A stretch of DNA of 64,000 nt from a virus. How positions within the stretch are numbered: position 1 is the stretch's first letter; the number at the start of each line of letters is the position of its first letter. The translations under genes were made by a program, and so were the position numbers. This document shows, piece after piece, positions 1-64,000 of the stretch. Where the stretch lies: positions 1 through 64,000 of the IMG/VR virus record IMGVR_UViG_3300032092_000021. One strand, written 5' to 3'. The notes under the pieces were generated by a model. It did not search any database, was not told the DNA's origin, and saw only the letters and a list, made by a program, of their open reading frames with translations.

Positions 1-264
1 ACTAATGTCTGCATCAAACCCTTCGAACTCAGTTGAGTGCCAAAGTGGTATACCGTTTTCGCTCTCACGATAGTAATCCTTACCATCTGGGTTATCACGC
101 TTGAAGCGCTTATACATACTAATCTCTTCAGGTGTAGCATCTACAACCGCGTACAGGTACATCGGCTTAACATCGCGTACTACCTTACCATCTACAATAA
201 CTGGAACACCATTTACTATGCGAGAAACTCCCTTCTCGTAGTAGTCAACATACTTTAACTTCAT
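1..264 (-). CDS. Hypothetical protein, truncated by window edge
   Basis: An open frame reads leftward from an ATG at 262-264 to the window edge, giving at least 88 residues with no stop. The N-terminus begins MKLKYVDYYEKGVSR and continues with a charged segment rich in Lys, Asp and Tyr. No domain is recognised. The start is supported by an A-rich leader (TTCAAACAA before the ATG), typical of Bacteroidota phage genes that lack a Shine-Dalgarno. It lies downstream, on the minus strand, of leader repeats at 331-440. It probably belongs to the same non-structural transcription direction as the genes at 597-965 and 1181-1819. The C-terminus lies outside the window, so its function cannot be judged. 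Confidence 0.7.
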   Translation of the reverse strand, partial: MKLKYVDYYEKGVSRIVNGVPVIVDGKVVRDVKPMYLYAVVDATPEEISMYKRFKRDNPDGKDYYRESENGIPLWHSTEFEGFDADIS

Positions 265-330
265 TTGTTTGAATTGTTTGAACTGTTTATAAAAGATTGA
301 TTGTTTACTTAGCTAACTCACTGCTAACGT

Positions 331-440
331 GCTGTTTAAAGATATAATCCTGAATACCTTGAGTAACTTGACTAAACGTGAGTACGTGAGTACCTTGAGC
401 GGTAGTAAGTCCCAAAGTAACCGGTAGTAATCGGTAGTAA
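331..440 (-). promoter_or_regulatory. Minus-strand leader repeat block A
   Basis: Read on the plus strand, this gene-free stretch holds GCTGTTTAAAGATATAATC (331-349), several TTGAGTA/GTGAGTA words, and three GGTAGTAA copies (401-408, 423-430, 433-440). The same order recurs at 977-1033 upstream of the next minus-strand gene. On the minus strand the core contains TATCTTTA, a TAnnTTT-type -7 element, so it is a plausible promoter or leader control region for the gene at 1-264. The repetition is seen directly; regulation is inferred. I see no gene in the rest of 265-596. Confidence 0.45.
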
Positions 441-549
441 AAAACATAAAACCCAGTCGTAGCAAAGGTTTTAAGTTAACTAGTTGATTACCAGTACAGT
501 TGTCTAGTATTATCACCGCTGTAACACCAGTAAGACCGTTGAAAAGTAG

Positions 550-582
550 AAAAAGGGGGAGCTATTACACTCCCACCTTTTC
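550..582 (-). terminator. Rho-independent terminator after the 597-965 gene
   Basis: A GGGAG (557-561) / CTCCC (570-574) stem with an 8-base loop is extended by GG/CC pairs across a bulged A. It is followed on the minus strand by a T-run (complement of A at 550-554). It lies 15 bases beyond the stop of the minus-strand gene at 597-965. A T-run on the other side could make it bidirectional. Confidence 0.6.
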
Positions 583-596
583 ATAACCACACCATA

Positions 597-965
597 TCAA
601 TGCATAATCCTGTCTGTCTCATCACCATCCCATCTGTCTTCTGATGAACGTGGTCCACCATATGTATCATCTGTGATAGGTACTTGGTCGCTCTCATCAT
701 CGTCGCTGATATTGTCCAAGTTATCTACCACATCGGTTACATCGTGACACTGCGTATGTATCTTGTAGTTGGCTAACTTGATAACCGCTAACCGTAGTGC
801 TACATCAAAGTCTCCATTGAGAGCAGCTACTAGTACTTCATTCTCTCGTCCATTGTGTATAGTGTTATAGTCAATGAACATTGCTGCACATATGATACCG
901 TGTGCTTCGGTATTGGTGAACGGCACTAACTGTACGCGCTCTCCGTTGGTGTGTTGTGTAATCAT
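597..965 (-). CDS. Hypothetical acidic-tail protein (122 aa)
   Basis: This is a 122-residue minus-strand frame with a good A-rich leader (TTTAAACAGCATAGTATTAGT before the ATG). The N-terminal two-thirds looks folded, with alternating hydrophobic residues (for example VLVAALNGDFDVALRLAVIKL, residues about 45-65). The last 45 residues are strongly acidic and low in hydrophobics (DNISDDDESD and similar), so probably disordered. No family is recognised. It lies between the SSB-like gene at 1181-1819 and the partial gene at 1-264, each separated by leaders and terminators, so each of the three genes may be its own unit. An early or replication-associated role is only a guess from that neighbourhood. 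Confidence 0.65.
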   Translation of the reverse strand: MITQHTNGERVQLVPFTNTEAHGIICAAMFIDYNTIHNGRENEVLVAALNGDFDVALRLAVIKLANYKIHTQCHDVTDVVDNLDNISDDDESDQVPITDDTYGGPRSSEDRWDGDETDRIMH

Positions 966-976
966 ACTAATACTAT

Positions 977-1033
977 GCTGTTTAAATATATAATCGTGTG
1001 TAATCTTGAGTAACCGTGAGTAGTCGGTAGTAA
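977..1033 (-). promoter_or_regulatory. Minus-strand leader repeat block B
   Basis: GCTGTTTAAATATATAATC at 977-995 matches the block A core at 331-349 in 18 of 19 bases. It is followed by TTGAGTAA, GTGAGTA and GGTAGTAA (1026-1033) in the same order as block A. On the minus strand it reads TATATTTAAACA just ahead of the start codon at 965, so it is a plausible promoter/leader. A third core copy (ATGTTTAAATATATAA) lies at 1114-1129, directly after the SSB terminator. Confidence 0.45.
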
Positions 1034-1072
1034 TAACTTGAGTACCCGGTAGACTTTGGGGACTTGCGTGTT

Positions 1073-1112
1073 CCCTGCGGAGCAGGGTGAACAGTATACG
1101 TCAGGATACTGT
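1073..1112. other. Two tandem hairpins in the leader of the 597-965 gene
   Basis: CCCTGC (1073-1078) pairs with GCAGGG (1082-1087) over a three-base loop. ACAGTAT (1091-1097) pairs perfectly with ATACTGT (1106-1112) over eight bases. Neither is followed by a T-run, so they are not standard terminators. They fall in the 5' leader of the minus-strand gene at 597-965 and may affect mRNA stability, translation or operator binding. Confidence 0.4.
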
Positions 1113-1136
1113 GATGTTTAAATATATAAAGCGCTG

Positions 1137-1165
1137 AAAAAAAAACAACACCCCGAAGGGTGTTG
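1137..1165 (-). terminator. Rho-independent terminator after the SSB-like gene
   Basis: A perfect 8-bp stem, CAACACCC (1146-1153) / GGGTGTTG (1158-1165), is closed by a 4-base loop. On the minus strand it is followed by nine Ts (complement of 1137-1145). It sits 16 bases past the stop codon at 1181-1183. This is one of the strongest terminators in the window. Confidence 0.9.
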
Positions 1166-1180
1166 CTCTTTGCTGCATGA

Positions 1181-1819
1181 TTAGAAGGGTAGCTCCTCAT
1201 CCTGCGCAGGTGTCTCAGGTTCCGTGTTGAGACCATCGATGTTGTCATCATCGTTCTCATCGACAATCAAGTCGTGAGCAGGTGCAGCACCAACACCCTT
1301 GAGTAGACCTGTAGCTAAGTCCACCACAGCAGCGGTGAACTTGTCAGGAGCACCCAAGGTACCCATGATGTATGCGTCCTTGATGTCTGTGCTCAGAGCA
1401 TCGAAACGCATCCTGTCATGCTTGAACAGTTCGTCCAAACGTGCAACCAACTGCGACGGAGCAATCTTGTACCGCTCCACCGTTTGACCTGCACGCTCAC
1501 CCTTCTCGAGTTTGATGAACCCGTTAGGCACCAACTCACCGAAGGGAAAGTTCAGGTTGCTGTAGAACAGGATAGCACCAGGTCTATCGGACGGCACAAC
1601 CCTACCGTTCCTAGTGTACGTAGCAGGTACAATGACAAAGTCGCTAGACATCTTGTGTCTTTTGATTTTGTCAATGAGTACCATGAGGTCAGCGGTGTCG
1701 CCACCTACTGCATACTCGTAACGTACCTTAGCAGTTTCGCCTGCTGTTGTCAGCTTTACTGACGCGGTGTTCAACGAAGGTCTAACCTCCATTGAACGTA
1801 TATACTGAGCGTATAACAT
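1181..1819 (-). CDS. Putative single-stranded DNA-binding protein
   Basis: A 212-residue protein with a beta-rich N-terminal two-thirds, for example VKLTTAGETAKVRYEYAVGG and GAILFYSNLNFPFGEL. It ends in an acidic, probably flexible tail whose last residues are DEELPF. An acidic tail ending in a hydrophobic Pro-Phe pair is the hallmark of bacterial and phage SSBs, where it docks DNA-processing partners. I cannot confirm an OB-fold by eye, so the call rests mainly on tail, size and likely early position. The start at 1819 has an ATTAAACAACA leader. A strong terminator follows at 1137-1165. GC content looks higher than in the plus-strand genes, by eye. The alternative is an unrelated acidic-tailed phage protein. 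Confidence 0.5.
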   Translation of the reverse strand: MLYAQYIRSMEVRPSLNTASVKLTTAGETAKVRYEYAVGGDTADLMVLIDKIKRHKMSSDFVIVPATYTRNGRVVPSDRPGAILFYSNLNFPFGELVPNGFIKLEKGERAGQTVERYKIAPSQLVARLDELFKHDRMRFDALSTDIKDAYIMGTLGAPDKFTAAVVDLATGLLKGVGAAPAHDLIVDENDDDNIDGLNTEPETPAQDEELPF

Positions 1820-2054
1820 ACAATTGGAATGTGTTGTTTAATGCGTCTATATAGTACCCTACATAGTACACACCACACACATATATACTATGTTGTTTAG
1901 TATTGGTAGTAAGTTCTATCTACTACTTACGATACACCTGTCACCATAGCATAGCTCATGTGTTGTTTAGTTTCCACCACGCATGCACACACTTCTCCCT
2001 GGAGGAATTTTTTTCCATTCGGTACTATGTTTCATGGTAGCCTGTTGATTTCGA

Positions 2055-2110
2055 GGGGGGTGGGTACCACTTTGGCGACGGTGGGGGGATCGTTTTATAA
2101 CCATCCCCCA
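2055..2110. other. G-rich segment with hairpin
   Basis: G-runs at 2055-2060, 2062-2064 and 2083-2088 stand out in an AT-rich genome. TGGGGGGAT (2082-2090) pairs with ATCCCCCA (2103-2110) with one bulged G over a 12-base loop. No T-run follows, so it is not a simple terminator. It lies about 90 bases before the first plus-strand late gene. It could be a leader structure, a potential G-quadruplex, or a packaging or replication signal; the sequence alone cannot decide. Confidence 0.45.
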
Positions 2111-2167
2111 CAACGCAATGCACGTATAAATTCTCCATACCGGGGGAATAACCTAGGGGATTATTTG

Positions 2168-2175
2168 TATATTTG
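2168..2175 (+). promoter_or_regulatory. TAnnTTTG promoter element (TATATTTG)
   Basis: TATATTTG matches the Bacteroidota -7 consensus TAnnTTTG. It lies 24 bases upstream of the ATG at 2200, at the start of the plus-strand fibre block. No clear -33 TTTG is present at the usual spacing. Confidence 0.55.
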
Positions 2176-2199
2176 TAGTATAATAAGTATATTTATAGT

Positions 2200-2526
2200 A
2201 TGCCTACAAGAACTGGTTATATAACTACTAATACGTTTGAGGGTACACTAGAAGCGGGAGTCACCGATGTGTTTATAGGATATCCCTCAGGAACTACCTT
2301 TGTTAATAGGATTACTCTTACCAATCCTACTGTGTCTGTTACCGTAAAGGTTAGTATTAACCGTACTGATGGCAATACAGTACAGGTGTATAGTTATACT
2401 CTTGCCGCGGGAGATGTTTTGGTGGATACTTTTGGGTATAGGCTAGCATATAATGATACTATATCAGTAGATAACTCTGATGATGGTACAGTGTGTGTCG
2501 TTAATGGGAATTTTAATAAATCATAA
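2200..2526 (+). CDS. Small beta-rich virion or fibre-associated protein (108 aa)
   Basis: A 108-residue protein made almost wholly of Thr, Val, Ser, Gly and Asn in short alternating strands, for example VTDVFIGYPSGTTFVNRITL and SVTVKVSINRTDGNTVQVYS. There is no Cys pair or catalytic motif. The pattern suggests one beta-sandwich, as in phage decoration proteins, fibre caps or small head fibres. It is the first gene of the plus-strand block and ends two bases before the tail fibre gene, so a structural or assembly role with that fibre is likely. The start at 2200 follows a TATATTTG element and an AT-rich leader. No family was recognised. Confidence 0.65.
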   Translation: MPTRTGYITTNTFEGTLEAGVTDVFIGYPSGTTFVNRITLTNPTVSVTVKVSINRTDGNTVQVYSYTLAAGDVLVDTFGYRLAYNDTISVDNSDDGTVCVVNGNFNKS

Positions 2527-2528
2527 TA

Positions 2529-5500
2529 ATGGCAGAGTTCTCGATTAATAACCCCAATGGATATCTTGCGGGAGGACCTGGGAATTTTCGTGTCTATGGT
2601 CCCGACGGTAGATTAAAAGCTATTGGTGCTGGGGGTGGGGGTGGTGCTACCTGGGGAACTATCACCGGGGATATTCTGAACCAGACGGATCTTATTGACT
2701 ACATTGCTTCTCAAACGGGTGGTGGGTTTGTTCCTGAAAGTAGAACCCTGACTATTAACGGAGAGACCTATGATCTTAGTGCTGATAGAACCTGGACATT
2801 ACCTACCGGGGGTACCGTTACAGATGTAACAGGTACGGGGACTGTATCAGGACTTACCCTTACAGGGACAGGTACTACCTCGGTTACACTTACTCTGGGT
2901 GGGGCACTTGTACTAGTTGCTTCTGATATTACAACAGCTCTAGGGTATACACCGTATTCTGATACCAACCCAGCAGGGTTTATAACTCAGACTACTGCGG
3001 ATGGACTCTACTACCCGCTGACATCTAACCCTAGTAGTTTTGTTACATCTAGTACTTTAACTACGATACTAAGTAACTACCTTACTACCTCTGACGCATC
3101 AAGTACATATCTGACTATTACTAATGCTGCAATTACATACCAACCAATCTTTACTACACAGAATGGTTTGACATATGGTGCGGGGTTACTAAAACTAGGT
3201 GGGGGATTAACCGAAGATACAGCTATAGGGGGATCAAATGGTACTTATTACTTATATCTACAAAGACTCAAAGAGTTAAAGTTAGAAGCTTTTGATGGAA
3301 CAGATGGAACAGAGATAAATCTGACCCCAACTCAGATGCAGGTTAAGACTCCTTTGTATCTTAGCAAAGCAGTAGGAGATGTTCTTACTCTTAAGGATCC
3401 TTCTACTGGGGAGGTAGAATTTGAAACACCACCCACAGCAGGAACACTTGTAGCTTTACCTTTTACAACTGATCACTTAGCTGCAACAAACAATCCATAT
3501 GTAATAGGCGACGTAGTTTATTATCTTGGTAATGTTTATAGATGTATTGCTAATAATGATTCAATACTACCAACCGATACACTTTATTGGACAGATCTTG
3601 GTGCTGGTAATCCACTCGTTCAACAACCATCAGACTGGAACTCAACAACTGGCAACAATCAGATTTTAAATAAGCCAACTATACCAATCAATCTTGATGA
3701 CTTAGCTGACGTAAACGCACCCACACCTTCAAACGGGCAAGTGCTAACATACAACACCACAACAAGCGATTGGGAAGCTGCCGATCCTACTGGTGGGGGA
3801 AGTAGTGGAGGAGGTAGAAGCTACTATCTAAATGGAAGTGTTGTTCAAGGAGACTTTGCAGGTATAACTGACATGAGGGAGATGAGTCCAGTGCCTATAT
3901 CCGGGATTGGGACTAACTTTGTCATAAACGCAGATGGATACATTGCGAGCTTTATAACAGACGCGGGGGATCCAAACAAAGTGTTGATCCCTGCGGGTAA
4001 CTGGAACTTTGAACTGTGGTTTGGCGCTAATAGTGGTGGGGGAAGCCCTAATTTCTACGTAGAGCTTTCTAAGTACGACACGGTGGGTGAAACCTTTACC
4101 TCTATTGCATCAGGTGTGGGCGCTCCAGAGGGTATTACTGGTGGAGCGGTAGTAGACCTTTACTTTACAGCACTTAGTGTTCCTCAGACCACACTCGCTC
4201 TAACGGATAGACTTGCTGTAAGAGTGTGGGTAAACCATAGCGGCAGGACAATTACACTTTACACGGAAGACAATCGTTTCAGTCAAGTCATTACAAGTTT
4301 CCCATCCGGAATTGCCTCTCTCAATGGGCTAACAGCATTTGCACAAAGTTTTGCTACTCCTGGTACAACAGGTACTGCTCCTGCGTGGTCGTCTAGTACA
4401 TCGACTCATACCCTAAACATTCCATTTGCTAGTGCGGCTAGTGTTACTGCTGGATTGATAAGTAAAACAGAGTACGACACGTTTAATAACAAAGCACCTA
4501 TAGCATCTCCAGCATTTACTGGAACTCCAACTGCCCCTACAGCAGCATCAGGAACTAATACAACTCAGATAGCAACTACAGCTTTTGTACAAACAGCTGT
4601 GGAGCAGTCTTCATCTTTAGTTGGAGTATTTGGGGATGGAGGATCTGGTAATGCTACTATTACAGGATCCGTAGCTTTAACCACCGACGCATATTATAAT
4701 GACCTTACTATATCAGGAGCAGGAGTTCTATATCTAAACGGATTTAGATTATTTGTAAAAGGTACCCTGGACTTAAGTAATGCAGGAGCTTCAGCAATTC
4801 ATAATAATGGATATGTAGGAGATTCTGCTACAGGTGTTACAGCTGGAAACAATTCAGGTGGAGGTACATTAGGAAGGGGTGGATATGGTCAGACAACAAG
4901 TGGATGGTTTTCTGGAGCATCAGGATCAAACGTTAACTACAGAGGTGGTAACGGAGGTGGCGGCGCAGCTACAAATACTAATAATGCTGGTAACGGAGTG
5001 CAAAGTCCAATAAGCACACAAGCTGTTTCTGGTGGTTCTGGGGGAACAGGCGGAAAAGGTGGTAACTCAGTTATAGGTGCTGGAGGTAATGGAGGTGCTG
5101 GTCAAACTACAAGCGTATCACCTGCTGTTGTTTACACCAGAACATTTGTTCCTGATTTAGGTCGTATTCAAACTCTTAGACAATCTACCGCAGCTACAAC
5201 TGTTACAACCATATCAGCAGCTGGTGCATATCATGGAGGAGGAGGTGGAGGCGGTGGTTCTTCTACTGCAGGTAATGGTGGTGGCGGAGCTGCTGGAGGA
5301 GGTGGTGGAGGTAATGTGATTGTTTATGCAAGACAAATTACAGTTGGAGCAGGAACAAATGCATCTGCTATTGCAGCAAGAGGAGGAGATGGTGGAAGCA
5401 GCACCTATACTCCAACTACTAATATAGGTGGTGGAGGAGGAGGTGGAGCAGGTGGTGGTGGATACATTTACCTTGTATATGGAACAATAACAGGAGGTTC

Positions 5501-5741
5501 ATACACATTTGCTTCTGCAAATGGTGGAACAGGTGGTAATGCAGGTAATGGTAACGGAACAGGAGTCGGAGGACAAGGTGGGACCGGAGGTTCAGGAGGA
5601 AGAATTACTGCTATCTCTTTGGGTAGCAACACTATAACCGTAGTAGACGGAACGGGTAGTTTAGGAACTACGCCAGCAATACCCACTACAACGGCAGGAA
5701 GCGCAGGTGGCGCAGGTGGAACTTGTACATTCTCATCATAA
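2529..5741 (+). CDS. Tail fibre / receptor-binding protein with glycine-rich tip
   Basis: A 1070-residue fibre. Residues 1-60 form a short N-terminus with a Gly run (GAGGGGG). Residues 70-230 carry repeats typical of trimeric fibres (ITTALGYTPYSDTNPAGFI, SSTLTTILSNYLTTSDASST). Around residue 660-690 is the widespread fibre motif NTTQIATTAFVQTAV. A central beta-rich module lies at residues about 425-640. The last about 300 residues are Gly-rich, with repeated GGGGG blocks between short hydrophobic strands (VIVYARQITV, YIYLVYGTI), resembling polyglycine-type adhesin tips. It probably binds the host surface. Composition varies between modules, by eye, suggesting mosaic exchange. It shares a TAATG junction with the next gene. 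Confidence 0.82.
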   Translation: MAEFSINNPNGYLAGGPGNFRVYGPDGRLKAIGAGGGGGATWGTITGDILNQTDLIDYIASQTGGGFVPESRTLTINGETYDLSADRTWTLPTGGTVTDVTGTGTVSGLTLTGTGTTSVTLTLGGALVLVASDITTALGYTPYSDTNPAGFITQTTADGLYYPLTSNPSSFVTSSTLTTILSNYLTTSDASSTYLTITNAAITYQPIFTTQNGLTYGAGLLKLGGGLTEDTAIGGSNGTYYLYLQRLKELKLEAFDGTDGTEINLTPTQMQVKTPLYLSKAVGDVLTLKDPSTGEVEFETPPTAGTLVALPFTTDHLAATNNPYVIGDVVYYLGNVYRCIANNDSILPTDTLYWTDLGAGNPLVQQPSDWNSTTGNNQILNKPTIPINLDDLADVNAPTPSNGQVLTYNTTTSDWEAADPTGGGSSGGGRSYYLNGSVVQGDFAGITDMREMSPVPISGIGTNFVINADGYIASFITDAGDPNKVLIPAGNWNFELWFGANSGGGSPNFYVELSKYDTVGETFTSIASGVGAPEGITGGAVVDLYFTALSVPQTTLALTDRLAVRVWVNHSGRTITLYTEDNRFSQVITSFPSGIASLNGLTAFAQSFATPGTTGTAPAWSSSTSTHTLNIPFASAASVTAGLISKTEYDTFNNKAPIASPAFTGTPTAPTAASGTNTTQIATTAFVQTAVEQSSSLVGVFGDGGSGNATITGSVALTTDAYYNDLTISGAGVLYLNGFRLFVKGTLDLSNAGASAIHNNGYVGDSATGVTAGNNSGGGTLGRGGYGQTTSGWFSGASGSNVNYRGGNGGGGAATNTNNAGNGVQSPISTQAVSGGSGGTGGKGGNSVIGAGGNGGAGQTTSVSPAVVYTRTFVPDLGRIQTLRQSTAATTVTTISAAGAYHGGGGGGGGSSTAGNGGGGAAGGGGGGNVIVYARQITVGAGTNASAIAARGGDGGSSTYTPTTNIGGGGGGGAGGGGYIYLVYGTITGGSYTFASANGGTGGNAGNGNGTGVGGQGGTGGSGGRITAISLGSNTITVVDGTGSLGTTPAIPTTTAGSAGGAGGTCTFSS

Positions 5742-5947
5742 TGGAAAGAATAATAATGACTTGTAGTGTATGCTCTACAGAGTTAGGGTATATAGATGTG
5801 GAGGTAGTGACTCCAAACTTATTTCAAACCTATATATGCGGGATTTGTAGTAACTTAGTCCCCGATCCTGATAGTGTGATTGAACCTATACCGGATCCCG
5901 AACCTATAATTCCAGACGAACCCATAACCCCAGAATATGAAAATTAA
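5741..5947 (+). CDS. Small CxxC...CxxC protein with acidic Pro-rich tail
   Basis: 68 residues, starting at the ATG in the TAATG overlap with the fibre gene (an upstream in-frame start at 5723 lies inside the fibre gene and is less likely). Two pairs, CSVC and CGIC, are separated by about 25 residues, a spacing compatible with a zinc ribbon. The last about 30 residues are a Pro/Glu/Asp/Ile tail (repeated PDPEP-type words), probably extended. It ends inside the first codons of the protease gene. The role is unknown; a small accessory or chaperone for the fibre is possible from position only. Confidence 0.6.
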   Translation: MERIIMTCSVCSTELGYIDVEVVTPNLFQTYICGICSNLVPDPDSVIEPIPDPEPIIPDEPITPEYEN

Positions 5948-7988
5948 CTCGGTAAAATTCAAAGACAAAAAGTCTTTTGACAAAAACAAAAAGAAGTCTA
6001 ACGTACTTGAAATACATGAACCATTTGGTATCATTGTATTTAAAGATGCTGCTGAGGTTACTCCAGATACAACTAAAGTATCGCAGAGTAATCAAGTAGA
6101 TGCGTCATTAGATCAGATCTCTACAGGTCTTGCTATAGTGATTGCAAAAAATCATGGAGAAGCAACTAACTATTTCAAGCTTAATGGCATAGTAGTTAAA
6201 GAGTCTTATGAGTTAACTAAAACTTTCTTTGTTGAAGTTCCTGATTTTATGTCCTTTAACTCATTCTATGAAAGTATTATGTCTACTGGCATCTTTATTA
6301 GCGTAGAACCAGACTACATCGTACCAATGGTAATGGATGCTGAGACAGTATATACTGGTCACTGGCACCTTCCTAATATGAAAGCAGCAGAAGCGTGGTC
6401 TCTTCTACCAGCAGATGGTATGGGAGAAGTTGCGGTGCTAGATATTGCATGTGAAACTGGACACGAAGATTTGCAGGGTGCTCTTAGTCCATTGTCATGG
6501 AATTGTGTTACAGATACTGCGGATGTAAATCCCGTAACTGAAAACGAAAAACATGGTACATGCTGTACTGGAGTTATTGCAGCGGTTTGCAATAATAATG
6601 TTGGTGTAATGTCTTTGGGTGATAATAAAATCAAAGTACAATTCCTACACATTGGCTATGATAGTACAACAAGTGGAGGGTTTAGAACATCGGATACTAT
6701 TGTAACTAGAGCGGTTAATAAGGCAATTGCTAACCCAAAGTGTTATGCAATTTCTATGTCATGGGGTGGAACAGGTAACTATCCAGTATTTGTAAATGCT
6801 TTGAATACAGCTAAAACTGTAGCTAGAAATGGTAAGGGTATTCCAATCTTTGCATCAAGTGGTAACCAAAACAACCCTAATTTTACACAAAATCCTGCAG
6901 CATATCCATCTGTAATGGCAGTAGGTGCTTCTACATCTACTAATACTAAAGCATCATTTAGCAACTACGGACCAAAAACATTTGCTTCTGCGCCTGGTGT
7001 ATCTCTTTATACTGTAGATAGAACCGGTGCTTCTGGTTATGGTACAGAATCTTACAAAGGATTTAGTGGTACATCTGCATCTTGTCCTGCGATGGCTGCT
7101 GTAGCAGCTGCAGTTCTTGTAAAGAATCCGGAACTTACTGAAATGCAGGTAAGAGATATTCTTAAGAATTCATGTAGAAAGACAGGTGGTTATGTATACA
7201 ATGCCGATGGTTGGTCATCTGAACTAGGTTACGGTGTAATTGATATGTTTGCTGCTGTTACTCAAGCAGGAGGTACAGATCCTGGAGAACCAACTCCTGG
7301 TCCAACACATAATTATTATGGTACAGTTTCTACGCCAGCTACTATTCAACAGGGCTCTATTGTAAATGTAGTTTACTCTGTAATTGCAGATAAAGCTGTT
7401 ACTGCGGATACTGTAATTCCAGTATTGTTGTCGTTTAAAAATGCAAACAATGCAAGTCTAAACTTCTATACTGGTAGTGTAACTATTCTTGCAGGACAAA
7501 CTTCTGTATCTGCAACTATTCCTTACACAGTTCCTAATACATTTAGTGGTGTATGTCAGTTTATTCTTACTATAGATCCTAACAACTTTGTTCAAGAGAC
7601 TAATGAGAATGACAATGTAGCAATGACATCTATCAATGTTACACTTCCTCCTGCTCCGATTGAAGGTGTAGATCTTGGTGTAAAAATCAATAGCTACGAG
7701 TTTCTTGACGCTACAAGAGTAAGAATCAGATACACATTTACAAATGCAGGAAATGTCGATATTCTTAACCTAAAAGCTACCGCTGGATTTGATGGTAGAC
7801 CTGCAACTACTTGGACTAGAACTGAAACCTACAAACCAGGTACTAGCAAATCAATGGCTTCTGTGTTTCCATCAAACATGTGGGGTACATTACCTAACAC
7901 ATTCCGTATTAAAATTACTCAGGTAAACGGAGTATCTGATACCAATGTGGCTAATAATGAATCATCAATAATTGTAAAACCCCTATAA
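5937..7988 (+). CDS. Subtilisin-family (S8) serine protease with C-terminal Ig-like/CARDB domains
   Basis: 683 residues. Residues about 60-130 resemble a subtilase I9-type prodomain, ending SVEPDYIVP. The S8 catalytic domain spans about 140-445. Asp169 (VAVLDIA), His206 (EKHGTCCTG), oxyanion Asn310 (FASSGNQ) and Ser380 (FSGTSASCPAMAA) are all present, so it should be active. Two Ig-like domains follow (about 455-570 and 575-683). The first ends with the CARDB-type pattern VQETNENDNVAM. There is no clear signal peptide at the N-terminus. It lies between the fibre genes and the lysis cassette, overlapping both neighbours. It could be a virion-borne protease digesting host surface or extracellular protein, a maturation protease, or a release factor. 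Family assignment is firm; role is inference. Confidence 0.9.
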   Translation: MKINSVKFKDKKSFDKNKKKSNVLEIHEPFGIIVFKDAAEVTPDTTKVSQSNQVDASLDQISTGLAIVIAKNHGEATNYFKLNGIVVKESYELTKTFFVEVPDFMSFNSFYESIMSTGIFISVEPDYIVPMVMDAETVYTGHWHLPNMKAAEAWSLLPADGMGEVAVLDIACETGHEDLQGALSPLSWNCVTDTADVNPVTENEKHGTCCTGVIAAVCNNNVGVMSLGDNKIKVQFLHIGYDSTTSGGFRTSDTIVTRAVNKAIANPKCYAISMSWGGTGNYPVFVNALNTAKTVARNGKGIPIFASSGNQNNPNFTQNPAAYPSVMAVGASTSTNTKASFSNYGPKTFASAPGVSLYTVDRTGASGYGTESYKGFSGTSASCPAMAAVAAAVLVKNPELTEMQVRDILKNSCRKTGGYVYNADGWSSELGYGVIDMFAAVTQAGGTDPGEPTPGPTHNYYGTVSTPATIQQGSIVNVVYSVIADKAVTADTVIPVLLSFKNANNASLNFYTGSVTILAGQTSVSATIPYTVPNTFSGVCQFILTIDPNNFVQETNENDNVAMTSINVTLPPAPIEGVDLGVKINSYEFLDATRVRIRYTFTNAGNVDILNLKATAGFDGRPATTWTRTETYKPGTSKSMASVFPSNMWGTLPNTFRIKITQVNGVSDTNVANNESSIIVKPL

Positions 7989-8398
7989 TGAAAAACGTAA
8001 TTAAAAAACTTACTTACAGCCTTCAACTTTATGATGGAGTTTGGAGCGTTCCTGTAGCTTTTCTAGCTTTTTTCTTAGCGGGGAAATATGGGTATGAATA
8101 TTTTGGAGATGCTCTGATTTCTACAGAGTACATTCAAGTAGTGTTTATGGCAGCATTGATTCTGATTTTTGCAAACTTTGTTGTATTTCTTGGAATCAAC
8201 TTTAACTTTAGAAGTCTGCAGAGATATTTCTACTCTACTGAAATTAAAGATCATATTAAATCTGAACTAAGCGTATGGCAAAGAATAAAGTTATATCTAT
8301 TTGTTTACTTTTTCTTTTTAGTGTTATTCCTCTTTATAGTGTGGTTGCTAATGACGGTTACTGTGTCAGAGTTACCGCCAACTCTTATGTCGGAGTAA
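7988..8398 (+). CDS. Small multi-spanning membrane protein, holin candidate
   Basis: 136 residues with three hydrophobic segments, at about 20-36 (VPVAFLAFFLAGKYG), 48-70 (IQVVFMAALILIFANFVVFLG) and 103-128 (LYLFVYFFFLVLFLFIVWLL). It begins in a TAATG overlap with the protease gene. The next gene, a CHAP endolysin, starts inside its 3' end. Size, three predicted membrane spans and position directly before an endolysin fit a holin or a membrane partner of the lysis system. Holins have little sequence signature, so this stays a context call. Confidence 0.6.
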   Translation: MKNVIKKLTYSLQLYDGVWSVPVAFLAFFLAGKYGYEYFGDALISTEYIQVVFMAALILIFANFVVFLGINFNFRSLQRYFYSTEIKDHIKSELSVWQRIKLYLFVYFFFLVLFLFIVWLLMTVTVSELPPTLMSE

Positions 8399-8853
8399 GA
8401 GAGAAAGGTGGAAATAATAGAGGATTTACTGATAGGGGACTAAAGAGAATGATGGCAGATGTCGGGTGGAAACCCGGTTATGCTTGGTGTGCTTTTTTTG
8501 TAAGAGCTATGCTTGATGAATGTGGGGTTAGCAGTACTGTAACAGGTTGGTCACCCACTGCATACAACAAAAAAGATGTCATTTTCACAGATGGTAGATT
8601 TTACCAGAGTTTCAAATCTAATGATGTTTTGGTAATGACACTTTCCTATAATAAGTTTAAGAATACAGGTAGATATAAAGCTATAGGTCATACAGGAATC
8701 GTAGATGCAATAGGTAAGTATTCTGTAAGAACTATAGAAGGAAATACTAATGATAGTGGTTCTAGAGACTCTAGATCAGGAGATGGCGTGTACGTAAAAA
8801 TCAGACCCTTAAATAAAAACTTACACATAACAAGATGGAAAAAAGCAAGATAG
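8275..8853 (+). CDS. CHAP-domain endolysin with signal peptide
   Basis: 192 residues. Residues 1-25 form a signal peptide (basic MAKNK, then hydrophobic ISICLLFLFSVIPL), which supports the start at 8275 although it lies 124 bases inside the preceding gene. The rest is a CHAP peptidase/amidase fold: Cys72 in AWCAFFV, His139 in IGHTGIV, and the EGNTND segment (Glu155, Asn157) supplying the polar third residue. It should cleave peptidoglycan. With a signal peptide it could reach the periplasm by the Sec pathway, with the holin then controlling timing. It overlaps the next, spanin-like gene by 19 bases. An alternative is a virion-associated lysin. Confidence 0.82.
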   Translation: MAKNKVISICLLFLFSVIPLYSVVANDGYCVRVTANSYVGVREKGGNNRGFTDRGLKRMMADVGWKPGYAWCAFFVRAMLDECGVSSTVTGWSPTAYNKKDVIFTDGRFYQSFKSNDVLVMTLSYNKFKNTGRYKAIGHTGIVDAIGKYSVRTIEGNTNDSGSRDSRSGDGVYVKIRPLNKNLHITRWKKAR

Positions 8854-9254
8854 GAAAAATTGTAATGATTCTGGGTATTGCTGCCTTACCGATAGGAGCA
8901 ATATTTGTTGTAAAAGGTTGTCAGAAAAAACCTACTGAAAATCCAGCAGTTACAAGACTAGAGACAATTAATGATAGCTTGCTTAAAGTAATAGATAAAA
9001 ATACAAAGGCAGCTACCGATTTGTATCTTAAGATAGACTCTTTAAACTTTCGTACAGATACTATTATAGAAAAACGGTTTACAGTAAACAAATACTACAA
9101 AGATGAGATATACAATATTCTTAATTCTGATGACCCTACTGCAAATAAACAGTTTAGGTCAACGCTCCAAAAATCAGACTCCCTCCTTAAATCCGGATTT
9201 TACTCCAAAACTTACGACCTACGACCTGCAGTTAATGAATCTAAACTTCGCTAG
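8835..9254 (+). CDS. Spanin-like protein (inner-membrane anchor plus periplasmic helix)
   Basis: 139 residues with one N-terminal membrane segment (about residues 7-27, KIVMILGIAALPIGAIFVV) followed by a charged, helix-forming region rich in Lys, Asp, Leu and Ser. This is the topology of an i-spanin such as Rz. It starts within the last codons of the endolysin gene, and its 3' end is overlapped for 152 bases by the next gene in another frame, a layout reminiscent of nested Rz/Rz1 pairs. A Cys at about residue 29 follows the membrane segment, but the preceding residues are not a convincing lipobox. No sequence family is claimed. Confidence 0.5.
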   Translation: MEKSKIGKIVMILGIAALPIGAIFVVKGCQKKPTENPAVTRLETINDSLLKVIDKNTKAATDLYLKIDSLNFRTDTIIEKRFTVNKYYKDEIYNILNSDDPTANKQFRSTLQKSDSLLKSGFYSKTYDLRPAVNESKLR

Positions 9255-9543
9255 CATGATGTACTGGTACAACACATCTATGGAAATAGATAGTTTGTAT
9301 CAGCTAGAGAAGCTTAAGGTTCACTACTATTCAAAGATTACTGGTATTCAGGCTAACAGCTATGAAACTCTACAGCAAATCTATGATAATAAACAAGCTA
9401 TTGAGAAAGCAATAGCATTGGAAAAAGATAATGAGATTAAAGATCTTAAGAAAAGAAACAGAGGATTGGTGTTTCAGAATATAGGTCTAACTGTAGGGTT
9501 GGCAGGTTTGACATTTACCACAATTTATTTTGCTTTGCTATAA
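9103..9543 (+). CDS. Protein with signal peptide and C-terminal membrane segment; possible spanin partner
   Basis: 146 residues. Residues 1-20 look like a signal peptide (MRYTIFLILMTLLQINSLGQ). A charged coiled-coil-like segment (IALEKDNEIKDLKKRNRG) precedes a C-terminal hydrophobic span (residues about 122-146, QNIGLTVGLAGLTFTTIYFALL). Signal peptide plus C-terminal membrane anchor recalls a u-spanin, but there is no lipobox cysteine. It starts 152 bases inside the preceding spanin-like gene, so the two are probably co-translated. It may act in outer-membrane disruption, or be an unrelated membrane protein of the lysis unit. Confidence 0.5.
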   Translation: MRYTIFLILMTLLQINSLGQRSKNQTPSLNPDFTPKLTTYDLQLMNLNFASMMYWYNTSMEIDSLYQLEKLKVHYYSKITGIQANSYETLQQIYDNKQAIEKAIALEKDNEIKDLKKRNRGLVFQNIGLTVGLAGLTFTTIYFALL

Positions 9544-9566
9544 GTTTTTTTACTATATTAAAGATA

Positions 9567-9574
9567 TATATTTG
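9567..9574 (+). promoter_or_regulatory. TAnnTTTG promoter element (TATATTTG), nearly leaderless
   Basis: TATATTTG ends only seven bases before the ATG at 9581. If used as a -7 element, transcription would begin almost at the start codon, giving a leaderless or near-leaderless mRNA. Confidence 0.45.
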
Positions 9575-9580
9575 TTTGTT

Positions 9581-9946
9581 ATGGGAACTGGCGCAGTATT
9601 CTTTGAGACAAGGGATGTAATCACTATAGTAGTTGGGGTAGCATCACTGTCTGGTCTTTATTACACACTTAAACGGTCTGTAGACAGACTAAGTACTAAC
9701 TTTACCAATATGCAAGAAAATCACTCTCGCGACATGGTTAACCTAAACCAGTCTCTTAAAGAAACTAAAGATGATTTTAATAAAAAAGAGCAGAATATCC
9801 ACACTAGGATAGGTGAACTTAGAGAAGAACAAAAAGGCGCTAGTGAAAGACTAGATATTAAAATAGACGCTATATCATCTTCAGTAAATGCAATGAATGC
9901 AGCATTAGCTGAACTCACAGGATATTTAAAGGCAAAGAAAGATTGA
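9581..9946 (+). CDS. Membrane-anchored coiled-coil protein, holin/spanin-like
   Basis: 121 residues from the ATG at 9581. An upstream in-frame start at 9530 overlaps the previous gene and would put the promoter-like element inside the gene, so I prefer 9581. One hydrophobic segment (residues about 10-27, VITIVVGVASLSGLYYTL) is followed by a long heptad-like helix with many Glu, Lys, Asp and Asn (residues 30-120). This resembles small phage membrane proteins that combine one span with a coiled coil. It is the last gene before a strong terminator at 9999-10031 and closes the lysis region. Confidence 0.6.
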   Translation: MGTGAVFFETRDVITIVVGVASLSGLYYTLKRSVDRLSTNFTNMQENHSRDMVNLNQSLKETKDDFNKKEQNIHTRIGELREEQKGASERLDIKIDAISSSVNAMNAALAELTGYLKAKKD

Positions 9947-9998
9947 GTCGTTCTGCTCTGTTTTGTGTTTTGTTATTATTGTTTTGATGTTTTAAACT

Positions 9999-10031
9999 GA
10001 AGCCCTTAGAAACGTCTAAGGGTTTCTTTTT
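9999..10031 (+). terminator. Rho-independent terminator closing the lysis unit
   Basis: A 12-bp stem, GAAGCCCTTAGA (9999-10010) / TCTAAGGGTTTC (10015-10026), with one G-T wobble, an AACG loop and TTTTT (10027-10031). It lies 53 bases past the stop at 9946 and just before the promoter element at 10059. Confidence 0.92.
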
Positions 10032-10058
10032 AAATGTTGTAAGTTTAAACTTTTATTG

Positions 10059-10066
10059 TATATTTG
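10059..10066 (+). promoter_or_regulatory. TAnnTTTG promoter element (TATATTTG)
   Basis: TATATTTG within TTTTATTGTATATTTGCG, 22 bases ahead of the ATG at 10088 and directly after a terminator. A GTTG at 10036-10039 sits at about the right distance for a degenerate -33 element. The flanking TTTATTGTATATTT also precedes the gene at 58305. Confidence 0.65.
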
Positions 10067-10087
10067 CGTATATATAAACTTAAAACA

Positions 10088-10387
10088 ATGGATCAAACAT
10101 TTATGACAGATGAGGATGTTGCTCAAGGTATTGAGCTTACTCCAGAAATTATTGCGGCTAGAAAAGAAGAAATGCTCAGTTTCTATAAGGAGCAGATCGA
10201 GTTTATGGATGTACAGTTGCAGTTTGAAAAACTTGGTGCTGATATCGAAGAGCATCGTTTAAGAAGACTTGTAGCTATGGTGCGTCAAGCTCAAATCCAA
10301 TCTCCACAGGAACCTCAAGAACCTGGTGAAGAACCAAAAGCTTCAGGACCTTCTGAAGAAAAAAAGAGATCACTGAAGAAGTCTTAA
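10088..10387 (+). CDS. Hypothetical helical protein (99 aa)
   Basis: 99 residues from the ATG at 10088, preceded by TTAAAACA. A longer frame from a TTG at 10064 would overlap the promoter element and is rejected. Residues 20-75 are predicted helical and amphipathic (PEIIAARKEEMLSFYKEQIE, FEKLGADIEEHRLRRLV). The last 30 residues are a Pro/Glu/Lys-rich tail ending in KKRSLKKS. No family is recognised. It opens the operon that runs through IHF-like, nuclease, terminase and portal genes. A small DNA-packaging or head-assembly accessory role is possible by context. Confidence 0.65.
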   Translation: MDQTFMTDEDVAQGIELTPEIIAARKEEMLSFYKEQIEFMDVQLQFEKLGADIEEHRLRRLVAMVRQAQIQSPQEPQEPGEEPKASGPSEEKKRSLKKS

Positions 10388-10405
10388 TTGCTAGCTTAAA
10401 CCAAC

Positions 10406-10777
10406 ATGGCAATCGTTAATCAAGTGCAGAAGAGAATACGCATGGAGATCTGGGACATTACTAAGTTCCAGATCGCTGTGCATTGTCAGTTAAAAGACAT
10501 ACCTGTTTCAACTCTTGATCTAAATTGCTTAACCCTGCTAGCGTTATCTGGTGAACGTGAACTTACAGATTTTTGTCAGACTGCTGCTCAGAAAGAAATT
10601 TTTGGCAGCAGTCAATCTGTAAGAAACGCACTTACCAAAGCTGAAAAGAGAAGTCTTATCATAAAACAAGGTAAGGGTAAAAAGAAGATTAGGATAAACC
10701 CGGAGTTGAAGATACAAACCGAAGGGAACATTTTACTAGATTATAAAATAGTTAGAGTTGAATCCCAAAAAGTTTAA
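10406..10777 (+). CDS. Winged-helix-like DNA-binding protein (putative)
   Basis: 123 residues. The central part (LDLNCLTLLALSGERELTDFCQ, then SSQSVRNALTKAEKRSLIIK) has the look of a winged helix: helices, then a recognition helix containing SVRNALTKAEKR, then a Lys-rich wing (KQGKGKKKIRINPEL). It could bind DNA as a regulator or as part of packaging-site recognition. The next gene encodes an IHF/HU-like subunit and begins 20 bases inside this one, so the two DNA-binding proteins are probably made together. The fold call is by eye. Confidence 0.5.
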   Translation: MAIVNQVQKRIRMEIWDITKFQIAVHCQLKDIPVSTLDLNCLTLLALSGERELTDFCQTAAQKEIFGSSQSVRNALTKAEKRSLIIKQGKGKKKIRINPELKIQTEGNILLDYKIVRVESQKV

Positions 10778-11159
10778 AAATATACTAGAAGAGATTACTA
10801 AAGATATTGATTGCGATAAGCATTTAATATCTGATGTAATGGATTTTTATTGGACAAACGTCAGAAAAAGTATAGTTACCGTAGAGCATCCTAGAATAAA
10901 CATAGAAAGTTTGGGTGCATTTAGGGTAAAATCAACGATTCTGCAAAAGACTATAACCAAGTATAAAGTGACAATGCATGGTTTTAAGAACCCTGATTTT
11001 GCTAAATACCCTAGATATCAAAGTCTAAAAGATAGACTTGAGATACTAGAGAAAGCAGCAGTACAACTGAAAAGTGAAATAGATAGACATAAACAATTAA
11101 AAACCAGCAGATATGCCAACACTACTAGAAGTTTGGAAGAAGAGGGGCAAGATACTTGA
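10758..11159 (+). CDS. IHF/HU-like DNA-bending protein
   Basis: 133 residues. Residues 5-40 form two helices (FKNILEEITKDIDCDKHLIS, then DVMDFYWTNVRKSI). They are followed by the HU/IHF-like turn and strand IESLGAFRVK, which matches the position of the GFGTF segment in HU. Residues 90-133 are a charged C-terminal helical extension. No ATG precedes helix 1. The frame is closed by a stop just upstream, so the TTG at 10758 is the likely start; the next ATG at 10839 would remove helix 1. IHF-like subunits are a known feature of crAss-like phages. It probably shapes phage DNA for packaging, transcription or replication. Confidence 0.72.
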   Translation: MNPKKFKNILEEITKDIDCDKHLISDVMDFYWTNVRKSIVTVEHPRINIESLGAFRVKSTILQKTITKYKVTMHGFKNPDFAKYPRYQSLKDRLEILEKAAVQLKSEIDRHKQLKTSRYANTTRSLEEEGQDT

Positions 11160-11430
11160 GGGTATCAAAAACTCTATATTTAAAGATGAACATGTTGAAG
11201 AAATTGCAACAGAACGGGATAAAATATGTCAAGACTGTTCTGATATTGACAGAAGCGGTGACAAGTGTTTTGCTCCCGGAACTCAACCCTGTTGTGGCTT
11301 ATGCGGTTGTTCACTCCAGTTTTTACAGAGGTCTCTATCGTCGGAATGTTCGGCGGGTAAATGGAAGGCTATACTTACTGAAGAAGAGGAAGAAGCGCTT
11401 AATAAAAAACTTGAAAAAGATGCCAGTTAA
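11113..11430 (+). CDS. Cysteine-rich zinc-binding small protein
   Basis: 105 residues. A Cys cluster lies at residues about 39-79: CQDC, then a single Cys, then CCGLCGC, then a final Cys in SSEC, enough ligands for one or two zinc sites. The N-terminus is a short helix (LLEVWKKRGKILEGIKNS) and the C-terminus a Glu/Lys helix. It starts 47 bases inside the IHF-like gene and overlaps the nuclease gene by 11 bases, so translation is probably coupled. No name is offered. By position it may be a small zinc-binding partner in DNA handling. Confidence 0.65.
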   Translation: MPTLLEVWKKRGKILEGIKNSIFKDEHVEEIATERDKICQDCSDIDRSGDKCFAPGTQPCCGLCGCSLQFLQRSLSSECSAGKWKAILTEEEEEALNKKLEKDAS

Positions 11431-12229
11431 ATTTTTACCGCAAGAGCATAAATACGTTAGTATTGATCCTTCCGAAAATGTAAAGTGGACTAGTGTTACA
11501 ACTGTGATATCTAACTACAAAGAGCATTTTGATGCAGATATTATTGCTACAAAGTCTTCAAAGAATAAAAAAAGCAAGTGGTATGGTATGTCTCCTAAAG
11601 AGATAAAAGATGCTTGGAAAAATGAGTCAGATAGAGCAATTAACCTAGGAACCTGGTACCATAATCAAAGGGAGTCTGATATATTAGGATGCTCAACTAT
11701 TAATAGAGACGGACTCGATCTTAAGATAGTAAAGTCTTTAGAGGTAGATGGTGTAAAAACAGCTCCTATTCAAAAGTTAGATAATGGTATTTATCCTGAG
11801 CATTTTGTATATCTAAAATCAGCAGGTATCTGCGGACAATCCGATAGAGTAGAAATTGTAAACGGAAGAGTTGATATATATGATTACAAAACAAACAAGG
11901 AGATCAAAAAAGAATCGTACAAAAACTGGGAAGGAATATCTAAAAAAATGCTTCATCCAGTATCTCATCTTGATGATTGTAACTATAATCATTATGCTCT
12001 TCAACTTAGTCTATACCTGTATATGATTCTGAAGCATAACCCAAAACTAAAACCGGGTAAGCTGCTATTAGATCATGTAATATTTGAAGATGAAGGTGTT
12101 GACGATAAAGGTAATAAAATTCATAAATTAGATATAGAGGGTCGTCCTATTATTAAAAACATTGATAGACACGAACTACCTTATTTGAAGACTGAGGTTA
12201 TTGCAATAATTAATCACATGAAAGAATGA
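11420..12229 (+). CDS. PD-(D/E)XK nuclease, RecB/Cas4-like
   Basis: 269 residues from the ATG at 11420. A much longer in-frame ORF begins at 11156, but its extra part overlaps the zinc-binding gene and has no nuclease character. Landmarks: His81 in GTWYHNQRE, Glu127 in PEHFV, Asp142 in GQSDRVE, and Asp155-Tyr-Lys157 in IYDYKTNK. This order (H, D, DxK) is that of RecB-type exonucleases. The enzyme probably processes DNA ends during recombination, replication or packaging. It overlaps the upstream gene by 11 bases and the next by an ATGA junction. Active-site residues appear intact. Confidence 0.78.
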   Translation: MPVKFLPQEHKYVSIDPSENVKWTSVTTVISNYKEHFDADIIATKSSKNKKSKWYGMSPKEIKDAWKNESDRAINLGTWYHNQRESDILGCSTINRDGLDLKIVKSLEVDGVKTAPIQKLDNGIYPEHFVYLKSAGICGQSDRVEIVNGRVDIYDYKTNKEIKKESYKNWEGISKKMLHPVSHLDDCNYNHYALQLSLYLYMILKHNPKLKPGKLLLDHVIFEDEGVDDKGNKIHKLDIEGRPIIKNIDRHELPYLKTEVIAIINHMKE

Positions 12230-12420
12230 TTGTCCAATTAAATCCAATGATTCCTATAAAACGTGTAAAGGATGACATGGAAGGATATGCGTTTCTTGTC
12301 ATAGACTATAGTCAGGAGCACGATGTTTTATTTACATGTGCAATGGATGATGGGGAGATTTGGACACTGAGCAATAAAGAGATAAGATTTTGTAAGAATA
12401 TAAGCTTAGATAGAAAATGA
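12226..12420 (+). CDS. Hypothetical small protein (64 aa)
   Basis: 64 residues, starting in an ATGA overlap with the nuclease gene and ending in another ATGA overlap with the next gene, which supports it as real. The middle has a beta-barrel-like pattern (GYAFLVIDYSQEHDVLFTCA then GEIWTLSNKEIRF), as in small SH3-like domains. No family is recognised. It may be an accessory of the nuclease or packaging proteins. Confidence 0.7.
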   Translation: MIVQLNPMIPIKRVKDDMEGYAFLVIDYSQEHDVLFTCAMDDGEIWTLSNKEIRFCKNISLDRK

Positions 12421-12935
12421 TTGTAAAGTTATTTGACATACAGAACGGAATAGTTATACCAACAGAACACTGCTATACTCTTACGACCTTAAAGAAAATA
12501 ATGGATAATCACCCGGATGATTACCTTAAGATTTATCAGTATATATTTTATATGACATGTCCAAATCCAGATACAAATCCGTTCTTTAATTTATCTGAGG
12601 TAGACAAAGAAGAGATAATACTAACTGAAATAGATGCTGAGTTTTCTACCGATGATGCAGATATAATAGCAGCAATTAAGTTCTGCTGTGATATGTATGA
12701 GACCCCCACGTCTAGAGCATACAGAGGTATCAAACAAATGCTAGATAAACTAGCAACTTACATGGAAAAAACTGAAATAACACACGGTAGAGATGGCAAT
12801 ATCAATTCACTCGTTAGCGCAGCAGCAAAGTTCCAACAAATCCGCGAGAGCTACAAAGGTGCCTACAAAGACCTCCAAGACGAACAAAAAAGTCAAGTCA
12901 GAGGGGGACAAGGACTTGCATACGACCAATTATAA
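12417..12935 (+). CDS. Hypothetical protein upstream of the packaging genes (172 aa)
   Basis: 172 residues, ATGA-coupled to the preceding small gene. The body is mainly helical and acidic (IKFCCDMYETPTSRAYRGIK, MLDKLATYMEK); the C-terminus is polar. Its last 143 bases are shared with the start of the HExxH peptidase gene in another frame. Location just before the PhoH-like and terminase genes and a helical, charged composition make a small-terminase-like role conceivable. I see no helix-turn-helix strong enough to call it. Confidence 0.65.
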   Translation: MIVKLFDIQNGIVIPTEHCYTLTTLKKIMDNHPDDYLKIYQYIFYMTCPNPDTNPFFNLSEVDKEEIILTEIDAEFSTDDADIIAAIKFCCDMYETPTSRAYRGIKQMLDKLATYMEKTEITHGRDGNINSLVSAAAKFQQIRESYKGAYKDLQDEQKSQVRGGQGLAYDQL

Positions 12936-13332
12936 AGGTAAGTTCTTTGTAATTGATGTAGAACTGTATAACTGCCAGTTTCTAGTTAGTATAAATCAGG
13001 ATAACGAAGATCTTGTCATATCTCTTATTGAAGCCCGTGTTTTATATTCTGCAGAAGATCCTGAATTAGGTTATTACATGGAGCACTTTGTAGGGATGGA
13101 AAAAAACCATCTTGCCAGAACAGTAAAACATGATAATGGAGTAATTAGCATTAAGATAAATAAGTTTGATAAGAATGACCCTAACAATATGGCGACCTTG
13201 GTTCATGAGTTATCACATGCTGTAATGTTTACCTTTGATAGAATAGGTACGCCACATAATGCAGACACTGATGAACCCTATAGTTACCTGCTAGGATTTT
13301 TAATGAAGAAGTTTTTTGAGAACGTGGGATAA
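12793..13332 (+). CDS. Putative zinc metallopeptidase (HELSH)
   Basis: 179 residues. Zinc motif His138-Glu139-Leu-Ser-His142 (VHELSHAVMF), followed 18 residues later by Asp160-Glu161 (DEPYSYLLGF), where Glu161 is a good third ligand, gluzincin-like. Residues 1-40 are low-complexity and Ser/Lys-rich and overlap the upstream gene for 143 bases; a TTG start near 12913 would give a shorter protein beginning with the folded part. The substrate is unknown. Position right before the packaging genes suggests a role in head maturation, or it may act on a host protein. Motif call firm, function inferred. Confidence 0.7.
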   Translation: MAISIHSLAQQQSSNKSARATKVPTKTSKTNKKVKSEGDKDLHTTNYKGKFFVIDVELYNCQFLVSINQDNEDLVISLIEARVLYSAEDPELGYYMEHFVGMEKNHLARTVKHDNGVISIKINKFDKNDPNNMATLVHELSHAVMFTFDRIGTPHNADTDEPYSYLLGFLMKKFFENVG

Positions 13333-13348
13333 CCCCTATCTTTATAGT

Positions 13349-14011
13349 ATGGCCAAGACAAACATCGAAAAGACACCCCCAAAAGGAGAGATCAAGTTCT
13401 CAATTACTCTTTCAGAAGAGCAGAAAAAAGCTAAAGAACTGATTATCAGCACACCCTATAATTTTCTTATTGGATATGCTGGTAGTGGTAAGACTCTGGT
13501 TGCTGTACAGATAGCACTAGATCTTTACTTTAAGAGAAGAGTAAATAAAATTATTATAACCAGACCTACAGTTTCTACTGAAGATAACGGGTTTCTTCCT
13601 GGTTCTGAGAAGGAAAAAATGGAACCCTGGTTAGTTCCAATTAAGTCTAACATGAGAAAAGTCTATGACAAACCTGATATCCTAAACAGGATGGAAGAGG
13701 AAGGTCAAATAGAACTTGTATCTCTTAGTCACTTTAGAGGAAGAACCTTTGAGAACGCTGTATGTATAATAGATGAGTTCCAGAACCTAACTAAAGCACA
13801 ATTACAAATGTGTGTAGGTAGATTAGGCAAGGGTTCTATTATGATATTTACAGGTGATTTGCAGCAGATTGACCTTAAGATAAAAAGCGATTCTGCTATC
13901 CACGATATTCCTAAAATTGAAAAGTCAGGGTTTGTAAATAAGATAATTCTTACGGAGAACCATAGACATGAAGCTCTAAATGAGATACTTAAGTTGTTAA
14001 ATGAGTACTGA
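13349..14011 (+). CDS. PhoH-like P-loop ATPase
   Basis: 220 residues from the ATG at 13349; the longer frame from 13316 overlaps the peptidase gene. Walker A is GYAGSGKT (residues 42-49). Walker B is CIIDEFQN (139-146). FTGDLQQID (about 167-175) matches the sensor/PhoH signature, and LTENHRH follows near residue 200. PhoH-like proteins are common in phages; the family is linked to RNA metabolism or ATP-driven nucleic-acid work, but the phage role is not settled. It overlaps the terminase start by 11 bases, so the two are probably translationally coupled, which may hint at a packaging-associated role. Confidence 0.88.
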   Translation: MAKTNIEKTPPKGEIKFSITLSEEQKKAKELIISTPYNFLIGYAGSGKTLVAVQIALDLYFKRRVNKIIITRPTVSTEDNGFLPGSEKEKMEPWLVPIKSNMRKVYDKPDILNRMEEEGQIELVSLSHFRGRTFENAVCIIDEFQNLTKAQLQMCVGRLGKGSIMIFTGDLQQIDLKIKSDSAIHDIPKIEKSGFVNKIILTENHRHEALNEILKLLNEY

Positions 14012-16217
14012 AATCTACGAACATATACCTACTTACAGCGATGGAGAATGGACCTACACAGACTTTGAAAGTAGAAAAGATTTCTATGAGTTCTGCTTGT
14101 CAATCTTTAAAGAACCTGGGGAATATGAATTTGATGAAGTATCTCAATTGTTTAATGAACAAGCACGACTGTTTAATAAAAACGGAATTTATTGCACAGC
14201 ACCATCTGGAACTAAAGACTTTATAAAATACTGGGATACAGAAAAAGAAAAGTGTAGAAAGGGTGTGATATATAAGTCAGGTACCAAAGCTTGGTACATT
14301 ACCCGTGACTACTACATGTGGTTAAATTTTCTTCCCATCTTTAATAAGGAAACCCAGAAGTATGGATTTGCTGATGTAAGAGATGCACAGTATCACATGG
14401 CATTATATGAGATACTTGCAGAACTTGACTATAAACACTGTGCTATTCTTAAGAAACGTCAGATTGCCAGCTCATATTTTCACTGTGGTAAACTCATAAA
14501 TCAAATCTGGTTTGAGGAAGGGGTTACCCTAAAGATGGGAGCTAGCCTCAAGGATTATATCAATGAAAAGGGTAGCTGGAAGTTCTTGAATGAATACGAA
14601 TCATTTTTAAATAAACATACAGCGTGGTACAGACCTATGAACCCCAACAAAACAATGTTCTGGCAACAGAAGATTGAGATATCAAACTTTGTTGGTGGAC
14701 AGAAGAGAAAGACTGAGATAGGTCTAAAGGGTGTGATCCAAGCAATGTCTTTTGAGAAAAGTCCTACTACGGGTGTCGGTGGTCCTACTAAATACTTCTT
14801 TCACGAAGAAGCTGGTATTGCACCGAAGATGAATCAGACCTACGAATACCTACGACCTGCACTTAGATCCGGTATGATTACTACTGGTACTTTTATAGCA
14901 GCTGGTTCTGTCGGTGACTTGAGTCAATGTGATCCTCTTAAGAAACTGATTCTGCACCCTGAAGCAAATGACATATACGCTGTACCATCTACATTAATTG
15001 ATAATAAAGGCACTATTGGTACCACCGGACTATTTATCCCAGAACAATGGTCAATGCCACCATATGTAGATAAGTTTGGTAATTCTCAGGTAAAAGAATC
15101 ATTAGAAGCTCTTGATGAGTTATTTGCTAAATGGAAAAAAGAACTGGATCCTCAGGAATACCAACTTCGCATATCTCAGCACCCAAGAAATGTAAAAGAA
15201 GCATTTGACTTTAGAACTTTGTCTTTATTCCCTGCACATTTGGTCACAGGTCAAATGCATAGAATAGATGATAAAGAATATCCTTACGAGTTTCTGGATA
15301 TTTACAAAAACATACAGGGTGGGATTGAGGTGCAGACTACCAGCAAGTTACCTATTATGGAATTCCCGGTTACTAAAAACACCGAGGACAAAACAGGTAC
15401 ATTAGTAGTATGGGAAAGACCTGTAAAAGATCCAGAGTTTGGTATGTACTATGCTTCCATTGACCCTGTGTCAGAAGGTAAGACAACTACCTCGGAATCA
15501 CTATGTTCCATTTATATTTATAAAAATCCAGTAGAAGTAACTAAAAACAATGGCTCTGAGATACAGACATATATTGAAAGAGACAAAATTGTAGCTGCTT
15601 GGTGTGGTCGTTTTGATGATATTAAAAAGACTCACGAAAGACTTGAATTAATTATAGAGTGGTATAACGCATGGACAATAGTGGAAAATAATATTCCGCA
15701 GTTTATTACTTACATGATTGATAGGAAAAAGCAGCGTTATCTGGTACCCAGAAGTCAGATATTATTCTTAAAAGACATTGGTGCAAACGCTAGTGTTTAT
15801 CAAGAATACGGATGGAGAAATACAGGTACTCTATTTAAGAGTCACATGATTAGTTACGCTATTGATTTTTTAACTGAGGAACTAGATCAGGAAGTTACAT
15901 CAGAAGGTAAAATTGTAAAGACCACTTACGGTATAGAAAGGATACCAGATCCTATGCTTTTAAAAGAAATGATGGAGTATAGAGATGGTGTAAACGTCGA
16001 TAGATTAGTATCATTTGCTGCATTAATAGCTTTTGCTAAAGTCCAACAAGCAAACAGGGGATATAAAAAGAGATACGAAGAGACCGAGAATGTAAAAAAG
16101 TTGGATAATAATGATAAATTCAGTAAATTAATTAGGAGCCCGTTTCGTCATATTGGCGGATCTGGTAATACTTTTGGCATGAGGGTTCCTAAACAACCGT
16201 TCAGAAATTTAAGATAA
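14001..16217 (+). CDS. Terminase large subunit, crAss-like
   Basis: 738 residues. Motor: Walker A-like KKRQIASS (residues 151-158) and Walker B YFFHEEAG (265-272) with adjacent acidic residues, then the coupling region AAGSVGDLSQ. Nuclease: the first catalytic Asp is Asp488 in YASIDPVSEGK, with later acidic residues near IVENN and a closing VSFAALIAFAKVQ helix. It drives DNA into the prohead and cuts concatemers. Length and sequence feel match crAss-like terminases. It starts inside the PhoH-like gene and is followed after one base by the portal gene. Confidence 0.9.
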   Translation: MSTEIYEHIPTYSDGEWTYTDFESRKDFYEFCLSIFKEPGEYEFDEVSQLFNEQARLFNKNGIYCTAPSGTKDFIKYWDTEKEKCRKGVIYKSGTKAWYITRDYYMWLNFLPIFNKETQKYGFADVRDAQYHMALYEILAELDYKHCAILKKRQIASSYFHCGKLINQIWFEEGVTLKMGASLKDYINEKGSWKFLNEYESFLNKHTAWYRPMNPNKTMFWQQKIEISNFVGGQKRKTEIGLKGVIQAMSFEKSPTTGVGGPTKYFFHEEAGIAPKMNQTYEYLRPALRSGMITTGTFIAAGSVGDLSQCDPLKKLILHPEANDIYAVPSTLIDNKGTIGTTGLFIPEQWSMPPYVDKFGNSQVKESLEALDELFAKWKKELDPQEYQLRISQHPRNVKEAFDFRTLSLFPAHLVTGQMHRIDDKEYPYEFLDIYKNIQGGIEVQTTSKLPIMEFPVTKNTEDKTGTLVVWERPVKDPEFGMYYASIDPVSEGKTTTSESLCSIYIYKNPVEVTKNNGSEIQTYIERDKIVAAWCGRFDDIKKTHERLELIIEWYNAWTIVENNIPQFITYMIDRKKQRYLVPRSQILFLKDIGANASVYQEYGWRNTGTLFKSHMISYAIDFLTEELDQEVTSEGKIVKTTYGIERIPDPMLLKEMMEYRDGVNVDRLVSFAALIAFAKVQQANRGYKKRYEETENVKKLDNNDKFSKLIRSPFRHIGGSGNTFGMRVPKQPFRNLR

Positions 16218-16218
16218 T

Positions 16219-18981
16219 ATGCAAGTATATAACGCCCTACAAACTAAAGCAGGTGCTAAGACAGAGTACAACAAAATGGGTACTCTTAATCAGCCTATAC
16301 AATTTTTACCTAGATCAAAAAAAGATGAAGATTGGGCAGCATGGTGTCTAGACTGGTTGGAGTGGCAAGGGTTGAAGATGGTGCGCAGAAATGCACGTCG
16401 TCTTATGAAGAACTACAAACTTGCAAAAGGACTTATTGATAGAACTGACTATGTAATTGAAGAGGATAATGAATACGCAGATTTAATTGATACCCTAACT
16501 AAAGAGGATACATCTGCACTAGAATTAAAATTCTACCCTATTATTCCTAATGTAATTAATACCCTTACTTCTGAGTTTTCTAAAAGAGTCACTAGAGTAA
16601 CTTATGGTGCTGTAGACGAATACTCCTACAATGAAATGTTGGAGCAAAAGAAAGCAGAGGTAGAACAGTTATTGGTTAGCGATGCTAGACGTAAGGTAAC
16701 TGAAAGAATGATTATGATGGGCGCAGACCCAGAGAGTCCTGAGTTTCAGGAACAAGTTTCTCCGGAAGCATTAAAAAGTCTACCTGAAATTGAATCTTTT
16801 TACCAGAAAGATTACCGTTCAATGATTGAACAGTGGGCAGAACATCAGCATAGGGTTGATACAGAAAGATTCTATATGGATGAATTAGAAGAACGTGGTT
16901 TTCGCGATCTTCTGATTGCTGATAGAGAATTCTGGCACTTTAAGATGATGGAGGATGACTATGAGGTAGAACTCTGGAATCCCGTACTTACATTCTATCA
17001 AAAAGCTCCTGAGACTAGATATATTTCCGATGGTAACTGGGTTGGTAAATATGATATGATGACTGTTGCTGATGTCATTGACAAGTATGGTTGGTTGATG
17101 ACAGATAAACAAATGGAAGCAATAGAACTTATCTACCCGGTAAGATCTGCTGGTTATCCTATTCAGGGTTATCAGAATGATGGTAGTTACTATGATGGTA
17201 CTAAATCACATGCATGGAATACTAACATGCCATCGCTTGGTTATAGACAGTTCACTTCTATGTGGGATAGTGCTCAATACGGAGGTGATATTGTAAACTG
17301 GATTATGATGGAGAATGAAGACTACCTAGACATGGGTATGTCTAACCTTCTTCGTGTTACTACAATATATTGGAAGTCACAAAGACGTGTAGGACATCTT
17401 ACTAAGATTACATTATCTGGCGATGTTGTTACGGAGATTGTTGATGAAGACTATGTAATTACTGATAAACCTGAGTACAACACATCACTTATAAAGAATA
17501 AGACTAAGCATACACTTGTATTTGGTGAGCATATTGACTGGATTTGGATTAACCAAGTATGGGGTGGTGTAAAGATTGGTCCAAACAGACCTACATTCTG
17601 GGGTACAAATAATCCTGGAGGTATTACTCCTATCTACTTAGGTGTAAATCAGAATCACATTGGACCACTTAAGTTCCAATTTAAAGGTGATAATTCACTC
17701 TATGGTTGTAAGCTTCCTGTAGAAGGTTCAGTATTCTCTGATAGAAATACTTACTCAAGGTCTCTTGTTGACCTTATGAAACCTTTTCAGATTGCTTACA
17801 ATATTGTAAATAACCAGATTGCTGACATCCTAGTAGACGAATTGGGTACAGTAATTATGCTTGACCAGAACTCTTTACCAAGACACTCACTAGGAGAAGA
17901 TTGGGGAAAGGGTAACTTTGCTAAAGCATATGTAGCAATGAAGAACTTCCAGATGTTACCTCTGGATACATCTATTACTAATACTGAGAATGCTCTAAAC
18001 TTTAACCATTTCCAGAAACTGGATATGTCACAGACTGAGCGTTTGATGTCCAGGATTCAATTAGCGCAGTACTTTAAACAGCAAGCATTTGAGGTAATTG
18101 GTATTACCCCACAGCGCTTAGGTCAAGAGATATCAAGACAAACTGCTACCGGTATAGAGCAATCTATCAACGCTAGTTACGCACAGACTGAATCTTATTT
18201 TATTCAGCACTGTGACTACTTGATGCCTAGAGTACACCAGATGCGTACAGACTTGTCTCAGCATTATCAGTCTACAAAACCATCAGCAAGACTTAATTAT
18301 ATAACCTCTCTTGATGAAAGAAAAAACTTTGAGATAAATGGTACTGATTTCTTGCTCCGCGATATTAATGTGTTTGCTACTACTAAAGCCAACCAGAGAG
18401 CTATTCTTGAGCAGCTTAAGCAGCTTTCTCTTAACAATAACACTGCTGGTGCTAGTATCTATGATTTGGGTAATATTCTTAAGTCTGATTCTATTTCTGA
18501 AGTTACGCACATCCTCAAACAAACGGAGAAGAAAGCAGACCAAATAAGACAACAGGATATGCAGCAACAGCAACAGATGCAGGAACAAATGATTCAAGCT
18601 AAGCAGCAAGAAGAGCAGCTTAAGAGAGAGTTTGAAGCATCTGAGAAAGATAAAGACAGACAGGCTGAAATTATAGTAGCTCAAATAAGATCTGCAGGAT
18701 ATGGAGCTATGATGGACATCAATGAGAATAAGCAGTCTGATTACATGGATGCAATGGATCAAATTCAGAAGTCTGAAAACTACCAGAGCACTATGGATCT
18801 TAATCGTGAGAAGGAAGCAAACAAGATGATGCAGTCTAGAGAGAAGTTGAACATTGAAAGAGAGAAAATAAATGCTCAGAGAGAAATAGCAAACACTCAG
18901 TTGCGGATAGCTCAAGAGAATAAGAACAGGTTTGATGCACCTAACAAAACTGAACAAAAGGACAAAAAGAAGAAGAAGTAG
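16219..18981 (+). CDS. Portal protein, crAss-like
   Basis: 920 residues. The N-terminal clip/stem region includes FYPIIPNVINTLTSEFSKR (about residues 106-124), a segment I associate with crAss-like portals. The middle is rich in Trp/Tyr (IVNWIMMENEDYLDMGMS, HIDWIWINQVWGG). Residues 740-920 form a long Gln/Glu/Lys coiled coil ending in KKKKK, a likely barrel or interior extension. The portal forms the unique vertex ring through which DNA enters. The terminase lies directly upstream and the scaffold and capsid downstream, the expected head order. A 224-residue antisense frame under its 3' end is a shadow of the helical repeat. Confidence 0.9.
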   Translation: MQVYNALQTKAGAKTEYNKMGTLNQPIQFLPRSKKDEDWAAWCLDWLEWQGLKMVRRNARRLMKNYKLAKGLIDRTDYVIEEDNEYADLIDTLTKEDTSALELKFYPIIPNVINTLTSEFSKRVTRVTYGAVDEYSYNEMLEQKKAEVEQLLVSDARRKVTERMIMMGADPESPEFQEQVSPEALKSLPEIESFYQKDYRSMIEQWAEHQHRVDTERFYMDELEERGFRDLLIADREFWHFKMMEDDYEVELWNPVLTFYQKAPETRYISDGNWVGKYDMMTVADVIDKYGWLMTDKQMEAIELIYPVRSAGYPIQGYQNDGSYYDGTKSHAWNTNMPSLGYRQFTSMWDSAQYGGDIVNWIMMENEDYLDMGMSNLLRVTTIYWKSQRRVGHLTKITLSGDVVTEIVDEDYVITDKPEYNTSLIKNKTKHTLVFGEHIDWIWINQVWGGVKIGPNRPTFWGTNNPGGITPIYLGVNQNHIGPLKFQFKGDNSLYGCKLPVEGSVFSDRNTYSRSLVDLMKPFQIAYNIVNNQIADILVDELGTVIMLDQNSLPRHSLGEDWGKGNFAKAYVAMKNFQMLPLDTSITNTENALNFNHFQKLDMSQTERLMSRIQLAQYFKQQAFEVIGITPQRLGQEISRQTATGIEQSINASYAQTESYFIQHCDYLMPRVHQMRTDLSQHYQSTKPSARLNYITSLDERKNFEINGTDFLLRDINVFATTKANQRAILEQLKQLSLNNNTAGASIYDLGNILKSDSISEVTHILKQTEKKADQIRQQDMQQQQQMQEQMIQAKQQEEQLKREFEASEKDKDRQAEIIVAQIRSAGYGAMMDINENKQSDYMDAMDQIQKSENYQSTMDLNREKEANKMMQSREKLNIEREKINAQREIANTQLRIAQENKNRFDAPNKTEQKDKKKKK

Positions 18982-19035
18982 CTATATTCTCCGTTTTATT
19001 TACATAAAGCAAAAAATTTTTAAAGTTTAGGTGTA

Positions 19036-19043
19036 TATATTTG
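19036..19043 (+). promoter_or_regulatory. TAnnTTTG promoter element (TATATTTG)
   Basis: TATATTTG lies 42 bases before the scaffold start at 19086, inside the 104-base gap after the portal gene. The leader ends in AATTAAACCAACAAAAAAT, an A-rich Bacteroidota-type translation start region. It probably drives the scaffold-capsid unit. Confidence 0.65.
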
Positions 19044-19085
19044 TTTATATTATTAGTGTAGATTTTAATTAAACCAACAAAAAAT

Positions 19086-20309
19086 ATGAGTAACACACAA
19101 GATAATACCGTTGTTGAGCAGGTTGATTTAGACCTGGACAACATCCTTGGTATGCCCGGAGCTGAAAGCATAATGCTTCCTGAAGAAAAGAAACCTAATG
19201 TATTTTCTGCAGGTAAACCCGATCTTTCTTTTATGGAAAAATCAGAAGACAAAGACGCTTCTGGTGAAAGTAAAGAAGAGGGTGCTGAAAAGTTTACAGA
19301 TGTACTCAAAGATTTAGATCCTGAAGATGCTTCTTTAGGAAAGCAATTTGACGAAGAGGATACTAAAAAAGCTCCTGGACGTGCTAAGATTGCTAAAGAT
19401 GGTACAGTAGAGTTAGTAAAGAAGTTAATTGACGCAGGTCAAATAATTCCTTTTGATGACGAAAAGTCTATCGAAGACTACTCTATAAATGATTTTGAAG
19501 AACTGCTTCAAGCAAATTTTGAAGAGAGAGAAAACAAAATTCGTCAAAGTACCCCAGCAGAGTTTTTTGAATCTCTTCCTGAAGAGCTCCAGGTAGCTGC
19601 TAAATATGTAGCTGATGGGGGTCAAGATTTAAAAGGATTGTTCAGAGTTCTTTCTCATGTAGAAGAAACATTTGAACTCAATCCTGCAGAACCTAACCAT
19701 CAGGAAAGAATTGTAAGAGAGTATCTTACAGCTACAAACTTCGGTACTTCTGAAGAAATTGAAGAAGAGATCGATAGTTGGAAAGATAGAGATGAACTAG
19801 AATCTAAAGCTAATAAGTTCAAACCAAAGTTGGACGCTATGCAAGCTAAAGTAGTTCAACAAAAGCTTGCACAACAAGAGCAAATGAAAAGACAACAAGC
19901 TGCACAAGCACAAGCTTATATGCAGAATGTATATAACACAATTGCTCCTGGTGAACTTAATGGTTTGAAACTAGATCGCAAAACACAAGAAATGTTGTAT
20001 GGCGGTTTGGTTCAACCATCCTATCCTAGTATTAGTGGTAGACCTACTAATTTGCTGGGACACCTTCTAGAAAAATACCAATACGTAGAACCAGATCATT
20101 CTCTTATTGCTGAAGCTCTTTGGTTACTAGCTGATCCTCAATCTTATAAGAGTAAGATTATGGATCAAGCTCAGAAAGTGCAGGTTGAAAAAACAGCACG
20201 TATGCTAAAGACAGAAGAAGCACGCAGAACTACAGGTTCACCTATTGTAGAAAAAGAAGAAGTAAAGCAGAGAACGATTAAACGTAACAATAACTTTTTT
20301 AAACGCTAA
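19086..20309 (+). CDS. Putative capsid scaffolding protein
   Basis: 407 residues directly upstream of the major capsid gene. The N-terminal 100 residues are acidic and disordered-looking (SEDKDASGESKEEGAEKF). The centre contains helices (FEELLQANFEERENKIRQ). A Gln/Lys coiled coil spans about residues 245-285 (QQKLAQQEQMKRQQAAQAQA). The C-terminus is basic (KQRTIKRNNNFFKR), as in scaffolds that contact capsid through a basic C-terminal helix. It probably guides prohead assembly and is then lost or cleaved. The call is from position and composition; no sequence family was recognised. Confidence 0.65.
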   Translation: MSNTQDNTVVEQVDLDLDNILGMPGAESIMLPEEKKPNVFSAGKPDLSFMEKSEDKDASGESKEEGAEKFTDVLKDLDPEDASLGKQFDEEDTKKAPGRAKIAKDGTVELVKKLIDAGQIIPFDDEKSIEDYSINDFEELLQANFEERENKIRQSTPAEFFESLPEELQVAAKYVADGGQDLKGLFRVLSHVEETFELNPAEPNHQERIVREYLTATNFGTSEEIEEEIDSWKDRDELESKANKFKPKLDAMQAKVVQQKLAQQEQMKRQQAAQAQAYMQNVYNTIAPGELNGLKLDRKTQEMLYGGLVQPSYPSISGRPTNLLGHLLEKYQYVEPDHSLIAEALWLLADPQSYKSKIMDQAQKVQVEKTARMLKTEEARRTTGSPIVEKEEVKQRTIKRNNNFFKR

Positions 20310-20338
20310 TTAATTAACCTTTTATAATTTAAGTTAAA

Positions 20339-21967
20339 ATGGCAACTCCAGTTTTAAATAATGGTATATTTCTACGAGATACCAACTACGCAGCTAGTTC
20401 ACACGTAGATTCATACCACTTAGTTAACATGTTGAAGAATGCAGAACCAATGGACATGGGTCCAGTGGATCTGTGGGCAATGGCACAAAAAGTCGAAATG
20501 CCTCTTTACCAAATGTCTAGCTTTGGTGGTAAGAATGTAATCATGGTTGATAATGCAAGAGGTGAGTACAAGTGGCAGACTCCAGTTGTACAAGATCTTC
20601 CTTATGTTATCGAAGACATTGAACCAAGCAATACTGTTAAAGGTATTGATGGCAGTACCTTTAAAATTAAACTTTCACGTCGTGAGTTCGGTCATGGTGA
20701 TATCATCACTTATGACAAGTACAACGGTGTGGAAATGTACATTGTTCCTGATCAGGATATTCTTCCAATGGGTGATGGTTTTATTTACACAGTACAACTT
20801 GTAAATAACGACAACACTAAGTTTTTGGATAACAAGTATCTTGCATCTGGTACTAAAGTATTCCGTAAGGGTTCTGCTCGCGGAGAGTACGGTGAGAGAT
20901 TCTCTGATATTCAGATCCAGTCTGGCTTCCGTGAATTCTACAACTTTGTAGGTGGAGCTGAAGCACACGTACACTATTCTGTTTCATCTCGCGCTGATCT
21001 TATGATCAAAGGTGGTATGAATGCAGATGGTACTGTACCTGTAACTGAAATCTGGAGAAACTTTGACCAGAACATGGATCCTTCTATCACTAACCTTGAG
21101 AACATGGTTAGTCGTATGGGTAAGGAGTATGTTAAAAAGGCAATGTCAAATGGTAACCTTTCTCGTACCTTCTTGACCACAATGGAAGCAGCTCACTTGA
21201 GCAAAGTTGCAAGTGACATTGAAACCTACTTGATGTGGGGACAAGGTGGTAGAGTTCGTCAGGATGGTCCAGATGATGTAAGATTGTCTGTGGGTCTTTG
21301 GAGACAGCTTGACAACTCATTCAAGCGTGTATACAACAAGTCAGGTTTCAACCTCGATTTGTTCCGTTCTGAAATCTACAACTTCTATGCTGGTAAGGTT
21401 GAGTTCAAGGGTCCAGATCCTAAGCGTCAACTTATTGTACAAACCGGTATGGGTGGTATGAGAATGGTTAACGAAGCTATCAAGAAAGAGGCAGTTAACT
21501 CAGGTTTGGTTATCCAAGCTGCTGACAATGCTGGTATCGGTGCTATCACTGGTAAGGGCATGGATCTCGGATTTGGTTTCGCATACACTTCTTACGTTAT
21601 CCCATTCTTGGCAAACGTGAAGTTTGTATTGAACCCTGCTTTCGATAACATCCACACTAACGACATTGAAAACCCAATCATCGATGGTTTCCCATTGTCT
21701 TCTTACAACTTCATCATCTTTGATATCACTGACAACACTAACGACAATATCTTCTTGTTGAAGTTGTCTTGGGATAACCAATTGAAGTGGTGGTACCAAA
21801 ACGGTACAATGGACTACATGGGTCGTACCCAAGGATTCCAGTCTTCTGGACAGTTCAATGGATACCGTGTATATATGACACAAACAATGCCTGCGATTTG
21901 GGTAAAAGACCCAACCAAGGTATTGAAGATCGTTATGAGAAACCCTGTAACCGGTGGATCATTCTAA
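20339..21967 (+). CDS. Major capsid protein, HK97-like fold (crAss-like)
   Basis: 542 residues, the expected size for a crAss-like major capsid protein, between a scaffold-type gene and small head genes. It has a long N-arm, an E-loop-like region (VQDLPYVIEDIEPSNTVKG) and a C-terminal beta-rich part (SYNFIIFDITDNTNDNIFLL, WWYQNGTMDYMGRTQGF). Codon use differs visibly from neighbours: CGT for Arg, AAC, TAC, TTC and TTG dominate where nearby genes use AGA, AAT, TAT, TTT and TTA, a sign of selection for high expression. It shares the 19036 promoter with the scaffold gene and ends at a strong terminator (21981-22010). Confidence 0.87.
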   Translation: MATPVLNNGIFLRDTNYAASSHVDSYHLVNMLKNAEPMDMGPVDLWAMAQKVEMPLYQMSSFGGKNVIMVDNARGEYKWQTPVVQDLPYVIEDIEPSNTVKGIDGSTFKIKLSRREFGHGDIITYDKYNGVEMYIVPDQDILPMGDGFIYTVQLVNNDNTKFLDNKYLASGTKVFRKGSARGEYGERFSDIQIQSGFREFYNFVGGAEAHVHYSVSSRADLMIKGGMNADGTVPVTEIWRNFDQNMDPSITNLENMVSRMGKEYVKKAMSNGNLSRTFLTTMEAAHLSKVASDIETYLMWGQGGRVRQDGPDDVRLSVGLWRQLDNSFKRVYNKSGFNLDLFRSEIYNFYAGKVEFKGPDPKRQLIVQTGMGGMRMVNEAIKKEAVNSGLVIQAADNAGIGAITGKGMDLGFGFAYTSYVIPFLANVKFVLNPAFDNIHTNDIENPIIDGFPLSSYNFIIFDITDNTNDNIFLLKLSWDNQLKWWYQNGTMDYMGRTQGFQSSGQFNGYRVYMTQTMPAIWVKDPTKVLKIVMRNPVTGGSF

Positions 21968-21980
21968 TGATTTTAACTAT

Positions 21981-22010
21981 AAAAGGGGGAGGGAAACCTC
22001 CCCTCTTTTA
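21981..22010 (+). terminator. Rho-independent terminator after the major capsid gene
   Basis: The left arm GGGGGAGG (21985-21992) pairs with CCTCCCCT (21997-22004), with GAAA as loop and TTTTA after. It lies 14 bases past the capsid stop. Its T-run overlaps the promoter element at 22009-22016. Confidence 0.85.
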
Positions 22011-22016
22011 TATTTG
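22009..22016 (+). promoter_or_regulatory. TAnnTTTG promoter element (TATATTTG) fused to a terminator
   Basis: TATATTTG begins in the T-run of the preceding terminator and lies 24 bases before the ATG at 22041. The leader ends TTTTAAAACA. This compact terminator-promoter pair resets transcription right after the capsid gene. Confidence 0.6.
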
Positions 22017-22040
22017 TAAAACCTTTTAACTTTTAAAACA

Positions 22041-22256
22041 ATGAACGAGTATAAAAATCCAATTAAGAAAATGTGGCAGCAAGCTAACCAACCTATTCAG
22101 GATGGCAACAATGTACAGCTTCCACACACTTTAGGTACAGCAGCTCCTACTACAACTCCTGCTAAAATAGGTTTGCTGTTTATTAATACAGCTGGACCTG
22201 AAGTATATATTTCAACAGGAACCACATCAGATGCTGACTGGACATTACTAGTCTAA
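22041..22256 (+). CDS. Small head-associated or fibre-type protein (71 aa)
   Basis: 71 residues. Residues 35-71 (AKIGLLFINTAGPEVYISTG, then DADWTLLV) match the short fibre-base pattern 'G.L.I.T....YI.TG....DW' seen in phage fibres and decoration proteins. The N-terminus is polar and may insert into the head. It is the first gene after the capsid terminator/promoter, so a head fibre or decoration role is reasonable. No catalytic feature. Confidence 0.6.
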   Translation: MNEYKNPIKKMWQQANQPIQDGNNVQLPHTLGTAAPTTTPAKIGLLFINTAGPEVYISTGTTSDADWTLLV

Positions 22257-22283
22257 TTATAAATTTTATAAACCAACAACAAA

Positions 22284-23303
22284 ATGAGTGATACTTTTAC
22301 AATGGTGCAAACGCCCGGTACTAAATCCGGACCTATTGCAATCCGTCCATTCTTTAATCAAACCGTATCTAATATGGGACTTGAGAAGTATGGATTATCT
22401 TTATTTGAGGGAGTTTTTCATGAGGAACAACTTGCATGTATTGAGCAGAATGGTGTGAAGAGATACATTACAGGTCTGAATGAATTTGCTCCTGAGATTA
22501 AAATGATTAGAGATGAGGATCAGAAACAAGCTAGAATCCATGAGATTCGCTCTGCTGTATCTGAACTAGAAAAAGAAATGGCAGCAAATCCAATTGAGGT
22601 TTCTGACCCACATTTCTGGAGCAAAGTAAAATTATTACGCCCTGAGAATGATGATTTCTGGACCAAGATTACATTGAGGTGTGGAAACACCCCAATGTTT
22701 CTTGATCCGGTAAAAGATCCTTTTGATAGAATTAGGCTTTATGCTATTGAAGCAGGTGGGTTTAGCATTATAGCAAAGAGCTATGAGGATGCTAAAAATA
22801 GACCTACTCCGGTTAAATTCTATTTGGATAAATATGAAGAAACTGCTGGAAGCAAAACTGAAATCAAAAAACTTCGTAACAAAGCTCTTGCTGAACTTCA
22901 GAAGTTGTTTGATAAGAATCCAGTTAAGTTAATGTACGTAGCTAAGATTGTAGACATCAATAGTGTTCAGTACAAGAAGTCTACACCTAATGATGTTATC
23001 TATGATAACATGGATATCTATATCAATGGTGAAGGTTCTGAGAAGAGTCAGACAAGAGCTGCTCAAACTTTCTTAGATGCTGTAAATTTTGATATGGAGA
23101 CACTAAAACTTAAGGCGGTTATCAGAGATGCTAGCTACCTGAGATTTATTTCTACAAAACCTGATGGATTTATTTACCATACATCGTCATCTACTATGTT
23201 AGGTAGAAATCCTGCAGATGTTTTAGAGTATCTAAAGAATCCTTTGAATGAGGAGATACTCAAAGACCTTTTGAAAGCAACCGAAAAATACTGGAATCAA
23301 TAA
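22284..23303 (+). CDS. Conserved-type structural or accessory protein (339 aa)
   Basis: 339 residues. Mixed alpha/beta with long charged helices (IHEIRSAVSELEKEMAANP, KTEIKKLRNKALAELQKLFD) and a C-terminal region containing FISTKPDGFIYHTSSSTMLG and AADVLEYL-type helices. No recognised catalytic motif. Position between capsid and connector genes suggests a head-associated protein or a chaperone for one. It shares a TAATG junction with a tiny gene at 23303, the start of the small basic gene run. I do not recognise a family name. Confidence 0.7.
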   Translation: MSDTFTMVQTPGTKSGPIAIRPFFNQTVSNMGLEKYGLSLFEGVFHEEQLACIEQNGVKRYITGLNEFAPEIKMIRDEDQKQARIHEIRSAVSELEKEMAANPIEVSDPHFWSKVKLLRPENDDFWTKITLRCGNTPMFLDPVKDPFDRIRLYAIEAGGFSIIAKSYEDAKNRPTPVKFYLDKYEETAGSKTEIKKLRNKALAELQKLFDKNPVKLMYVAKIVDINSVQYKKSTPNDVIYDNMDIYINGEGSEKSQTRAAQTFLDAVNFDMETLKLKAVIRDASYLRFISTKPDGFIYHTSSSTMLGRNPADVLEYLKNPLNEEILKDLLKATEKYWNQ

Positions 23304-23467
23304 TGGGAAACATGTTATACCAAGCTTCTGACAATATGAGTACTGTCAAAGGTGATAAGACTGCTAAGTACAGCAATGCTGCTACAAATCTTTCTTTAAG
23401 AAATTCTCCAGACCTAACCAAATCTTTAGTAAATTATAGTAAAGGAAGTAATTATGGCAACAAGTAA
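23303..23467 (+). CDS. Tiny protein, first of the small-gene run (54 aa)
   Basis: 54 residues from the ATG in a TAATG overlap with the preceding gene. It begins MGNMLYQASDNMSTVKGDKT, is rich in Ser, Asn and Lys, and has no hydrophobic core. It overlaps the next gene by 14 bases. Tight overlaps on both sides support it as a real gene despite its size. Function unknown; less basic than the following genes. Confidence 0.55.
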   Translation: MGNMLYQASDNMSTVKGDKTAKYSNAATNLSLRNSPDLTKSLVNYSKGSNYGNK

Positions 23468-23612
23468 AAAACAAATGATTAAGCGCAAAGATGGATCCTA
23501 CAGTCAACGAGGACTGTGGGATAATATTCGCGCTAACAAAGGTTCTGGTAAGAAACCTACTGCTGAAATGCTGAAACAAGAAAAGAAAATTAAAGCTAAA
23601 ACTAAAAAGTAA
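23454..23612 (+). CDS. Small basic protein (52 aa)
   Basis: 52 residues, about a third Lys or Arg (MATSKKQMIKRKDGSYSQRG at the N-terminus, KIKAKTKK at the C-terminus). It overlaps both neighbours, the downstream one by a TAATG junction. It could bind DNA or an acidic virion partner by charge. No family is recognised. Confidence 0.6.
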   Translation: MATSKKQMIKRKDGSYSQRGLWDNIRANKGSGKKPTAEMLKQEKKIKAKTKK

Positions 23613-23818
23613 TGGCAAAGAAACTTAAAAAATTTCAACCTGGTGGACCAACTAAAGAAGTTTCGCTTACAGAAAAAGTAAAAATAGCAAAACAACTTTA
23701 TAAAGATAATCCCGGTAAAGTTTATTTAGATGCTGTAATAAGAGCTGAGAAAAATTTAGCTGATTCTTTAGCAACACCTAAAAAAGTTATTCCTGTTGTT
23801 CCTAAAAAGAAAAAATAA
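23612..23818 (+). CDS. Small basic protein with PGG motif (68 aa)
   Basis: 68 residues beginning MAKKLKKFQPGGPTKEVS. The KKFQPGG start resembles the 'KKYQ'/'GG' words in the giant proteins downstream. The middle is helical (KIAKQLYKDNPGKVYLDAVI) and the C-terminus is Lys-rich. Both ends use TAATG overlaps. Possibly a DNA-binding or packaged small virion protein. Confidence 0.65.
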   Translation: MAKKLKKFQPGGPTKEVSLTEKVKIAKQLYKDNPGKVYLDAVIRAEKNLADSLATPKKVIPVVPKKKK

Positions 23819-24066
23819 TGGCAAAATCACCTGCATGGCAAAGAAAAGAAGGTAAGTCAGAAAGTGGTGGACTTAACGCTAAGGGTAGAGCTTCCTACAA
23901 TAAAGAAACAGGAGGTAACCTTAAAGCACCACAACCTGAAGGTGGTTCTAGAAAAAAGTCTTTTTGTGCAAGAATGTCGGGGATGAAGAAGAAACTTACT
24001 TCTAGCAAGACAGCTAATGATCCAGATAGCAGGATTAATAAAGCTTTGCGTAAATGGAAATGTTAA
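23818..24066 (+). CDS. Small basic protein resembling a family seen in marine phages (DUF6321-like)
   Basis: 82 residues. The order SPAWQRKEGKSESGGLNAKG, then SYN, then LKAPQPEGGSRKKSFCARMSG, MKKKLTSS and a final ALRKWKC matches from memory a small protein family found in cyanophages and other aquatic phages. The function of that family is not known to me. Strongly basic, with a TAATG start. The resemblance is worth testing because it links this gene run to phages outside Bacteroidota. Confidence 0.7.
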   Translation: MAKSPAWQRKEGKSESGGLNAKGRASYNKETGGNLKAPQPEGGSRKKSFCARMSGMKKKLTSSKTANDPDSRINKALRKWKC

Positions 24067-24083
24067 CGTAAATTAGTAATAGT

Positions 24084-24269
24084 ATGGCTAAGAAATCAAA
24101 GTCTTCTTTACCGAAGAAATTATTTGGAGGTGGTGATAAAAAATATAATCCCGCGGTACCAGGAATATTTAACATGGGTCAGAGAATGGAAGGTGCTGCA
24201 AATGTGTTAAGTAAAGGTGCTGTACCTGGAATGAAAAAAGGTGGTTCTACTAAATCTAAAAAAAAGTAA
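24084..24269 (+). CDS. Small basic KKGG protein (61 aa)
   Basis: 61 residues. An N-terminal KKSKSSLPKKLFGGG segment, a central hydrophobic-poor linker, and a C-terminus GMKKGGSTKSKKK. It carries the KKGGS word shared with neighbouring tiny proteins. Mostly Lys, Gly and Ser. No family; possible virion-packaged or DNA-binding protein. Confidence 0.65.
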   Translation: MAKKSKSSLPKKLFGGGDKKYNPAVPGIFNMGQRMEGAANVLSKGAVPGMKKGGSTKSKKK

Positions 24270-24273
24270 TATT

Positions 24274-24423
24274 ATGAAAAGTAAATGCATGTCTTGCGGA
24301 GGATCTATGAAAGGTTCTTCAAAAACTAAAATGGAAAAAGGTGGTAGTGCTGGGGGTACTGCACTTAAGAATGCTCTTATCAAAGCTGGTTACAAAAAAG
24401 GTGGTTCTGTAAAGAAGAAGTAA
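24274..24423 (+). CDS. Small Cys/Gly/Lys protein with two KGG words (49 aa)
   Basis: 49 residues from the ATG at 24274. An in-frame start at 24241 would overlap the previous gene and is less likely. It opens MKSKCMSCGGSMKG (a CxxC pair), then MEKGGSAGG and YKKGGSVKKK. It therefore has two KxGGS words and a possible metal site. The end forms a TAATG junction with the next gene. Confidence 0.65.
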   Translation: MKSKCMSCGGSMKGSSKTKMEKGGSAGGTALKNALIKAGYKKGGSVKKK

Positions 24424-24569
24424 TGGCTGAGAAAAAAGACAAGAAATGGATTCAGAAAGCTATCAATCCTGCACATAAAGGATACTGTACGCCTATGACT
24501 AAATCTACTTGTACTCCTAAGAGAAAAGCACTTGCTATTACTCTTAAGAAAATGGCTAAAAAGAGATAA
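24423..24569 (+). CDS. Small basic protein (48 aa), phage-type KWIQKA family look
   Basis: 48 residues beginning MAEKKDKKWIQKAINPAHKG, with YCTPMTKSTCTPKRKALAIT and a final KKMAKKR. The KWIQKAI opening followed by a Gly and then a Cys-containing Lys-rich half resembles tiny proteins common in aquatic phages. Function unknown. It starts in a TAATG overlap and ends 18 bases before the next start. Confidence 0.65.
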   Translation: MAEKKDKKWIQKAINPAHKGYCTPMTKSTCTPKRKALAITLKKMAKKR

Positions 24570-24587
24570 CTATTAAACTTATATAAA

Positions 24588-24782
24588 ATGAAAAAGTCAG
24601 GTGGTGTTTATGTAAAACTGAACGGTAATCAAGCTGTTCAGAAAGTAGCTGGTTCTAAAGGTGCTGGTACTACTAAAAGTGTTAAGATCAATGAAGCTCA
24701 AAAGAAGGCAGGTGGTCGTGTAGGTGGTGGTAACAAACCAGCTTCTGTTGAGCCTAAGAGCAAGAAGAAAAACGTTAAGTAA
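24588..24782 (+). CDS. Small Lys/Gly-rich protein (64 aa)
   Basis: 64 residues, MKKSGGVYVKLNGNQAVQKV at the start and GGRVGGGNKPASVEPKSKKK near the end. The first half could form a small beta sheet; the second is flexible. It carries KKSGG and AGG words. Shares a TAATG junction with the next gene. Confidence 0.65.
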   Translation: MKKSGGVYVKLNGNQAVQKVAGSKGAGTTKSVKINEAQKKAGGRVGGGNKPASVEPKSKKKNVK

Positions 24783-25012
24783 TGAAGAAAAACATACCTA
24801 AAATGGATATGGGAGGTCTCTACACAGGAGCATCTATGTCTCGTGACGTAGAGAACCAACCAATATCTGGGTATGGTACTTCTGAACCTAGCAGGTGTCC
24901 ACCTGATTGTGGCAGTAAAACCGCTCCTAAATCTAAGAGCGGAGGCATTGACTACAAACAAAGGAGAAAACAACAGGACAAAATAAAGCCATCAAACTGT
25001 CGTAGAAAATAA
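24782..25012 (+). CDS. Small basic protein (76 aa)
   Basis: 76 residues. MKKNIPKMDMGGLYTGASMS opens the protein, with a CPPDCG segment in the middle and a strongly basic end (YKQRRKQQDKIKPSNCRRK). The N-terminal 'GGLYTG' recalls the GG words of the giant proteins. It is the last of the tiny gene run; its stop overlaps the start of the connector-type gene at 25012 in TAATG. Confidence 0.65.
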   Translation: MKKNIPKMDMGGLYTGASMSRDVENQPISGYGTSEPSRCPPDCGSKTAPKSKSGGIDYKQRRKQQDKIKPSNCRRK

Positions 25013-25716
25013 TGTTAAATAGTACCCTTAGATTAAAGATTCAACAGCGATTAAACAAACTCGCTAGTCAGGATTATGATAATATCGAGTGCTGGCAGAT
25101 TGTTGAAGCTTTTAACAAAGCTCAGATTGAGTGGGTACGTAGACAGATTATGGGTCGCAATGCTGCACAAGCAGGTGCGGAGCAAACAGTAAGAAAGATT
25201 GATGATTTACAAAATCTACTTACACCCTTACCGTTAACTTCTATAAGCTCGGGTGATTACTATTTAACTCAGCCTCTACCAGATAACTATCTAGAGTATC
25301 ATAAGATTGATATCACAGCTACAAAAGACTGTTGTACTGATCCTAAGAAACTTATAGTCTATTTGGTTGAGGAAGTTAATAGCAGTATACTTTTAAGAGA
25401 TGAACTCCGCAAACCTAATTTTGAGTGGGCGGAGACTTTTTGCACAGTCGTAAATAATGCAATTAGGGTTTATACAAACAGAGAATTTGATATTAGAGAT
25501 ATTACTCTGATGTACTATAGACAACCCAGACGTATTGCTATTACAAACTGTGGTGACCCATATACCGGGTTAATAACAAGTACAGATGTAGAGTGTGAAT
25601 TCAAAGATGATATTGCTGAGGTGATTGTAGATGCAGCAGCATCTATCTTAGCAGCTGATATAGAATCATTTAGTCAGTATACGCGCACATCTCAACAATC
25701 AGAAAATAACACATAA
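25012..25716 (+). CDS. Head-tail connector / ring-type protein, crAss-like
   Basis: 234 residues. It begins with helices (LRLKIQQRLNKLASQDYDNI, ECWQIVEAFNKAQIEWVRRQ) and continues with a beta-rich part (NYLEYHKIDITATKDCC), then a helical end (IAEVIVDAAASILAADIESF). This helix-rich start is typical of podovirus connector or ring proteins stacked below the portal, and I associate it with crAss-like neck proteins. It is TAATG-coupled to the tiny gene run and followed by a Dps-like gene. The exact ring layer cannot be assigned. Confidence 0.68.
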   Translation: MLNSTLRLKIQQRLNKLASQDYDNIECWQIVEAFNKAQIEWVRRQIMGRNAAQAGAEQTVRKIDDLQNLLTPLPLTSISSGDYYLTQPLPDNYLEYHKIDITATKDCCTDPKKLIVYLVEEVNSSILLRDELRKPNFEWAETFCTVVNNAIRVYTNREFDIRDITLMYYRQPRRIAITNCGDPYTGLITSTDVECEFKDDIAEVIVDAAASILAADIESFSQYTRTSQQSENNT

Positions 25717-25718
25717 TT

Positions 25719-26168
25719 ATGGAAAATAATGTTTTAAGGAGATCCCTAAAGACTGGGTCACAACAATCACAGACCGCGTCTTCTAGCACCAAAGGTGCTG
25801 ACATGGGTAAACTTGTTTCAGAATTTTTGGAAGCAGTAACTTCTGTACACAAAGCTCATCTCAAAATTACAGGTCCTGGTTCATATGCTGCACATACAGC
25901 AATGGGTGCGTTTTATGATGAAATCGGAGATCTTGCTGACTCTATTGCTGAGTCATACCAGGGAGTAACCGAGACGTTGTTGGATATTCCAGCAACTCAG
26001 CAAGCTTCTTGCAGTAGTGCTGCAGAATGTGTAAATTTTTTGAATAGTCTTTACCAAAAGGTGGATGCTGCTCAAAAAGCATGTGCTTATTCTGAGATTA
26101 TTAATGACCTAGACAATGTCAAGTCACTGATTAATAGCACTAAGTATAAACTGATTTTCTTGAAATAA
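25719..26168 (+). CDS. Ferritin/Dps-like four-helix protein (DUF5856-like)
   Basis: 149 residues. Residues about 30-85 follow the Dps/ferritin-like pattern: a helix with VHKAHLKITGPGSYAAHTAM, then FYDEIGDLADSIAESYQG. His and acidic residues fall where such proteins place metal ligands. Two more helices follow (SSAAECVNFLNSLYQKVDAA, IINDLDNVKSLINSTKYKL). Phage proteins of this type exist as a family of unknown function. Encoded among virion genes, it could be a structural helical bundle or a metal/oxidative-stress protein. Fold call moderate, activity unproven. Confidence 0.6.
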   Translation: MENNVLRRSLKTGSQQSQTASSSTKGADMGKLVSEFLEAVTSVHKAHLKITGPGSYAAHTAMGAFYDEIGDLADSIAESYQGVTETLLDIPATQQASCSSAAECVNFLNSLYQKVDAAQKACAYSEIINDLDNVKSLINSTKYKLIFLK

Positions 26169-26205
26169 TTTGGAAGTGAGCTAATCATTTCCTATATTAA
26201 CTATA

Positions 26206-26213
26206 TATTTTTG
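26206..26213 (+). promoter_or_regulatory. TAnnTTTG promoter element (TATTTTTG)
   Basis: TATTTTTG fits TAnnTTTG and lies 27 bases before the ATG at 26241. The leader TTTAATTTTTTAAAACA resembles those of the genes at 22041 and 10088. With the terminator at 27615 it would make the 26241 gene a single-gene unit. Confidence 0.55.
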
Positions 26214-26240
26214 TTTGTAACCCTTTAATTTTTTAAAACA

Positions 26241-27599
26241 ATGGCTTATTTTAATCATGCTTTTCACAAAGTGTTTTTAGCAACAAATGCTACTGACCCT
26301 TATAACACAGGTGCTGGAATTTTAGCTCGTAATCTTTTACCTGCTCAAGTTGGTTTTTATGCTGCTCCAAATAAAGGAGTAACTAACAACGCAACTCCAG
26401 ATGCTTTGGTTGTTCCTGGTGCTAATGACTGTCCACTTGTTTTGGCGCAAGGTTCTATCTACGCTAGCGACAAAATTGGTCCTTTCCACGGAGGATACAG
26501 AGAAACTTCAAAATCAAAAATCATCAATCCTAAGTATGTAACAGGATTTTGGAGAGTTAATGCTTGTGGTATTCGTCAAGAGTCTATTTCTGTTGGAACA
26601 ACCTTTGACACTACTACTGCAACAACTATTTCTCCTTGCACTGAGGGTGCTGATTTTGAATTTCAATGTGGGGAGACCTACTACCTTCGTGTAGACCTTA
26701 AAGGTGCTCCTAACCTTCGTTACCTTTCTAGAAATAACTATCTTACAGCTAGTGCTTACACTGGTTGCTGCGATGCAAATAATACTCCAGCTAATCCTTT
26801 GCTTGTTTATATTAACTGGGCATATCAGTTGTTGAATTCTCCTTTGACGAATCCTTTTATCAGAATTAAAATTCAATACGGTGCTGCTGGTGCTAATACT
26901 TTGAATCCTGCAGGATTGGTAACAGCTAACTGGTTTACATCTGCTGCTGCTGACTTGCAAATTTTGAATAACTACATTACCGGAGCACTTGCTATTCCTG
27001 GCGCAACTATTGCTGGATTTATCATTCAGGGTGCTTATGTAGATACTCAGTTTGGTGATTGTACTTTCTACCCAAATGATGCTTTGCAAGCTTACTTGGA
27101 GCCTGTTAAGTTGTATGCATCTATGGTTGACTACAATGGTGATCCATGTGCATTTACAGGTATTTGCGTAAGAAATAGCTGTCTTGGTCGTCAAGGTATG
27201 GGTTATGGTGAAAGCATTGTTCGTCGCTTGATTTTGTCAGAAGGATATGCTCAGTCTCCTTTCTATACTGGACGTGATCTTCGTATTCGTGAGATTACTC
27301 AAGGTTACAATGTTACTGATGCAATTGACCGCGGACTTGCTACTACTGCTCAATACGACAGCGTATTTATTCAGCATAGCGTTCCACGTTTCAACAATCC
27401 TACTGGTACATTTGATAATGATCAGTATTTGTTGGAAATTGTATTCCCAACAGGTAGCGCCAGCGCTACTGAGTTTTGCACTAACGTAGGAACTTGGATA
27501 AGTGATAATGGAGGTGCTTGTATTCTTGAAGCAGGTAGTGCAGAGGTTTATGCTTGTGAAGCTAACTCTGCTATATGTGGCAATGCAGCTTTGTCTTAA
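26241..27599 (+). CDS. Abundant-type structural protein (452 aa)
   Basis: 452 residues, rich in Ala, Asn, Thr, Gly and Tyr, with many Cys spread through the chain. N-terminal FNHAFHKVFLATNATDP and later SLIYASDKIGPF-type strands suggest a mainly beta fold. No catalytic motif or known family is recognised. It alone is bracketed by a promoter element and a strong terminator, suggesting heavy independent expression, so a major virion component such as an auxiliary capsid, collar or tail protein is likely. A 226-residue antisense frame inside it is a shadow. Confidence 0.68.
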   Translation: MAYFNHAFHKVFLATNATDPYNTGAGILARNLLPAQVGFYAAPNKGVTNNATPDALVVPGANDCPLVLAQGSIYASDKIGPFHGGYRETSKSKIINPKYVTGFWRVNACGIRQESISVGTTFDTTTATTISPCTEGADFEFQCGETYYLRVDLKGAPNLRYLSRNNYLTASAYTGCCDANNTPANPLLVYINWAYQLLNSPLTNPFIRIKIQYGAAGANTLNPAGLVTANWFTSAAADLQILNNYITGALAIPGATIAGFIIQGAYVDTQFGDCTFYPNDALQAYLEPVKLYASMVDYNGDPCAFTGICVRNSCLGRQGMGYGESIVRRLILSEGYAQSPFYTGRDLRIREITQGYNVTDAIDRGLATTAQYDSVFIQHSVPRFNNPTGTFDNDQYLLEIVFPTGSASATEFCTNVGTWISDNGGACILEAGSAEVYACEANSAICGNAALS

Positions 27600-27614
27600 T
27601 ATTTGACTAATAAT

Positions 27615-27651
27615 AAAAAGGGAGAGGGAGTTATACTCTCCTCTCCTTTTT
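27615..27651 (+). terminator. Rho-independent terminator after the 26241 gene
   Basis: AAAAAGGGAGAGGGAG (27615-27630) pairs imperfectly with CTCTCCTCTCCTTTTT (27636-27651) across a short TTATA loop. The distal T-run completes an intrinsic terminator. It lies 16 bases past the stop. Confidence 0.85.
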
Positions 27652-27664
27652 AATTTATATACAC

Positions 27665-28225
27665 ATGGAGAAACATCAGTTAGCTTTAGATATTCCTGAT
27701 ACCTTATCAGGTTGCATATTCCGAGTAGTTGACGCTAGTATTTATAGCTCAGCTGGAGTAGTAGATTGTACCAGATTGGATATAACTCCTCCTGGTTTTA
27801 CATCTCCTTTTTATGCGTCTAACCTAGAGACAGGGTTTATTGCAAATCTTACCGCTTGCAATGTAGGACTTCAAACAGCTAACTGTGGGAATACCTATAA
27901 TGACTTTGTAGATGGTGTCTATAATGTAAAGTATAGCATCAATAACAGCACTGAGGTTTATGTTGAGTATAATCATTTGAGAATTACTTCTGCATTAAAC
28001 CAGATAAATGATCTACTTTGTTGTTTAAATTTGCAAGCATGTGACCCACAAGGTCCTGTAAGAGATAAACTAAGAGAAGTTCAATTGCTTGATACTTTTT
28101 TGAAAGCAGCTAAAGCAAAAGTAGAATACTGCAACAGTATAGACCAGGGTATGGATATGTACAGATATGTAGTAAAGAAATTAAACAAACTTGCTTGTGG
28201 CTGCGGTTGTTCATCATGTAACTAA
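27665..28225 (+). CDS. Structural protein with Cys-rich C-terminus (186 aa)
   Basis: 186 residues. The N-terminal half is beta-rich and ends with TYNDFVDGVYNVKYSI, a phrase echoed by TYNDFINGKWSFKFT in the protein at 30344-31546, so the two share a domain. The C-terminal half is helical (VRDKLREVQLLDTFLKAAKA) and finishes CGCGCSSC. No promoter is obvious, so read-through of the upstream terminator or an unseen promoter must supply transcription. Probably part of the Cys-rich appendage complex encoded from here to 40351. Confidence 0.65.
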   Translation: MEKHQLALDIPDTLSGCIFRVVDASIYSSAGVVDCTRLDITPPGFTSPFYASNLETGFIANLTACNVGLQTANCGNTYNDFVDGVYNVKYSINNSTEVYVEYNHLRITSALNQINDLLCCLNLQACDPQGPVRDKLREVQLLDTFLKAAKAKVEYCNSIDQGMDMYRYVVKKLNKLACGCGCSSCN

Positions 28226-28240
28226 TTAAACCAATATATT

Positions 28241-28393
28241 ATGTCACAGTGTCCAAATTGCGGAGCAGCTATGAGCTGCGGATGTCAAAAGAAAGTACTT
28301 CCTAATGGAAAAATAGGATGTGCTAAATGTTATAACCCAGCACCTGCTGCAACACAAACCACAACTGAAAAAATTGATAACACCAGCTCATAA
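28241..28393 (+). CDS. Tiny zinc-ribbon protein (50 aa)
   Basis: 50 residues, MSQCPNCGAAMSCGCQKKVL at the start, then GKIGCAKC. Cys pairs CPNC, CGC and CAKC can bind one zinc ion. A polar Thr/Pro tail follows. Its stop codon overlaps the next start in TAATG, supporting a real gene. It may help folding or assembly of the Cys-rich appendage proteins around it, or act as a small regulator. Confidence 0.65.
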   Translation: MSQCPNCGAAMSCGCQKKVLPNGKIGCAKCYNPAPAATQTTTEKIDNTSS

Positions 28394-30333
28394 TGGCACT
28401 TATCTATAAATTAGAATCCTGTTATCCCGATTTAAATGATGACATGTACACGTCATCAAATTTGTCGGCTTACTTAAATAAGTATATAAATATTTGTGGT
28501 GGGTGCTATAAGGTTTTACCGGCATCGGGAAATCCCTTTTTGTACATCATTGAATATACAGGAGCTGATTATGATACTTGTCAAGAGTGTTATGGGAATT
28601 CTATAGATGCCGATTGTGATGAGTGTCCTCCTTCTTATACAAAGTTTGCATTAGAAAATGGAGATGCTGCTTGCAGAAATTCAGAATTTTGTGAGATAGG
28701 TTCTGAGGAACCACTACCAGGTCAAGCTGATTGTGGTAAAATTGACTTCTTTTTCTACCTAGATAACTCAGGAAGTATTTCAGATCCTAACTGGGTTGTA
28801 ATGCTGAATGGTGTAATTTCAGCAATTGATACATTTAATGCTCAAAATCAGTTTGCAAATGGCAGTCTGAGAATGGGGATTAGCTGGTTTAATAGCTGTA
28901 ATCGGATTGCTATTGCACAAGAACTAACAGGTGATTATCTTACGGTAAAGTCTACGGCGGAAAATCTTAGAGATAATAGACCTACTCAAGGAAGCACTTT
29001 TCCATATTACGGTTTTATTCTTACATACGATCATATTACAGACACCGCGTATGGAAGAGATGATGCCGATAAAATAGTATCTTTTGTTTCTGATGGTGGT
29101 TATGGTGAATGTCCTGGTACAACGCTGCAACCTCTAATAGATCAAATGAAAGCGGGGACATATTCTGGACCCGAAGCACCTTTTCCTATTTTTCCTTCAG
29201 GAACAGCAACGTGCTGTGCAAATACTACACCTTTTGAGATAAGATTTATTTCTGTAGGTATAGGTAGCGGTATTAGTCAGCCTCAGTTGCAAGCTATTGC
29301 TAGCTCACCTAATGGTTTAGGGCAAGGTAATTTTTATATAGCAGATACTTTTGAGGACTTTACTCCTATTGCGCAAGATATTGCTAATAGTCTTGTTTGT
29401 CTAAATCCATTACCTACAGTAGCTCCTGGATACAGTGTTGTTCCTGTCGGTGAATGTTGCTATAGACTAACAAATTGTGAAACGGGTATTCAGATATATT
29501 CCAATAGCGATTTAGCTCAATATGTTGGACAGACTGTAAATATTAGTGGGCAGGATGGATGTTTTACAGTAGTACTTACAGACCTTACGTGTGAGAATGC
29601 GCAGGAGGTAACTATAACTAATACTTACGGTAGCTGCGAAGTATGTTTACCATCATATAAGCTTTATAACTGTAAAGACCTAAGCGTAACTCTTCAAACA
29701 GCTAATGTACAATTTGAGACACTTTTAGGAAAAACTGTAAAGCTTGTTGAGTATCCTGTTGACTGTTGGCAAGTGGGACCTAATGAACAAAAAACATTAC
29801 CACTTCAATCACTTACTCCAAGCGGTCAACCTTTTGAAACATGTATACAATGTGATCCTGAAGAATTTGGTTTAAAAAACTGTGTCAACGGGGTATCTGT
29901 ATTAACTACAGTTGATCTTTCAGCCTATATAGGAAAGGTGATTAAAGTAGACAATTTCCCAGGACTTTGTTTTACAGTAGACGATAATCCATGTGATTGC
30001 TTAGAGATAAGACTTAACAATCAAGTTTATAGTATTAACAGAGAAGCTAATCTTTTTAACGGCAGACCTTACTTTCAGTTTTCGACTATAAATAATCTGC
30101 CTATTGTTATAGCATACGATAGTTCTCAAAACAGATGGGAAGCATATAATCCAGTTACTCAAGATATTTATTTTTATTCTAACTTAGATATAGAATGTCC
30201 TACGACAAGTTTGTGGATAAAGTTAGATCCAAGTTTTCCTGGAAATATTACTACACAAATCTGCCCATTGCCTATATTGAATATATCACCAACAGAAGAA
30301 TTTAATGACTGTGAGTGTTGTGTAAATTGTTAA
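28393..30333 (+). CDS. vWA-domain appendage protein with Cys-rich repeats
   Basis: 646 residues. Residues 1-80: a Cys-rich unit (SSNLSAYLNKYINICGGCYK). Residues about 115-335: a von Willebrand A domain with MIDAS residues Asp124-x-Ser126-x-Ser128 (LDNSGSIS), Thr/Ser near 198-202 (PTQGST) and Asp234 (FVSDGG). Residues about 345-560: three more Cys-rich units of the form NC...SDLA.YVG..V......CF.V. MIDAS domains bind ligands through a metal ion, so adhesion to a host or partner protein is likely. vWA is rare in phage virions. It is TAATG-coupled to the zinc-ribbon gene. Confidence 0.8.
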   Translation: MALIYKLESCYPDLNDDMYTSSNLSAYLNKYINICGGCYKVLPASGNPFLYIIEYTGADYDTCQECYGNSIDADCDECPPSYTKFALENGDAACRNSEFCEIGSEEPLPGQADCGKIDFFFYLDNSGSISDPNWVVMLNGVISAIDTFNAQNQFANGSLRMGISWFNSCNRIAIAQELTGDYLTVKSTAENLRDNRPTQGSTFPYYGFILTYDHITDTAYGRDDADKIVSFVSDGGYGECPGTTLQPLIDQMKAGTYSGPEAPFPIFPSGTATCCANTTPFEIRFISVGIGSGISQPQLQAIASSPNGLGQGNFYIADTFEDFTPIAQDIANSLVCLNPLPTVAPGYSVVPVGECCYRLTNCETGIQIYSNSDLAQYVGQTVNISGQDGCFTVVLTDLTCENAQEVTITNTYGSCEVCLPSYKLYNCKDLSVTLQTANVQFETLLGKTVKLVEYPVDCWQVGPNEQKTLPLQSLTPSGQPFETCIQCDPEEFGLKNCVNGVSVLTTVDLSAYIGKVIKVDNFPGLCFTVDDNPCDCLEIRLNNQVYSINREANLFNGRPYFQFSTINNLPIVIAYDSSQNRWEAYNPVTQDIYFYSNLDIECPTTSLWIKLDPSFPGNITTQICPLPILNISPTEEFNDCECCVNC

Positions 30334-30343
30334 AATAAAAGAA

Positions 30344-31546
30344 ATGACTACTTCCTGTATATGCGTAACTCTAAATAGTTGTTTAACGGGATTACCTGTT
30401 TACTATTATACGTGTAAGCAGTCGTCTCAACAAACTGTTTTTATTACGGGATTAGCTCAGGGTCAGTTAATTGAAATTAATGATGCAGCTAACTTTCCTG
30501 AGACGTATTATACTTTCCAAAGTTTTTGCACAATACCCGGCGTAATATCTAATGCATGTAGAGCATGTACCGATTCACCTAATCAAATAGAAGATGACGC
30601 AGGACTCTCTATAAGCTTTTGGAGTAAGTCTAATGAAGCAACATGCCCAACCGATAACGCATTTAATGATGTGTATGTGCTTACTAATTGCTTAGCTAAT
30701 GTAATAGTTAATAACAGTAATGTAGATTCTATTCAAAACTCCCCGTTGCTAGCTTTAGTTACATCTAGTGATCTGTATCTGTATACAGATATGATTGTTA
30801 AGCTTGACGGGTATGATGATAATTGCTATAAGGTTTCTGGTCCATTTACACCTGGCGAGGGTGCCTCACTAAGACCTACTTATACAATAGTAAATGCGTA
30901 TAGTACTTGTGAGTGCTGTCTACCTTTTCCAGCAGAACCTAGTTGTTGTGAGATACCTAAGTATACACAGAAACCTGCAAAAGATTTCTTTAGAATAACA
31001 GTATCTGATGCTGAGATTAAGGCAAACACAAACTTTGCAAACAACTACTATAAGTTGTTTATGGGTATAAAGCACGGAGTTCACAGCTGTTGCACAGGTA
31101 TAGACTATGATCAACTCTGGATAAATAAAGAGATAAGTGATCTAGAAAGTATTAACTATAGTACTTGTGAGGTGATTCTTCCTACTCTATGTCTGTTTGT
31201 TACTGGAAATGATATCTGTGGATCTCAGGTTGCAACTTATAATGACTTTATCAATGGTAAATGGTCATTTAAGTTTACCCGTGAAACAGGTATAAATGGT
31301 ATCATTTATTGGGACATTCAAAACAGTTATTGGGTAATTGTTAATGAGGATACAGGTGTTATAGCAGCTAAGTTGTTGATAAACAGTGATTATCCTATTG
31401 GTACAAATGATCAATGGGTTGTTGTAAATAAGTCAGCGTGTTTGTCACCTGACTGCGGGTTATCTACATGGACAGTAGATTGTTCTTACTATGATGCAGA
31501 TCCATGCGATAATTGTAACGAACCTGAAAATGTAGTAGCAGAATAA
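30344..31546 (+). CDS. Cys-rich appendage protein related to its neighbours (400 aa)
   Basis: 400 residues. Two Cys-rich units in the first 205 residues (ICVTLNSCLTGLPVYYYTCK; YVLTNCLANVIV followed by LYTDMIVKLDGYDDNCYKV, ending STCECCLP) match those of the vWA protein just upstream. The C-terminal half includes TYNDFINGKWSFKFT, shared with the 27665 gene, and ends in a short Cys-rich tail. It thus links the two neighbours and is probably part of the same collar or fibre structure. No catalytic motif. Confidence 0.68.
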   Translation: MTTSCICVTLNSCLTGLPVYYYTCKQSSQQTVFITGLAQGQLIEINDAANFPETYYTFQSFCTIPGVISNACRACTDSPNQIEDDAGLSISFWSKSNEATCPTDNAFNDVYVLTNCLANVIVNNSNVDSIQNSPLLALVTSSDLYLYTDMIVKLDGYDDNCYKVSGPFTPGEGASLRPTYTIVNAYSTCECCLPFPAEPSCCEIPKYTQKPAKDFFRITVSDAEIKANTNFANNYYKLFMGIKHGVHSCCTGIDYDQLWINKEISDLESINYSTCEVILPTLCLFVTGNDICGSQVATYNDFINGKWSFKFTRETGINGIIYWDIQNSYWVIVNEDTGVIAAKLLINSDYPIGTNDQWVVVNKSACLSPDCGLSTWTVDCSYYDADPCDNCNEPENVVAE

Positions 31547-31570
31547 AAAAATAATTAGTATATTAAAGAT

Positions 31571-33205
31571 ATGGCAGTTCCTATTAAATCAAACAACACG
31601 CAGCAGGGATGTAATCCCATTTCATCTAACTGCGTTGTATGGCAAGGACCAGATATTCCATGCATTAACTTATGCACTGGGGATTCTGTTAGCGACGTTG
31701 TTGCTAAGATGGCAACAGAGTTATGCGAGATAGCGGATCAACTAGATATTAGTCTTTTAGATCTATCTTGTTTTAACCCGCTATGTCCAACTCCACAGAA
31801 CTTTAGGGATGTAATGCAAATCATTATTGATAAGATTTGCGCATTAGAAAACGGAACTACTACTGATGGTGTTAATACTTCAGGTTGTCCGTCTGATTGT
31901 GAGATAGCGGTAGCACCGTGTCTTCAGTACACTGACTTTCTTGGAAACACTGTTGTAAGTTTACCTATTAAGGATTATGTAATTCTGATTGGCAATAGAA
32001 TTTGTACAATACTTACTAGTATTGCTAATCTTCAGACACAGATTGATAGCCTTGATACAAGAGTTACAAATCTTGAAAATGGTTCTGGTGGTGGTAGTGG
32101 GTCTTCGTTTAATGTAACAAGTCAATGTGTTACTAATGGGTCCGTTACTCTAGCAGAGTATATACCACTTTTAGATGCAGCATTTTGTGAGTTACAAGGA
32201 AACTTTGGATCTCAGCAAGATTATCTTAATGCTTCTTCAGTAGCTGCTTGTGTTACTACAAACAGTGTTCAGATGACAAATCCTCCACAACTTGTTGGAG
32301 CTTTACAGGGATGGTTACCATCTCCACAAAGTGCTATGCAGCAAATTCAAAATTTGTGGGTTGCCATCTGTGATATTAGAACAGGACTTACTAATCTTCA
32401 AGATCAATTGACTGAGTGTTGTGCACCAGAAGCAGCTTGTCCCACAACTCTACCTAGACCTACTGTATATGTAAATAAAACCACTCCTGATGATTTCTTG
32501 TATTTCAGAGTTTCTGGAAATACAAATCCAGCAAATACTGGAATTGTTCTTGCTGATGGTAGCCAGTGGGCACTCGTAAGATTTGAAGGTACAGTTACAC
32601 CATCATTTAATGGAAGTAGTCAAAGCATAACGCAGAATATACCAAATCCATCACTTTCTAGCAATATTGTTGATTACACTGGTAGCGAGAATCTTGCTAA
32701 TAGATTCTTGAATGTTCCTGGAGCATCTATTTCTTTAGTTGTTTCAGTTGTTGGAACATTCTTCTATAGAAATCTTACTACAAATCAAGAATGTAGTGTG
32801 TCAGCAGCAAATAATGCAAACATACCTAACCAAAGTATTGCTACTTGTCCACTCTTACCTGGTCAAGCCAATCAACAATTTAATGTTACACCTGTAACTA
32901 TTACTTGTAATAATCCACAAGGTTCATCAATTACAGTATCATTAGGTGTGTTCCCGCCTGTAACAGCTCCAGGTGTAACAAATGCTAACACGCTTGTAAA
33001 TATTACTTATAATAGTACAGCTACAGGTACACAAGTTACAATACCTTACTCATTTAGCAACGGTGGCAGCATTGCTCTTAATAATATTGCATGTAACTCA
33101 AGTGTGACATTTAATGCGATTAGTACTACACAAAATGGTCAAACGGTTCAGTGTGCTAACTCTAGTTCAATACCTATTCCTCCGGACACAACACCATTGG
33201 GATAG
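31571..33205 (+). CDS. Fibre-type structural protein with Cys-rich N-terminus (544 aa)
   Basis: 544 residues. The N-terminal 110 residues contain NCVVWQGPDIPCINLCTGDS followed by VSDVVAKMATELCEI, a probable attachment domain. A short coiled coil (LQTQIDSLDTRVTNLENG) and a Gly/Ser linker follow near residue 160-180, then another helical unit and C-terminal beta domains rich in Thr, Asn and Pro. This layout, anchor, trimeric coiled coil and beta tip, fits a virion fibre. The GDS.SDVV..L word is echoed in the next gene (GDTIESVLQRL), so both may dock to the same site. Confidence 0.7.
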   Translation: MAVPIKSNNTQQGCNPISSNCVVWQGPDIPCINLCTGDSVSDVVAKMATELCEIADQLDISLLDLSCFNPLCPTPQNFRDVMQIIIDKICALENGTTTDGVNTSGCPSDCEIAVAPCLQYTDFLGNTVVSLPIKDYVILIGNRICTILTSIANLQTQIDSLDTRVTNLENGSGGGSGSSFNVTSQCVTNGSVTLAEYIPLLDAAFCELQGNFGSQQDYLNASSVAACVTTNSVQMTNPPQLVGALQGWLPSPQSAMQQIQNLWVAICDIRTGLTNLQDQLTECCAPEAACPTTLPRPTVYVNKTTPDDFLYFRVSGNTNPANTGIVLADGSQWALVRFEGTVTPSFNGSSQSITQNIPNPSLSSNIVDYTGSENLANRFLNVPGASISLVVSVVGTFFYRNLTTNQECSVSAANNANIPNQSIATCPLLPGQANQQFNVTPVTITCNNPQGSSITVSLGVFPPVTAPGVTNANTLVNITYNSTATGTQVTIPYSFSNGGSIALNNIACNSSVTFNAISTTQNGQTVQCANSSSIPIPPDTTPLG

Positions 33206-33258
33206 ATCCGTCACCATAAGCATTTAAACTTATAAAATAGTAATTAAAAAGATATACA

Positions 33259-33816
33259 ATGGCTTGCTCAAATAATACAAGTACTAGCACAAATGGTGGA
33301 TGCGGATGTGGATGTACTCCTGCTACTCAGGTAGCGCCTGCGTGTGCACCAAAATGCGCGTCATCGGTTGCAGGAAACTGCATGGAGTATGTCAATGCTG
33401 CATGTACTGTAATGAATGATAGCATACTAGAGTATAGCATTCAGAAAGGTGATACAATAGAATCGGTTCTTCAAAGACTTGTTCTTGCTATTACTAACCC
33501 GGGATGTGTTACAGCAAATGGTATATCATATTCTCCGATTCCTTTACAAAGTACAGCGACTACAAATTCTACTGTAAATATAACTTGGGGTGCATCTGAT
33601 GCTAATCCTAGTGGAGATCCTGCATATGAAGTTCAGTATAAAGTAAACGATCCTATTATAGGAACATGGACATCGCTTCCATTACAAAGTACTACTACAG
33701 CTACAATTACAGGATTACTTGCAATGACTTCTTATGAAATACGAGTAAGACCTGTATATCCAAATACACTTAATGGAAGTTGTTTTTCAGTAACTATAAT
33801 TGTAACTACCGCGTAA
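33259..33816 (+). CDS. Short fibre protein with fibronectin type III-like domain
   Basis: 185 residues. The N-terminus is Cys/Gly-rich (GGCGCGC), then CMEYVNAACTVMNDSILEYS and GDTIESVLQRLVLAI, similar to the docking region of the preceding gene. Residues about 95-185 look like a fibronectin type III domain (TVNITWGASDANPSG, YEVQYKV, TATITGLLAMTSYEIRVRPV). FnIII domains are common on virion surfaces and may aid weak carbohydrate or cell binding. Next to the giant Ig-repeat protein, it is probably part of the same appendage. Confidence 0.72.
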   Translation: MACSNNTSTSTNGGCGCGCTPATQVAPACAPKCASSVAGNCMEYVNAACTVMNDSILEYSIQKGDTIESVLQRLVLAITNPGCVTANGISYSPIPLQSTATTNSTVNITWGASDANPSGDPAYEVQYKVNDPIIGTWTSLPLQSTTTATITGLLAMTSYEIRVRPVYPNTLNGSCFSVTIIVTTA

Positions 33817-33817
33817 T

Positions 33818-36800
33818 ATGGCGTTCACCGCACAACAAATTGCCGCATTAAATCCCACCAAGTATGCCGCTGGTGATTATGGTAGCGTAACTTTAAATGG
33901 TGTTGACTATCCTACTCTTGATATAGGAAATTTAACAGTAACATGCGGAAACTTTACTGTAACAACCCTTGCTGGTATTCTTCCTGGAATTACACATTGC
34001 ATTAATGGGACACAGTGGGCAAGTGCAGCTGCTTCTAATACTCCTGCGTGTGCTTTTGTTGATCCTGTTGCAGGCGGTAATGGAAGTATTGTTAGTGATA
34101 TGTCTTTATCCCAGTCAGGGACATATAGTACTAAAGTTGTTAGAGGTTTACTTTTTAATTACCATGCTATTGCGGTAATTAATGCTTATCTAGCTACTCA
34201 AGCTGGTAACTGGAGAGTACTTACAGAGTGTGACGCTAAGCATATGAAAAACGCTTGGTCATATCCTGCTGGAGGTGGTTATGGTGGTTGTTCGGGTACT
34301 ACTCGTTTTAATGCTATTGGTGTATCATCAGGTAATGTAGCAGGCAATACACCTGATAGATGTGCAAATACAGGTACAGTTACTGACTCAACTGGTTTAG
34401 GTGCAGCTTTATTTACTAAGCTTGCTATGCCTAATGTAAATGCACCTAACGCTGCTATTACTAATAATAGCGGCTATAGTTTAGTGACAACTGGATTTAT
34501 TAATGCAGGCGGTACTACATCTGGTGCGGATAATGGAAATTATTGGACTAGTACACTTGCAGATAAACAATTCAGTCCGTCACTTAATGCTGCTAATAAT
34601 GCTTGGAGAGGTTTTGCTGGATATGGTGCTGGCACCACCAGAGAAACTTACATGGACCACATTCCAAGTGATACTAATGCAGGAGGTATAGATAGGGGAT
34701 ATGCTATAAGACTTTGTAGAACAAAGGTAACCCCTTATGCTTTTTCGGCTAGTCAAAATGTTCCTGCTGATACTGGAACTTTAGTACAAGGTCAGGCTAT
34801 AGTAGTAAATGTAGCTCTTGATACTAGTACTGTTACTAGTACTATCGCCTACACAAACAGTATGGGTACTTGGAGAATTAACAAGTGCCAAGATGTTGTA
34901 AATGGAGTTACTGCTAGAGCAGGTACTGATATTGATCCTCCTGGTTGGGATAAGTTATTAAGTCCTGATCCGGGTAGTGGTGGTCCTCCATTATCTGGTA
35001 ATATTTTAGTTAGATTCTCAGGTACTCCGGCAGCTGCAGGAACATTTACTTGGAATCTTCCTATAGGTTGTCAAACAATTTCAATAACTAGAACTGTAGA
35101 GGCTCCTGAACCTGATATATCAACATTAAACTGTGCAGGTGCAAATGGTACTCTTACTCAAGATATTATAGAGGGTATTGCTGTTTCTCCAGGTACTACA
35201 TTTACTGTAACTTATACTGGTGGTAACGGTATAGCATATCCCTTACAAACTTTTAACTCTACAGGAGTTACAGGTTTAGTTGCAACTCTTGCTGCTGGAA
35301 CTTTAAGTAATGGAAACGGATCTCTTACGTTTACTGTTACTGGAACTGCTTCAGCAGCTGGTACTGCTGTATTTCCTATAACATTTGCAGGAGCATCATG
35401 TAATGCAAATATTACAGTTGACCCAGATAATGGTACTATCACAGGATTGACAGGTTGTACTAATGCAACTTTAATTAACGGACCTCTTGTTGCAAATACT
35501 GCAGTTGCTCCGGGAACAAGTTTTACAATAAACTATCAGGGTAATAACGGTCTTACTTTTAACCCACAGACAGTTACGTCAACAGGTGTTACTGGATTGA
35601 CTGCAACTTTTGCTGGCGGTACTTTTCCTAGCGGTAATGGTACGTTTAGTTTTACTATTACAGGTACTCCTGTTGGTAGTGGTACTGCATCATTTGCGGT
35701 AAGTTTTCCTAGTCCAACTGGTGGAACAGTTACTTGTACTGTTACTTTAAATGTTGATCCAGACGGACCTGCTATTACAAGTTTAATATGCTCACCAACA
35801 AATCTAGTAGGTGGTCCTATTTTAGAAGGAATTGCAATATCAGGTGCATCATTTACAATATCATATAACGGTGGAAATGGTTTATCTTATTCTAGTCAAA
35901 CCATTACATCCACAGGTGTTACAGGAATAACAGCAACTCTTAGTGCAGGTACTTTAGCAAACGGTTCCGGGCAGCTTACATACAATCTTTCAGGAACACC
36001 TGCCGATAATGGTACTGCTGCGTTTCTTATAAGTTTTCCTACACCAACAGGAGGAACTACAACTTGTACAGTAATTGTACCTGTTACTCCGGTTGTTTTA
36101 CTAAGCTACATAGGTTGTGATAATGCAACTTATTCTCCGTCATCTCCACCATATACTATAGATACGCCAATATCAACCAACGTATCTATACCATATACCT
36201 CAACACAAGGTGGTATTCTTGCAGCAGTTTCATATACCTCATCAGGTGTAACGGGATTAACTCTTACGTTAAATTCTACTACGGTACAAGATAACGCTAA
36301 CGGAGTATTTACAGGAACTCTATCTGGAACACCAACTCAAACAGGAAATGCAGTATTTACAATATGTGTTGGTGGATATTTAGGTCAGGGGCAAACATGC
36401 TGCACACTGACAATACCTATAGAGATTCCTCCACCAACTATTGGTACACTAGAATGTCAAAATGCTAGCTTTAATGGACAGATTCAGTATCCTCAAAGTT
36501 ATAGTGTTGGGAATAATGTTACAATTATAATTCCATATACCGATGGAAACGGTGGAGCATATCCATATACTTCTGCTACATCCACTGGTGTAACTGGACT
36601 TACGATATATACCGGTCCTGGAAACTTTGCAGGATCACCATCACTTCCTCAGAATGGTACATTTACATTTACAGTAATAGGCACACCATCTGGTCCAGGA
36701 GTAGCTAACTTTACCATCAACATAGGTGGTCAGACTTGTGAGATTTCTTTAACTGTTACAAATTTACCGGGGACAGTAAATTCTTTAAATTGTACAGGAG

Positions 36801-39800
36801 CCACAACAGATATTCCAGTACAGTCAGGTCAATCTGTTTCTGGTATAACCATGTCAATACCTTACACAGGTGGTAATGGTGGTTTTTATAACACACAAGT
36901 ACTCCAGTCTATTCCTTCAGGTGTATTTGCTACACTGCCTGCTGGTAATCTTGTTAATGGAAATGGTACACTACAGTTATCTCTTTCTGGTACAATGCCT
37001 ATTGGTTTTATACCGGTTACGTTTCTGTTTCCATTTCCTGAAGGATCTGCTCCTTGTACACTTACATTAACTCCTCCTGTTGGACCAGGAACAGCAGACT
37101 TAGATTGTAATAGTTTAATTGTTGTAGGTTCAGTTACATATCCTGATCCAATACCGGCAAACAATCCTATCATCCTCTACATAAACTATGATAATAGTAA
37201 TGGAGGATCATATAATGCTGCAACATTCCCGTCTTCACTTGCATTTAACGGGGTGGCTGGATTAACAGCAAGTCTAGCAGCTGGTCAGTTTCAATTAGGT
37301 TCTGGTACTTTACAACTAACTGTAACAGGAACTCCTCAAAGTTCTGGAATAGCATACTTTGATGTTACAATAGGTGGAACCACATGTACTCTTGAAGTAC
37401 CCGTTGGTGCACCTGCTGGTGAAATAGACACTTTAAACTGTGAACCTAGTTCAATTTCTGTAACTGGAACTTTAACCAATGGGTCACCAGCTGTAGGAGT
37501 AACATTTACGGTTCCTTATATAGGATCTAATGGTGGTACTTATTCAGGAAATACTGTTAACTCAAGTAGTATTGTAACGGGACTTACTGCTACACTTGGA
37601 CCTGGTTTATTTAACCAACCAAATGGAAGCGTTACATATACTGTATCTGGAACACCACTAGGTTCAGGTCCTGCTACATTTCCTATTACTGTTGCGAACC
37701 AGTCATGCATAATACTTCTTACAGTAGATCCTATACCAGGAACTGCTAATCTAGACTGTGCTAATTCTACGTTTAGTGCAAATCCTGTACAAGGTTTTTC
37801 TACTCTTATAACGGGAGGTATTCCTTATACCAATGGTAACGGAGGATATTATGATCCTTATACTGATACTGTAGACGGATTAACGTTAACCATTAACGAT
37901 GGGTATTTTAATAATGGTTCAGGATCTGTTCCATTTACTATATCTGGTACAGCCACTGTATCAGGACCAATTACATTTACTAATATTCAGGTAGGTGACC
38001 AAACTTGTAATTTAACTATTATTGTTTCGGATCCCCCTCCTATTATTGATGACTTACTTTGTGATCAAGCAGTAATTTCAGGGTCGTTAGTAATTAACCA
38101 ATCTGCATCAGGAGTTACCATTACTATTCCATACAATGGAAGTAACGAGCAACCTTATCCTGAGGATAGCAGCAACTCTACGGGAATTCCTGGTTTAGTT
38201 GCTACTACACCTGCTGGCACATTAACTGATCCTACAGGAGTTCTTGTATACACTGTAACAGGTACTCCACTCGCATCTGGAGTTGCTACATTTACTATTA
38301 CTATAGGTACGCAGACTTGTGTAATCAGCATACCTGTAAGTCCTCCAAATTTCTTTGGTCCATCAAATCCTTCTCCTTGTCAGGAGGTAACCTATAATGA
38401 TCCTGGTTGTGAAGTACTTGCAACCACCTGTACTATTCTTTTAAATGGTACAGAAGTGTCATACAGTACACTAAGTACTACAGATCCTTGTCAGGTATCT
38501 TTCCAGGTTCCTTGTGATACTGAGCCAAACTCAATTGCTGAGGTTACCTTTTTAGATTGTGAGGATAATATAATCACGATTGAAAACTTACCTATTGGTG
38601 ATGTTTTACCTGCATATCTTCTTCAAAACTTTGGTTGTCCAGGTGATCAAATTACAATAATTGATACCGGATGCATCTATACACCCCAGGTAAATGATAT
38701 AGAAGTATGTTCAACTTTAGGTTGTGTTCCAATTACTACAGGTATAAATATCTTTAATAATCCACCACTACCCTGTAGTTTTACAGTTACATTACCTTCT
38801 GTAATACCTGTAGCATCTTATCCTGCTACAGTACAGATAGTAGTTAATGGAGTTTCCGGAGAACTATTAAGTTTAGACTTTGAGCTTCAAAATTGCGGAA
38901 CTGCTGAAAACAGTTTTGATCCTATTCAGTGTGCTCTACCCAATGCTGAGGTAACATTTACAAATCCTGGTTGTGATATAGTAAACCCTGATCTTACTAG
39001 TATTCTTGTAGATGGGGTATCTGCTACAATTACAGATATAAATACAACATCACCGTGCTCAGTTAGTTTTGTTCTTCCTGTTGGTGCTGGACCTGGTCCT
39101 GTTGATGTTGAGTTTTTTGATATACTGGGTAATGTTCTTGGCACAGAAACTTATTCAATAGCTGCAGAAGGTGTTGGTTCCTTATATACTGTAACATTTA
39201 CTCCACAGACTGAAGGTTGTCATAGAATATACTTTAGAACTACTGAAGTAGAATACTGCTATTATCAAGCTGAAGGTCCTTTTGAGATTGGTGTACCAGT
39301 AACAGTTACAATTGATTTGCAGGATTATGCTGAGTGTTTGGTTACTACCCCTCCTACTAGTTGTGATACCTTTATAACTGTTAATGGTTATATACAACCA
39401 TGCTGTAATGCTGAAGATACTTTAGACAATAGAGTAGAACTTAACTGTGTACAGTATCTTACAACAGATTGTGGGCTATACTCTGTAGAGTGTTTATCAT
39501 CTAACTGCGGTACGTTTACTAAATCAAACTGTTTTGCCTCAGGATGCACAGGAATAAATGACTTAACTGAATATGCATTTAGAGGTAATAAGAGTATACC
39601 TAACGACAAAGTTTATGTATGCTCTGAAGGAAATGGTGTTCAAAATACACCTAACTCTACCTATACGATAACTAAACTTTCTTCTGTAAGTGCATCAATT
39701 TACGGAGATAATATATTACCAAGTTTTCCTTTTGGTCCTGCAAACTGGTCAGATGGTGGGGGTGCTGAATGGAATCCTGTTGGTGTTTGTACAGATTTTC

Positions 39801-40351
39801 TAGGTGACCATTTATTTGTTCCAGAACTTTCTAGCACTGGTATCTCAACAACACCTGGTGCTATACTTACAAATGGACTAATATATGAGTTTACTTTTAT
39901 AATGGCTTCTGTTTTTCCTACTACTATTACTTTTAGTTCAGGTATAGGAAACTCAGTACCAGTAGCTTGCCCAGGAGGTGTTTATCCACCTACAGGAACA
40001 ACTTACCAGATAACGTCGCAGAATGGTAAATTAACAATATCTATCCCTTCTATAGGAAAAGGTACATGCTTTAAACTATTATCTCTCAGAGAAGTTACAC
40101 CTAATGTTAGAACTACATGCTGCACTTGTTTTGGTGGCGAAGTTCAGATAGAGTTTCCTGAAGAAGGTCCTTACTCTATAGATGTATATTATACTCAGTG
40201 TACAGATGAAGGTCCTCAGATTGCTACTGCTACATTAACCAATACTACAAGTGTTGTGAACTGCTGTACCTATGGAAGCATATTTCCTGTAAATAAGTTT
40301 GATATTCAGTATATAACGTCAATAATTTATACAGATACTCCAGCTTGTTAA
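33818..40351 (+). CDS. Giant virion surface protein: FISUMP-like head, about ten Ig-like repeats, Cys-rich C-terminus
   Basis: 2177 residues. Residues about 40-305 resemble the Fibrobacter paralogous-domain (FISUMP) pattern, with VVRGLLFNYHAIA, NWRVLTECDAKHM, NYWTSTLADK and RGYAIRLCR, a lectin-like fold suited to binding. After a linker, about ten Ig-like repeats of about 107 residues follow (residues about 430-1510), each with an opening Cys, a YTGGNG turn, STGVTGL..TL.AGT, and GTATF ending in a second Cys. The last 650 residues are more diverse and Cys-rich. It looks like a long flexible adhesin. A strong terminator follows. One of the longest genes in the window. Confidence 0.75.
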   Translation: MAFTAQQIAALNPTKYAAGDYGSVTLNGVDYPTLDIGNLTVTCGNFTVTTLAGILPGITHCINGTQWASAAASNTPACAFVDPVAGGNGSIVSDMSLSQSGTYSTKVVRGLLFNYHAIAVINAYLATQAGNWRVLTECDAKHMKNAWSYPAGGGYGGCSGTTRFNAIGVSSGNVAGNTPDRCANTGTVTDSTGLGAALFTKLAMPNVNAPNAAITNNSGYSLVTTGFINAGGTTSGADNGNYWTSTLADKQFSPSLNAANNAWRGFAGYGAGTTRETYMDHIPSDTNAGGIDRGYAIRLCRTKVTPYAFSASQNVPADTGTLVQGQAIVVNVALDTSTVTSTIAYTNSMGTWRINKCQDVVNGVTARAGTDIDPPGWDKLLSPDPGSGGPPLSGNILVRFSGTPAAAGTFTWNLPIGCQTISITRTVEAPEPDISTLNCAGANGTLTQDIIEGIAVSPGTTFTVTYTGGNGIAYPLQTFNSTGVTGLVATLAAGTLSNGNGSLTFTVTGTASAAGTAVFPITFAGASCNANITVDPDNGTITGLTGCTNATLINGPLVANTAVAPGTSFTINYQGNNGLTFNPQTVTSTGVTGLTATFAGGTFPSGNGTFSFTITGTPVGSGTASFAVSFPSPTGGTVTCTVTLNVDPDGPAITSLICSPTNLVGGPILEGIAISGASFTISYNGGNGLSYSSQTITSTGVTGITATLSAGTLANGSGQLTYNLSGTPADNGTAAFLISFPTPTGGTTTCTVIVPVTPVVLLSYIGCDNATYSPSSPPYTIDTPISTNVSIPYTSTQGGILAAVSYTSSGVTGLTLTLNSTTVQDNANGVFTGTLSGTPTQTGNAVFTICVGGYLGQGQTCCTLTIPIEIPPPTIGTLECQNASFNGQIQYPQSYSVGNNVTIIIPYTDGNGGAYPYTSATSTGVTGLTIYTGPGNFAGSPSLPQNGTFTFTVIGTPSGPGVANFTINIGGQTCEISLTVTNLPGTVNSLNCTGATTDIPVQSGQSVSGITMSIPYTGGNGGFYNTQVLQSIPSGVFATLPAGNLVNGNGTLQLSLSGTMPIGFIPVTFLFPFPEGSAPCTLTLTPPVGPGTADLDCNSLIVVGSVTYPDPIPANNPIILYINYDNSNGGSYNAATFPSSLAFNGVAGLTASLAAGQFQLGSGTLQLTVTGTPQSSGIAYFDVTIGGTTCTLEVPVGAPAGEIDTLNCEPSSISVTGTLTNGSPAVGVTFTVPYIGSNGGTYSGNTVNSSSIVTGLTATLGPGLFNQPNGSVTYTVSGTPLGSGPATFPITVANQSCIILLTVDPIPGTANLDCANSTFSANPVQGFSTLITGGIPYTNGNGGYYDPYTDTVDGLTLTINDGYFNNGSGSVPFTISGTATVSGPITFTNIQVGDQTCNLTIIVSDPPPIIDDLLCDQAVISGSLVINQSASGVTITIPYNGSNEQPYPEDSSNSTGIPGLVATTPAGTLTDPTGVLVYTVTGTPLASGVATFTITIGTQTCVISIPVSPPNFFGPSNPSPCQEVTYNDPGCEVLATTCTILLNGTEVSYSTLSTTDPCQVSFQVPCDTEPNSIAEVTFLDCEDNIITIENLPIGDVLPAYLLQNFGCPGDQITIIDTGCIYTPQVNDIEVCSTLGCVPITTGINIFNNPPLPCSFTVTLPSVIPVASYPATVQIVVNGVSGELLSLDFELQNCGTAENSFDPIQCALPNAEVTFTNPGCDIVNPDLTSILVDGVSATITDINTTSPCSVSFVLPVGAGPGPVDVEFFDILGNVLGTETYSIAAEGVGSLYTVTFTPQTEGCHRIYFRTTEVEYCYYQAEGPFEIGVPVTVTIDLQDYAECLVTTPPTSCDTFITVNGYIQPCCNAEDTLDNRVELNCVQYLTTDCGLYSVECLSSNCGTFTKSNCFASGCTGINDLTEYAFRGNKSIPNDKVYVCSEGNGVQNTPNSTYTITKLSSVSASIYGDNILPSFPFGPANWSDGGGAEWNPVGVCTDFLGDHLFVPELSSTGISTTPGAILTNGLIYEFTFIMASVFPTTITFSSGIGNSVPVACPGGVYPPTGTTYQITSQNGKLTISIPSIGKGTCFKLLSLREVTPNVRTTCCTCFGGEVQIEFPEEGPYSIDVYYTQCTDEGPQIATATLTNTTSVVNCCTYGSIFPVNKFDIQYITSIIYTDTPAC
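35110..38345 (+). repeat. About ten tandem Ig-like domain repeats
   Basis: Coding repeats inside the giant surface protein, spaced about 300-340 bases. Openings fall near 35113, 35435, 35770, 36099, 36438, 36774, 37090, 37420, 37742 and 38041. They share protein pattern rather than near-identical DNA, so duplication is old or diversified. Copy number could vary between relatives by recombination. Confidence 0.75.
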
Positions 40352-40398
40352 TATAAATATGAGTCTAGCTTTTGTTGGTTTAAGCAAGACTGCTACAA

Positions 40399-40426
40399 AG
40401 AGCCTTGGGTAAAACCAAGGCTTTTT
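40399..40426 (+). terminator. Rho-independent terminator after the appendage block
   Basis: A perfect 8-bp stem, AGCCTTGG (40401-40408) / CCAAGGCT (40415-40422), with a GTAAAA loop and TTTTT. It lies about 50 bases beyond the stop at 40351 and only a few bases before the promoter element at 40429. Confidence 0.93.
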
Positions 40427-40428
40427 GG

Positions 40429-40436
40429 TATATTTG
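40429..40436 (+). promoter_or_regulatory. TAnnTTTG promoter element (TATATTTG)
   Basis: TATATTTG directly follows the terminator T-run and lies 35 bases before the ATG at 40472. It probably drives the neck-tail-cargo block that follows. Confidence 0.65.
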
Positions 40437-40471
40437 TTTTTATAATCGACTAAAATTTACTAAATTATATT

Positions 40472-41065
40472 ATGATGAGGAACTTTAGAAAACCGGATCT
40501 TGGAGCTCCTAGATTTAGACCAAAAGCTTTCAATGTTTTAAACAAAGAACTCTGGAAAGAATTTAAGGAGAAGCATCCGAAGTATAAGGATCTTACTTAT
40601 ATGGAATTCAAGAAGATTATAAAACTAAGTAACCAGAAGTTTTGGGAAAAAGTAATCTCTTATAGAGATGGTGTTGAGTTACCCGAGAGTCTAGGTTTTA
40701 TTTTTATAGGTACGTGTACATCTCAGAACTCTAAAAGAAAAAACATAAACTACGGCAAATCAATTAAGTACGGCTTTGAGGTAAGCAATAACAATCTTAT
40801 TTCTGACGGAAAGCTAGCTAAGATTTTTTACACAAACTACGCGGTTAAGTATAAAGTTAGAGATAGAGAAATTTGGACGTTTACCCCGTGTAGATCTTTT
40901 AAGAGACAGGTTGCTAAGACATACCCAGAAAACTGGGAAAAGTATATTGAGGTTCCGGATAATCTTAAGATATCCAGATTGTATAATGAACTGATTTCTA
41001 AAGACATAGAAAAGAAAGAAGTCTCATCAGCAATTGTAAACTATAACGAATTTGATTTAAGCTAA
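40472..41065 (+). CDS. Conserved crAss-like neck-block protein (197 aa)
   Basis: 197 residues. Basic N-terminus (MMRNFRKPDLGAPRFRPK), then ELWKEFKEKHPKYKDLTYME, RDGVELPESLGFIFIGTC and VAKTYPENWEKYIEV. I recognise this sequence shape from crAss-like phages, where a small conserved protein lies beside the tail hub and ring genes. The role is unproven; packaging, assembly or a minor tail component is possible. It ends in a TAATG junction with the next gene. An alternative start three bases on (40475) cannot be excluded. Confidence 0.7.
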   Translation: MMRNFRKPDLGAPRFRPKAFNVLNKELWKEFKEKHPKYKDLTYMEFKKIIKLSNQKFWEKVISYRDGVELPESLGFIFIGTCTSQNSKRKNINYGKSIKYGFEVSNNNLISDGKLAKIFYTNYAVKYKVRDREIWTFTPCRSFKRQVAKTYPENWEKYIEVPDNLKISRLYNELISKDIEKKEVSSAIVNYNEFDLS

Positions 41066-41739
41066 TGACTACAATAGGAGAAAGCATATCAAGAGTTAGA
41101 AACTTGGTAAAAGCAGCAAAGCAAGATGCTTTTATGACTGATAGATTTATCTACAGTCTGATTGTAAAGTATGCTAAGTTGTTGATTAAGAGACAAGACG
41201 CTCTTAATGTAAGACTTAAGTTTGCAAGTCTTTTTAGAACTCTTCCTTGTGTAGAGCTAATAGAGACGGATAGAGTAGAAGCTTGCTGCGGCAGTTTACC
41301 GGACACCTGTAAAGTAATGCGTACCAGGGAAAAGATTCCTGCACCCTTTGAGGGAGCTTATGGTGCTTTTATTAGAACTGTGTCATCCATAGACGGATCG
41401 GTTGAGGTTTATAGAACCCAACCTGCTCAATTTACATCTATGACCAAGACTACCGCTTTTAAGTACAACAAGCAGAAGTACTACTGGTACATGAACGGTT
41501 ATCTGTATTTGCCTAACATTGAATGGGAAAGCGTTTTGCTAGAAGGAATCTTTGAAGAAGACATTGCGATATTTACATGTGCTTCTAACGGAATCTGTAA
41601 GATTCGTCAAGATGAAGTGTTAGGTATACCAGATGATCTCTTTGCTGAAGTAGAGCAAAATGTAATAGCACAACTTATGGGAACAGTTCAGATTCCTAAT
41701 GATACTAACAACTCTGACAAACAAAACATTCTAAGATAA
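41065..41739 (+). CDS. Ring / tail tubular-type protein, crAss-like (224 aa)
   Basis: 224 residues. The helical start (ESISRVRNLVKAAKQDAFMT, DRFIYSLIVKYAKLLIKRQD) is followed by a Cys-containing beta region (VEACCGSLPDTCKVMRTREK) and YYWYMNGYLYLPNIEW. This matches the general plan of podovirus connector/tail tubular proteins and, from memory, a crAss-like ring protein. TAATG junctions on both sides tie it to the neck-tail operon. It probably forms a dodecameric ring under the portal. Confidence 0.7.
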   Translation: MTTIGESISRVRNLVKAAKQDAFMTDRFIYSLIVKYAKLLIKRQDALNVRLKFASLFRTLPCVELIETDRVEACCGSLPDTCKVMRTREKIPAPFEGAYGAFIRTVSSIDGSVEVYRTQPAQFTSMTKTTAFKYNKQKYYWYMNGYLYLPNIEWESVLLEGIFEEDIAIFTCASNGICKIRQDEVLGIPDDLFAEVEQNVIAQLMGTVQIPNDTNNSDKQNILR

Positions 41740-42653
41740 TGGATTATAACTATACCCTGAAATACAGGACTTTTGATTCTCTTCTTGAGGATGTTAAGAT
41801 GGATCTCAGAAACTTGTCAGCTGATACAAGTATTGAACCTGCGCAGCTTATCAAAGTAGCACGTAAGTGTAACTATGATCTTGGTCTTAGAATTCAAAAA
41901 ACTAGAGAGACTGTTCTTGAGATAGAGAAAAGCAAAGCTCGTCTTCCTGAAGATTTTCAGATAATGAACTTTGCACTTATCTGCGGTAACTATACCGTTG
42001 TAGAAGTTCCTCCACAAGGAACTAATGTTCAAGAGATTGTACCTGGATATAGACCTTGGATTGAATCTAATACTTGTTCTGACTGTAATGGTACTTCACC
42101 GGAAACAACTTGTATGACTCAATGTGGCACTGACTATACTCTTGTTCAGATGGTCAATACAGTTAGGAGAGAGTTTAGAACTTTTTCTCCCATATCATTT
42201 AGAAGTTCTCAGTTTGTAGATGTAGAGTGTCCTAATGCATGTTCACCAAGATGGCATAACAAAGATGAAGCTTATATCAAAGATGGTTGGGTGTACACCA
42301 ACTTTGAAGACGGTAATCTATATATTAATTACCAAGCAGATATGGTAGATGATGAGGGTAATATTATTGTACCAGATCATCCTATGCTTAATGAGTATTA
42401 TGAATACTCACTCAAGAAAAGAATTCTTGAGAATCTTGTAATGGATAATGTGAATGTTACAGGACAATACCAACTTATTTCTGCAGAGCACAGAGTTGCT
42501 AGAAACGCAGCATTCAGTATTGTTAATACTCCTAACTTCTCTGAGATGATGAGGGTGTGGGCGATGAACAGAAAAGCAATGTACTCTAGGTACTACAATA
42601 TGTTTAAGAGCCACTACCATCCTTTTAATTTAAGAGTTAATAACGCTGTTTAA
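41739..42653 (+). CDS. Tail hub / tubular-type protein, crAss-like (304 aa)
   Basis: 304 residues. Helical N-terminus (FDSLLEDVKMDLRNLSADTS), then SKARLPEDFQIMNFALICGN, a central insert with Cys pairs (CSDCNG, CMTQC), and WVYTNFEDGNLYINYQADMV. The C-terminal half is helical (YYEYSLKKRILENLVMDN). It sits between the ring-type protein and the muzzle protein, the position of the tail hub in crAss-like phages. The Cys-rich insert may bind zinc or form disulfides. Exact layer assignment is inference. Confidence 0.72.
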   Translation: MDYNYTLKYRTFDSLLEDVKMDLRNLSADTSIEPAQLIKVARKCNYDLGLRIQKTRETVLEIEKSKARLPEDFQIMNFALICGNYTVVEVPPQGTNVQEIVPGYRPWIESNTCSDCNGTSPETTCMTQCGTDYTLVQMVNTVRREFRTFSPISFRSSQFVDVECPNACSPRWHNKDEAYIKDGWVYTNFEDGNLYINYQADMVDDEGNIIVPDHPMLNEYYEYSLKKRILENLVMDNVNVTGQYQLISAEHRVARNAAFSIVNTPNFSEMMRVWAMNRKAMYSRYYNMFKSHYHPFNLRVNNAV

Positions 42654-42655
42654 TT

Positions 42656-45600
42656 ATGGCAAAGAAACAAGGTACAACTCCCGAATCAGGGATTAGCTCT
42701 AACTCAGGATCTTTTACCAAAGGTCTTGTAAGAGACTTCGATGAAAACTTTGATCCAGAAAGTTCATGGCCTTATGCACGTAACGCTTCAAACAATTCTA
42801 AAGAGGGTGACGTTGGTGTTTTAGGTAACGAACCATCAAACTCTGCATGTGGAGTTGCTCCCTATACAGTTATTGGTAGAATATTTTTATTTAATGCTTA
42901 CTGGGCAATATTTTCTACAAATGATAGCGAGTCTGAAATAGGTGTGTATGATGAGTCGCTCTGTCAATACAGAACTGTAGTTAACCAGAAATGTCTAAAT
43001 TTTAGGAAACTAAAATTGATAACAGGTGTAGCTAAAGAAAACTTTGATTGTCAGTGGGCAGTTTACTTTGCTGATGGTAGAAATCCTGATAGGTACATAA
43101 ACTTAGGTAATCCTACATTGTGGCCAGATACAATGTATATGGGTAACAACTACTACCAAAATCAGGTACTGTGGCCAGGTGTACAGTGGGTAAAAGATTG
43201 CAAAGATGTAAACGATTGTACAATTTGTGATCTTGTAAATCAGTTAGATTGTAATCAAATAAGAATTAATAAACTAGTTAAGACCCCTTGTGTCAGACTT
43301 AGCGCTACAGAGGGTGGTGGTAACTTAGCTAATGGTTCATATGTTGCTTTTGTAGCATATCTAGAAAATGGACAGAAGTATAGTGATTATACATCTCCTT
43401 CTAATGTTCAACCTATTTTTGATCACGATAACTTAGGTGGAGCAATTACTGCTACCATATCCAATCTTGAAAATGAATCATTTACTGAGTTTGAACTTGT
43501 CATAGCAGCAACAGTAAATGGTCAAACTGTAGCTAGAAGAATAGGAATATATGCTTGCGATGACGCTCCTGTGACAGTATATTTAGATAGCATTAATGAC
43601 TCATTGACTACAGTACCTCTTGAGTTACTTCCTATAAGAACACCTCTTTATGAAACAGCAGACTCTATTTTTGAAACAGGTAGTTATCTACTTAAGATAG
43701 GTCCTCGTACAACATTTGATTTTAACTACCAACCCCTTGCTAACCAAATTCAAGCTAAGTGGTCTATTGTAAGGTACCCTATAAACTATTATAAGGATGG
43801 TGGTACAAATACCGGTTATATGCGGGATGAGGTTTACTCATTTTTTATCAGATGGATTTATGTAACTGGGGAAAAATCTAGGTCATATCATATTCCCGGA
43901 AGAATTGCGGACAGTAAAGATCTTACTGAGTCAATAGGCATCTATCCTACTGAATTAGAGTATGGTTTTGAAAAAGAAAATACCGCATCTGTAACAAGTA
44001 CCACTTCATCTACTCTTTCTGATGGAGGTGTTGTAATTGCTGAAGGACAGATGGGTTACTGGGAATCTAGTGAAAAATATCCAGATAGAAAACCTGAAAT
44101 TTGGAATTCTAGCTATGATCCTAAATTGTCTGGTACAAGTCAAACAACATGGGATCTTTGTAACAAACCTATCAGACATCATAAGATGCCTGAAGATGTT
44201 ATAAATAATAATGCAAATTATTCTAGAGCTATTACATTAGATGGTTCTGGAAATGTTGTTGCAAATCCTGGTTATACTGGCGCTACTCATTTGCAAGTAG
44301 TTGGTGTCAAGTTCTCAAATGTTAAACCTCCGGTTTATATAGATGATGATGGTAACGCACAAGTTGTTCCGGGTATATCTGGTTACGAAATACTTCGTGG
44401 ATCTAGAACAGGAAATAAATCTGTTATAGCAAAAGGTATTATAAACAACATGCGTGTCTATAAAGACATCGATGATACTTTAGGTCTTTATGCAAACTAT
44501 CCATATAATCCTGTAAAAAATGCTCCTCAACCATTTGGGTTACCGACAATAGATCCTACTCTATCATTTAAAGAAGTTAATGGTAGTGGTGGTAATTATG
44601 AAGAAGTTACCGAGGCACATGTAAAGAAAAACTTTTTTACATTCCACTCTCCAGATACTAGTTTTTACAAACCATTTCTTTCTGTAAAAGAATTAAAAAT
44701 ATATACAGAGTTAGGTAACTCAAAAAATGTAAAAGGAACTTTTGACCCTGTACCAGGACACCCTAAACAAAAGTTAATAACAAATGTTGCGTCTACTGCA
44801 GCTTTACTTCTAGGTATAGCAGAAGCTGTATTTGCAATGAAGGGTGATGAAGAATGGATAGCTGAGGGTAACAGAGCTTTGAATTTAGGTTTTTATGGTG
44901 CTTTTGGTGGAGCTTTAACTGCTAATGTCGGCGCATGGTCTGCACCTTTTGTGGGTCCACAAGCTGGCGCTGCAGTACTTGCTCCTCTTCAAACTGCAGA
45001 ACTAGCTGCGCAAATAGGAACCAGTACTGCAGCACAAGCTTCTTTAGGTGGCTTTAGTTCATTGGGTGGTGCTTCTTTGGTTACAGGTAACAATGCCCGA
45101 CTATACAATTTAGGTGCACAGGTAGCAAATGTAGGGTATACTGCAGCAACGGGTGGTTTTATGGGACCAGGTTTAACTAAAGTTCACAAAGAAGGTACTT
45201 TATCTGGTATGCCTACACCGATTGCTGCATTTGCGGCATTACCTACTTTGTACACATTGGCTACTGCTGCTGCAGCTAAGACACTAGATTTAATTTATGC
45301 TTTTGTAAAAGCTCGTAGTTATGTTTATAGATACGCGTCTCATGGGTTTCTTCATAAGGATAATGTACCACCTTCAAATAGAAGACATTATATAAATGAT
45401 TCAGCTTATTTGAATGAAGGTTTTAACATGTTTGCTAATTTTAAAATTAACAACATTAATAGATTTAAAACTACATTATTAAATACTAATACTGATGTAC
45501 CTGTTCCAGCTATTACAGATAATACAGGTGTCAGTCTATCTAGAAATGTTAGTCCTAGTATTCTTGATACGTCCGATGGTAGAACTAAATATTACTCAGA

Positions 45601-47923
45601 AGAAATTGTAAGAACTATATCTACCACCGCATCTTGTTTTTACTCAGGAATAAAAATTAGATTTAGAAATCAGTACGGACAACTAGATGCCATCAGACAG
45701 ATTCCATTACCTTGTCCTCAGATTGTAAATAATAATTTAGCAATACCCGCAACTGCTATTACATCAACTCAAACAGGAACAAATATTCCATTAGCAGTTA
45801 CACAATTTAATGTTTCTTATGAAACCGGTGTATTGTTTGGAGGAGATACCTATATAGGTAGATACACAGAAAAGAATACTTTCTTTTATTTTTATGACTG
45901 GTTGTATGGTCAGCCAGATGACACTCCTTTTAACTATAGATCTAAATACTTAGGTTTATATCCAAGATACTGGGCAGACTTTAGCAGATACGACATAGAT
46001 GGTATGATACCTTCTATGCTGCAAAGTTTGAGTAATCCTGGTTCATGGGAAACTCCAAATAATCAAGTAAATCTTGAACAAGAAGCACCTACAGGAAGTG
46101 GTTTAACAGGACTTGTAGGATTTGTTGCAGGAGCTGTTAGTTCTGTGTTCAGTGGTCTTTTAAGTTTATTTAATCTGGGTGACAATGAAAATCAAAATGC
46201 TGGAGGCAGTAAATTTAGTTTTAGTATTAGAAGAGGTTTCATGTATCTCTTTAACTCTGGTGTAAGAGATTTTTATGTAGAGTCAGATATTAATGTGGAT
46301 CAAAGAGACTGGGGTGAGCTAGATGAGCAAAAACACTTTGAGATTCTTTCTGACCTTAAAAGATTATTTGACACTCGAATTATTAAGTTCGGTAACTACT
46401 ATAAGATTGATCCATCTGTTTCATTGTCAAAGCTTTACTACAGTGTAGTATCCTGGGGTAACATGCAGGATAGAGATTACAATCCGATTGTAGCTGCGCT
46501 GTGCTATAAGTATTTACCAAACAGAGTCATCTACTCATTGCCCACAGTACTTGAAGGTAAGAAGGATGGTTGGAGATTATACTTACCAAACAACTATAGA
46601 GACTTTAAATCTAAGGTTACTGCTATTAGACCTATAGGTAAGAATGGAGCGCTGATGCTTTTTGATAGGGATAGTCCCGTTCAGATTCAGGGTACCGAAA
46701 CTCTTGAGTCCGATATGGGAACTAAGATTACAGTAGGTGACGGTGCATTGTTTAATAAACCATTACAGGCACTTATAAACACAGACCAGTCTTATGAGTA
46801 CGGATCTTGTCAAGATAAGTTTTCAATTCTAAATACCCCAGCTGGCATCTACTGGGTATCCCAATCCCTAGGAAAAGTATTTACAGTAGGAAGCGGACTA
46901 GAAGAGATATCAGCATCTGGTATGCGTTGGTGGTTTAGTAAGTTTTTACCTTACAGAATACTAGAGGATTTTCCAAATTTTGAAGCTATAGACAATCCTG
47001 TAATTGGTGTAGGTTGTCAAGCTGTTTATGATAATGACTCTTTGATGATATACTTTAGTAAGAAGGACTATGAACTTAAAAAAGATTTACCCGCAGGAAT
47101 TAGTCTTACTTATGTAGGTGGTATAGATTTTCTTTTAAACACAGGGGGTTCTTCCGGAAGACCTAATGCTGCTAAAATTAAATTGGGTGACCCTACCTAC
47201 TTTAATGATGTCTCATGGACAATATCGTATGACCCTAAAGCAAAAGCTTGGGTGTCTTTCCACGATTGGCACCCTACAATGATGATTCCTAGTAACCAGA
47301 ATTTTATAACTATCAATGATAATACTTTCTGGAGACATAATGATCGCACAGATAGTTTCTGTAACTACTACGGTAAAGATTACCCTTTTCAAGTAGAGTA
47401 TGTAGTAGACACAGGACAAGCAGTAAATACTTTAAAAAGTATAGAATATTTACTTGAATCGTATATTTACGATATAGATGGTATAGATAGATTCCAGATC
47501 TTAGACTTTAACTTTGACGAGCTTACTGTATATAACTCTGAGCAGGTATCCGGAAAACTTATTCTCAACATGGCACCTAAGGATAATCCTTTTGCCAGAT
47601 TGAACTATCCTGCTGTAACTGGTGCAGGGATAAATATCATGTACGAGAAAGTAGAACAGAAGTTTAGAGTAAATCAGTTCTGGGATGTTACTGCAGATAG
47701 AGGTGAATATAACGTAAACGTACAGAGACCGATATGGTTAACAGGATGGGATGGATACAGAAGAGAGCTTAATCCAGCTAACCTTAACTATGCTAAGTCT
47801 GTATTTGAAAGAAAGAAGTTTAGACATTACTACAACAACGTTTTGTTTACCAGAAAGGTTTCAGGTAATGCTAAAATGCTAATGAAGATATCTAATAATA
47901 AGAACTTACTCTCACCAAGATAA
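42656..47923 (+). CDS. Tail stabilisation / muzzle protein, crAss-like (1755 aa)
   Basis: 1755 residues. The N-terminal third contains VIGRIFLFNAYWAIFSTND, ECLNFRKLKLITGVAKE-type words and WAVYFADGRNPDRYINLG, which I recognise as the crAss-like tail stabilisation ('muzzle') family. Around residues 700-840 is an Ala/Gly-rich hydrophobic insert (ASTAALLLGIAEAVFAMKG and following), unusual for a soluble tail protein and possibly membrane-active. The C-terminal third is again Trp/Tyr-rich beta structure. It should close the tail tip and open at infection. It is longer than I expect for the family, mostly because of the insert. Confidence 0.8.
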   Translation: MAKKQGTTPESGISSNSGSFTKGLVRDFDENFDPESSWPYARNASNNSKEGDVGVLGNEPSNSACGVAPYTVIGRIFLFNAYWAIFSTNDSESEIGVYDESLCQYRTVVNQKCLNFRKLKLITGVAKENFDCQWAVYFADGRNPDRYINLGNPTLWPDTMYMGNNYYQNQVLWPGVQWVKDCKDVNDCTICDLVNQLDCNQIRINKLVKTPCVRLSATEGGGNLANGSYVAFVAYLENGQKYSDYTSPSNVQPIFDHDNLGGAITATISNLENESFTEFELVIAATVNGQTVARRIGIYACDDAPVTVYLDSINDSLTTVPLELLPIRTPLYETADSIFETGSYLLKIGPRTTFDFNYQPLANQIQAKWSIVRYPINYYKDGGTNTGYMRDEVYSFFIRWIYVTGEKSRSYHIPGRIADSKDLTESIGIYPTELEYGFEKENTASVTSTTSSTLSDGGVVIAEGQMGYWESSEKYPDRKPEIWNSSYDPKLSGTSQTTWDLCNKPIRHHKMPEDVINNNANYSRAITLDGSGNVVANPGYTGATHLQVVGVKFSNVKPPVYIDDDGNAQVVPGISGYEILRGSRTGNKSVIAKGIINNMRVYKDIDDTLGLYANYPYNPVKNAPQPFGLPTIDPTLSFKEVNGSGGNYEEVTEAHVKKNFFTFHSPDTSFYKPFLSVKELKIYTELGNSKNVKGTFDPVPGHPKQKLITNVASTAALLLGIAEAVFAMKGDEEWIAEGNRALNLGFYGAFGGALTANVGAWSAPFVGPQAGAAVLAPLQTAELAAQIGTSTAAQASLGGFSSLGGASLVTGNNARLYNLGAQVANVGYTAATGGFMGPGLTKVHKEGTLSGMPTPIAAFAALPTLYTLATAAAAKTLDLIYAFVKARSYVYRYASHGFLHKDNVPPSNRRHYINDSAYLNEGFNMFANFKINNINRFKTTLLNTNTDVPVPAITDNTGVSLSRNVSPSILDTSDGRTKYYSEEIVRTISTTASCFYSGIKIRFRNQYGQLDAIRQIPLPCPQIVNNNLAIPATAITSTQTGTNIPLAVTQFNVSYETGVLFGGDTYIGRYTEKNTFFYFYDWLYGQPDDTPFNYRSKYLGLYPRYWADFSRYDIDGMIPSMLQSLSNPGSWETPNNQVNLEQEAPTGSGLTGLVGFVAGAVSSVFSGLLSLFNLGDNENQNAGGSKFSFSIRRGFMYLFNSGVRDFYVESDINVDQRDWGELDEQKHFEILSDLKRLFDTRIIKFGNYYKIDPSVSLSKLYYSVVSWGNMQDRDYNPIVAALCYKYLPNRVIYSLPTVLEGKKDGWRLYLPNNYRDFKSKVTAIRPIGKNGALMLFDRDSPVQIQGTETLESDMGTKITVGDGALFNKPLQALINTDQSYEYGSCQDKFSILNTPAGIYWVSQSLGKVFTVGSGLEEISASGMRWWFSKFLPYRILEDFPNFEAIDNPVIGVGCQAVYDNDSLMIYFSKKDYELKKDLPAGISLTYVGGIDFLLNTGGSSGRPNAAKIKLGDPTYFNDVSWTISYDPKAKAWVSFHDWHPTMMIPSNQNFITINDNTFWRHNDRTDSFCNYYGKDYPFQVEYVVDTGQAVNTLKSIEYLLESYIYDIDGIDRFQILDFNFDELTVYNSEQVSGKLILNMAPKDNPFARLNYPAVTGAGINIMYEKVEQKFRVNQFWDVTADRGEYNVNVQRPIWLTGWDGYRRELNPANLNYAKSVFERKKFRHYYNNVLFTRKVSGNAKMLMKISNNKNLLSPR

Positions 47924-50900
47924 TGAATTGGCTAGATAAATTTATAGTATCCGAAAGAGGTCAGTGGGATTATCCCGGTTATCCTACAGTAATTCCAACT
48001 AAAAATGGTAGAATAACAATGGAAGGTGTTCCATATCCTGTAATAGGATTTGTTCCTGGACAACCTCCTGTTATGATGCAACCTGGTAAAAATTATAAAT
48101 TTCCAGGTAACATGGTGTATGAAATACCTGTAACGGAAAATAAGGTTTTTAAAACCAAGGAGGATTTTTATAGAGATCTATTACTACAAACAAGAAATAA
48201 ATACTGGCCAAAAAGAGAAAGTAAACCTTTTGATTTAGGTTTTGATAGTGCGTTACCTAGAGTTGGTCCAGGACCAATTAAAATGCCTACTATAAGATCT
48301 AGTTATACCGGCATTGCAATGAAGCAAGGTGGACATATACTTCCAGGTAGACTTAAAAACCCAGAAGGTAACTGGGTGTCAGTATATGCTAACGGAGGAG
48401 ACATATCTATCCCAGATTTGTCTAGACCTAATTGGTTAGATAAGTATCAATCTAAAACTACATCTGGTTCTGTTTCTAAATCTGGTCCAAGAATTGAAAA
48501 CTTACCGATTCAGAAAGTTGATAACAAACTAGAAATAGCATATGATGGAAGCACTGTATACGTGCGTAAGATAGGTGAAGAGAAATTTACCACGCTTAAC
48601 CCGGAGAAGTCTAAAGCTTTTATTCAAAAGTACCAAGGGTTTATACCACCAACTCTAACTCAGGTTGAGGAACAGAAAAAGAAACAAGCTGCTTATAATG
48701 CAAAGATTGCCAAAGAGAAGAAAGAGTTTGATGAACTTCGCAAGGTAGATACTACTCCTAACCCTAGGGAGAAGGAGATGATGATAGAGCTTGCTAGAAA
48801 AGAAAGAGCAGAGCTAGGTGAAAAAGGTTTTCTTGAACAAGCATGGGACGCCTTACCAAATGCATCTTCTATTACAGATCCTATTAAAAGAGCATATCAT
48901 GCTTTACCGGATGTTGGAGATGTATCTAAGGTTGCTAGTGGAATGATGGGTCTACCCGAAGAGCTAGCAAAACAAGGAGTAAGCTATCTTTGGAATAATT
49001 ATAAAGTACCTCAGACCGATATTCCAGTTTTAAGGAGTATTGGTGAGCTTACACCAAAAGAGATATACGAAAGTTTTCAAAACAGATATGTAGAAAAAAA
49101 CTTTGGTGAAGCAGGTTTGATAGGTGAATCAAATCTTGAAGAGTTTAATGTTCTTGATGAGACATCTGGCACATCTAACATGCAAGAACTACCTAAAAGT
49201 AGAGCTAAGTACGGACCTCAAAGTTTACCATTAAGAAAAGACAGTAGAGGTAACTTGCTTCCTGCATATCAACCTATTGGTGGAAATGACTCGTTAGCTA
49301 GATTTAGTTACACATTTAACAATGACATTGCTGGTGCTGATAGTTTACCGCCAACCCACTTTGTTACTCCTAAGATAAAAGAGCTTACAGGAAATCCAGA
49401 TCGCCCTAGACAATGGGACAATGCATTTGCTGTAGGTGATTTCTTGAGAGACGCAGATATAACTGAGAATCAGTTTTATCATCCCGATAAATACTACGTG
49501 GGTACCTCTAACAGTGCATTGCGTAATAGTGATCTAGGTATAAAAAGTAATAAACTTATAAGTGCAAGTAATCAGCTAATTAACGATCCTGAAAAATACT
49601 GGGCAGTATATAAGTGGGATCCAAAAAATTCTGAAGCTGCGTGGGTTAGATACATGAAGACTGATGAGATAAAATCTAAAAAAGATGAACTTGAAAAACA
49701 AGGGTGGAGTCTAGATATGCCTGTTTCTGGTCAACACAGATTTGATGACGTAGATTGGGAGGGTAAAGGTTCAGATACAGGATACAAGGCAGACTCTGAA
49801 TGGGTACCTCTTAAGAAAGGTGCAAAACAAATAAAGAGTCAGAAAGGTGTAAATCATACCTACATTCCTCAAGGTACAAGTAAGGGTCAAGATAAAGGTA
49901 CTTACAATTTATTCTCGGGAGGTTCTATAACATTTATATGGAAAGATCCAGAGACCAATGAAAGATTAGCTTCAACTTTAGCTGGATCTGTATCTGATAT
50001 GAAAGCATATGGTGAAAAGCTTAAGAAAGAATATGGTTTGAAGGAAGGTGATCTTGAGATTGTTTATCATGATACAGGATCATACTCTGCTAAACCTGCT
50101 GCTAAAGATGGTACCCTATACTACGATCAGTGGAAAAACTACAATGCGTACAACAAGGGTTACTCTGGTGCAGCACTGATAGTACCTACACAAGATTGGT
50201 TAGAGAACTGGACTCCTAATAAGAAAGAAGGAGGACAACTAGATAAGTATCAATCTAAAGATACAGGTGCTATAAAAAAAGGATGGCATCAAAAAGTTTA
50301 TAATGATCCTGATGCATTTGCAAAAGCTAATAAAGCTTTTAACGATAGTCTTAATCTTAGCAAAAGAAGTTACGAGCTTCTTAAGGATATAGCTCCTAAC
50401 AGCTCATATAAAAGTAATATTCCCTATGAAGATGTATATTTTACTGCTGATGGACCAGGTGGTTATTTTATAGATAATGTTGACTTTGGTAGGCAGTTTT
50501 TAGGTTTAAATTATTTAACGGATACTAATTTTAGAATACCTGGCACAAAAGAGCAACTTATTTTAGAAGAAGCTTTTTCAAAAAGAATAAAACCAATAGG
50601 TTTTAATACAACTGACTTTCCAGTACCTATTTATAAATGGCCAACCGAAGAGCCCGTGTATGAAGAACTTAAAAACTTACCTTATCTAGATGCGAAACTG
50701 GAGCGTCCTGATTTTAAGTTAGATATAGGTAAACCACCGGTAAAGTCTCAGGGTATTAGAATTAGACCTATGATGACTGCCGATCAAACTACCAGTACTG
50801 GTCAGTATCAATCCGGTAAGTATATGTGGGATCCAGAAACAAAATCCTGGAAAGTCAAAATGCTAAGTCCTGAAACTCAACAAGAAAACAGAAAAGAGGT

Positions 50901-53058
50901 TAGAATAGGGATTAAAAAATATGGAGGTTGGTTAGATAAATACCAAGATGGTAAAGAAGTAAAAACATATGCTAATGATCCTAGCTACTTTGACAATCGT
51001 GCTGTATTTGTAGATAATCCACAAGCTAATGATCTAGTTAGATCTAAGGTGTATGCCGGAACACATGGATGGGATCCTAACACCAATTCATTAGTTAAGC
51101 TTGATAAACCAGTTGCTGTACCTAAAGCTGTGCAAGAGATGTCTACAGCAGATTGGGGTAAGAAAAGGTCTAAGGAAAGATTTGAATCTAACACACCAGC
51201 TGGTAAAGCTACAAGAAAAGCAGTAGTTGCAAGAGATATGCAACAGATGGTACAAAACCCTGCGTTCTACGCTCCCGGTGCTATTGCAGCTGGAGCACTT
51301 GCAGCACCCGCACTTGCGGGAGTTGCGGGAACACTAACAGCACCTTTGACTATAGGATCAACTGTAGTTCCAGGAGCTACTATGGGTAATGCGTTAGCTG
51401 CAGGATTTGCTGCAGATGCACTCGTAAATAGATTGCCACAAATCCCAGGACAATTAAACAGAGGTGAATATAGTGATGCTGCTATTAATGCCGCAACAGG
51501 ATTACTAGATGTGGGGTCTGCTGGTATGCTTAACTCTTTATATAAGACTGCAACAAAAGCTATTAAGTCTACATACGCTCCTTCCGAACTAGATATTATT
51601 AGAGGTCTATTAAAAAAGGGAAACCAACGCCAAATAGAAATAGAGCGTAATGTAAAACCAGTTCAGGCTACAATATCACAAAATCCATATTCAGTAACAT
51701 TACCAACTCTTACAAAAGAAGAAGATCTTATAAGAGATAGTTATAATAGAAACAGATGGTCTAATGATCCCGGATTCTGGAGATGGTATAATAAAAAACA
51801 TCATGGTTTAGATTACGATAGACCTATTAAAAGATTTTTTGATCCATCAGATCCTGGACATTTGTCTGATACTGCTGATGATGCAAATAGAGTATCATTC
51901 TTTGACTCTTCCGAGATGTCAAATATAGACAGTCAAATTAAACAAGGTAATACTTGGTTACAAGATTGGTTTAAAAATCCTGCTACTGCTCAAAGAATAG
52001 CGAATACAGGGTTTGACGAGTCTTCGTTAGTTAGAAAAAACATTAACGATTTTGTAGATAATAAAAATGTTGTAAGATTTGAGCCCTCCTTAAGCTCAAA
52101 AATATGGACAGGAAATGAATTAGGAAGTTACTTTCCTAAGTCTAATAAAGCATATGTAGATGCGGAGCATTTTTCTTTTATGGATGGAACCAAATCAATA
52201 CCATCAACAGTAATACATGAGGGTACGCATTTAACAAGTGCTGGAGAACTTGCTTATAATCAGAAACTAACAGATCTTACAGCTGATATATTTAGGGGTA
52301 GTGATGCAAGTGAGTTTGCTAAAATGTTCCGTACAGAAAATGATATTAAAAAAGTTAATAAACTGACATCTCCTGCAGAAACACATGCTAGGATTATGCA
52401 AATAAGACAACAGTATAATATAAAACCAGAGCAAATAGTTGATGATACAGTTATCAATAAAATTATAGAGGACGGTCTTTCCGGTAAATTGCCCGTAAGC
52501 AAAAAATTCTTTGAGCTAATTCAAAACAAAGATGCTTTCAAAAAAGCAATGAATACTTTACCTGCAATAGGTGCGGGCGTTGCTATAGGTACTGGAGGAT
52601 TACAAGAAAAGAAAACCGGTGGATCAACAAGATGGTTAGATCGATATCAGGATGGTGGGTCTAGAGAGATGCCACTCGGACTACCCTTGAGAGAACAAAA
52701 CGTTTACTTACTTCCTGAGTATAATCAACCAATGGCTAATGGTTATATTCTTCCTGATCCTAACAGACCAGAGTTAATGAATACAGGAGCTACTGAGTAT
52801 AAGTATTCATATGGAATGGACGACAGAGATGTTCAAGTTCCAAGTGTAGTAGCAGGTCAGTATATTGGAGATAGAGCTTTTGATAGATATATGATATCCG
52901 GAGAAGAGTTTAAACCAATGGTTGACCCAAGTTCCTATAGCCAATACTACGATATGCTTAATAGATTAGGGTTAATGAAACAGAAAAAAGGAGGAGAAAT
53001 GTCCCCAAGTATGGGATATTTTAACTATATTGGTGGATATGGGGGTATGTTGCCTTAA
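47923..53058 (+). CDS. Giant modular virion protein with LDKYQ/GG motifs and HEGTH domain (1711 aa)
   Basis: 1711 residues, TAATG-coupled to the muzzle gene. Short motifs recur: MNWLDKF at the start, NWLDKYQ (48431-48451), GGQLDKYQ (50230-50253), GGWLDKYQDG (50923-50952) and GGSTRWLDRYQDGGS (52618-52662), plus KQGG, NGG and KKGG words. Between them lie separate domains, one with DLEIVYHDTGSYSAKP (about residues 708-723). An Ala/Gly hydrophobic stretch at about 1115-1185 could insert in membranes. His1432-Glu-Gly-Thr-His (HEGTH) with ETHAR later suggests a zincin metallopeptidase. Probably an ejected or processed cargo protein; the module roles are unknown. Confidence 0.7.
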   Translation: MNWLDKFIVSERGQWDYPGYPTVIPTKNGRITMEGVPYPVIGFVPGQPPVMMQPGKNYKFPGNMVYEIPVTENKVFKTKEDFYRDLLLQTRNKYWPKRESKPFDLGFDSALPRVGPGPIKMPTIRSSYTGIAMKQGGHILPGRLKNPEGNWVSVYANGGDISIPDLSRPNWLDKYQSKTTSGSVSKSGPRIENLPIQKVDNKLEIAYDGSTVYVRKIGEEKFTTLNPEKSKAFIQKYQGFIPPTLTQVEEQKKKQAAYNAKIAKEKKEFDELRKVDTTPNPREKEMMIELARKERAELGEKGFLEQAWDALPNASSITDPIKRAYHALPDVGDVSKVASGMMGLPEELAKQGVSYLWNNYKVPQTDIPVLRSIGELTPKEIYESFQNRYVEKNFGEAGLIGESNLEEFNVLDETSGTSNMQELPKSRAKYGPQSLPLRKDSRGNLLPAYQPIGGNDSLARFSYTFNNDIAGADSLPPTHFVTPKIKELTGNPDRPRQWDNAFAVGDFLRDADITENQFYHPDKYYVGTSNSALRNSDLGIKSNKLISASNQLINDPEKYWAVYKWDPKNSEAAWVRYMKTDEIKSKKDELEKQGWSLDMPVSGQHRFDDVDWEGKGSDTGYKADSEWVPLKKGAKQIKSQKGVNHTYIPQGTSKGQDKGTYNLFSGGSITFIWKDPETNERLASTLAGSVSDMKAYGEKLKKEYGLKEGDLEIVYHDTGSYSAKPAAKDGTLYYDQWKNYNAYNKGYSGAALIVPTQDWLENWTPNKKEGGQLDKYQSKDTGAIKKGWHQKVYNDPDAFAKANKAFNDSLNLSKRSYELLKDIAPNSSYKSNIPYEDVYFTADGPGGYFIDNVDFGRQFLGLNYLTDTNFRIPGTKEQLILEEAFSKRIKPIGFNTTDFPVPIYKWPTEEPVYEELKNLPYLDAKLERPDFKLDIGKPPVKSQGIRIRPMMTADQTTSTGQYQSGKYMWDPETKSWKVKMLSPETQQENRKEVRIGIKKYGGWLDKYQDGKEVKTYANDPSYFDNRAVFVDNPQANDLVRSKVYAGTHGWDPNTNSLVKLDKPVAVPKAVQEMSTADWGKKRSKERFESNTPAGKATRKAVVARDMQQMVQNPAFYAPGAIAAGALAAPALAGVAGTLTAPLTIGSTVVPGATMGNALAAGFAADALVNRLPQIPGQLNRGEYSDAAINAATGLLDVGSAGMLNSLYKTATKAIKSTYAPSELDIIRGLLKKGNQRQIEIERNVKPVQATISQNPYSVTLPTLTKEEDLIRDSYNRNRWSNDPGFWRWYNKKHHGLDYDRPIKRFFDPSDPGHLSDTADDANRVSFFDSSEMSNIDSQIKQGNTWLQDWFKNPATAQRIANTGFDESSLVRKNINDFVDNKNVVRFEPSLSSKIWTGNELGSYFPKSNKAYVDAEHFSFMDGTKSIPSTVIHEGTHLTSAGELAYNQKLTDLTADIFRGSDASEFAKMFRTENDIKKVNKLTSPAETHARIMQIRQQYNIKPEQIVDDTVINKIIEDGLSGKLPVSKKFFELIQNKDAFKKAMNTLPAIGAGVAIGTGGLQEKKTGGSTRWLDRYQDGGSREMPLGLPLREQNVYLLPEYNQPMANGYILPDPNRPELMNTGATEYKYSYGMDDRDVQVPSVVAGQYIGDRAFDRYMISGEEFKPMVDPSSYSQYYDMLNRLGLMKQKKGGEMSPSMGYFNYIGGYGGMLP

Positions 53059-53089
53059 TGAGTATCTTTGACTTATAAATAATTCTAGT

Positions 53090-55345
53090 ATGAAAAAAGA
53101 ATTTATGCGAATAGGGGGAGCTAAAACTGAAAAAGAGTTTTACGAAATGTACCCAACAGAAGAAGCTTTCCTTATGAAACATGGTGGCGCTATAAATAAA
53201 CTTATGGCAAAAGGTGGTGAAGCATATCCACAAACAGCTACTATGGATAACTTTTTTAGTTACGGGGTACCAGTCCCACCTACTTACTATCGTCAGGGTG
53301 GTGCATTCCCTATGGCACAACCAGAGAATCAGTTCTTCTCCCCTTTCTATGGAAACGTTCCTAACCCATACAATAAAGCTATGGGTGGAAGCTCTGAAGC
53401 ATATCCCCAGTCAATGTCTTTTCCCTATGGAGACACTGGTAGAAGCACACACTTTATGATGGAAGAGGGTGGGTATATGCCTGAAGAACAAACTCTGCCA
53501 AAGATGGGAGTCAACGGTAAACTCCTAGAGTTTGTTGGTACTATTAAAAACACAGCTACTAATAAACTAAACAGTAATCTTGCTACATACGGTAAAGTAA
53601 AGAACCCTGAGCAGTATGAATTTGAGCAAGCTAAATACGGTGGTAATCTAAAAAAATATCAGGCTGATGCTACTTCCGGAAATACACCACCTCAAGACGC
53701 TGGTGCTGTTTCTGACAAACCTGCAGGAAGCAATGTTTACAATTATTACTACGGATATGATCCTCGTCAGAATCAAGGAGCTGGTCAACTTCCTCCAGAA
53801 TACTATAATGACATAGACTATTTACGTGGAAGAAGAAGACCACTCAGTGACTTTAATATTCGCGGTAGAGGTATGGCGGGTAATTATAGAGCAACTGGTT
53901 GGTTGAAAGATGAGTATGGATTGGATAGACTTAGAGAAATGGGTCTAACTAGAATGGATCAAAGTAATCCAAGATGGTGGCAGTTAATGAAGCGTCCTAC
54001 ACAAACTTACTATTTTGGAAATCAGGGACAAGGACCAATGGGATATGTACCAGGTCAAGTAGATCAACAAGGTATGCCTATTACAAACCAACAAGGACCT
54101 GCTGCAGGGGGTGCAGGTACTACTGGTACTACTGGCGGCACAGGTACTACCGGTACAGGTCAACCAGATTCTACATCAGATTTAGGTTTCTTTGCTAGAC
54201 TGTTTAATAGACAAGGTAATATAACTCCGCAGTCAGCAAATATTACTAGGAAACCTACAGATCTTCAAGCAGGATCTCCTGAAATGATTAGTGACGCTAA
54301 CCCCTATGCTTATAACATTGCAAAGTCTGATACTTGGAACCAGATTCAACAGAATAAGAGAAAGAGAATTTTTGGAAAGCTGGATGAACTAGAAGGTCGT
54401 AAACAGTGGCAAAAAGATACTCTTGGTTTAGCTTATGACAATATGAAAAATAAACCTGTTGATCCTGTAACGGGTAAACCGTTTGATAGAGAGGAATATA
54501 TGGCAGCAGGTGACCAGTTATACGGCAGGAAAAAAAGACAAGAAGATAGATTAAAGAGAAGAGAAACAAGATCAAACGATAGATTTGGCATTTACGATGA
54601 AGGTGGCAGCACACCCCCATGTCCTCCAGGATATACTTGGAAAGGAGGACAGTGTGTAAAACAATCTAGAAAAGAAAGAAGAGAAAACCCTCAGCAATAT
54701 CAATCTCATGTAGGGGAATCTTATAGAACTCCTGTTACTGCTGCTGAATATAAAAGACAAGAAGAAAGTAAAGCTAGAGAACAAGAGCTCATGAGACAGG
54801 AAGCTGAGCAAGAAAAGTATTTAAGAGATCTTCCTACTATGGATTCTTCTGAAGAGTACCTTAAAAATAATCCTAAGGATACACCTTTTGTAAAAAATAA
54901 AGATGTTACAGTAGGGACACCCATAACAGAAGATCCATATAGAGCTTTACCGGGAGCTAATCCAGTGCTTACTTTTCCTTTAACTAGTTATGAGCAGTTT
55001 TATCCTCAGAACATGATTAAAAGAGATGTTTATGCTCCACAGATGGAAGTACCATATGAGTTTCCTAATTACACAGATCGTGAGAGACTTTCGAATCTTT
55101 TAGATGCTGTTGATGCTGGACTTATTCCATCTAATTTTCGTACTACTGATCCAATGGAAATAGAAAGACAAAATAGAATTTCAGATGCTGTTGGTTCTGG
55201 AGTACCTTTTAATCTATCCGGTCCTAGAGAATACAGAAAAGGTGGATCTTCTAGAAATTACAATACGGGAGATGTAGTAGATATGACTCCGGAAGAACTA
55301 AAGAGATTCATTGAAATGGGTGGTCAAGTAGAATTCTTAGACTAA
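53090..55345 (+). CDS. Gly/Pro/Gln-rich virion protein with repeated GG motifs (751 aa)
   Basis: 751 residues. GG words are frequent: MKHGGAINKLMAKGGEAYPQ, YRQGGAF, MGGSSEAYPQ, MEEGGYMPEEQ, YGGNLKKYQ (53636-53662), YDEGGSTPPCPPG, YRKGGSS and EMGGQVEFLD. EAYPQ occurs twice after GG words. The middle is Gln/Gly/Thr-rich and probably disordered (TTGTTGGTGTTGTGQ), followed by a Lys/Arg/Glu helix (RKKRQEDRLKRRETRSNDRF). No catalytic motif. It shares the motif system of its neighbours, so a packaged or structural linker protein is likely. Confidence 0.65.
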   Translation: MKKEFMRIGGAKTEKEFYEMYPTEEAFLMKHGGAINKLMAKGGEAYPQTATMDNFFSYGVPVPPTYYRQGGAFPMAQPENQFFSPFYGNVPNPYNKAMGGSSEAYPQSMSFPYGDTGRSTHFMMEEGGYMPEEQTLPKMGVNGKLLEFVGTIKNTATNKLNSNLATYGKVKNPEQYEFEQAKYGGNLKKYQADATSGNTPPQDAGAVSDKPAGSNVYNYYYGYDPRQNQGAGQLPPEYYNDIDYLRGRRRPLSDFNIRGRGMAGNYRATGWLKDEYGLDRLREMGLTRMDQSNPRWWQLMKRPTQTYYFGNQGQGPMGYVPGQVDQQGMPITNQQGPAAGGAGTTGTTGGTGTTGTGQPDSTSDLGFFARLFNRQGNITPQSANITRKPTDLQAGSPEMISDANPYAYNIAKSDTWNQIQQNKRKRIFGKLDELEGRKQWQKDTLGLAYDNMKNKPVDPVTGKPFDREEYMAAGDQLYGRKKRQEDRLKRRETRSNDRFGIYDEGGSTPPCPPGYTWKGGQCVKQSRKERRENPQQYQSHVGESYRTPVTAAEYKRQEESKAREQELMRQEAEQEKYLRDLPTMDSSEEYLKNNPKDTPFVKNKDVTVGTPITEDPYRALPGANPVLTFPLTSYEQFYPQNMIKRDVYAPQMEVPYEFPNYTDRERLSNLLDAVDAGLIPSNFRTTDPMEIERQNRISDAVGSGVPFNLSGPREYRKGGSSRNYNTGDVVDMTPEELKRFIEMGGQVEFLD

Positions 55346-55350
55346 TTACA

Positions 55351-58251
55351 ATGAAAGTTAGAATCACAAAAGCTCCTAAGGTTAAAAAGTATCAAGCTTT
55401 ATTTACCCCTGGTCAAGTAGAGGAGGATCCTTTTTATGTACCAAACAGTATGGATGGTCAAAGGAATTATGTAAATGCTCCTATTAATTTACAAACTAAT
55501 CAAAATGGTAGTCTTGCTGGTTCTGGTGTTTTACAACCCGGATTAGCTCTTGATAAAAACAACCAGACTGTAAATCTCAATAATGTAAACGACAACGTTA
55601 CAAATGAGCAACAAATTAGCAAAGGTTTGCAAGGTAGCATAACAGAAAAAGGTCAGTCAAAGTTTGGTCAGTTTATAAGAGGTTTAGGACCTAAAGGTGG
55701 AATGAAGGCTTATGAAAATCGTCAAGACTGGAAAGAGATTATTGCGGGGATTGCTAGCAGAAAGAGTAAAAAAGATATGGATGCGCAAGCCGTTAAAGGT
55801 TTTCATAATATGCAACCTATTGCTGCAGCAACCCAGGGTACGTTTGATCCTAATAGTATGAATAACTTTACTCCTGGTATGCTAAACACAGTACCTTCTA
55901 CAGGAGATTTTGCTGCATCACCATATATGAATATGGGTTATGGAAAAAATGGTGGTCAATACATGGCATATGGTGGTAGAGTGTTTAATCAGGTAGCACC
56001 TAATGCTTTACCCGATAAAACATCTGAACCTAGAATAGCTGTATCAAATACACTACAGCCAATACCTAGAGAGTTTGCAAATATTGAAGCAGAGAAAGAT
56101 GAGACTATATACTTCTTAAACAACGGTGGTCTTCCTGCACATTATAAGATTGGTGGTCAACCGCACAGCAAGGGAGGAACTCCTTTAAATGTTCCCGAAG
56201 ATAGCTTTGTATTTAGTAAAGCGTTGAAGATTAAGGATAAAAGATTGTTTCCTTTTTTTGATATAAATAAACCTACCAGCTTTTCAGATGTTGCTAAAAA
56301 ATACGATATAAATAAATTTAGAAAAGTATTAGCAGATCCTGATACGGACAAGTTGCAAAGAGAAACTGCCGAGAAGATGATTGGTAACTACAATCTTAAA
56401 CTCGGTATGTTAGCTTTAGCGCAAGAATCTACAAAAGGATTCCCGCAAGGTTTACCTATGATAGCTGCACCGTTTACTGCAGTTAATGCGCTAGATCCAG
56501 AAATGATTTTACCTACACCACCTCAGTCTGCTGAGATGCCGGAAGAACAATTTATGGAACAAGAGATGCCCGCTTATAAATTCGGAGGAGCTATGAGAGT
56601 TAGAATTAAATCTTTACCTAGATATCAGTCATACAATACTGGTGCTAGTGTTGCTGATGATATGATGTCAGATGCTGGTTTATCTGACCAAACTTACGTA
56701 CAAACCCCACCAGCAAATATACCCCCACCTCCACCTGTTGCTGTTGTTACACCTGCTGCACCAGCAGCACCTCCTGCAGCAACTGTAGCTACTCCTACAG
56801 CTACTCCTCCACCTACTATTGTGGTAAATGGAGTTACAATAGATACAGCAACTAATCAACCTGTAGCTAAGTCTTCTCCTGCTAGTGACAATAAAAAGAA
56901 AGCATCTAAATCAGAGTCTAAAAGTACCGCAGGTACATTTGATTTCAATGTAGATGTTATGGAGGGTAATCCTGACTTTTGGCAGGGTTACACTGATTTG
57001 GTTACATCTGGTGTTATCAAACAAGAATTAGCAACAGGGTTTGAAGATGCTGCTGTTCGTCAGCGCGAAAGTCAACAAGGTCTTAGACCAGGTACTGCAA
57101 ACGTATATGGTGATAGAGATATTCATAAGGGAGAACTCTTTGATGACTTTAAGAAAAGACAAGCGTGGTATTTTCAAAATAAGAAAAACTGGAATCCTGA
57201 AAATAAAGCTGACGTAGAAGACTTTCAAAGAGAGTATTGTAAAAAAGCTGCTGAGTACGGTATGAAGTCTTGTTACTTTAATACCAAGGATGTAAAAGAT
57301 TCTAAAGGTAGAACTATAAAGGGGACTACGTTTGATGGTCTTTATGGTGAGCACACTTTTAATGCTCCAGGATTTAATAAAGCTGATGCACAACCAGAAC
57401 CTCAACCACAACCTCAACCAGAACCAGAAAAAAAACCAGAACCTATTAAGACTAATCCTTTAGATGTATCTGAGGATTATACTCGTAGAAGCGGTTATTT
57501 CCCTCAGGATCTTATAAATCTTTCTGCAGCTTTAGCTCAAAGAATTACTGTACCTGATACATGGTATGCTCCTTTACAGTTTAAAGGTGTAGACCCTGCG
57601 TATCTGGTACCGGACTATAGTCCAATCATGGAAGCTGCTAATATTAGCACTCAGGGTGTTAATGCTTATGGTTCTCGTCAAAGTGCAGATGCTTCATTTG
57701 CTCTTATTCAGGGTAAATCAGCAAGACCTTCTGCGGAACATAATCTAGCAGTTGCTAATGCTAATGCAGGTATTTACAATAACGCTCAGCAGATTAACGC
57801 ACAGATAGCAAATCAAAATGCTATGTACAATAATCAGTTAGCTCAAGCAGACTTTGATGCTAATGCACTTTATGAGCAAGAAAGAATAAAAGCTCAGAAT
57901 AAAAAGAGAGCGGATCTTGCTAGACTTGTAAACACCGCGATTACCAATAGAGCTACTGCAGAAACTCTTAGCGATGCATACTCCGAGTATTTCAATATAG
58001 ATCCTACTCGTGGCGGACATGTTGAGTTCTACAAAGGAATTGATGAGCTTGTACCTAACGACAAAGCAGATATGGACGATCTTGCATCACTTGATAAACA
58101 GCTTACAAATCTTGGTTACACTAAAGAAGAAAAGAAAGATATTCTTAAATCTGCACTAGCCAGTAAGTATGCTACAAAGGGTACTAGGAATCCATATCTA
58201 CCTGATTACTCGCAGCTTATGTATCCATTTAACATGCAGCAGGGTTCTTAA
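55351..58251 (+). CDS. Modular virion cargo-type protein with GG/YQ motifs and Pro-rich linkers (966 aa)
   Basis: 966 residues. It opens MKVRITKAPKVKKYQALFTP, echoed internally by GGAMRVRIKSLPRYQSYNTG (56584-56643). Residues about 265-380 contain YKIGGQPHSKGGTPLNVPED, then FVFSKALKIKDKRLFPFF, a module I have seen in Bacteroidota phage proteins. A Pro/Ala/Thr linker (about 450-500) and a second QPEPQPQP linker (about 685-705) flank a domain with DGLYGEHTFNAPG. The C-terminal 250 residues are Ala/Asn/Gln-rich helix. Probably packaged with DNA or held at the portal vertex. Confidence 0.68.
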   Translation: MKVRITKAPKVKKYQALFTPGQVEEDPFYVPNSMDGQRNYVNAPINLQTNQNGSLAGSGVLQPGLALDKNNQTVNLNNVNDNVTNEQQISKGLQGSITEKGQSKFGQFIRGLGPKGGMKAYENRQDWKEIIAGIASRKSKKDMDAQAVKGFHNMQPIAAATQGTFDPNSMNNFTPGMLNTVPSTGDFAASPYMNMGYGKNGGQYMAYGGRVFNQVAPNALPDKTSEPRIAVSNTLQPIPREFANIEAEKDETIYFLNNGGLPAHYKIGGQPHSKGGTPLNVPEDSFVFSKALKIKDKRLFPFFDINKPTSFSDVAKKYDINKFRKVLADPDTDKLQRETAEKMIGNYNLKLGMLALAQESTKGFPQGLPMIAAPFTAVNALDPEMILPTPPQSAEMPEEQFMEQEMPAYKFGGAMRVRIKSLPRYQSYNTGASVADDMMSDAGLSDQTYVQTPPANIPPPPPVAVVTPAAPAAPPAATVATPTATPPPTIVVNGVTIDTATNQPVAKSSPASDNKKKASKSESKSTAGTFDFNVDVMEGNPDFWQGYTDLVTSGVIKQELATGFEDAAVRQRESQQGLRPGTANVYGDRDIHKGELFDDFKKRQAWYFQNKKNWNPENKADVEDFQREYCKKAAEYGMKSCYFNTKDVKDSKGRTIKGTTFDGLYGEHTFNAPGFNKADAQPEPQPQPQPEPEKKPEPIKTNPLDVSEDYTRRSGYFPQDLINLSAALAQRITVPDTWYAPLQFKGVDPAYLVPDYSPIMEAANISTQGVNAYGSRQSADASFALIQGKSARPSAEHNLAVANANAGIYNNAQQINAQIANQNAMYNNQLAQADFDANALYEQERIKAQNKKRADLARLVNTAITNRATAETLSDAYSEYFNIDPTRGGHVEFYKGIDELVPNDKADMDDLASLDKQLTNLGYTKEEKKDILKSALASKYATKGTRNPYLPDYSQLMYPFNMQQGS

Positions 58252-58267
58252 ACTTTAAAAGTTTTTT
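58250..58267 (+). terminator. Weak hairpin with T-run
   Basis: AAACTT (58250-58255) pairs with AAGTTT (58259-58264) over a three-base loop, followed by TTT. The stem is short and AT-rich, so termination would be weak. It overlaps the stop codon of the preceding gene. Confidence 0.35.
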
Positions 58268-58288
58268 AAACTTACTAGATTTTTATTG

Positions 58289-58296
58289 TATATTTA
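58289..58296 (+). promoter_or_regulatory. TAnnTTT-type promoter element (TATATTTA)
   Basis: TTTTATTGTATATTTATA here closely matches the sequence at the 10059 promoter, with A instead of G at the last consensus base. It ends eight bases before the ATG at 58305, giving a very short leader. TATATTTA also occurs in the minus-strand leaders near 980. Confidence 0.4.
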
Positions 58297-58304
58297 TATT
58301 AATT

Positions 58305-61300
58305 ATGAGCCAGTATATACAAGGTGTTGTTGATTATATTCCGATGATTCAACCGTTTCAGCCGGACTTTAATCTTTTTCAGAATGTACTACAAACGAAA
58401 GATGCTCAATACAAAGCTGGTTACGATAAACTTAGTACTCTATATGGCACTTTGTTAAACTCTCCTATGTCCAGGGAGGATAATATTGAGCTAAGAAATA
58501 AGTTTTTTAATGATATCTCATCTCAGATTCAAAAGATATCATCGCTAGATCTTTCTAAATCACAGAATGTTGATGCGGCGTATAAAGTATTTCAACCCTT
58601 GATTGACAATGACTATATCCTAAAGGATATGAGTTATACCAAGACCGCTTATGATCAAATGCAGTATGGCGAATCTCTTAAAAACTGTACAGATCCTAAA
58701 AAATGTCCTGGTCAATACTGGGATGGTGGTATTGAACTGATACAGTATGATGTAAATAACTTTAAAACCGCTCCTAGAGAAAAGACTTTGAATATGCGAA
58801 ACCCACGTTTCGTACCCAAAGTAAACTTAACTAAGCAAGCTTTAGACTATGCCAAGGAGATGAACTTTAAAATTACACTCCCTGAACATAGTCCTGACGG
58901 TAGATATATAGTTCATACAACCAATGGTCCTAATATGATCCCTGGTTTGACTGAAACATTTATGTCAGTGTTTGGTAATGATCCTGCAGCTGCTGATTAT
59001 TATTCAGCACTAAGCGAGTTAAATAGAAATAAGTTCATTAATGATGAAGCAAATATTCAAGAGTACGGATCTAAGGACGCTGCGGAAATATACTATCTCG
59101 ATGATGCGCACAGGAAGATAGTTGAGATGACCGAATCTCAGTTAGCTGAAGCTAGAAGACAAGAGACACTAGCATCTGGTAGAAAAGCTGTTACAGATAA
59201 TATTATCATCAATAAGGGTGTAGATCCAAACGATCCTGAGGATCGAGAGGTAATTAAAGATAGATACCAAAGTATGGTTGACCAGATGATCTCTGGTTCA
59301 AATGCTGAGGTTCATGAGACTGATTTAAATAACATTACCGGTGACGGTTATGAAACACTTGATATAGACTCTAAGCGCTACAGAATAGATAACGTTGCCG
59401 CAAGAGGTTTGATGCAAAATGATTTGTATCAAGCTGCGTCTTCGTATGCTATGCAGACAATGGATGTTAAGACAGAAGTAGATCAATATGCTTTAAAACA
59501 ATTTGATCATGCTTTAGATGTAGCTCGTATGGGTTTGCAGCAGCAGTATGCCAAAGACTTAGACGACTATAAAACAGCAAATCAAAAAGAATTATACAAA
59601 TATCAAAAAGGTTTAGATCTTTTAAAGGAGACTTTTCCTAATAAGAAAAGAAACGGAGCTTTACCGGATGGTTCTAATCCTTTTAATCCGGGATATGAAT
59701 CTTTACCCGCTACACCAGGTGGTAGTGTTTTAGATCCTAATCTAAGAGGGTCAGATCAAAAACAAATTGTTTCAGCTACTGAAAAAGCAAAAGCAGCAGC
59801 GGAACAAGTTATTGTAAAAGGATACGAAGAGTTAACTGCTATTATAAATACACCCATTGGTAAAAAAACTCCAGGTGGTCTTGTAATGACTCAAGACGTT
59901 AAAAATTATTACATTGCAAAAAGAGATGAGATTTTTGGTAAATCTGTAACAACTACTGGGACTTATGATAAAAATAAGTTTCCATCTATGACAGATGCCG
60001 CAAGAGCAGTTGGAAAAGAACCTAGTCTTTTAGATAGAGGTTATACTTATGTAAGTGACTTGTGGAATGACTTTACTAGTTTATTCAGTGATGACGAAAC
60101 AGCGTATACAAAAACTTCTGGCGGTTATTTAAATAATAACAATCAACTAGAGCAAGGTTTTACGGGACGTGCTGAATATAGCGATCCTAAATCTCCAAAC
60201 TATTGGCAGAACACTGCGGATAGAGTAACCAACTTTTTTAGCAATGACGTAACAGGAAAATATGCTATTAACAGAAATGTAGAACGTGGTAAAGAAGCGG
60301 GAGTATTAGCAGCAGAAATTCAATATAATGTATCAAAACTTAACTATGATAATTTCATAAAAGCTCAAGCGAATAACAACGCTATTGTTCATAAGCTAGT
60401 TATGAGTACAGCTGCTAAAGACGCTGTGTTTGATGAAATGAGTTCTTACAATGCTCCTACATCAGGTTCTGATTCTGGTTTGTGGGCACGTTTTGCTGGT
60501 GTTGATGCACCAGCTGCAATTAAAGATCATACAAAAGAATCTCTTTCCAGGATGCATATAAATGGTCGTGTAATGACACTTCCTGAATTTAAACAAGTTT
60601 ATGCAAATAGTCCCGAAGCTAAAAGAGTAGCAGAAAGAGTTATGCAAGAATACTATCAAACTCAGCCTGGTGACCAAGGTGCCTTTGGTAGATACAGTTA
60701 TCAGTCTGGTGTTGAAAGATTGTTGGAGACAATGAATGACGACGCTGAAGATATTTATGAAGAATATATGGATCAGTTTAATATGATCTATAATCAATCA
60801 AATGCTGCTGTTAATAAAGAAGCTGATAAAGCAGGGTTCAAACCTCTTTCTCAATTTTATCAAGTAAACGATGCTGGTGCTGGTGTTCAATCAAATCCTG
60901 TTGTTGCTACTGTTGATCCTGCTTATCCCGGTGATATGCAAGCGATTGACTTTTTTGGTTTTAGTAATTTTATAAGATCTACTATGGGTAAAGAAACCGA
61001 TGGTATTGAAGTATATAAAGGGCTAGGTGCAGATCTTACTGAAACAAGATATTTTACCGATGACGCTGATCCAGTTGATAACAAAGAAGGAGCGCTTACC
61101 GCTATTCAAGCACTTAGAACGCAATTACTTGAGGGTAGGGACGTAGAAGATAAAACTAGAGGAATCTTTGATTTTTATTTTCATCCTGTTACTATGAATG
61201 ACCAAAATAAAATGGCTTTTTCTTTTTCCTTTAGTCCTGAGTTTACAGATGCTCATTTGGGTAGCGGAGAAGCTGCCAAGTTTATGGGAAAAACAGATAG

Positions 61301-61697
61301 AGAATTTACGATTGTTGTTGATGCTGATAAAGTTCCAGAGGTTAAAAACTTAGAAATGGTCAGAAGATTAGAGCAAGGACCTTACACAATAGCAATGAGA
61401 GCTGACAACGAAATAAATCTTAATGATTTTTCTAAAGGTGGTAGCCTTACTATAAGACCAACAGCGGACGGTTCATATGTAGCTAGTGGTTTTTTAAATT
61501 ATATAGATGAGGACACTTTTAAAGAAAGTCAATATCCTTATGTAGATTTTATGGGTCCTCAACAAAGTTTAGAAAACTTTGCTCAGCAGAAAAACAGCAT
61601 GCTAGCAAACATACATATGCAGATGGTGAATGCTCAAGAGCAACTTAAAGCTATGAACCAGAACTTAATTCGTAATCCAGATGCTCTTAATAACTAA
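58305..61697 (+). CDS. crAss-like cargo / internal virion protein (1130 aa)
   Basis: 1130 residues. The N-terminal segment (FQPDFNLFQNVLQTKDAQYK, AGYDKLSTLYGTLLNSPMSR) is a pattern I associate with large capsid-stored proteins of crAss-like phages. Long helical, Gln/Asp/Lys-rich stretches follow (residues 270-560), then mixed domains. No Zn or nuclease motif is apparent. It is followed after five bases by another giant gene of the same class. It may be ejected into the host with the DNA, and it lacks the LDKYQ/GG motifs of the three proteins upstream. Confidence 0.7.
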   Translation: MSQYIQGVVDYIPMIQPFQPDFNLFQNVLQTKDAQYKAGYDKLSTLYGTLLNSPMSREDNIELRNKFFNDISSQIQKISSLDLSKSQNVDAAYKVFQPLIDNDYILKDMSYTKTAYDQMQYGESLKNCTDPKKCPGQYWDGGIELIQYDVNNFKTAPREKTLNMRNPRFVPKVNLTKQALDYAKEMNFKITLPEHSPDGRYIVHTTNGPNMIPGLTETFMSVFGNDPAAADYYSALSELNRNKFINDEANIQEYGSKDAAEIYYLDDAHRKIVEMTESQLAEARRQETLASGRKAVTDNIIINKGVDPNDPEDREVIKDRYQSMVDQMISGSNAEVHETDLNNITGDGYETLDIDSKRYRIDNVAARGLMQNDLYQAASSYAMQTMDVKTEVDQYALKQFDHALDVARMGLQQQYAKDLDDYKTANQKELYKYQKGLDLLKETFPNKKRNGALPDGSNPFNPGYESLPATPGGSVLDPNLRGSDQKQIVSATEKAKAAAEQVIVKGYEELTAIINTPIGKKTPGGLVMTQDVKNYYIAKRDEIFGKSVTTTGTYDKNKFPSMTDAARAVGKEPSLLDRGYTYVSDLWNDFTSLFSDDETAYTKTSGGYLNNNNQLEQGFTGRAEYSDPKSPNYWQNTADRVTNFFSNDVTGKYAINRNVERGKEAGVLAAEIQYNVSKLNYDNFIKAQANNNAIVHKLVMSTAAKDAVFDEMSSYNAPTSGSDSGLWARFAGVDAPAAIKDHTKESLSRMHINGRVMTLPEFKQVYANSPEAKRVAERVMQEYYQTQPGDQGAFGRYSYQSGVERLLETMNDDAEDIYEEYMDQFNMIYNQSNAAVNKEADKAGFKPLSQFYQVNDAGAGVQSNPVVATVDPAYPGDMQAIDFFGFSNFIRSTMGKETDGIEVYKGLGADLTETRYFTDDADPVDNKEGALTAIQALRTQLLEGRDVEDKTRGIFDFYFHPVTMNDQNKMAFSFSFSPEFTDAHLGSGEAAKFMGKTDREFTIVVDADKVPEVKNLEMVRRLEQGPYTIAMRADNEINLNDFSKGGSLTIRPTADGSYVASGFLNYIDEDTFKESQYPYVDFMGPQQSLENFAQQKNSMLANIHMQMVNAQEQLKAMNQNLIRNPDALNN

Positions 61698-61702
61698 AAG
61701 TT

Positions 61703-64000
61703 ATGGCGGAACCATTACCAAGACCTACAATACCGTTTACAAAAGAGTTTTCTCCATATGAGAATGCTAGTAAACCTGTAATATCTTCAGAAGATATACG
61801 TTCTAAGCTGCATCAGATTAATGATTACTTTGATAAAAACTTACCTTCTGTAATAGAGGGTATTAGTAAATATGAAGAAGACGTATTAAACAAAGCTATT
61901 CTTGCTAAGAAGCCTTCTAGTTTTGATCAATACGCTAAGTTGCCTCAAGTCCAGAATGAGTCATCTGGTAATATTCTTACCGGACCGATATCAGCAAAAG
62001 GTGTTTTAGACTTACCGACTTTTGATAAGGTTAATCAGATTGCTTCTCAAGCAAGATTTGAAGCTGAAGCTTCAAAGGATCCTTTTAAGTTTGCTAAACC
62101 TACATCCTTTAACGCTAGTATCTATGGTCACAACTATGACCGCTACTATAGTCATCCTAAATTTAAACAATTAGGTTTTGACTTTCGTAGAGATAATGAG
62201 TCTCTTTACAATGCGTCTTCTACATCGTTTGATGACTTTAGAAGAATGAGTTCTAAGCTTACCTCTAATATATTTTTAGCAGGTAACGACTCAGCTAAAA
62301 ACTGGGGTAACTGGTTCTCTCTTACGGGAGATCCTAATAGTGCTGCACTTATGGAGCACAATATGGCATCAGGTGCTAGTAGCAAAGAAGGTGCGGGTGC
62401 TTGGGTAACAAACTTTGTAGGTAATCTGGGATATACTATAGGTACTATAGGTGAGATTTGGTTAGAAAACGCAGTAGTAGCGGCAGCAGCGGGTCTTACA
62501 AGAAATCCTACATTGATGGCAGCTGCGGGAGCAAAAACTGGTTTAGGTTTAGGTAAGTTAGCTAAGTCAATGAAAGTAATGGCTAAAACCTTAAACGATG
62601 TAAATAAAGCTAGACAGTTTAGAACAGCTGCATGGGGTGGTGTTAAAGGTGCAGCTCAAACTCTAAATCCATTTAGAGAGCTTACAGACCTAGGTATTAA
62701 AGCGGCAAACCCTAATAGTGCTTTTAATAGACTTAATGGTATGGCAAAAGCATCAAAAAGTTTTGGTGCTTTCTATAGAGGTTTGCGTGAGATAAATGCA
62801 GTAACATCTGAGTCTAGATTAGAAGCTGCATTTGTTCAGAATAAAGTAGCTAACCAAGCTATAAATGCTTATTACAAAAAGAACGGTAAACTTCCCGAGG
62901 GTGCTGCAGCAAACGATATTACAGAAAGATCTAAACTAGCGGGTGAAAGAACTTTTATAGCTAACGTTCCTGTTATCTATGGTAGTAACCAATTAGTTTT
63001 AGGTACTTCTCTTAGAGGTTTTAGACCTGCATCTAAAATGATTTCAGCCAGTAATTTAAAAGGCACCTTCTTTAAAACAGTAAGGAACTTTGACTGGAAG
63101 AAAACAGGAAAGTCACCTATGGAAGTAGTAGCTAACACAGGTGCTGTTGCAAGTGCTTTTAAGTTTTTGGGTAACACCGTAAAGAAAGATTTCTGGAAAA
63201 CAGTACCGTCTAAGTTAAAAGGAACCTGGGCAGGTAAACCTTTTAGTCAAGCATTAGGTAGTGGTATTAGATTCTTTAGTCAGAATCTTGCAGAAGGCTT
63301 ACAAGAATCCTATCAAGAAGTTGTACAGTCTGCGGTAAGTGATTACTACTTAACTAATTACTTTGCAGATCTTTACAAAGATCCTATTCTATCAGCTCAA
63401 AATAGTTGGGCAGCGTCTATTCAAAAAGGAGTGGGTGAGCAAATGAATGCTCAAGGTTTAGACACCTTTCTTCAAGGATTTTTAACAGGTGGTGTTGTAG
63501 GTCCTGTACAGACTAACATAATGAAATGGTTCCAGTCTGTAGACTTAAGGATGAAAGATTATAGGAATCCTGGTGAAAGAGAAAAGTTTATAAACGACGA
63601 GAAAAAAAGACTTCAGCAATATGCTGATGCAGTAAACTCATATACTCAAGATCCAATTCTGTGGTCTAGATGGTTAAGTGAAAATGCTATACAACAAAGA
63701 GACTTATCTGAAAAAGTAAACTTAGCAGAAGAAACAGGCAACAGAGCGGACGCTGAAGATGCTAAAGATGATTCCTTGTTTATGCACGTTGATACATTGC
63801 TCAGAGCTGATAAGTTTAATGAGTTTATAGATCACATAGAAGGTCTTACTAGTCTTACTGACGATGAACTTAAGGACGCTTTTGAAAACTATAATCTAGA
63901 AAGCACTGATCAAAACGAAAAGTCTTATAGAGAAAGATTAAATATTGCTATCGATAAAGCAAAAGAGATAAAGGCTAGAATAGATGAAACAAATAAAATT
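61703..64000 (+). CDS. Giant virion/cargo protein, truncated by window edge (at least 766 aa)
   Basis: An open frame from the ATG at 61703 runs to the window end without a stop. The N-terminus (MAEPLPRPTIPFTKEFSPYE) is followed by IYGHNYDRYYSHPKFKQLGF and FRRDNESLYN, which I associate with the opening of the largest virion proteins of crAss-like phages. Residues about 230-310 hold a hydrophobic Ala/Gly stretch (VGNLGYTIGTIGEIWLENAV, VAAAAGL) that may insert in membranes, and a further hydrophobic patch lies near 590-610. In crAss-like phages giant genes in this position may include a virion RNA polymerase; its catalytic motif, if present, would lie beyond the window. Confidence 0.7.
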   Translation, partial: MAEPLPRPTIPFTKEFSPYENASKPVISSEDIRSKLHQINDYFDKNLPSVIEGISKYEEDVLNKAILAKKPSSFDQYAKLPQVQNESSGNILTGPISAKGVLDLPTFDKVNQIASQARFEAEASKDPFKFAKPTSFNASIYGHNYDRYYSHPKFKQLGFDFRRDNESLYNASSTSFDDFRRMSSKLTSNIFLAGNDSAKNWGNWFSLTGDPNSAALMEHNMASGASSKEGAGAWVTNFVGNLGYTIGTIGEIWLENAVVAAAAGLTRNPTLMAAAGAKTGLGLGKLAKSMKVMAKTLNDVNKARQFRTAAWGGVKGAAQTLNPFRELTDLGIKAANPNSAFNRLNGMAKASKSFGAFYRGLREINAVTSESRLEAAFVQNKVANQAINAYYKKNGKLPEGAAANDITERSKLAGERTFIANVPVIYGSNQLVLGTSLRGFRPASKMISASNLKGTFFKTVRNFDWKKTGKSPMEVVANTGAVASAFKFLGNTVKKDFWKTVPSKLKGTWAGKPFSQALGSGIRFFSQNLAEGLQESYQEVVQSAVSDYYLTNYFADLYKDPILSAQNSWAASIQKGVGEQMNAQGLDTFLQGFLTGGVVGPVQTNIMKWFQSVDLRMKDYRNPGEREKFINDEKKRLQQYADAVNSYTQDPILWSRWLSENAIQQRDLSEKVNLAEETGNRADAEDAKDDSLFMHVDTLLRADKFNEFIDHIEGLTSLTDDELKDAFENYNLESTDQNEKSYRERLNIAIDKAKEIKARIDETNKI

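What the first reader, a model, noticed from the sequence alone, without database searches (positions are those of the whole stretch)
47923..58251. Recurring GG + LDKYQ short motif spread over three giant proteins
A short motif recurs in three successive genes: NWLDKYQ (48431), GGQLDKYQ (50230), GGWLDKYQDG (50923), GGSTRWLDRYQDGG (52618), GGNLKKYQ (53639), VKKYQ (near 55381) and LPRYQ (near 56620), plus MNWLDKF at the first gene's start. Between copies lie unrelated domains and flexible linkers. This looks like a tag attached repeatedly to modules: a packaging/docking signal for a capsid-interior partner, or a cleavage site separating modules. I know of no described function for it.
Basis: partly seen in the sequence, partly recalled or inferred. 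Interest (0 to 1): 0.85.

Follow-up and report, generated by a model that had tools for sequence, protein, structure and literature searches.

The report
Docking tag on crassvirus cargo protein
A short sequence, roughly GG-WLDKYQ-GG, is stitched at the ends and between the working parts of one protein made next to the tail-tip gene of many crAss-like phages, and most likely holds that cargo inside the phage particle until it is injected into the bacterium.

Summary
The motif is real, at the stated coordinates, and far beyond chance. The window is a crassvirus-like phage: ring proteins, then muzzle, then the three flagged genes. The strict motif, Kx-GG-WLDK[YF]-x-[DE]-GG, belongs to one gene only (here "MG1", 47923-53058), directly after and overlapping the muzzle gene. 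In 23 phage contigs 53 of 54 GG-flanked copies are in MG1. In a muzzle-selected set of relatives, 44 of 44 complete MG1 genes of one clade carry it, 40 at the C-terminus (GGWLDKY(Q)-stop). MG1 is a frame filled with swappable modules: peptidoglycan hydrolases, zinc peptidases, ADP-ribosyltransferase, acetyltransferase.

The copies in the other two genes are not the same element. Those in 55351-58251, the homologue of cargo protein C1, belong to a second conserved tag, [KR]V[KR]I..LP[KR], which starts C1 proteins and ends MG1 in several relatives.

Best explanation: short docking (cargo-loading) peptides in flexible linkers that anchor ejectable proteins inside the virion, probably in the tail or muzzle lumen. 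The partner is inferred, not shown. A module-separating cleavage site is less likely: copies sit at extreme termini, do not increase with length, and persist in a 99-aa MG1 with no enzyme.

The parts
41065..42653 (+). Tail ring proteins 2 (41065-41739) and 1 (41739-42653) of a crassvirus
   Evidence: Pfam CrAss_Ring_2 3.5e-21 and CrAss_Ring_1 8.9e-12
42656..47923 (+). Crassvirus muzzle protein; its stop codon overlaps the start of MG1
   Evidence: Pfam crAss_MUZ 1.2e-23; overlap or near-overlap with MG1 in most of 23 contigs
47923..53058 (+). MG1: modular protein that carries the WLDKY tags (1711 aa)
   Evidence: conserved place right after the muzzle
47923..47943 (+). N-terminal tag copy MNWLDKF
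   Evidence: N-terminal M-x-GWLDKY copies in relatives
47959..48129 (+). YPG domain (about 57 aa, beta), the conserved core of MG1
   Evidence: Alignment A5 of 48 sequences; AlphaFold2 pLDDT above 90 over this domain in a relative
48430..48450 (+). Tag copy NWLDKYQ; the block shared with the nearest relative begins about 12 residues before it
   Evidence: the relative G037 has GGWLDKYQ here
50230..50253 (+). Tag copy GGQLDKYQ (W replaced by Q)
   Evidence: also GGQLDKYQ in G037
50923..50952 (+). Tag copy GGWLDKYQDG; homology with the nearest relative stops about 10 residues after it
52216..52230 (+). HEGTH, putative zinc metallopeptidase motif in the module between the last two tags
   Evidence: Sequence; assignment by motif only, no Pfam hit
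52618..52659 (+). Tag copy GGSTRWLDRYQDGG
53090..55345 (+). Second protein (751 aa); conserved N-terminus MKxxFxxIxGxKTExEFYxxYPTEEAF, GGNLKKYQ at 53639-53662, C-terminal tag MTPEELKRFIEMGGQVEFLD at 55283-55342
   Evidence: GGNLKKYQ not seen in the relatives examined
55351..58251 (+). Third protein (966 aa): homologue of crassvirus cargo protein C1
   Evidence: HxxGG domain at 56077-56379 matches the portal-bound domain family of phicrAss001 gp45: hhalign 92.6 percent, E 4.6e-7
55351..55395 (+). Second tag class, N-terminal copy MKVRITKAPKVKKYQ
   Evidence: Most C1 homologues begin with [KR][VI][KR]I..LP
56584..56628 (+). Second tag class, internal copy GGAMRVRIKSLPRYQ
   Evidence: Also in G037; same tag ends MG1 in L222, L223, L225, L229, L234, L240

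Best explanation
The motif is a short linear docking (cargo-loading) peptide. MG1 is a modular protein made next to the muzzle and probably stored in the virion for ejection. It has a conserved frame (a beta 'YPG' domain, in one clade an LxNFTNYN tail, and WLDKY tags near both ends) into which enzyme modules are inserted: peptidoglycan hydrolases, zinc peptidases, ADP-ribosyltransferase. The W, L and Y residues lie in a short peptide, perhaps one turn of helix, isolated by Gly-Gly hinges, that binds a repeated site inside the virion, most likely the tail-barrel or muzzle lumen. Several copies per chain give avidity and let modules be swapped without losing retention. C1 and some MG1 proteins use a second tag, [KR]V[KR]I..LP[KR], for the same kind of purpose. 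Shown here: motif, place, modular frame, predicted disorder, gene context, C1 homology. Inferred: virion location of MG1, the binding itself, the identity of the partner, retention until ejection.
For: Confined to one gene next to the muzzle and not to proteins in general. In muzzle-selected loci, 44 of 44 complete clade-1 MG1 genes have it, 40 with a copy at the C-terminus, others near the N-terminus, as terminal targeting peptides do. Gly-rich flanks (20 percent against 9 percent) and terminal copies disordered in both AlphaFold2 models. Conserved as peptide with varied codons. It stays with a minimal 99-aa protein that has only the YPG domain and two tags (L261). Copy number does not follow length. 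MG1 mostly overlaps the muzzle gene and motif presence is clustered on the muzzle tree. Modules are of types expected in ejected proteins: tail lysozyme, transglycosylase, amidase, ART-PolyVal, M91 peptidase. In crAss001 a 14-residue helical cargo peptide, six copies, lies unassigned against the muzzle, and C1 segments dock to portal and tail barrel (PMC10172136).
Against: No partner was identified and no complex could be modelled. No virion proteomics of a motif-bearing phage. The motif is absent in many clade-2 MG1 genes (41 of 66) and in cultured relatives, so it is not essential for the slot as such; other tags may replace it, which is not proved. The crAss001 peptide may simply be gp45, as its authors suggest. 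Clustering on the muzzle tree could be plain descent.
Confidence: 0.5

Rival explanations
1. Cleavage site: GG-WLDKYQ-GG is cut by a phage or host peptidase, releasing the modules before packaging or after injection. The zinc peptidase modules of MG1 would be the obvious enzyme.
For: Copies lie between unrelated modules; GG is a plausible cleavage context; many MG1 proteins have HExxH; Iyer et al. proposed processing of polyvalent proteins by zincin-like peptidases (PMC5512222).
Against: Copies at the extreme C-terminus (40 of 44 in clade 1) and extreme N-terminus separate nothing; number of copies does not rise with length (Spearman 0.24, p 0.12); 33 of 67 motif-bearing complete MG1 genes have no HExxH; a 99-aa MG1 has two copies and no module.
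Confidence: 0.17
2. Recombination joint: a shared sequence that lets phages swap modules; the peptide has no binding role.
For: The block shared by the window and its nearest relative is bounded by two copies; alignment ends are 2.5-fold enriched within 10 residues of a motif; three different N-terminal beginnings meet the same motif. Codon identity between copies is above the codon-usage expectation (0.106 against 0.048).
Against: 12 DNA spellings among 44 WLDKY copies; terminal copies join nothing; most alignment ends (91 percent) are not near a motif. Excess codon identity may be shared descent.
Confidence: 0.13
3. The tag acts after injection, binding a host or phage factor in the cell (for example localising the effector modules).
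For: Some modules are of host-directed types (ART-PolyVal, Peptidase_M91 effector).
Against: Many MG1 modules are peptidoglycan hydrolases that would act outside the cytoplasm; gene place is tied to the muzzle. No direct test was possible.
Confidence: 0.08
4. Spacer only: a soluble glycine hinge that keeps modules apart or eases unfolding during ejection, with no specific binding.
For: GG flanks, predicted disorder.
Against: W-L-D-K-Y is much more conserved than a spacer needs (L 96 percent, D 82 percent, Y or F 89 percent of instances) and terminal copies space nothing.
Confidence: 0.07

Closest known systems
Encapsulin cargo-loading (targeting) peptides
   Same: About 10 residues at a protein end, after a flexible Gly-rich linker, e.g. 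GGDLGIRK; load cargo into an HK97-fold shell (PMC8229669)
   Different: No sequence relation shown; WLDKY is also internal and repeated, sits in a tailed phage, and its binding site is unknown
T4 capsid targeting sequence on internal proteins (recalled; listed in PMC9026906, PMC3012670, not read)
   Same: Short tag that directs ejectable proteins into a phage particle
   Different: As recalled, N-terminal and removed by the prohead protease; here internal and C-terminal too, next to the muzzle gene
Crassvirus cargo protein C1 (gp45) and its portal-, barrel- and muzzle-associated segments
   Same: Same gene block; short segments of an ejectable protein dock inside portal and tail (PMC10172136). 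The window's third gene is a C1 homologue
   Different: gp45 GGWLNTQGG is not the conserved motif; MG1 is an extra gene between muzzle and C1
Polyvalent proteins of phages (Iyer et al. 2017)
   Same: Multi-domain proteins thought to be packaged and injected, with ART-PolyVal and zincin-type domains (PMC5512222)
   Different: No WLDKY-type tag in the passages read; MG1 has many peptidoglycan hydrolases and is tied to the muzzle gene

Membership tests
Crassvirales-like phage (host of the motif) | Ring 2, ring 1 and muzzle genes in order | tested here: met
   Pfam hits in order
Crassvirales-like phage (host of the motif) | Portal, terminase and major capsid genes of the structural block | tested here: met
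   PHROGs portal 1e-93, terminase 1e-56, major head protein 1e-31
Crassvirus cargo protein C1 (third gene, 55351-58251) | Portal-bound domain of gp45 | tested here: met
   Profile match 92.6 percent, E 4.6e-7; single-sequence Pfam scan at 0.1 gave no hit
Crassvirus cargo protein C1 (MG1, 47923-53058) | Portal-bound domain of gp45 | tested here: not met
   YPG domain against C1 domain: 0.4 percent; WLDKY not the gp45 element
Polyvalent proteins | Several enzyme domains of the described sets in one phage polypeptide | tested here: inconclusive
   ART-PolyVal, M91 and acetyltransferase found in a few MG1 relatives; window MG1 itself has no Pfam hit
Polyvalent proteins | Packaged and injected | not testable with these tools
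   Needs virion proteomics
Encapsulin-type cargo-loading peptide | Terminal peptide after a flexible linker | tested here: met
   C-terminal copy in 40 of 44 clade-1 MG1; Gly-rich, predicted disordered
Encapsulin-type cargo-loading peptide | Binds the inner face of an encapsulin shell | not testable with these tools
   No complex prediction offered; no encapsulin searched for
T4-type capsid targeting sequence | N-terminal and removed by the prohead protease (recalled) | tested here: inconclusive
   Copies are internal and C-terminal too, unlike the recalled feature; cleavage not testable

The most novel reading that the evidence does not exclude
Crassvirus-like phages use a small code of short peptide tags (GG-WLDKY; [KR]VKI..LPK; a C-terminal xxEEIxxxxxGGxIEYLD) on their ejectable proteins, each addressing a docking site in tail, muzzle or portal, so that any enzyme module linked to a tag is loaded and ejected in order.
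Probability: 0.22. Interest if true: 0.85.

Novelty: new variant of a known kind. Interest (0 to 1): 0.66.

Why it matters
How crassviruses, very abundant gut phages that also occur in other environments, load and hold megadaltons of cargo in capsid and tail is open; the published atlas leaves a muzzle-bound helical peptide unassigned. A defined tag with a fixed genomic slot makes this testable by peptide pulldown or cryo-EM. It also gives a handle for finding fast-changing injected proteins by their tags.

Tried and rejected
(a) crAss001 gp45 has GGWLNTQGG at residue 427, the start of its portal-bound domain, and looked like the same motif; in nine other crass-like C1 homologues and Dulem virus 41 the pattern is mostly not kept, so I treat it as coincidence. 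(b) YPG domain as a relative of the C1 portal domain: rejected. (c) YPG domain against solved structures: only two weak sequence hits, E about 0.35; Foldseek gave nothing with E below 0.001. (d) Pfam and PHROGs on the window's three proteins: nothing. (e) tblastn in phage records: no match for the third protein, one weak hit for MG1. (f) IQKYQ near 48622: no GG context, not counted. (g) Literature: 'crAss' + 'KYQ' gave only unrelated papers; 'WLDKY' gave two unrelated papers. (h) LDKYQ inside the muzzle of G012 and G024: no GG context, taken as chance.

Full report
OBSERVATION. [LVI][DKP][KR]YQ occurs 7 times in the three proteins against 0.04 expected from shuffles, and not at all in the other 21,175 residues of this phage's proteins.

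WHAT THE WINDOW IS. It is part of a 75,391-base IMG/VR virus record. Pfam finds crassvirus ring protein 2, ring protein 1 and the muzzle protein in order at 41065-47923, and PHROGs finds terminase, portal and major head protein upstream. The three flagged genes follow the muzzle, the place of the cargo proteins in phicrAss001 (PMC10172136).

WHERE THE MOTIF LIVES. A DNA pattern for GWLDKYQ matched 48 stretches of viral contigs; reading the frames showed KxGG-WLDKYQ-[DENT]GG or an exact C-terminal GGWLDKYQ-stop in most. In 23 contigs, 53 of 54 GG-flanked instances fall in one gene, MG1, right after the muzzle, in most cases overlapping or abutting its stop codon. To avoid the bias of choosing contigs by the motif, 160 loci were fetched by the muzzle C-terminal region alone. 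In clade 1, 44 of 44 complete non-redundant MG1 genes have the motif and 40 have it within five residues of the C-terminus; in clade 2, which holds the window, 25 of 66 have it and 13 at the C-terminus. Each set is the 80 nearest relatives of its query, so neither is a random sample, and clade 1 includes some contigs already found by the motif. Of motif ORFs found by pattern with at least 900 bases upstream, 52 of 60 are next to a muzzle recognised by the two profiles. Five of the other eight have no GG on both sides or no related context and look like chance. Of the remaining three, L020 (G014) and L318 follow divergent muzzles (Pfam 1e-123 or better) and L318 again ends in GGWLDNLK; L338, with the same motif context as L318, was not examined further. 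A strict DNA pattern has no match in the GTDB genome contigs.

ANATOMY OF MG1. Aligned clade-1 proteins share a frame: an N-terminal mini-module (helical, or Zn-ribbon, or none) ending at the first WLDKY; a SLPGATGxMYAR element; a beta 'YPG' domain; LxNFTNYN; and terminal GGWLDKY. Between these sit variable modules; Pfam recognises, each in one to a few members, amidase, LysM, SLT transglycosylase, PG-binding, phage tail lysozyme, YkuD, Peptidase_M91, ART-PolyVal and acetyltransferase. Most modules have no Pfam match. Copies stay mostly at 2-3 in clade 1 whatever the length (254 to 2,276 aa; Spearman 0.24, p 0.12). The smallest MG1, L261 of clade 2, is motif-YPG-motif in 99 residues. In the window, the block between the copies at 48430 and 50923 is 82 percent identical to the nearest relative and ends about ten residues outside each copy, beyond which the two genes differ. 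Across MG1 genes, alignment ends are 2.5-fold enriched within 10 residues of a motif (8.8 against 3.5 percent): motifs mark some module borders, not most.

FORM OF THE MOTIF. Gly at -1 and -2 in 85-88 percent of 192 instances; W fixed by the search; L 96, D 82, K 67, Y or F 89 percent; GG again at +7/+8 in over 60 percent of instances with sequence there. The search pattern constrains these positions, so the figures are upper bounds. Flanks hold 20 percent glycine against 9 in whole MG1. AlphaFold2 leaves both terminal copies of L191 and the C-terminal copy of L261 disordered; the first copy of L261 is a lone 6-residue helix of low confidence. WLDKY has 12 spellings in 44 copies, so the peptide rather than the DNA is conserved.

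THE OTHER TWO PROTEINS. Gene 55351-58251 is the C1 homologue: its HxxGG domain family matches the portal-bound domain family of gp45 (92.6 percent, E 4.6e-7). Its VKKYQ and LPRYQ belong to a different tag, [KR]V[KR]I..LP[KR], which begins most C1 homologues found (19 of 32 by a strict pattern, more by eye), including that of Leptolyngbya phage Lbo-JY46 (MKIRIIGLPKAQ), and which ends MG1 in several clade-2 phages (GGSVRKVKIKSLPRKNQ). The same tag on two different cargo genes favours a shared receptor. Gene 53090-55345 has GGNLKKYQ, not seen in relatives examined, and ends in a third conserved tag (MTPEELKRFIEMGGQVEFLD). A looser K[AYF]QxG motif is enriched in MG1 and the next gene and begins some RNA polymerase giants and small proteins; whether it is one family with WLDKYQ is open.

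MECHANISM. The pattern fits docking peptides: terminal and inter-module position, flexible hinges, peptide-level conservation, few copies regardless of length, one genomic slot coupled to the muzzle. In crAss001, C1 segments dock to portal and tail barrel, and a 14-residue helical peptide, six copies, lies unassigned near the muzzle; peptide docking sites in this tail are thus real. I infer that WLDKY tags hold MG1 in the tail or muzzle lumen, or less likely in the capsid, until ejection. Cleavage is the main rival, in line with the published proposal for zincin-bearing polyvalent proteins; terminal copies, enzyme-free MG1 and the even split of motif-bearing genes with and without HExxH (34 and 33) count against it but do not exclude it. 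On the muzzle tree motif presence is clustered (7 changes against 21.6 shuffled), with at least 5 gains or losses; this fits adaptation to the muzzle, or simply descent.

KNOWN OR NEW. No paper in the library uses WLDKY in a relevant sense. By function the closest known things are encapsulin cargo-loading peptides and the T4 capsid targeting sequence (recalled); membership in either is not claimed. I rate it a new variant of a known kind: a cargo tag in phages for which none is described in the literature I could search.

Noticed in passing
55283-55342; L219-L297, genes after the muzzle: A third conserved C-terminal tag, about [TS]xEE[IL]x(6-8)GGx[IV]E[FY]LD-stop, ends many second genes and some MG1 genes, and a variant ends a gene of Leptolyngbya phage Lbo-JY46.
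   Followed up: partly
23612-24423: Cluster of very small basic proteins beside a conserved 82-aa gene (23818-24066, hits the C-terminal end of PHROG 3477); the 68-aa neighbour starts MAKKLKKFQPGG, and relatives have MKKLKKAQVG or MKKKLKKYQ starts.
   Followed up: partly
47959-48129; L135:24575-26062: The YPG domain is not in Pfam, PHROGs or the PDB by the searches made, but is also in the post-muzzle gene of cultured Leptolyngbya phage Lbo-JY46, where a weak transglycosylase match follows it.
   Followed up: partly
28393-30333: Protein with a von Willebrand A domain (Pfam 5e-8) among the structural genes upstream of the tail rings.
   Followed up: no
G037 MG1 (L051/L218), between the last two tags: Module that by eye resembles a protein kinase (DNYGHNVLYD...FKFIDLS); no Pfam hit.
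   Followed up: no
L271, L277, L282, L286 (ends of MG1): Another shared C-terminal end, about KTSSExSxAEKxKFKxxKTxSxRIxYxHKR, in some clade-2 MG1 genes.
   Followed up: no
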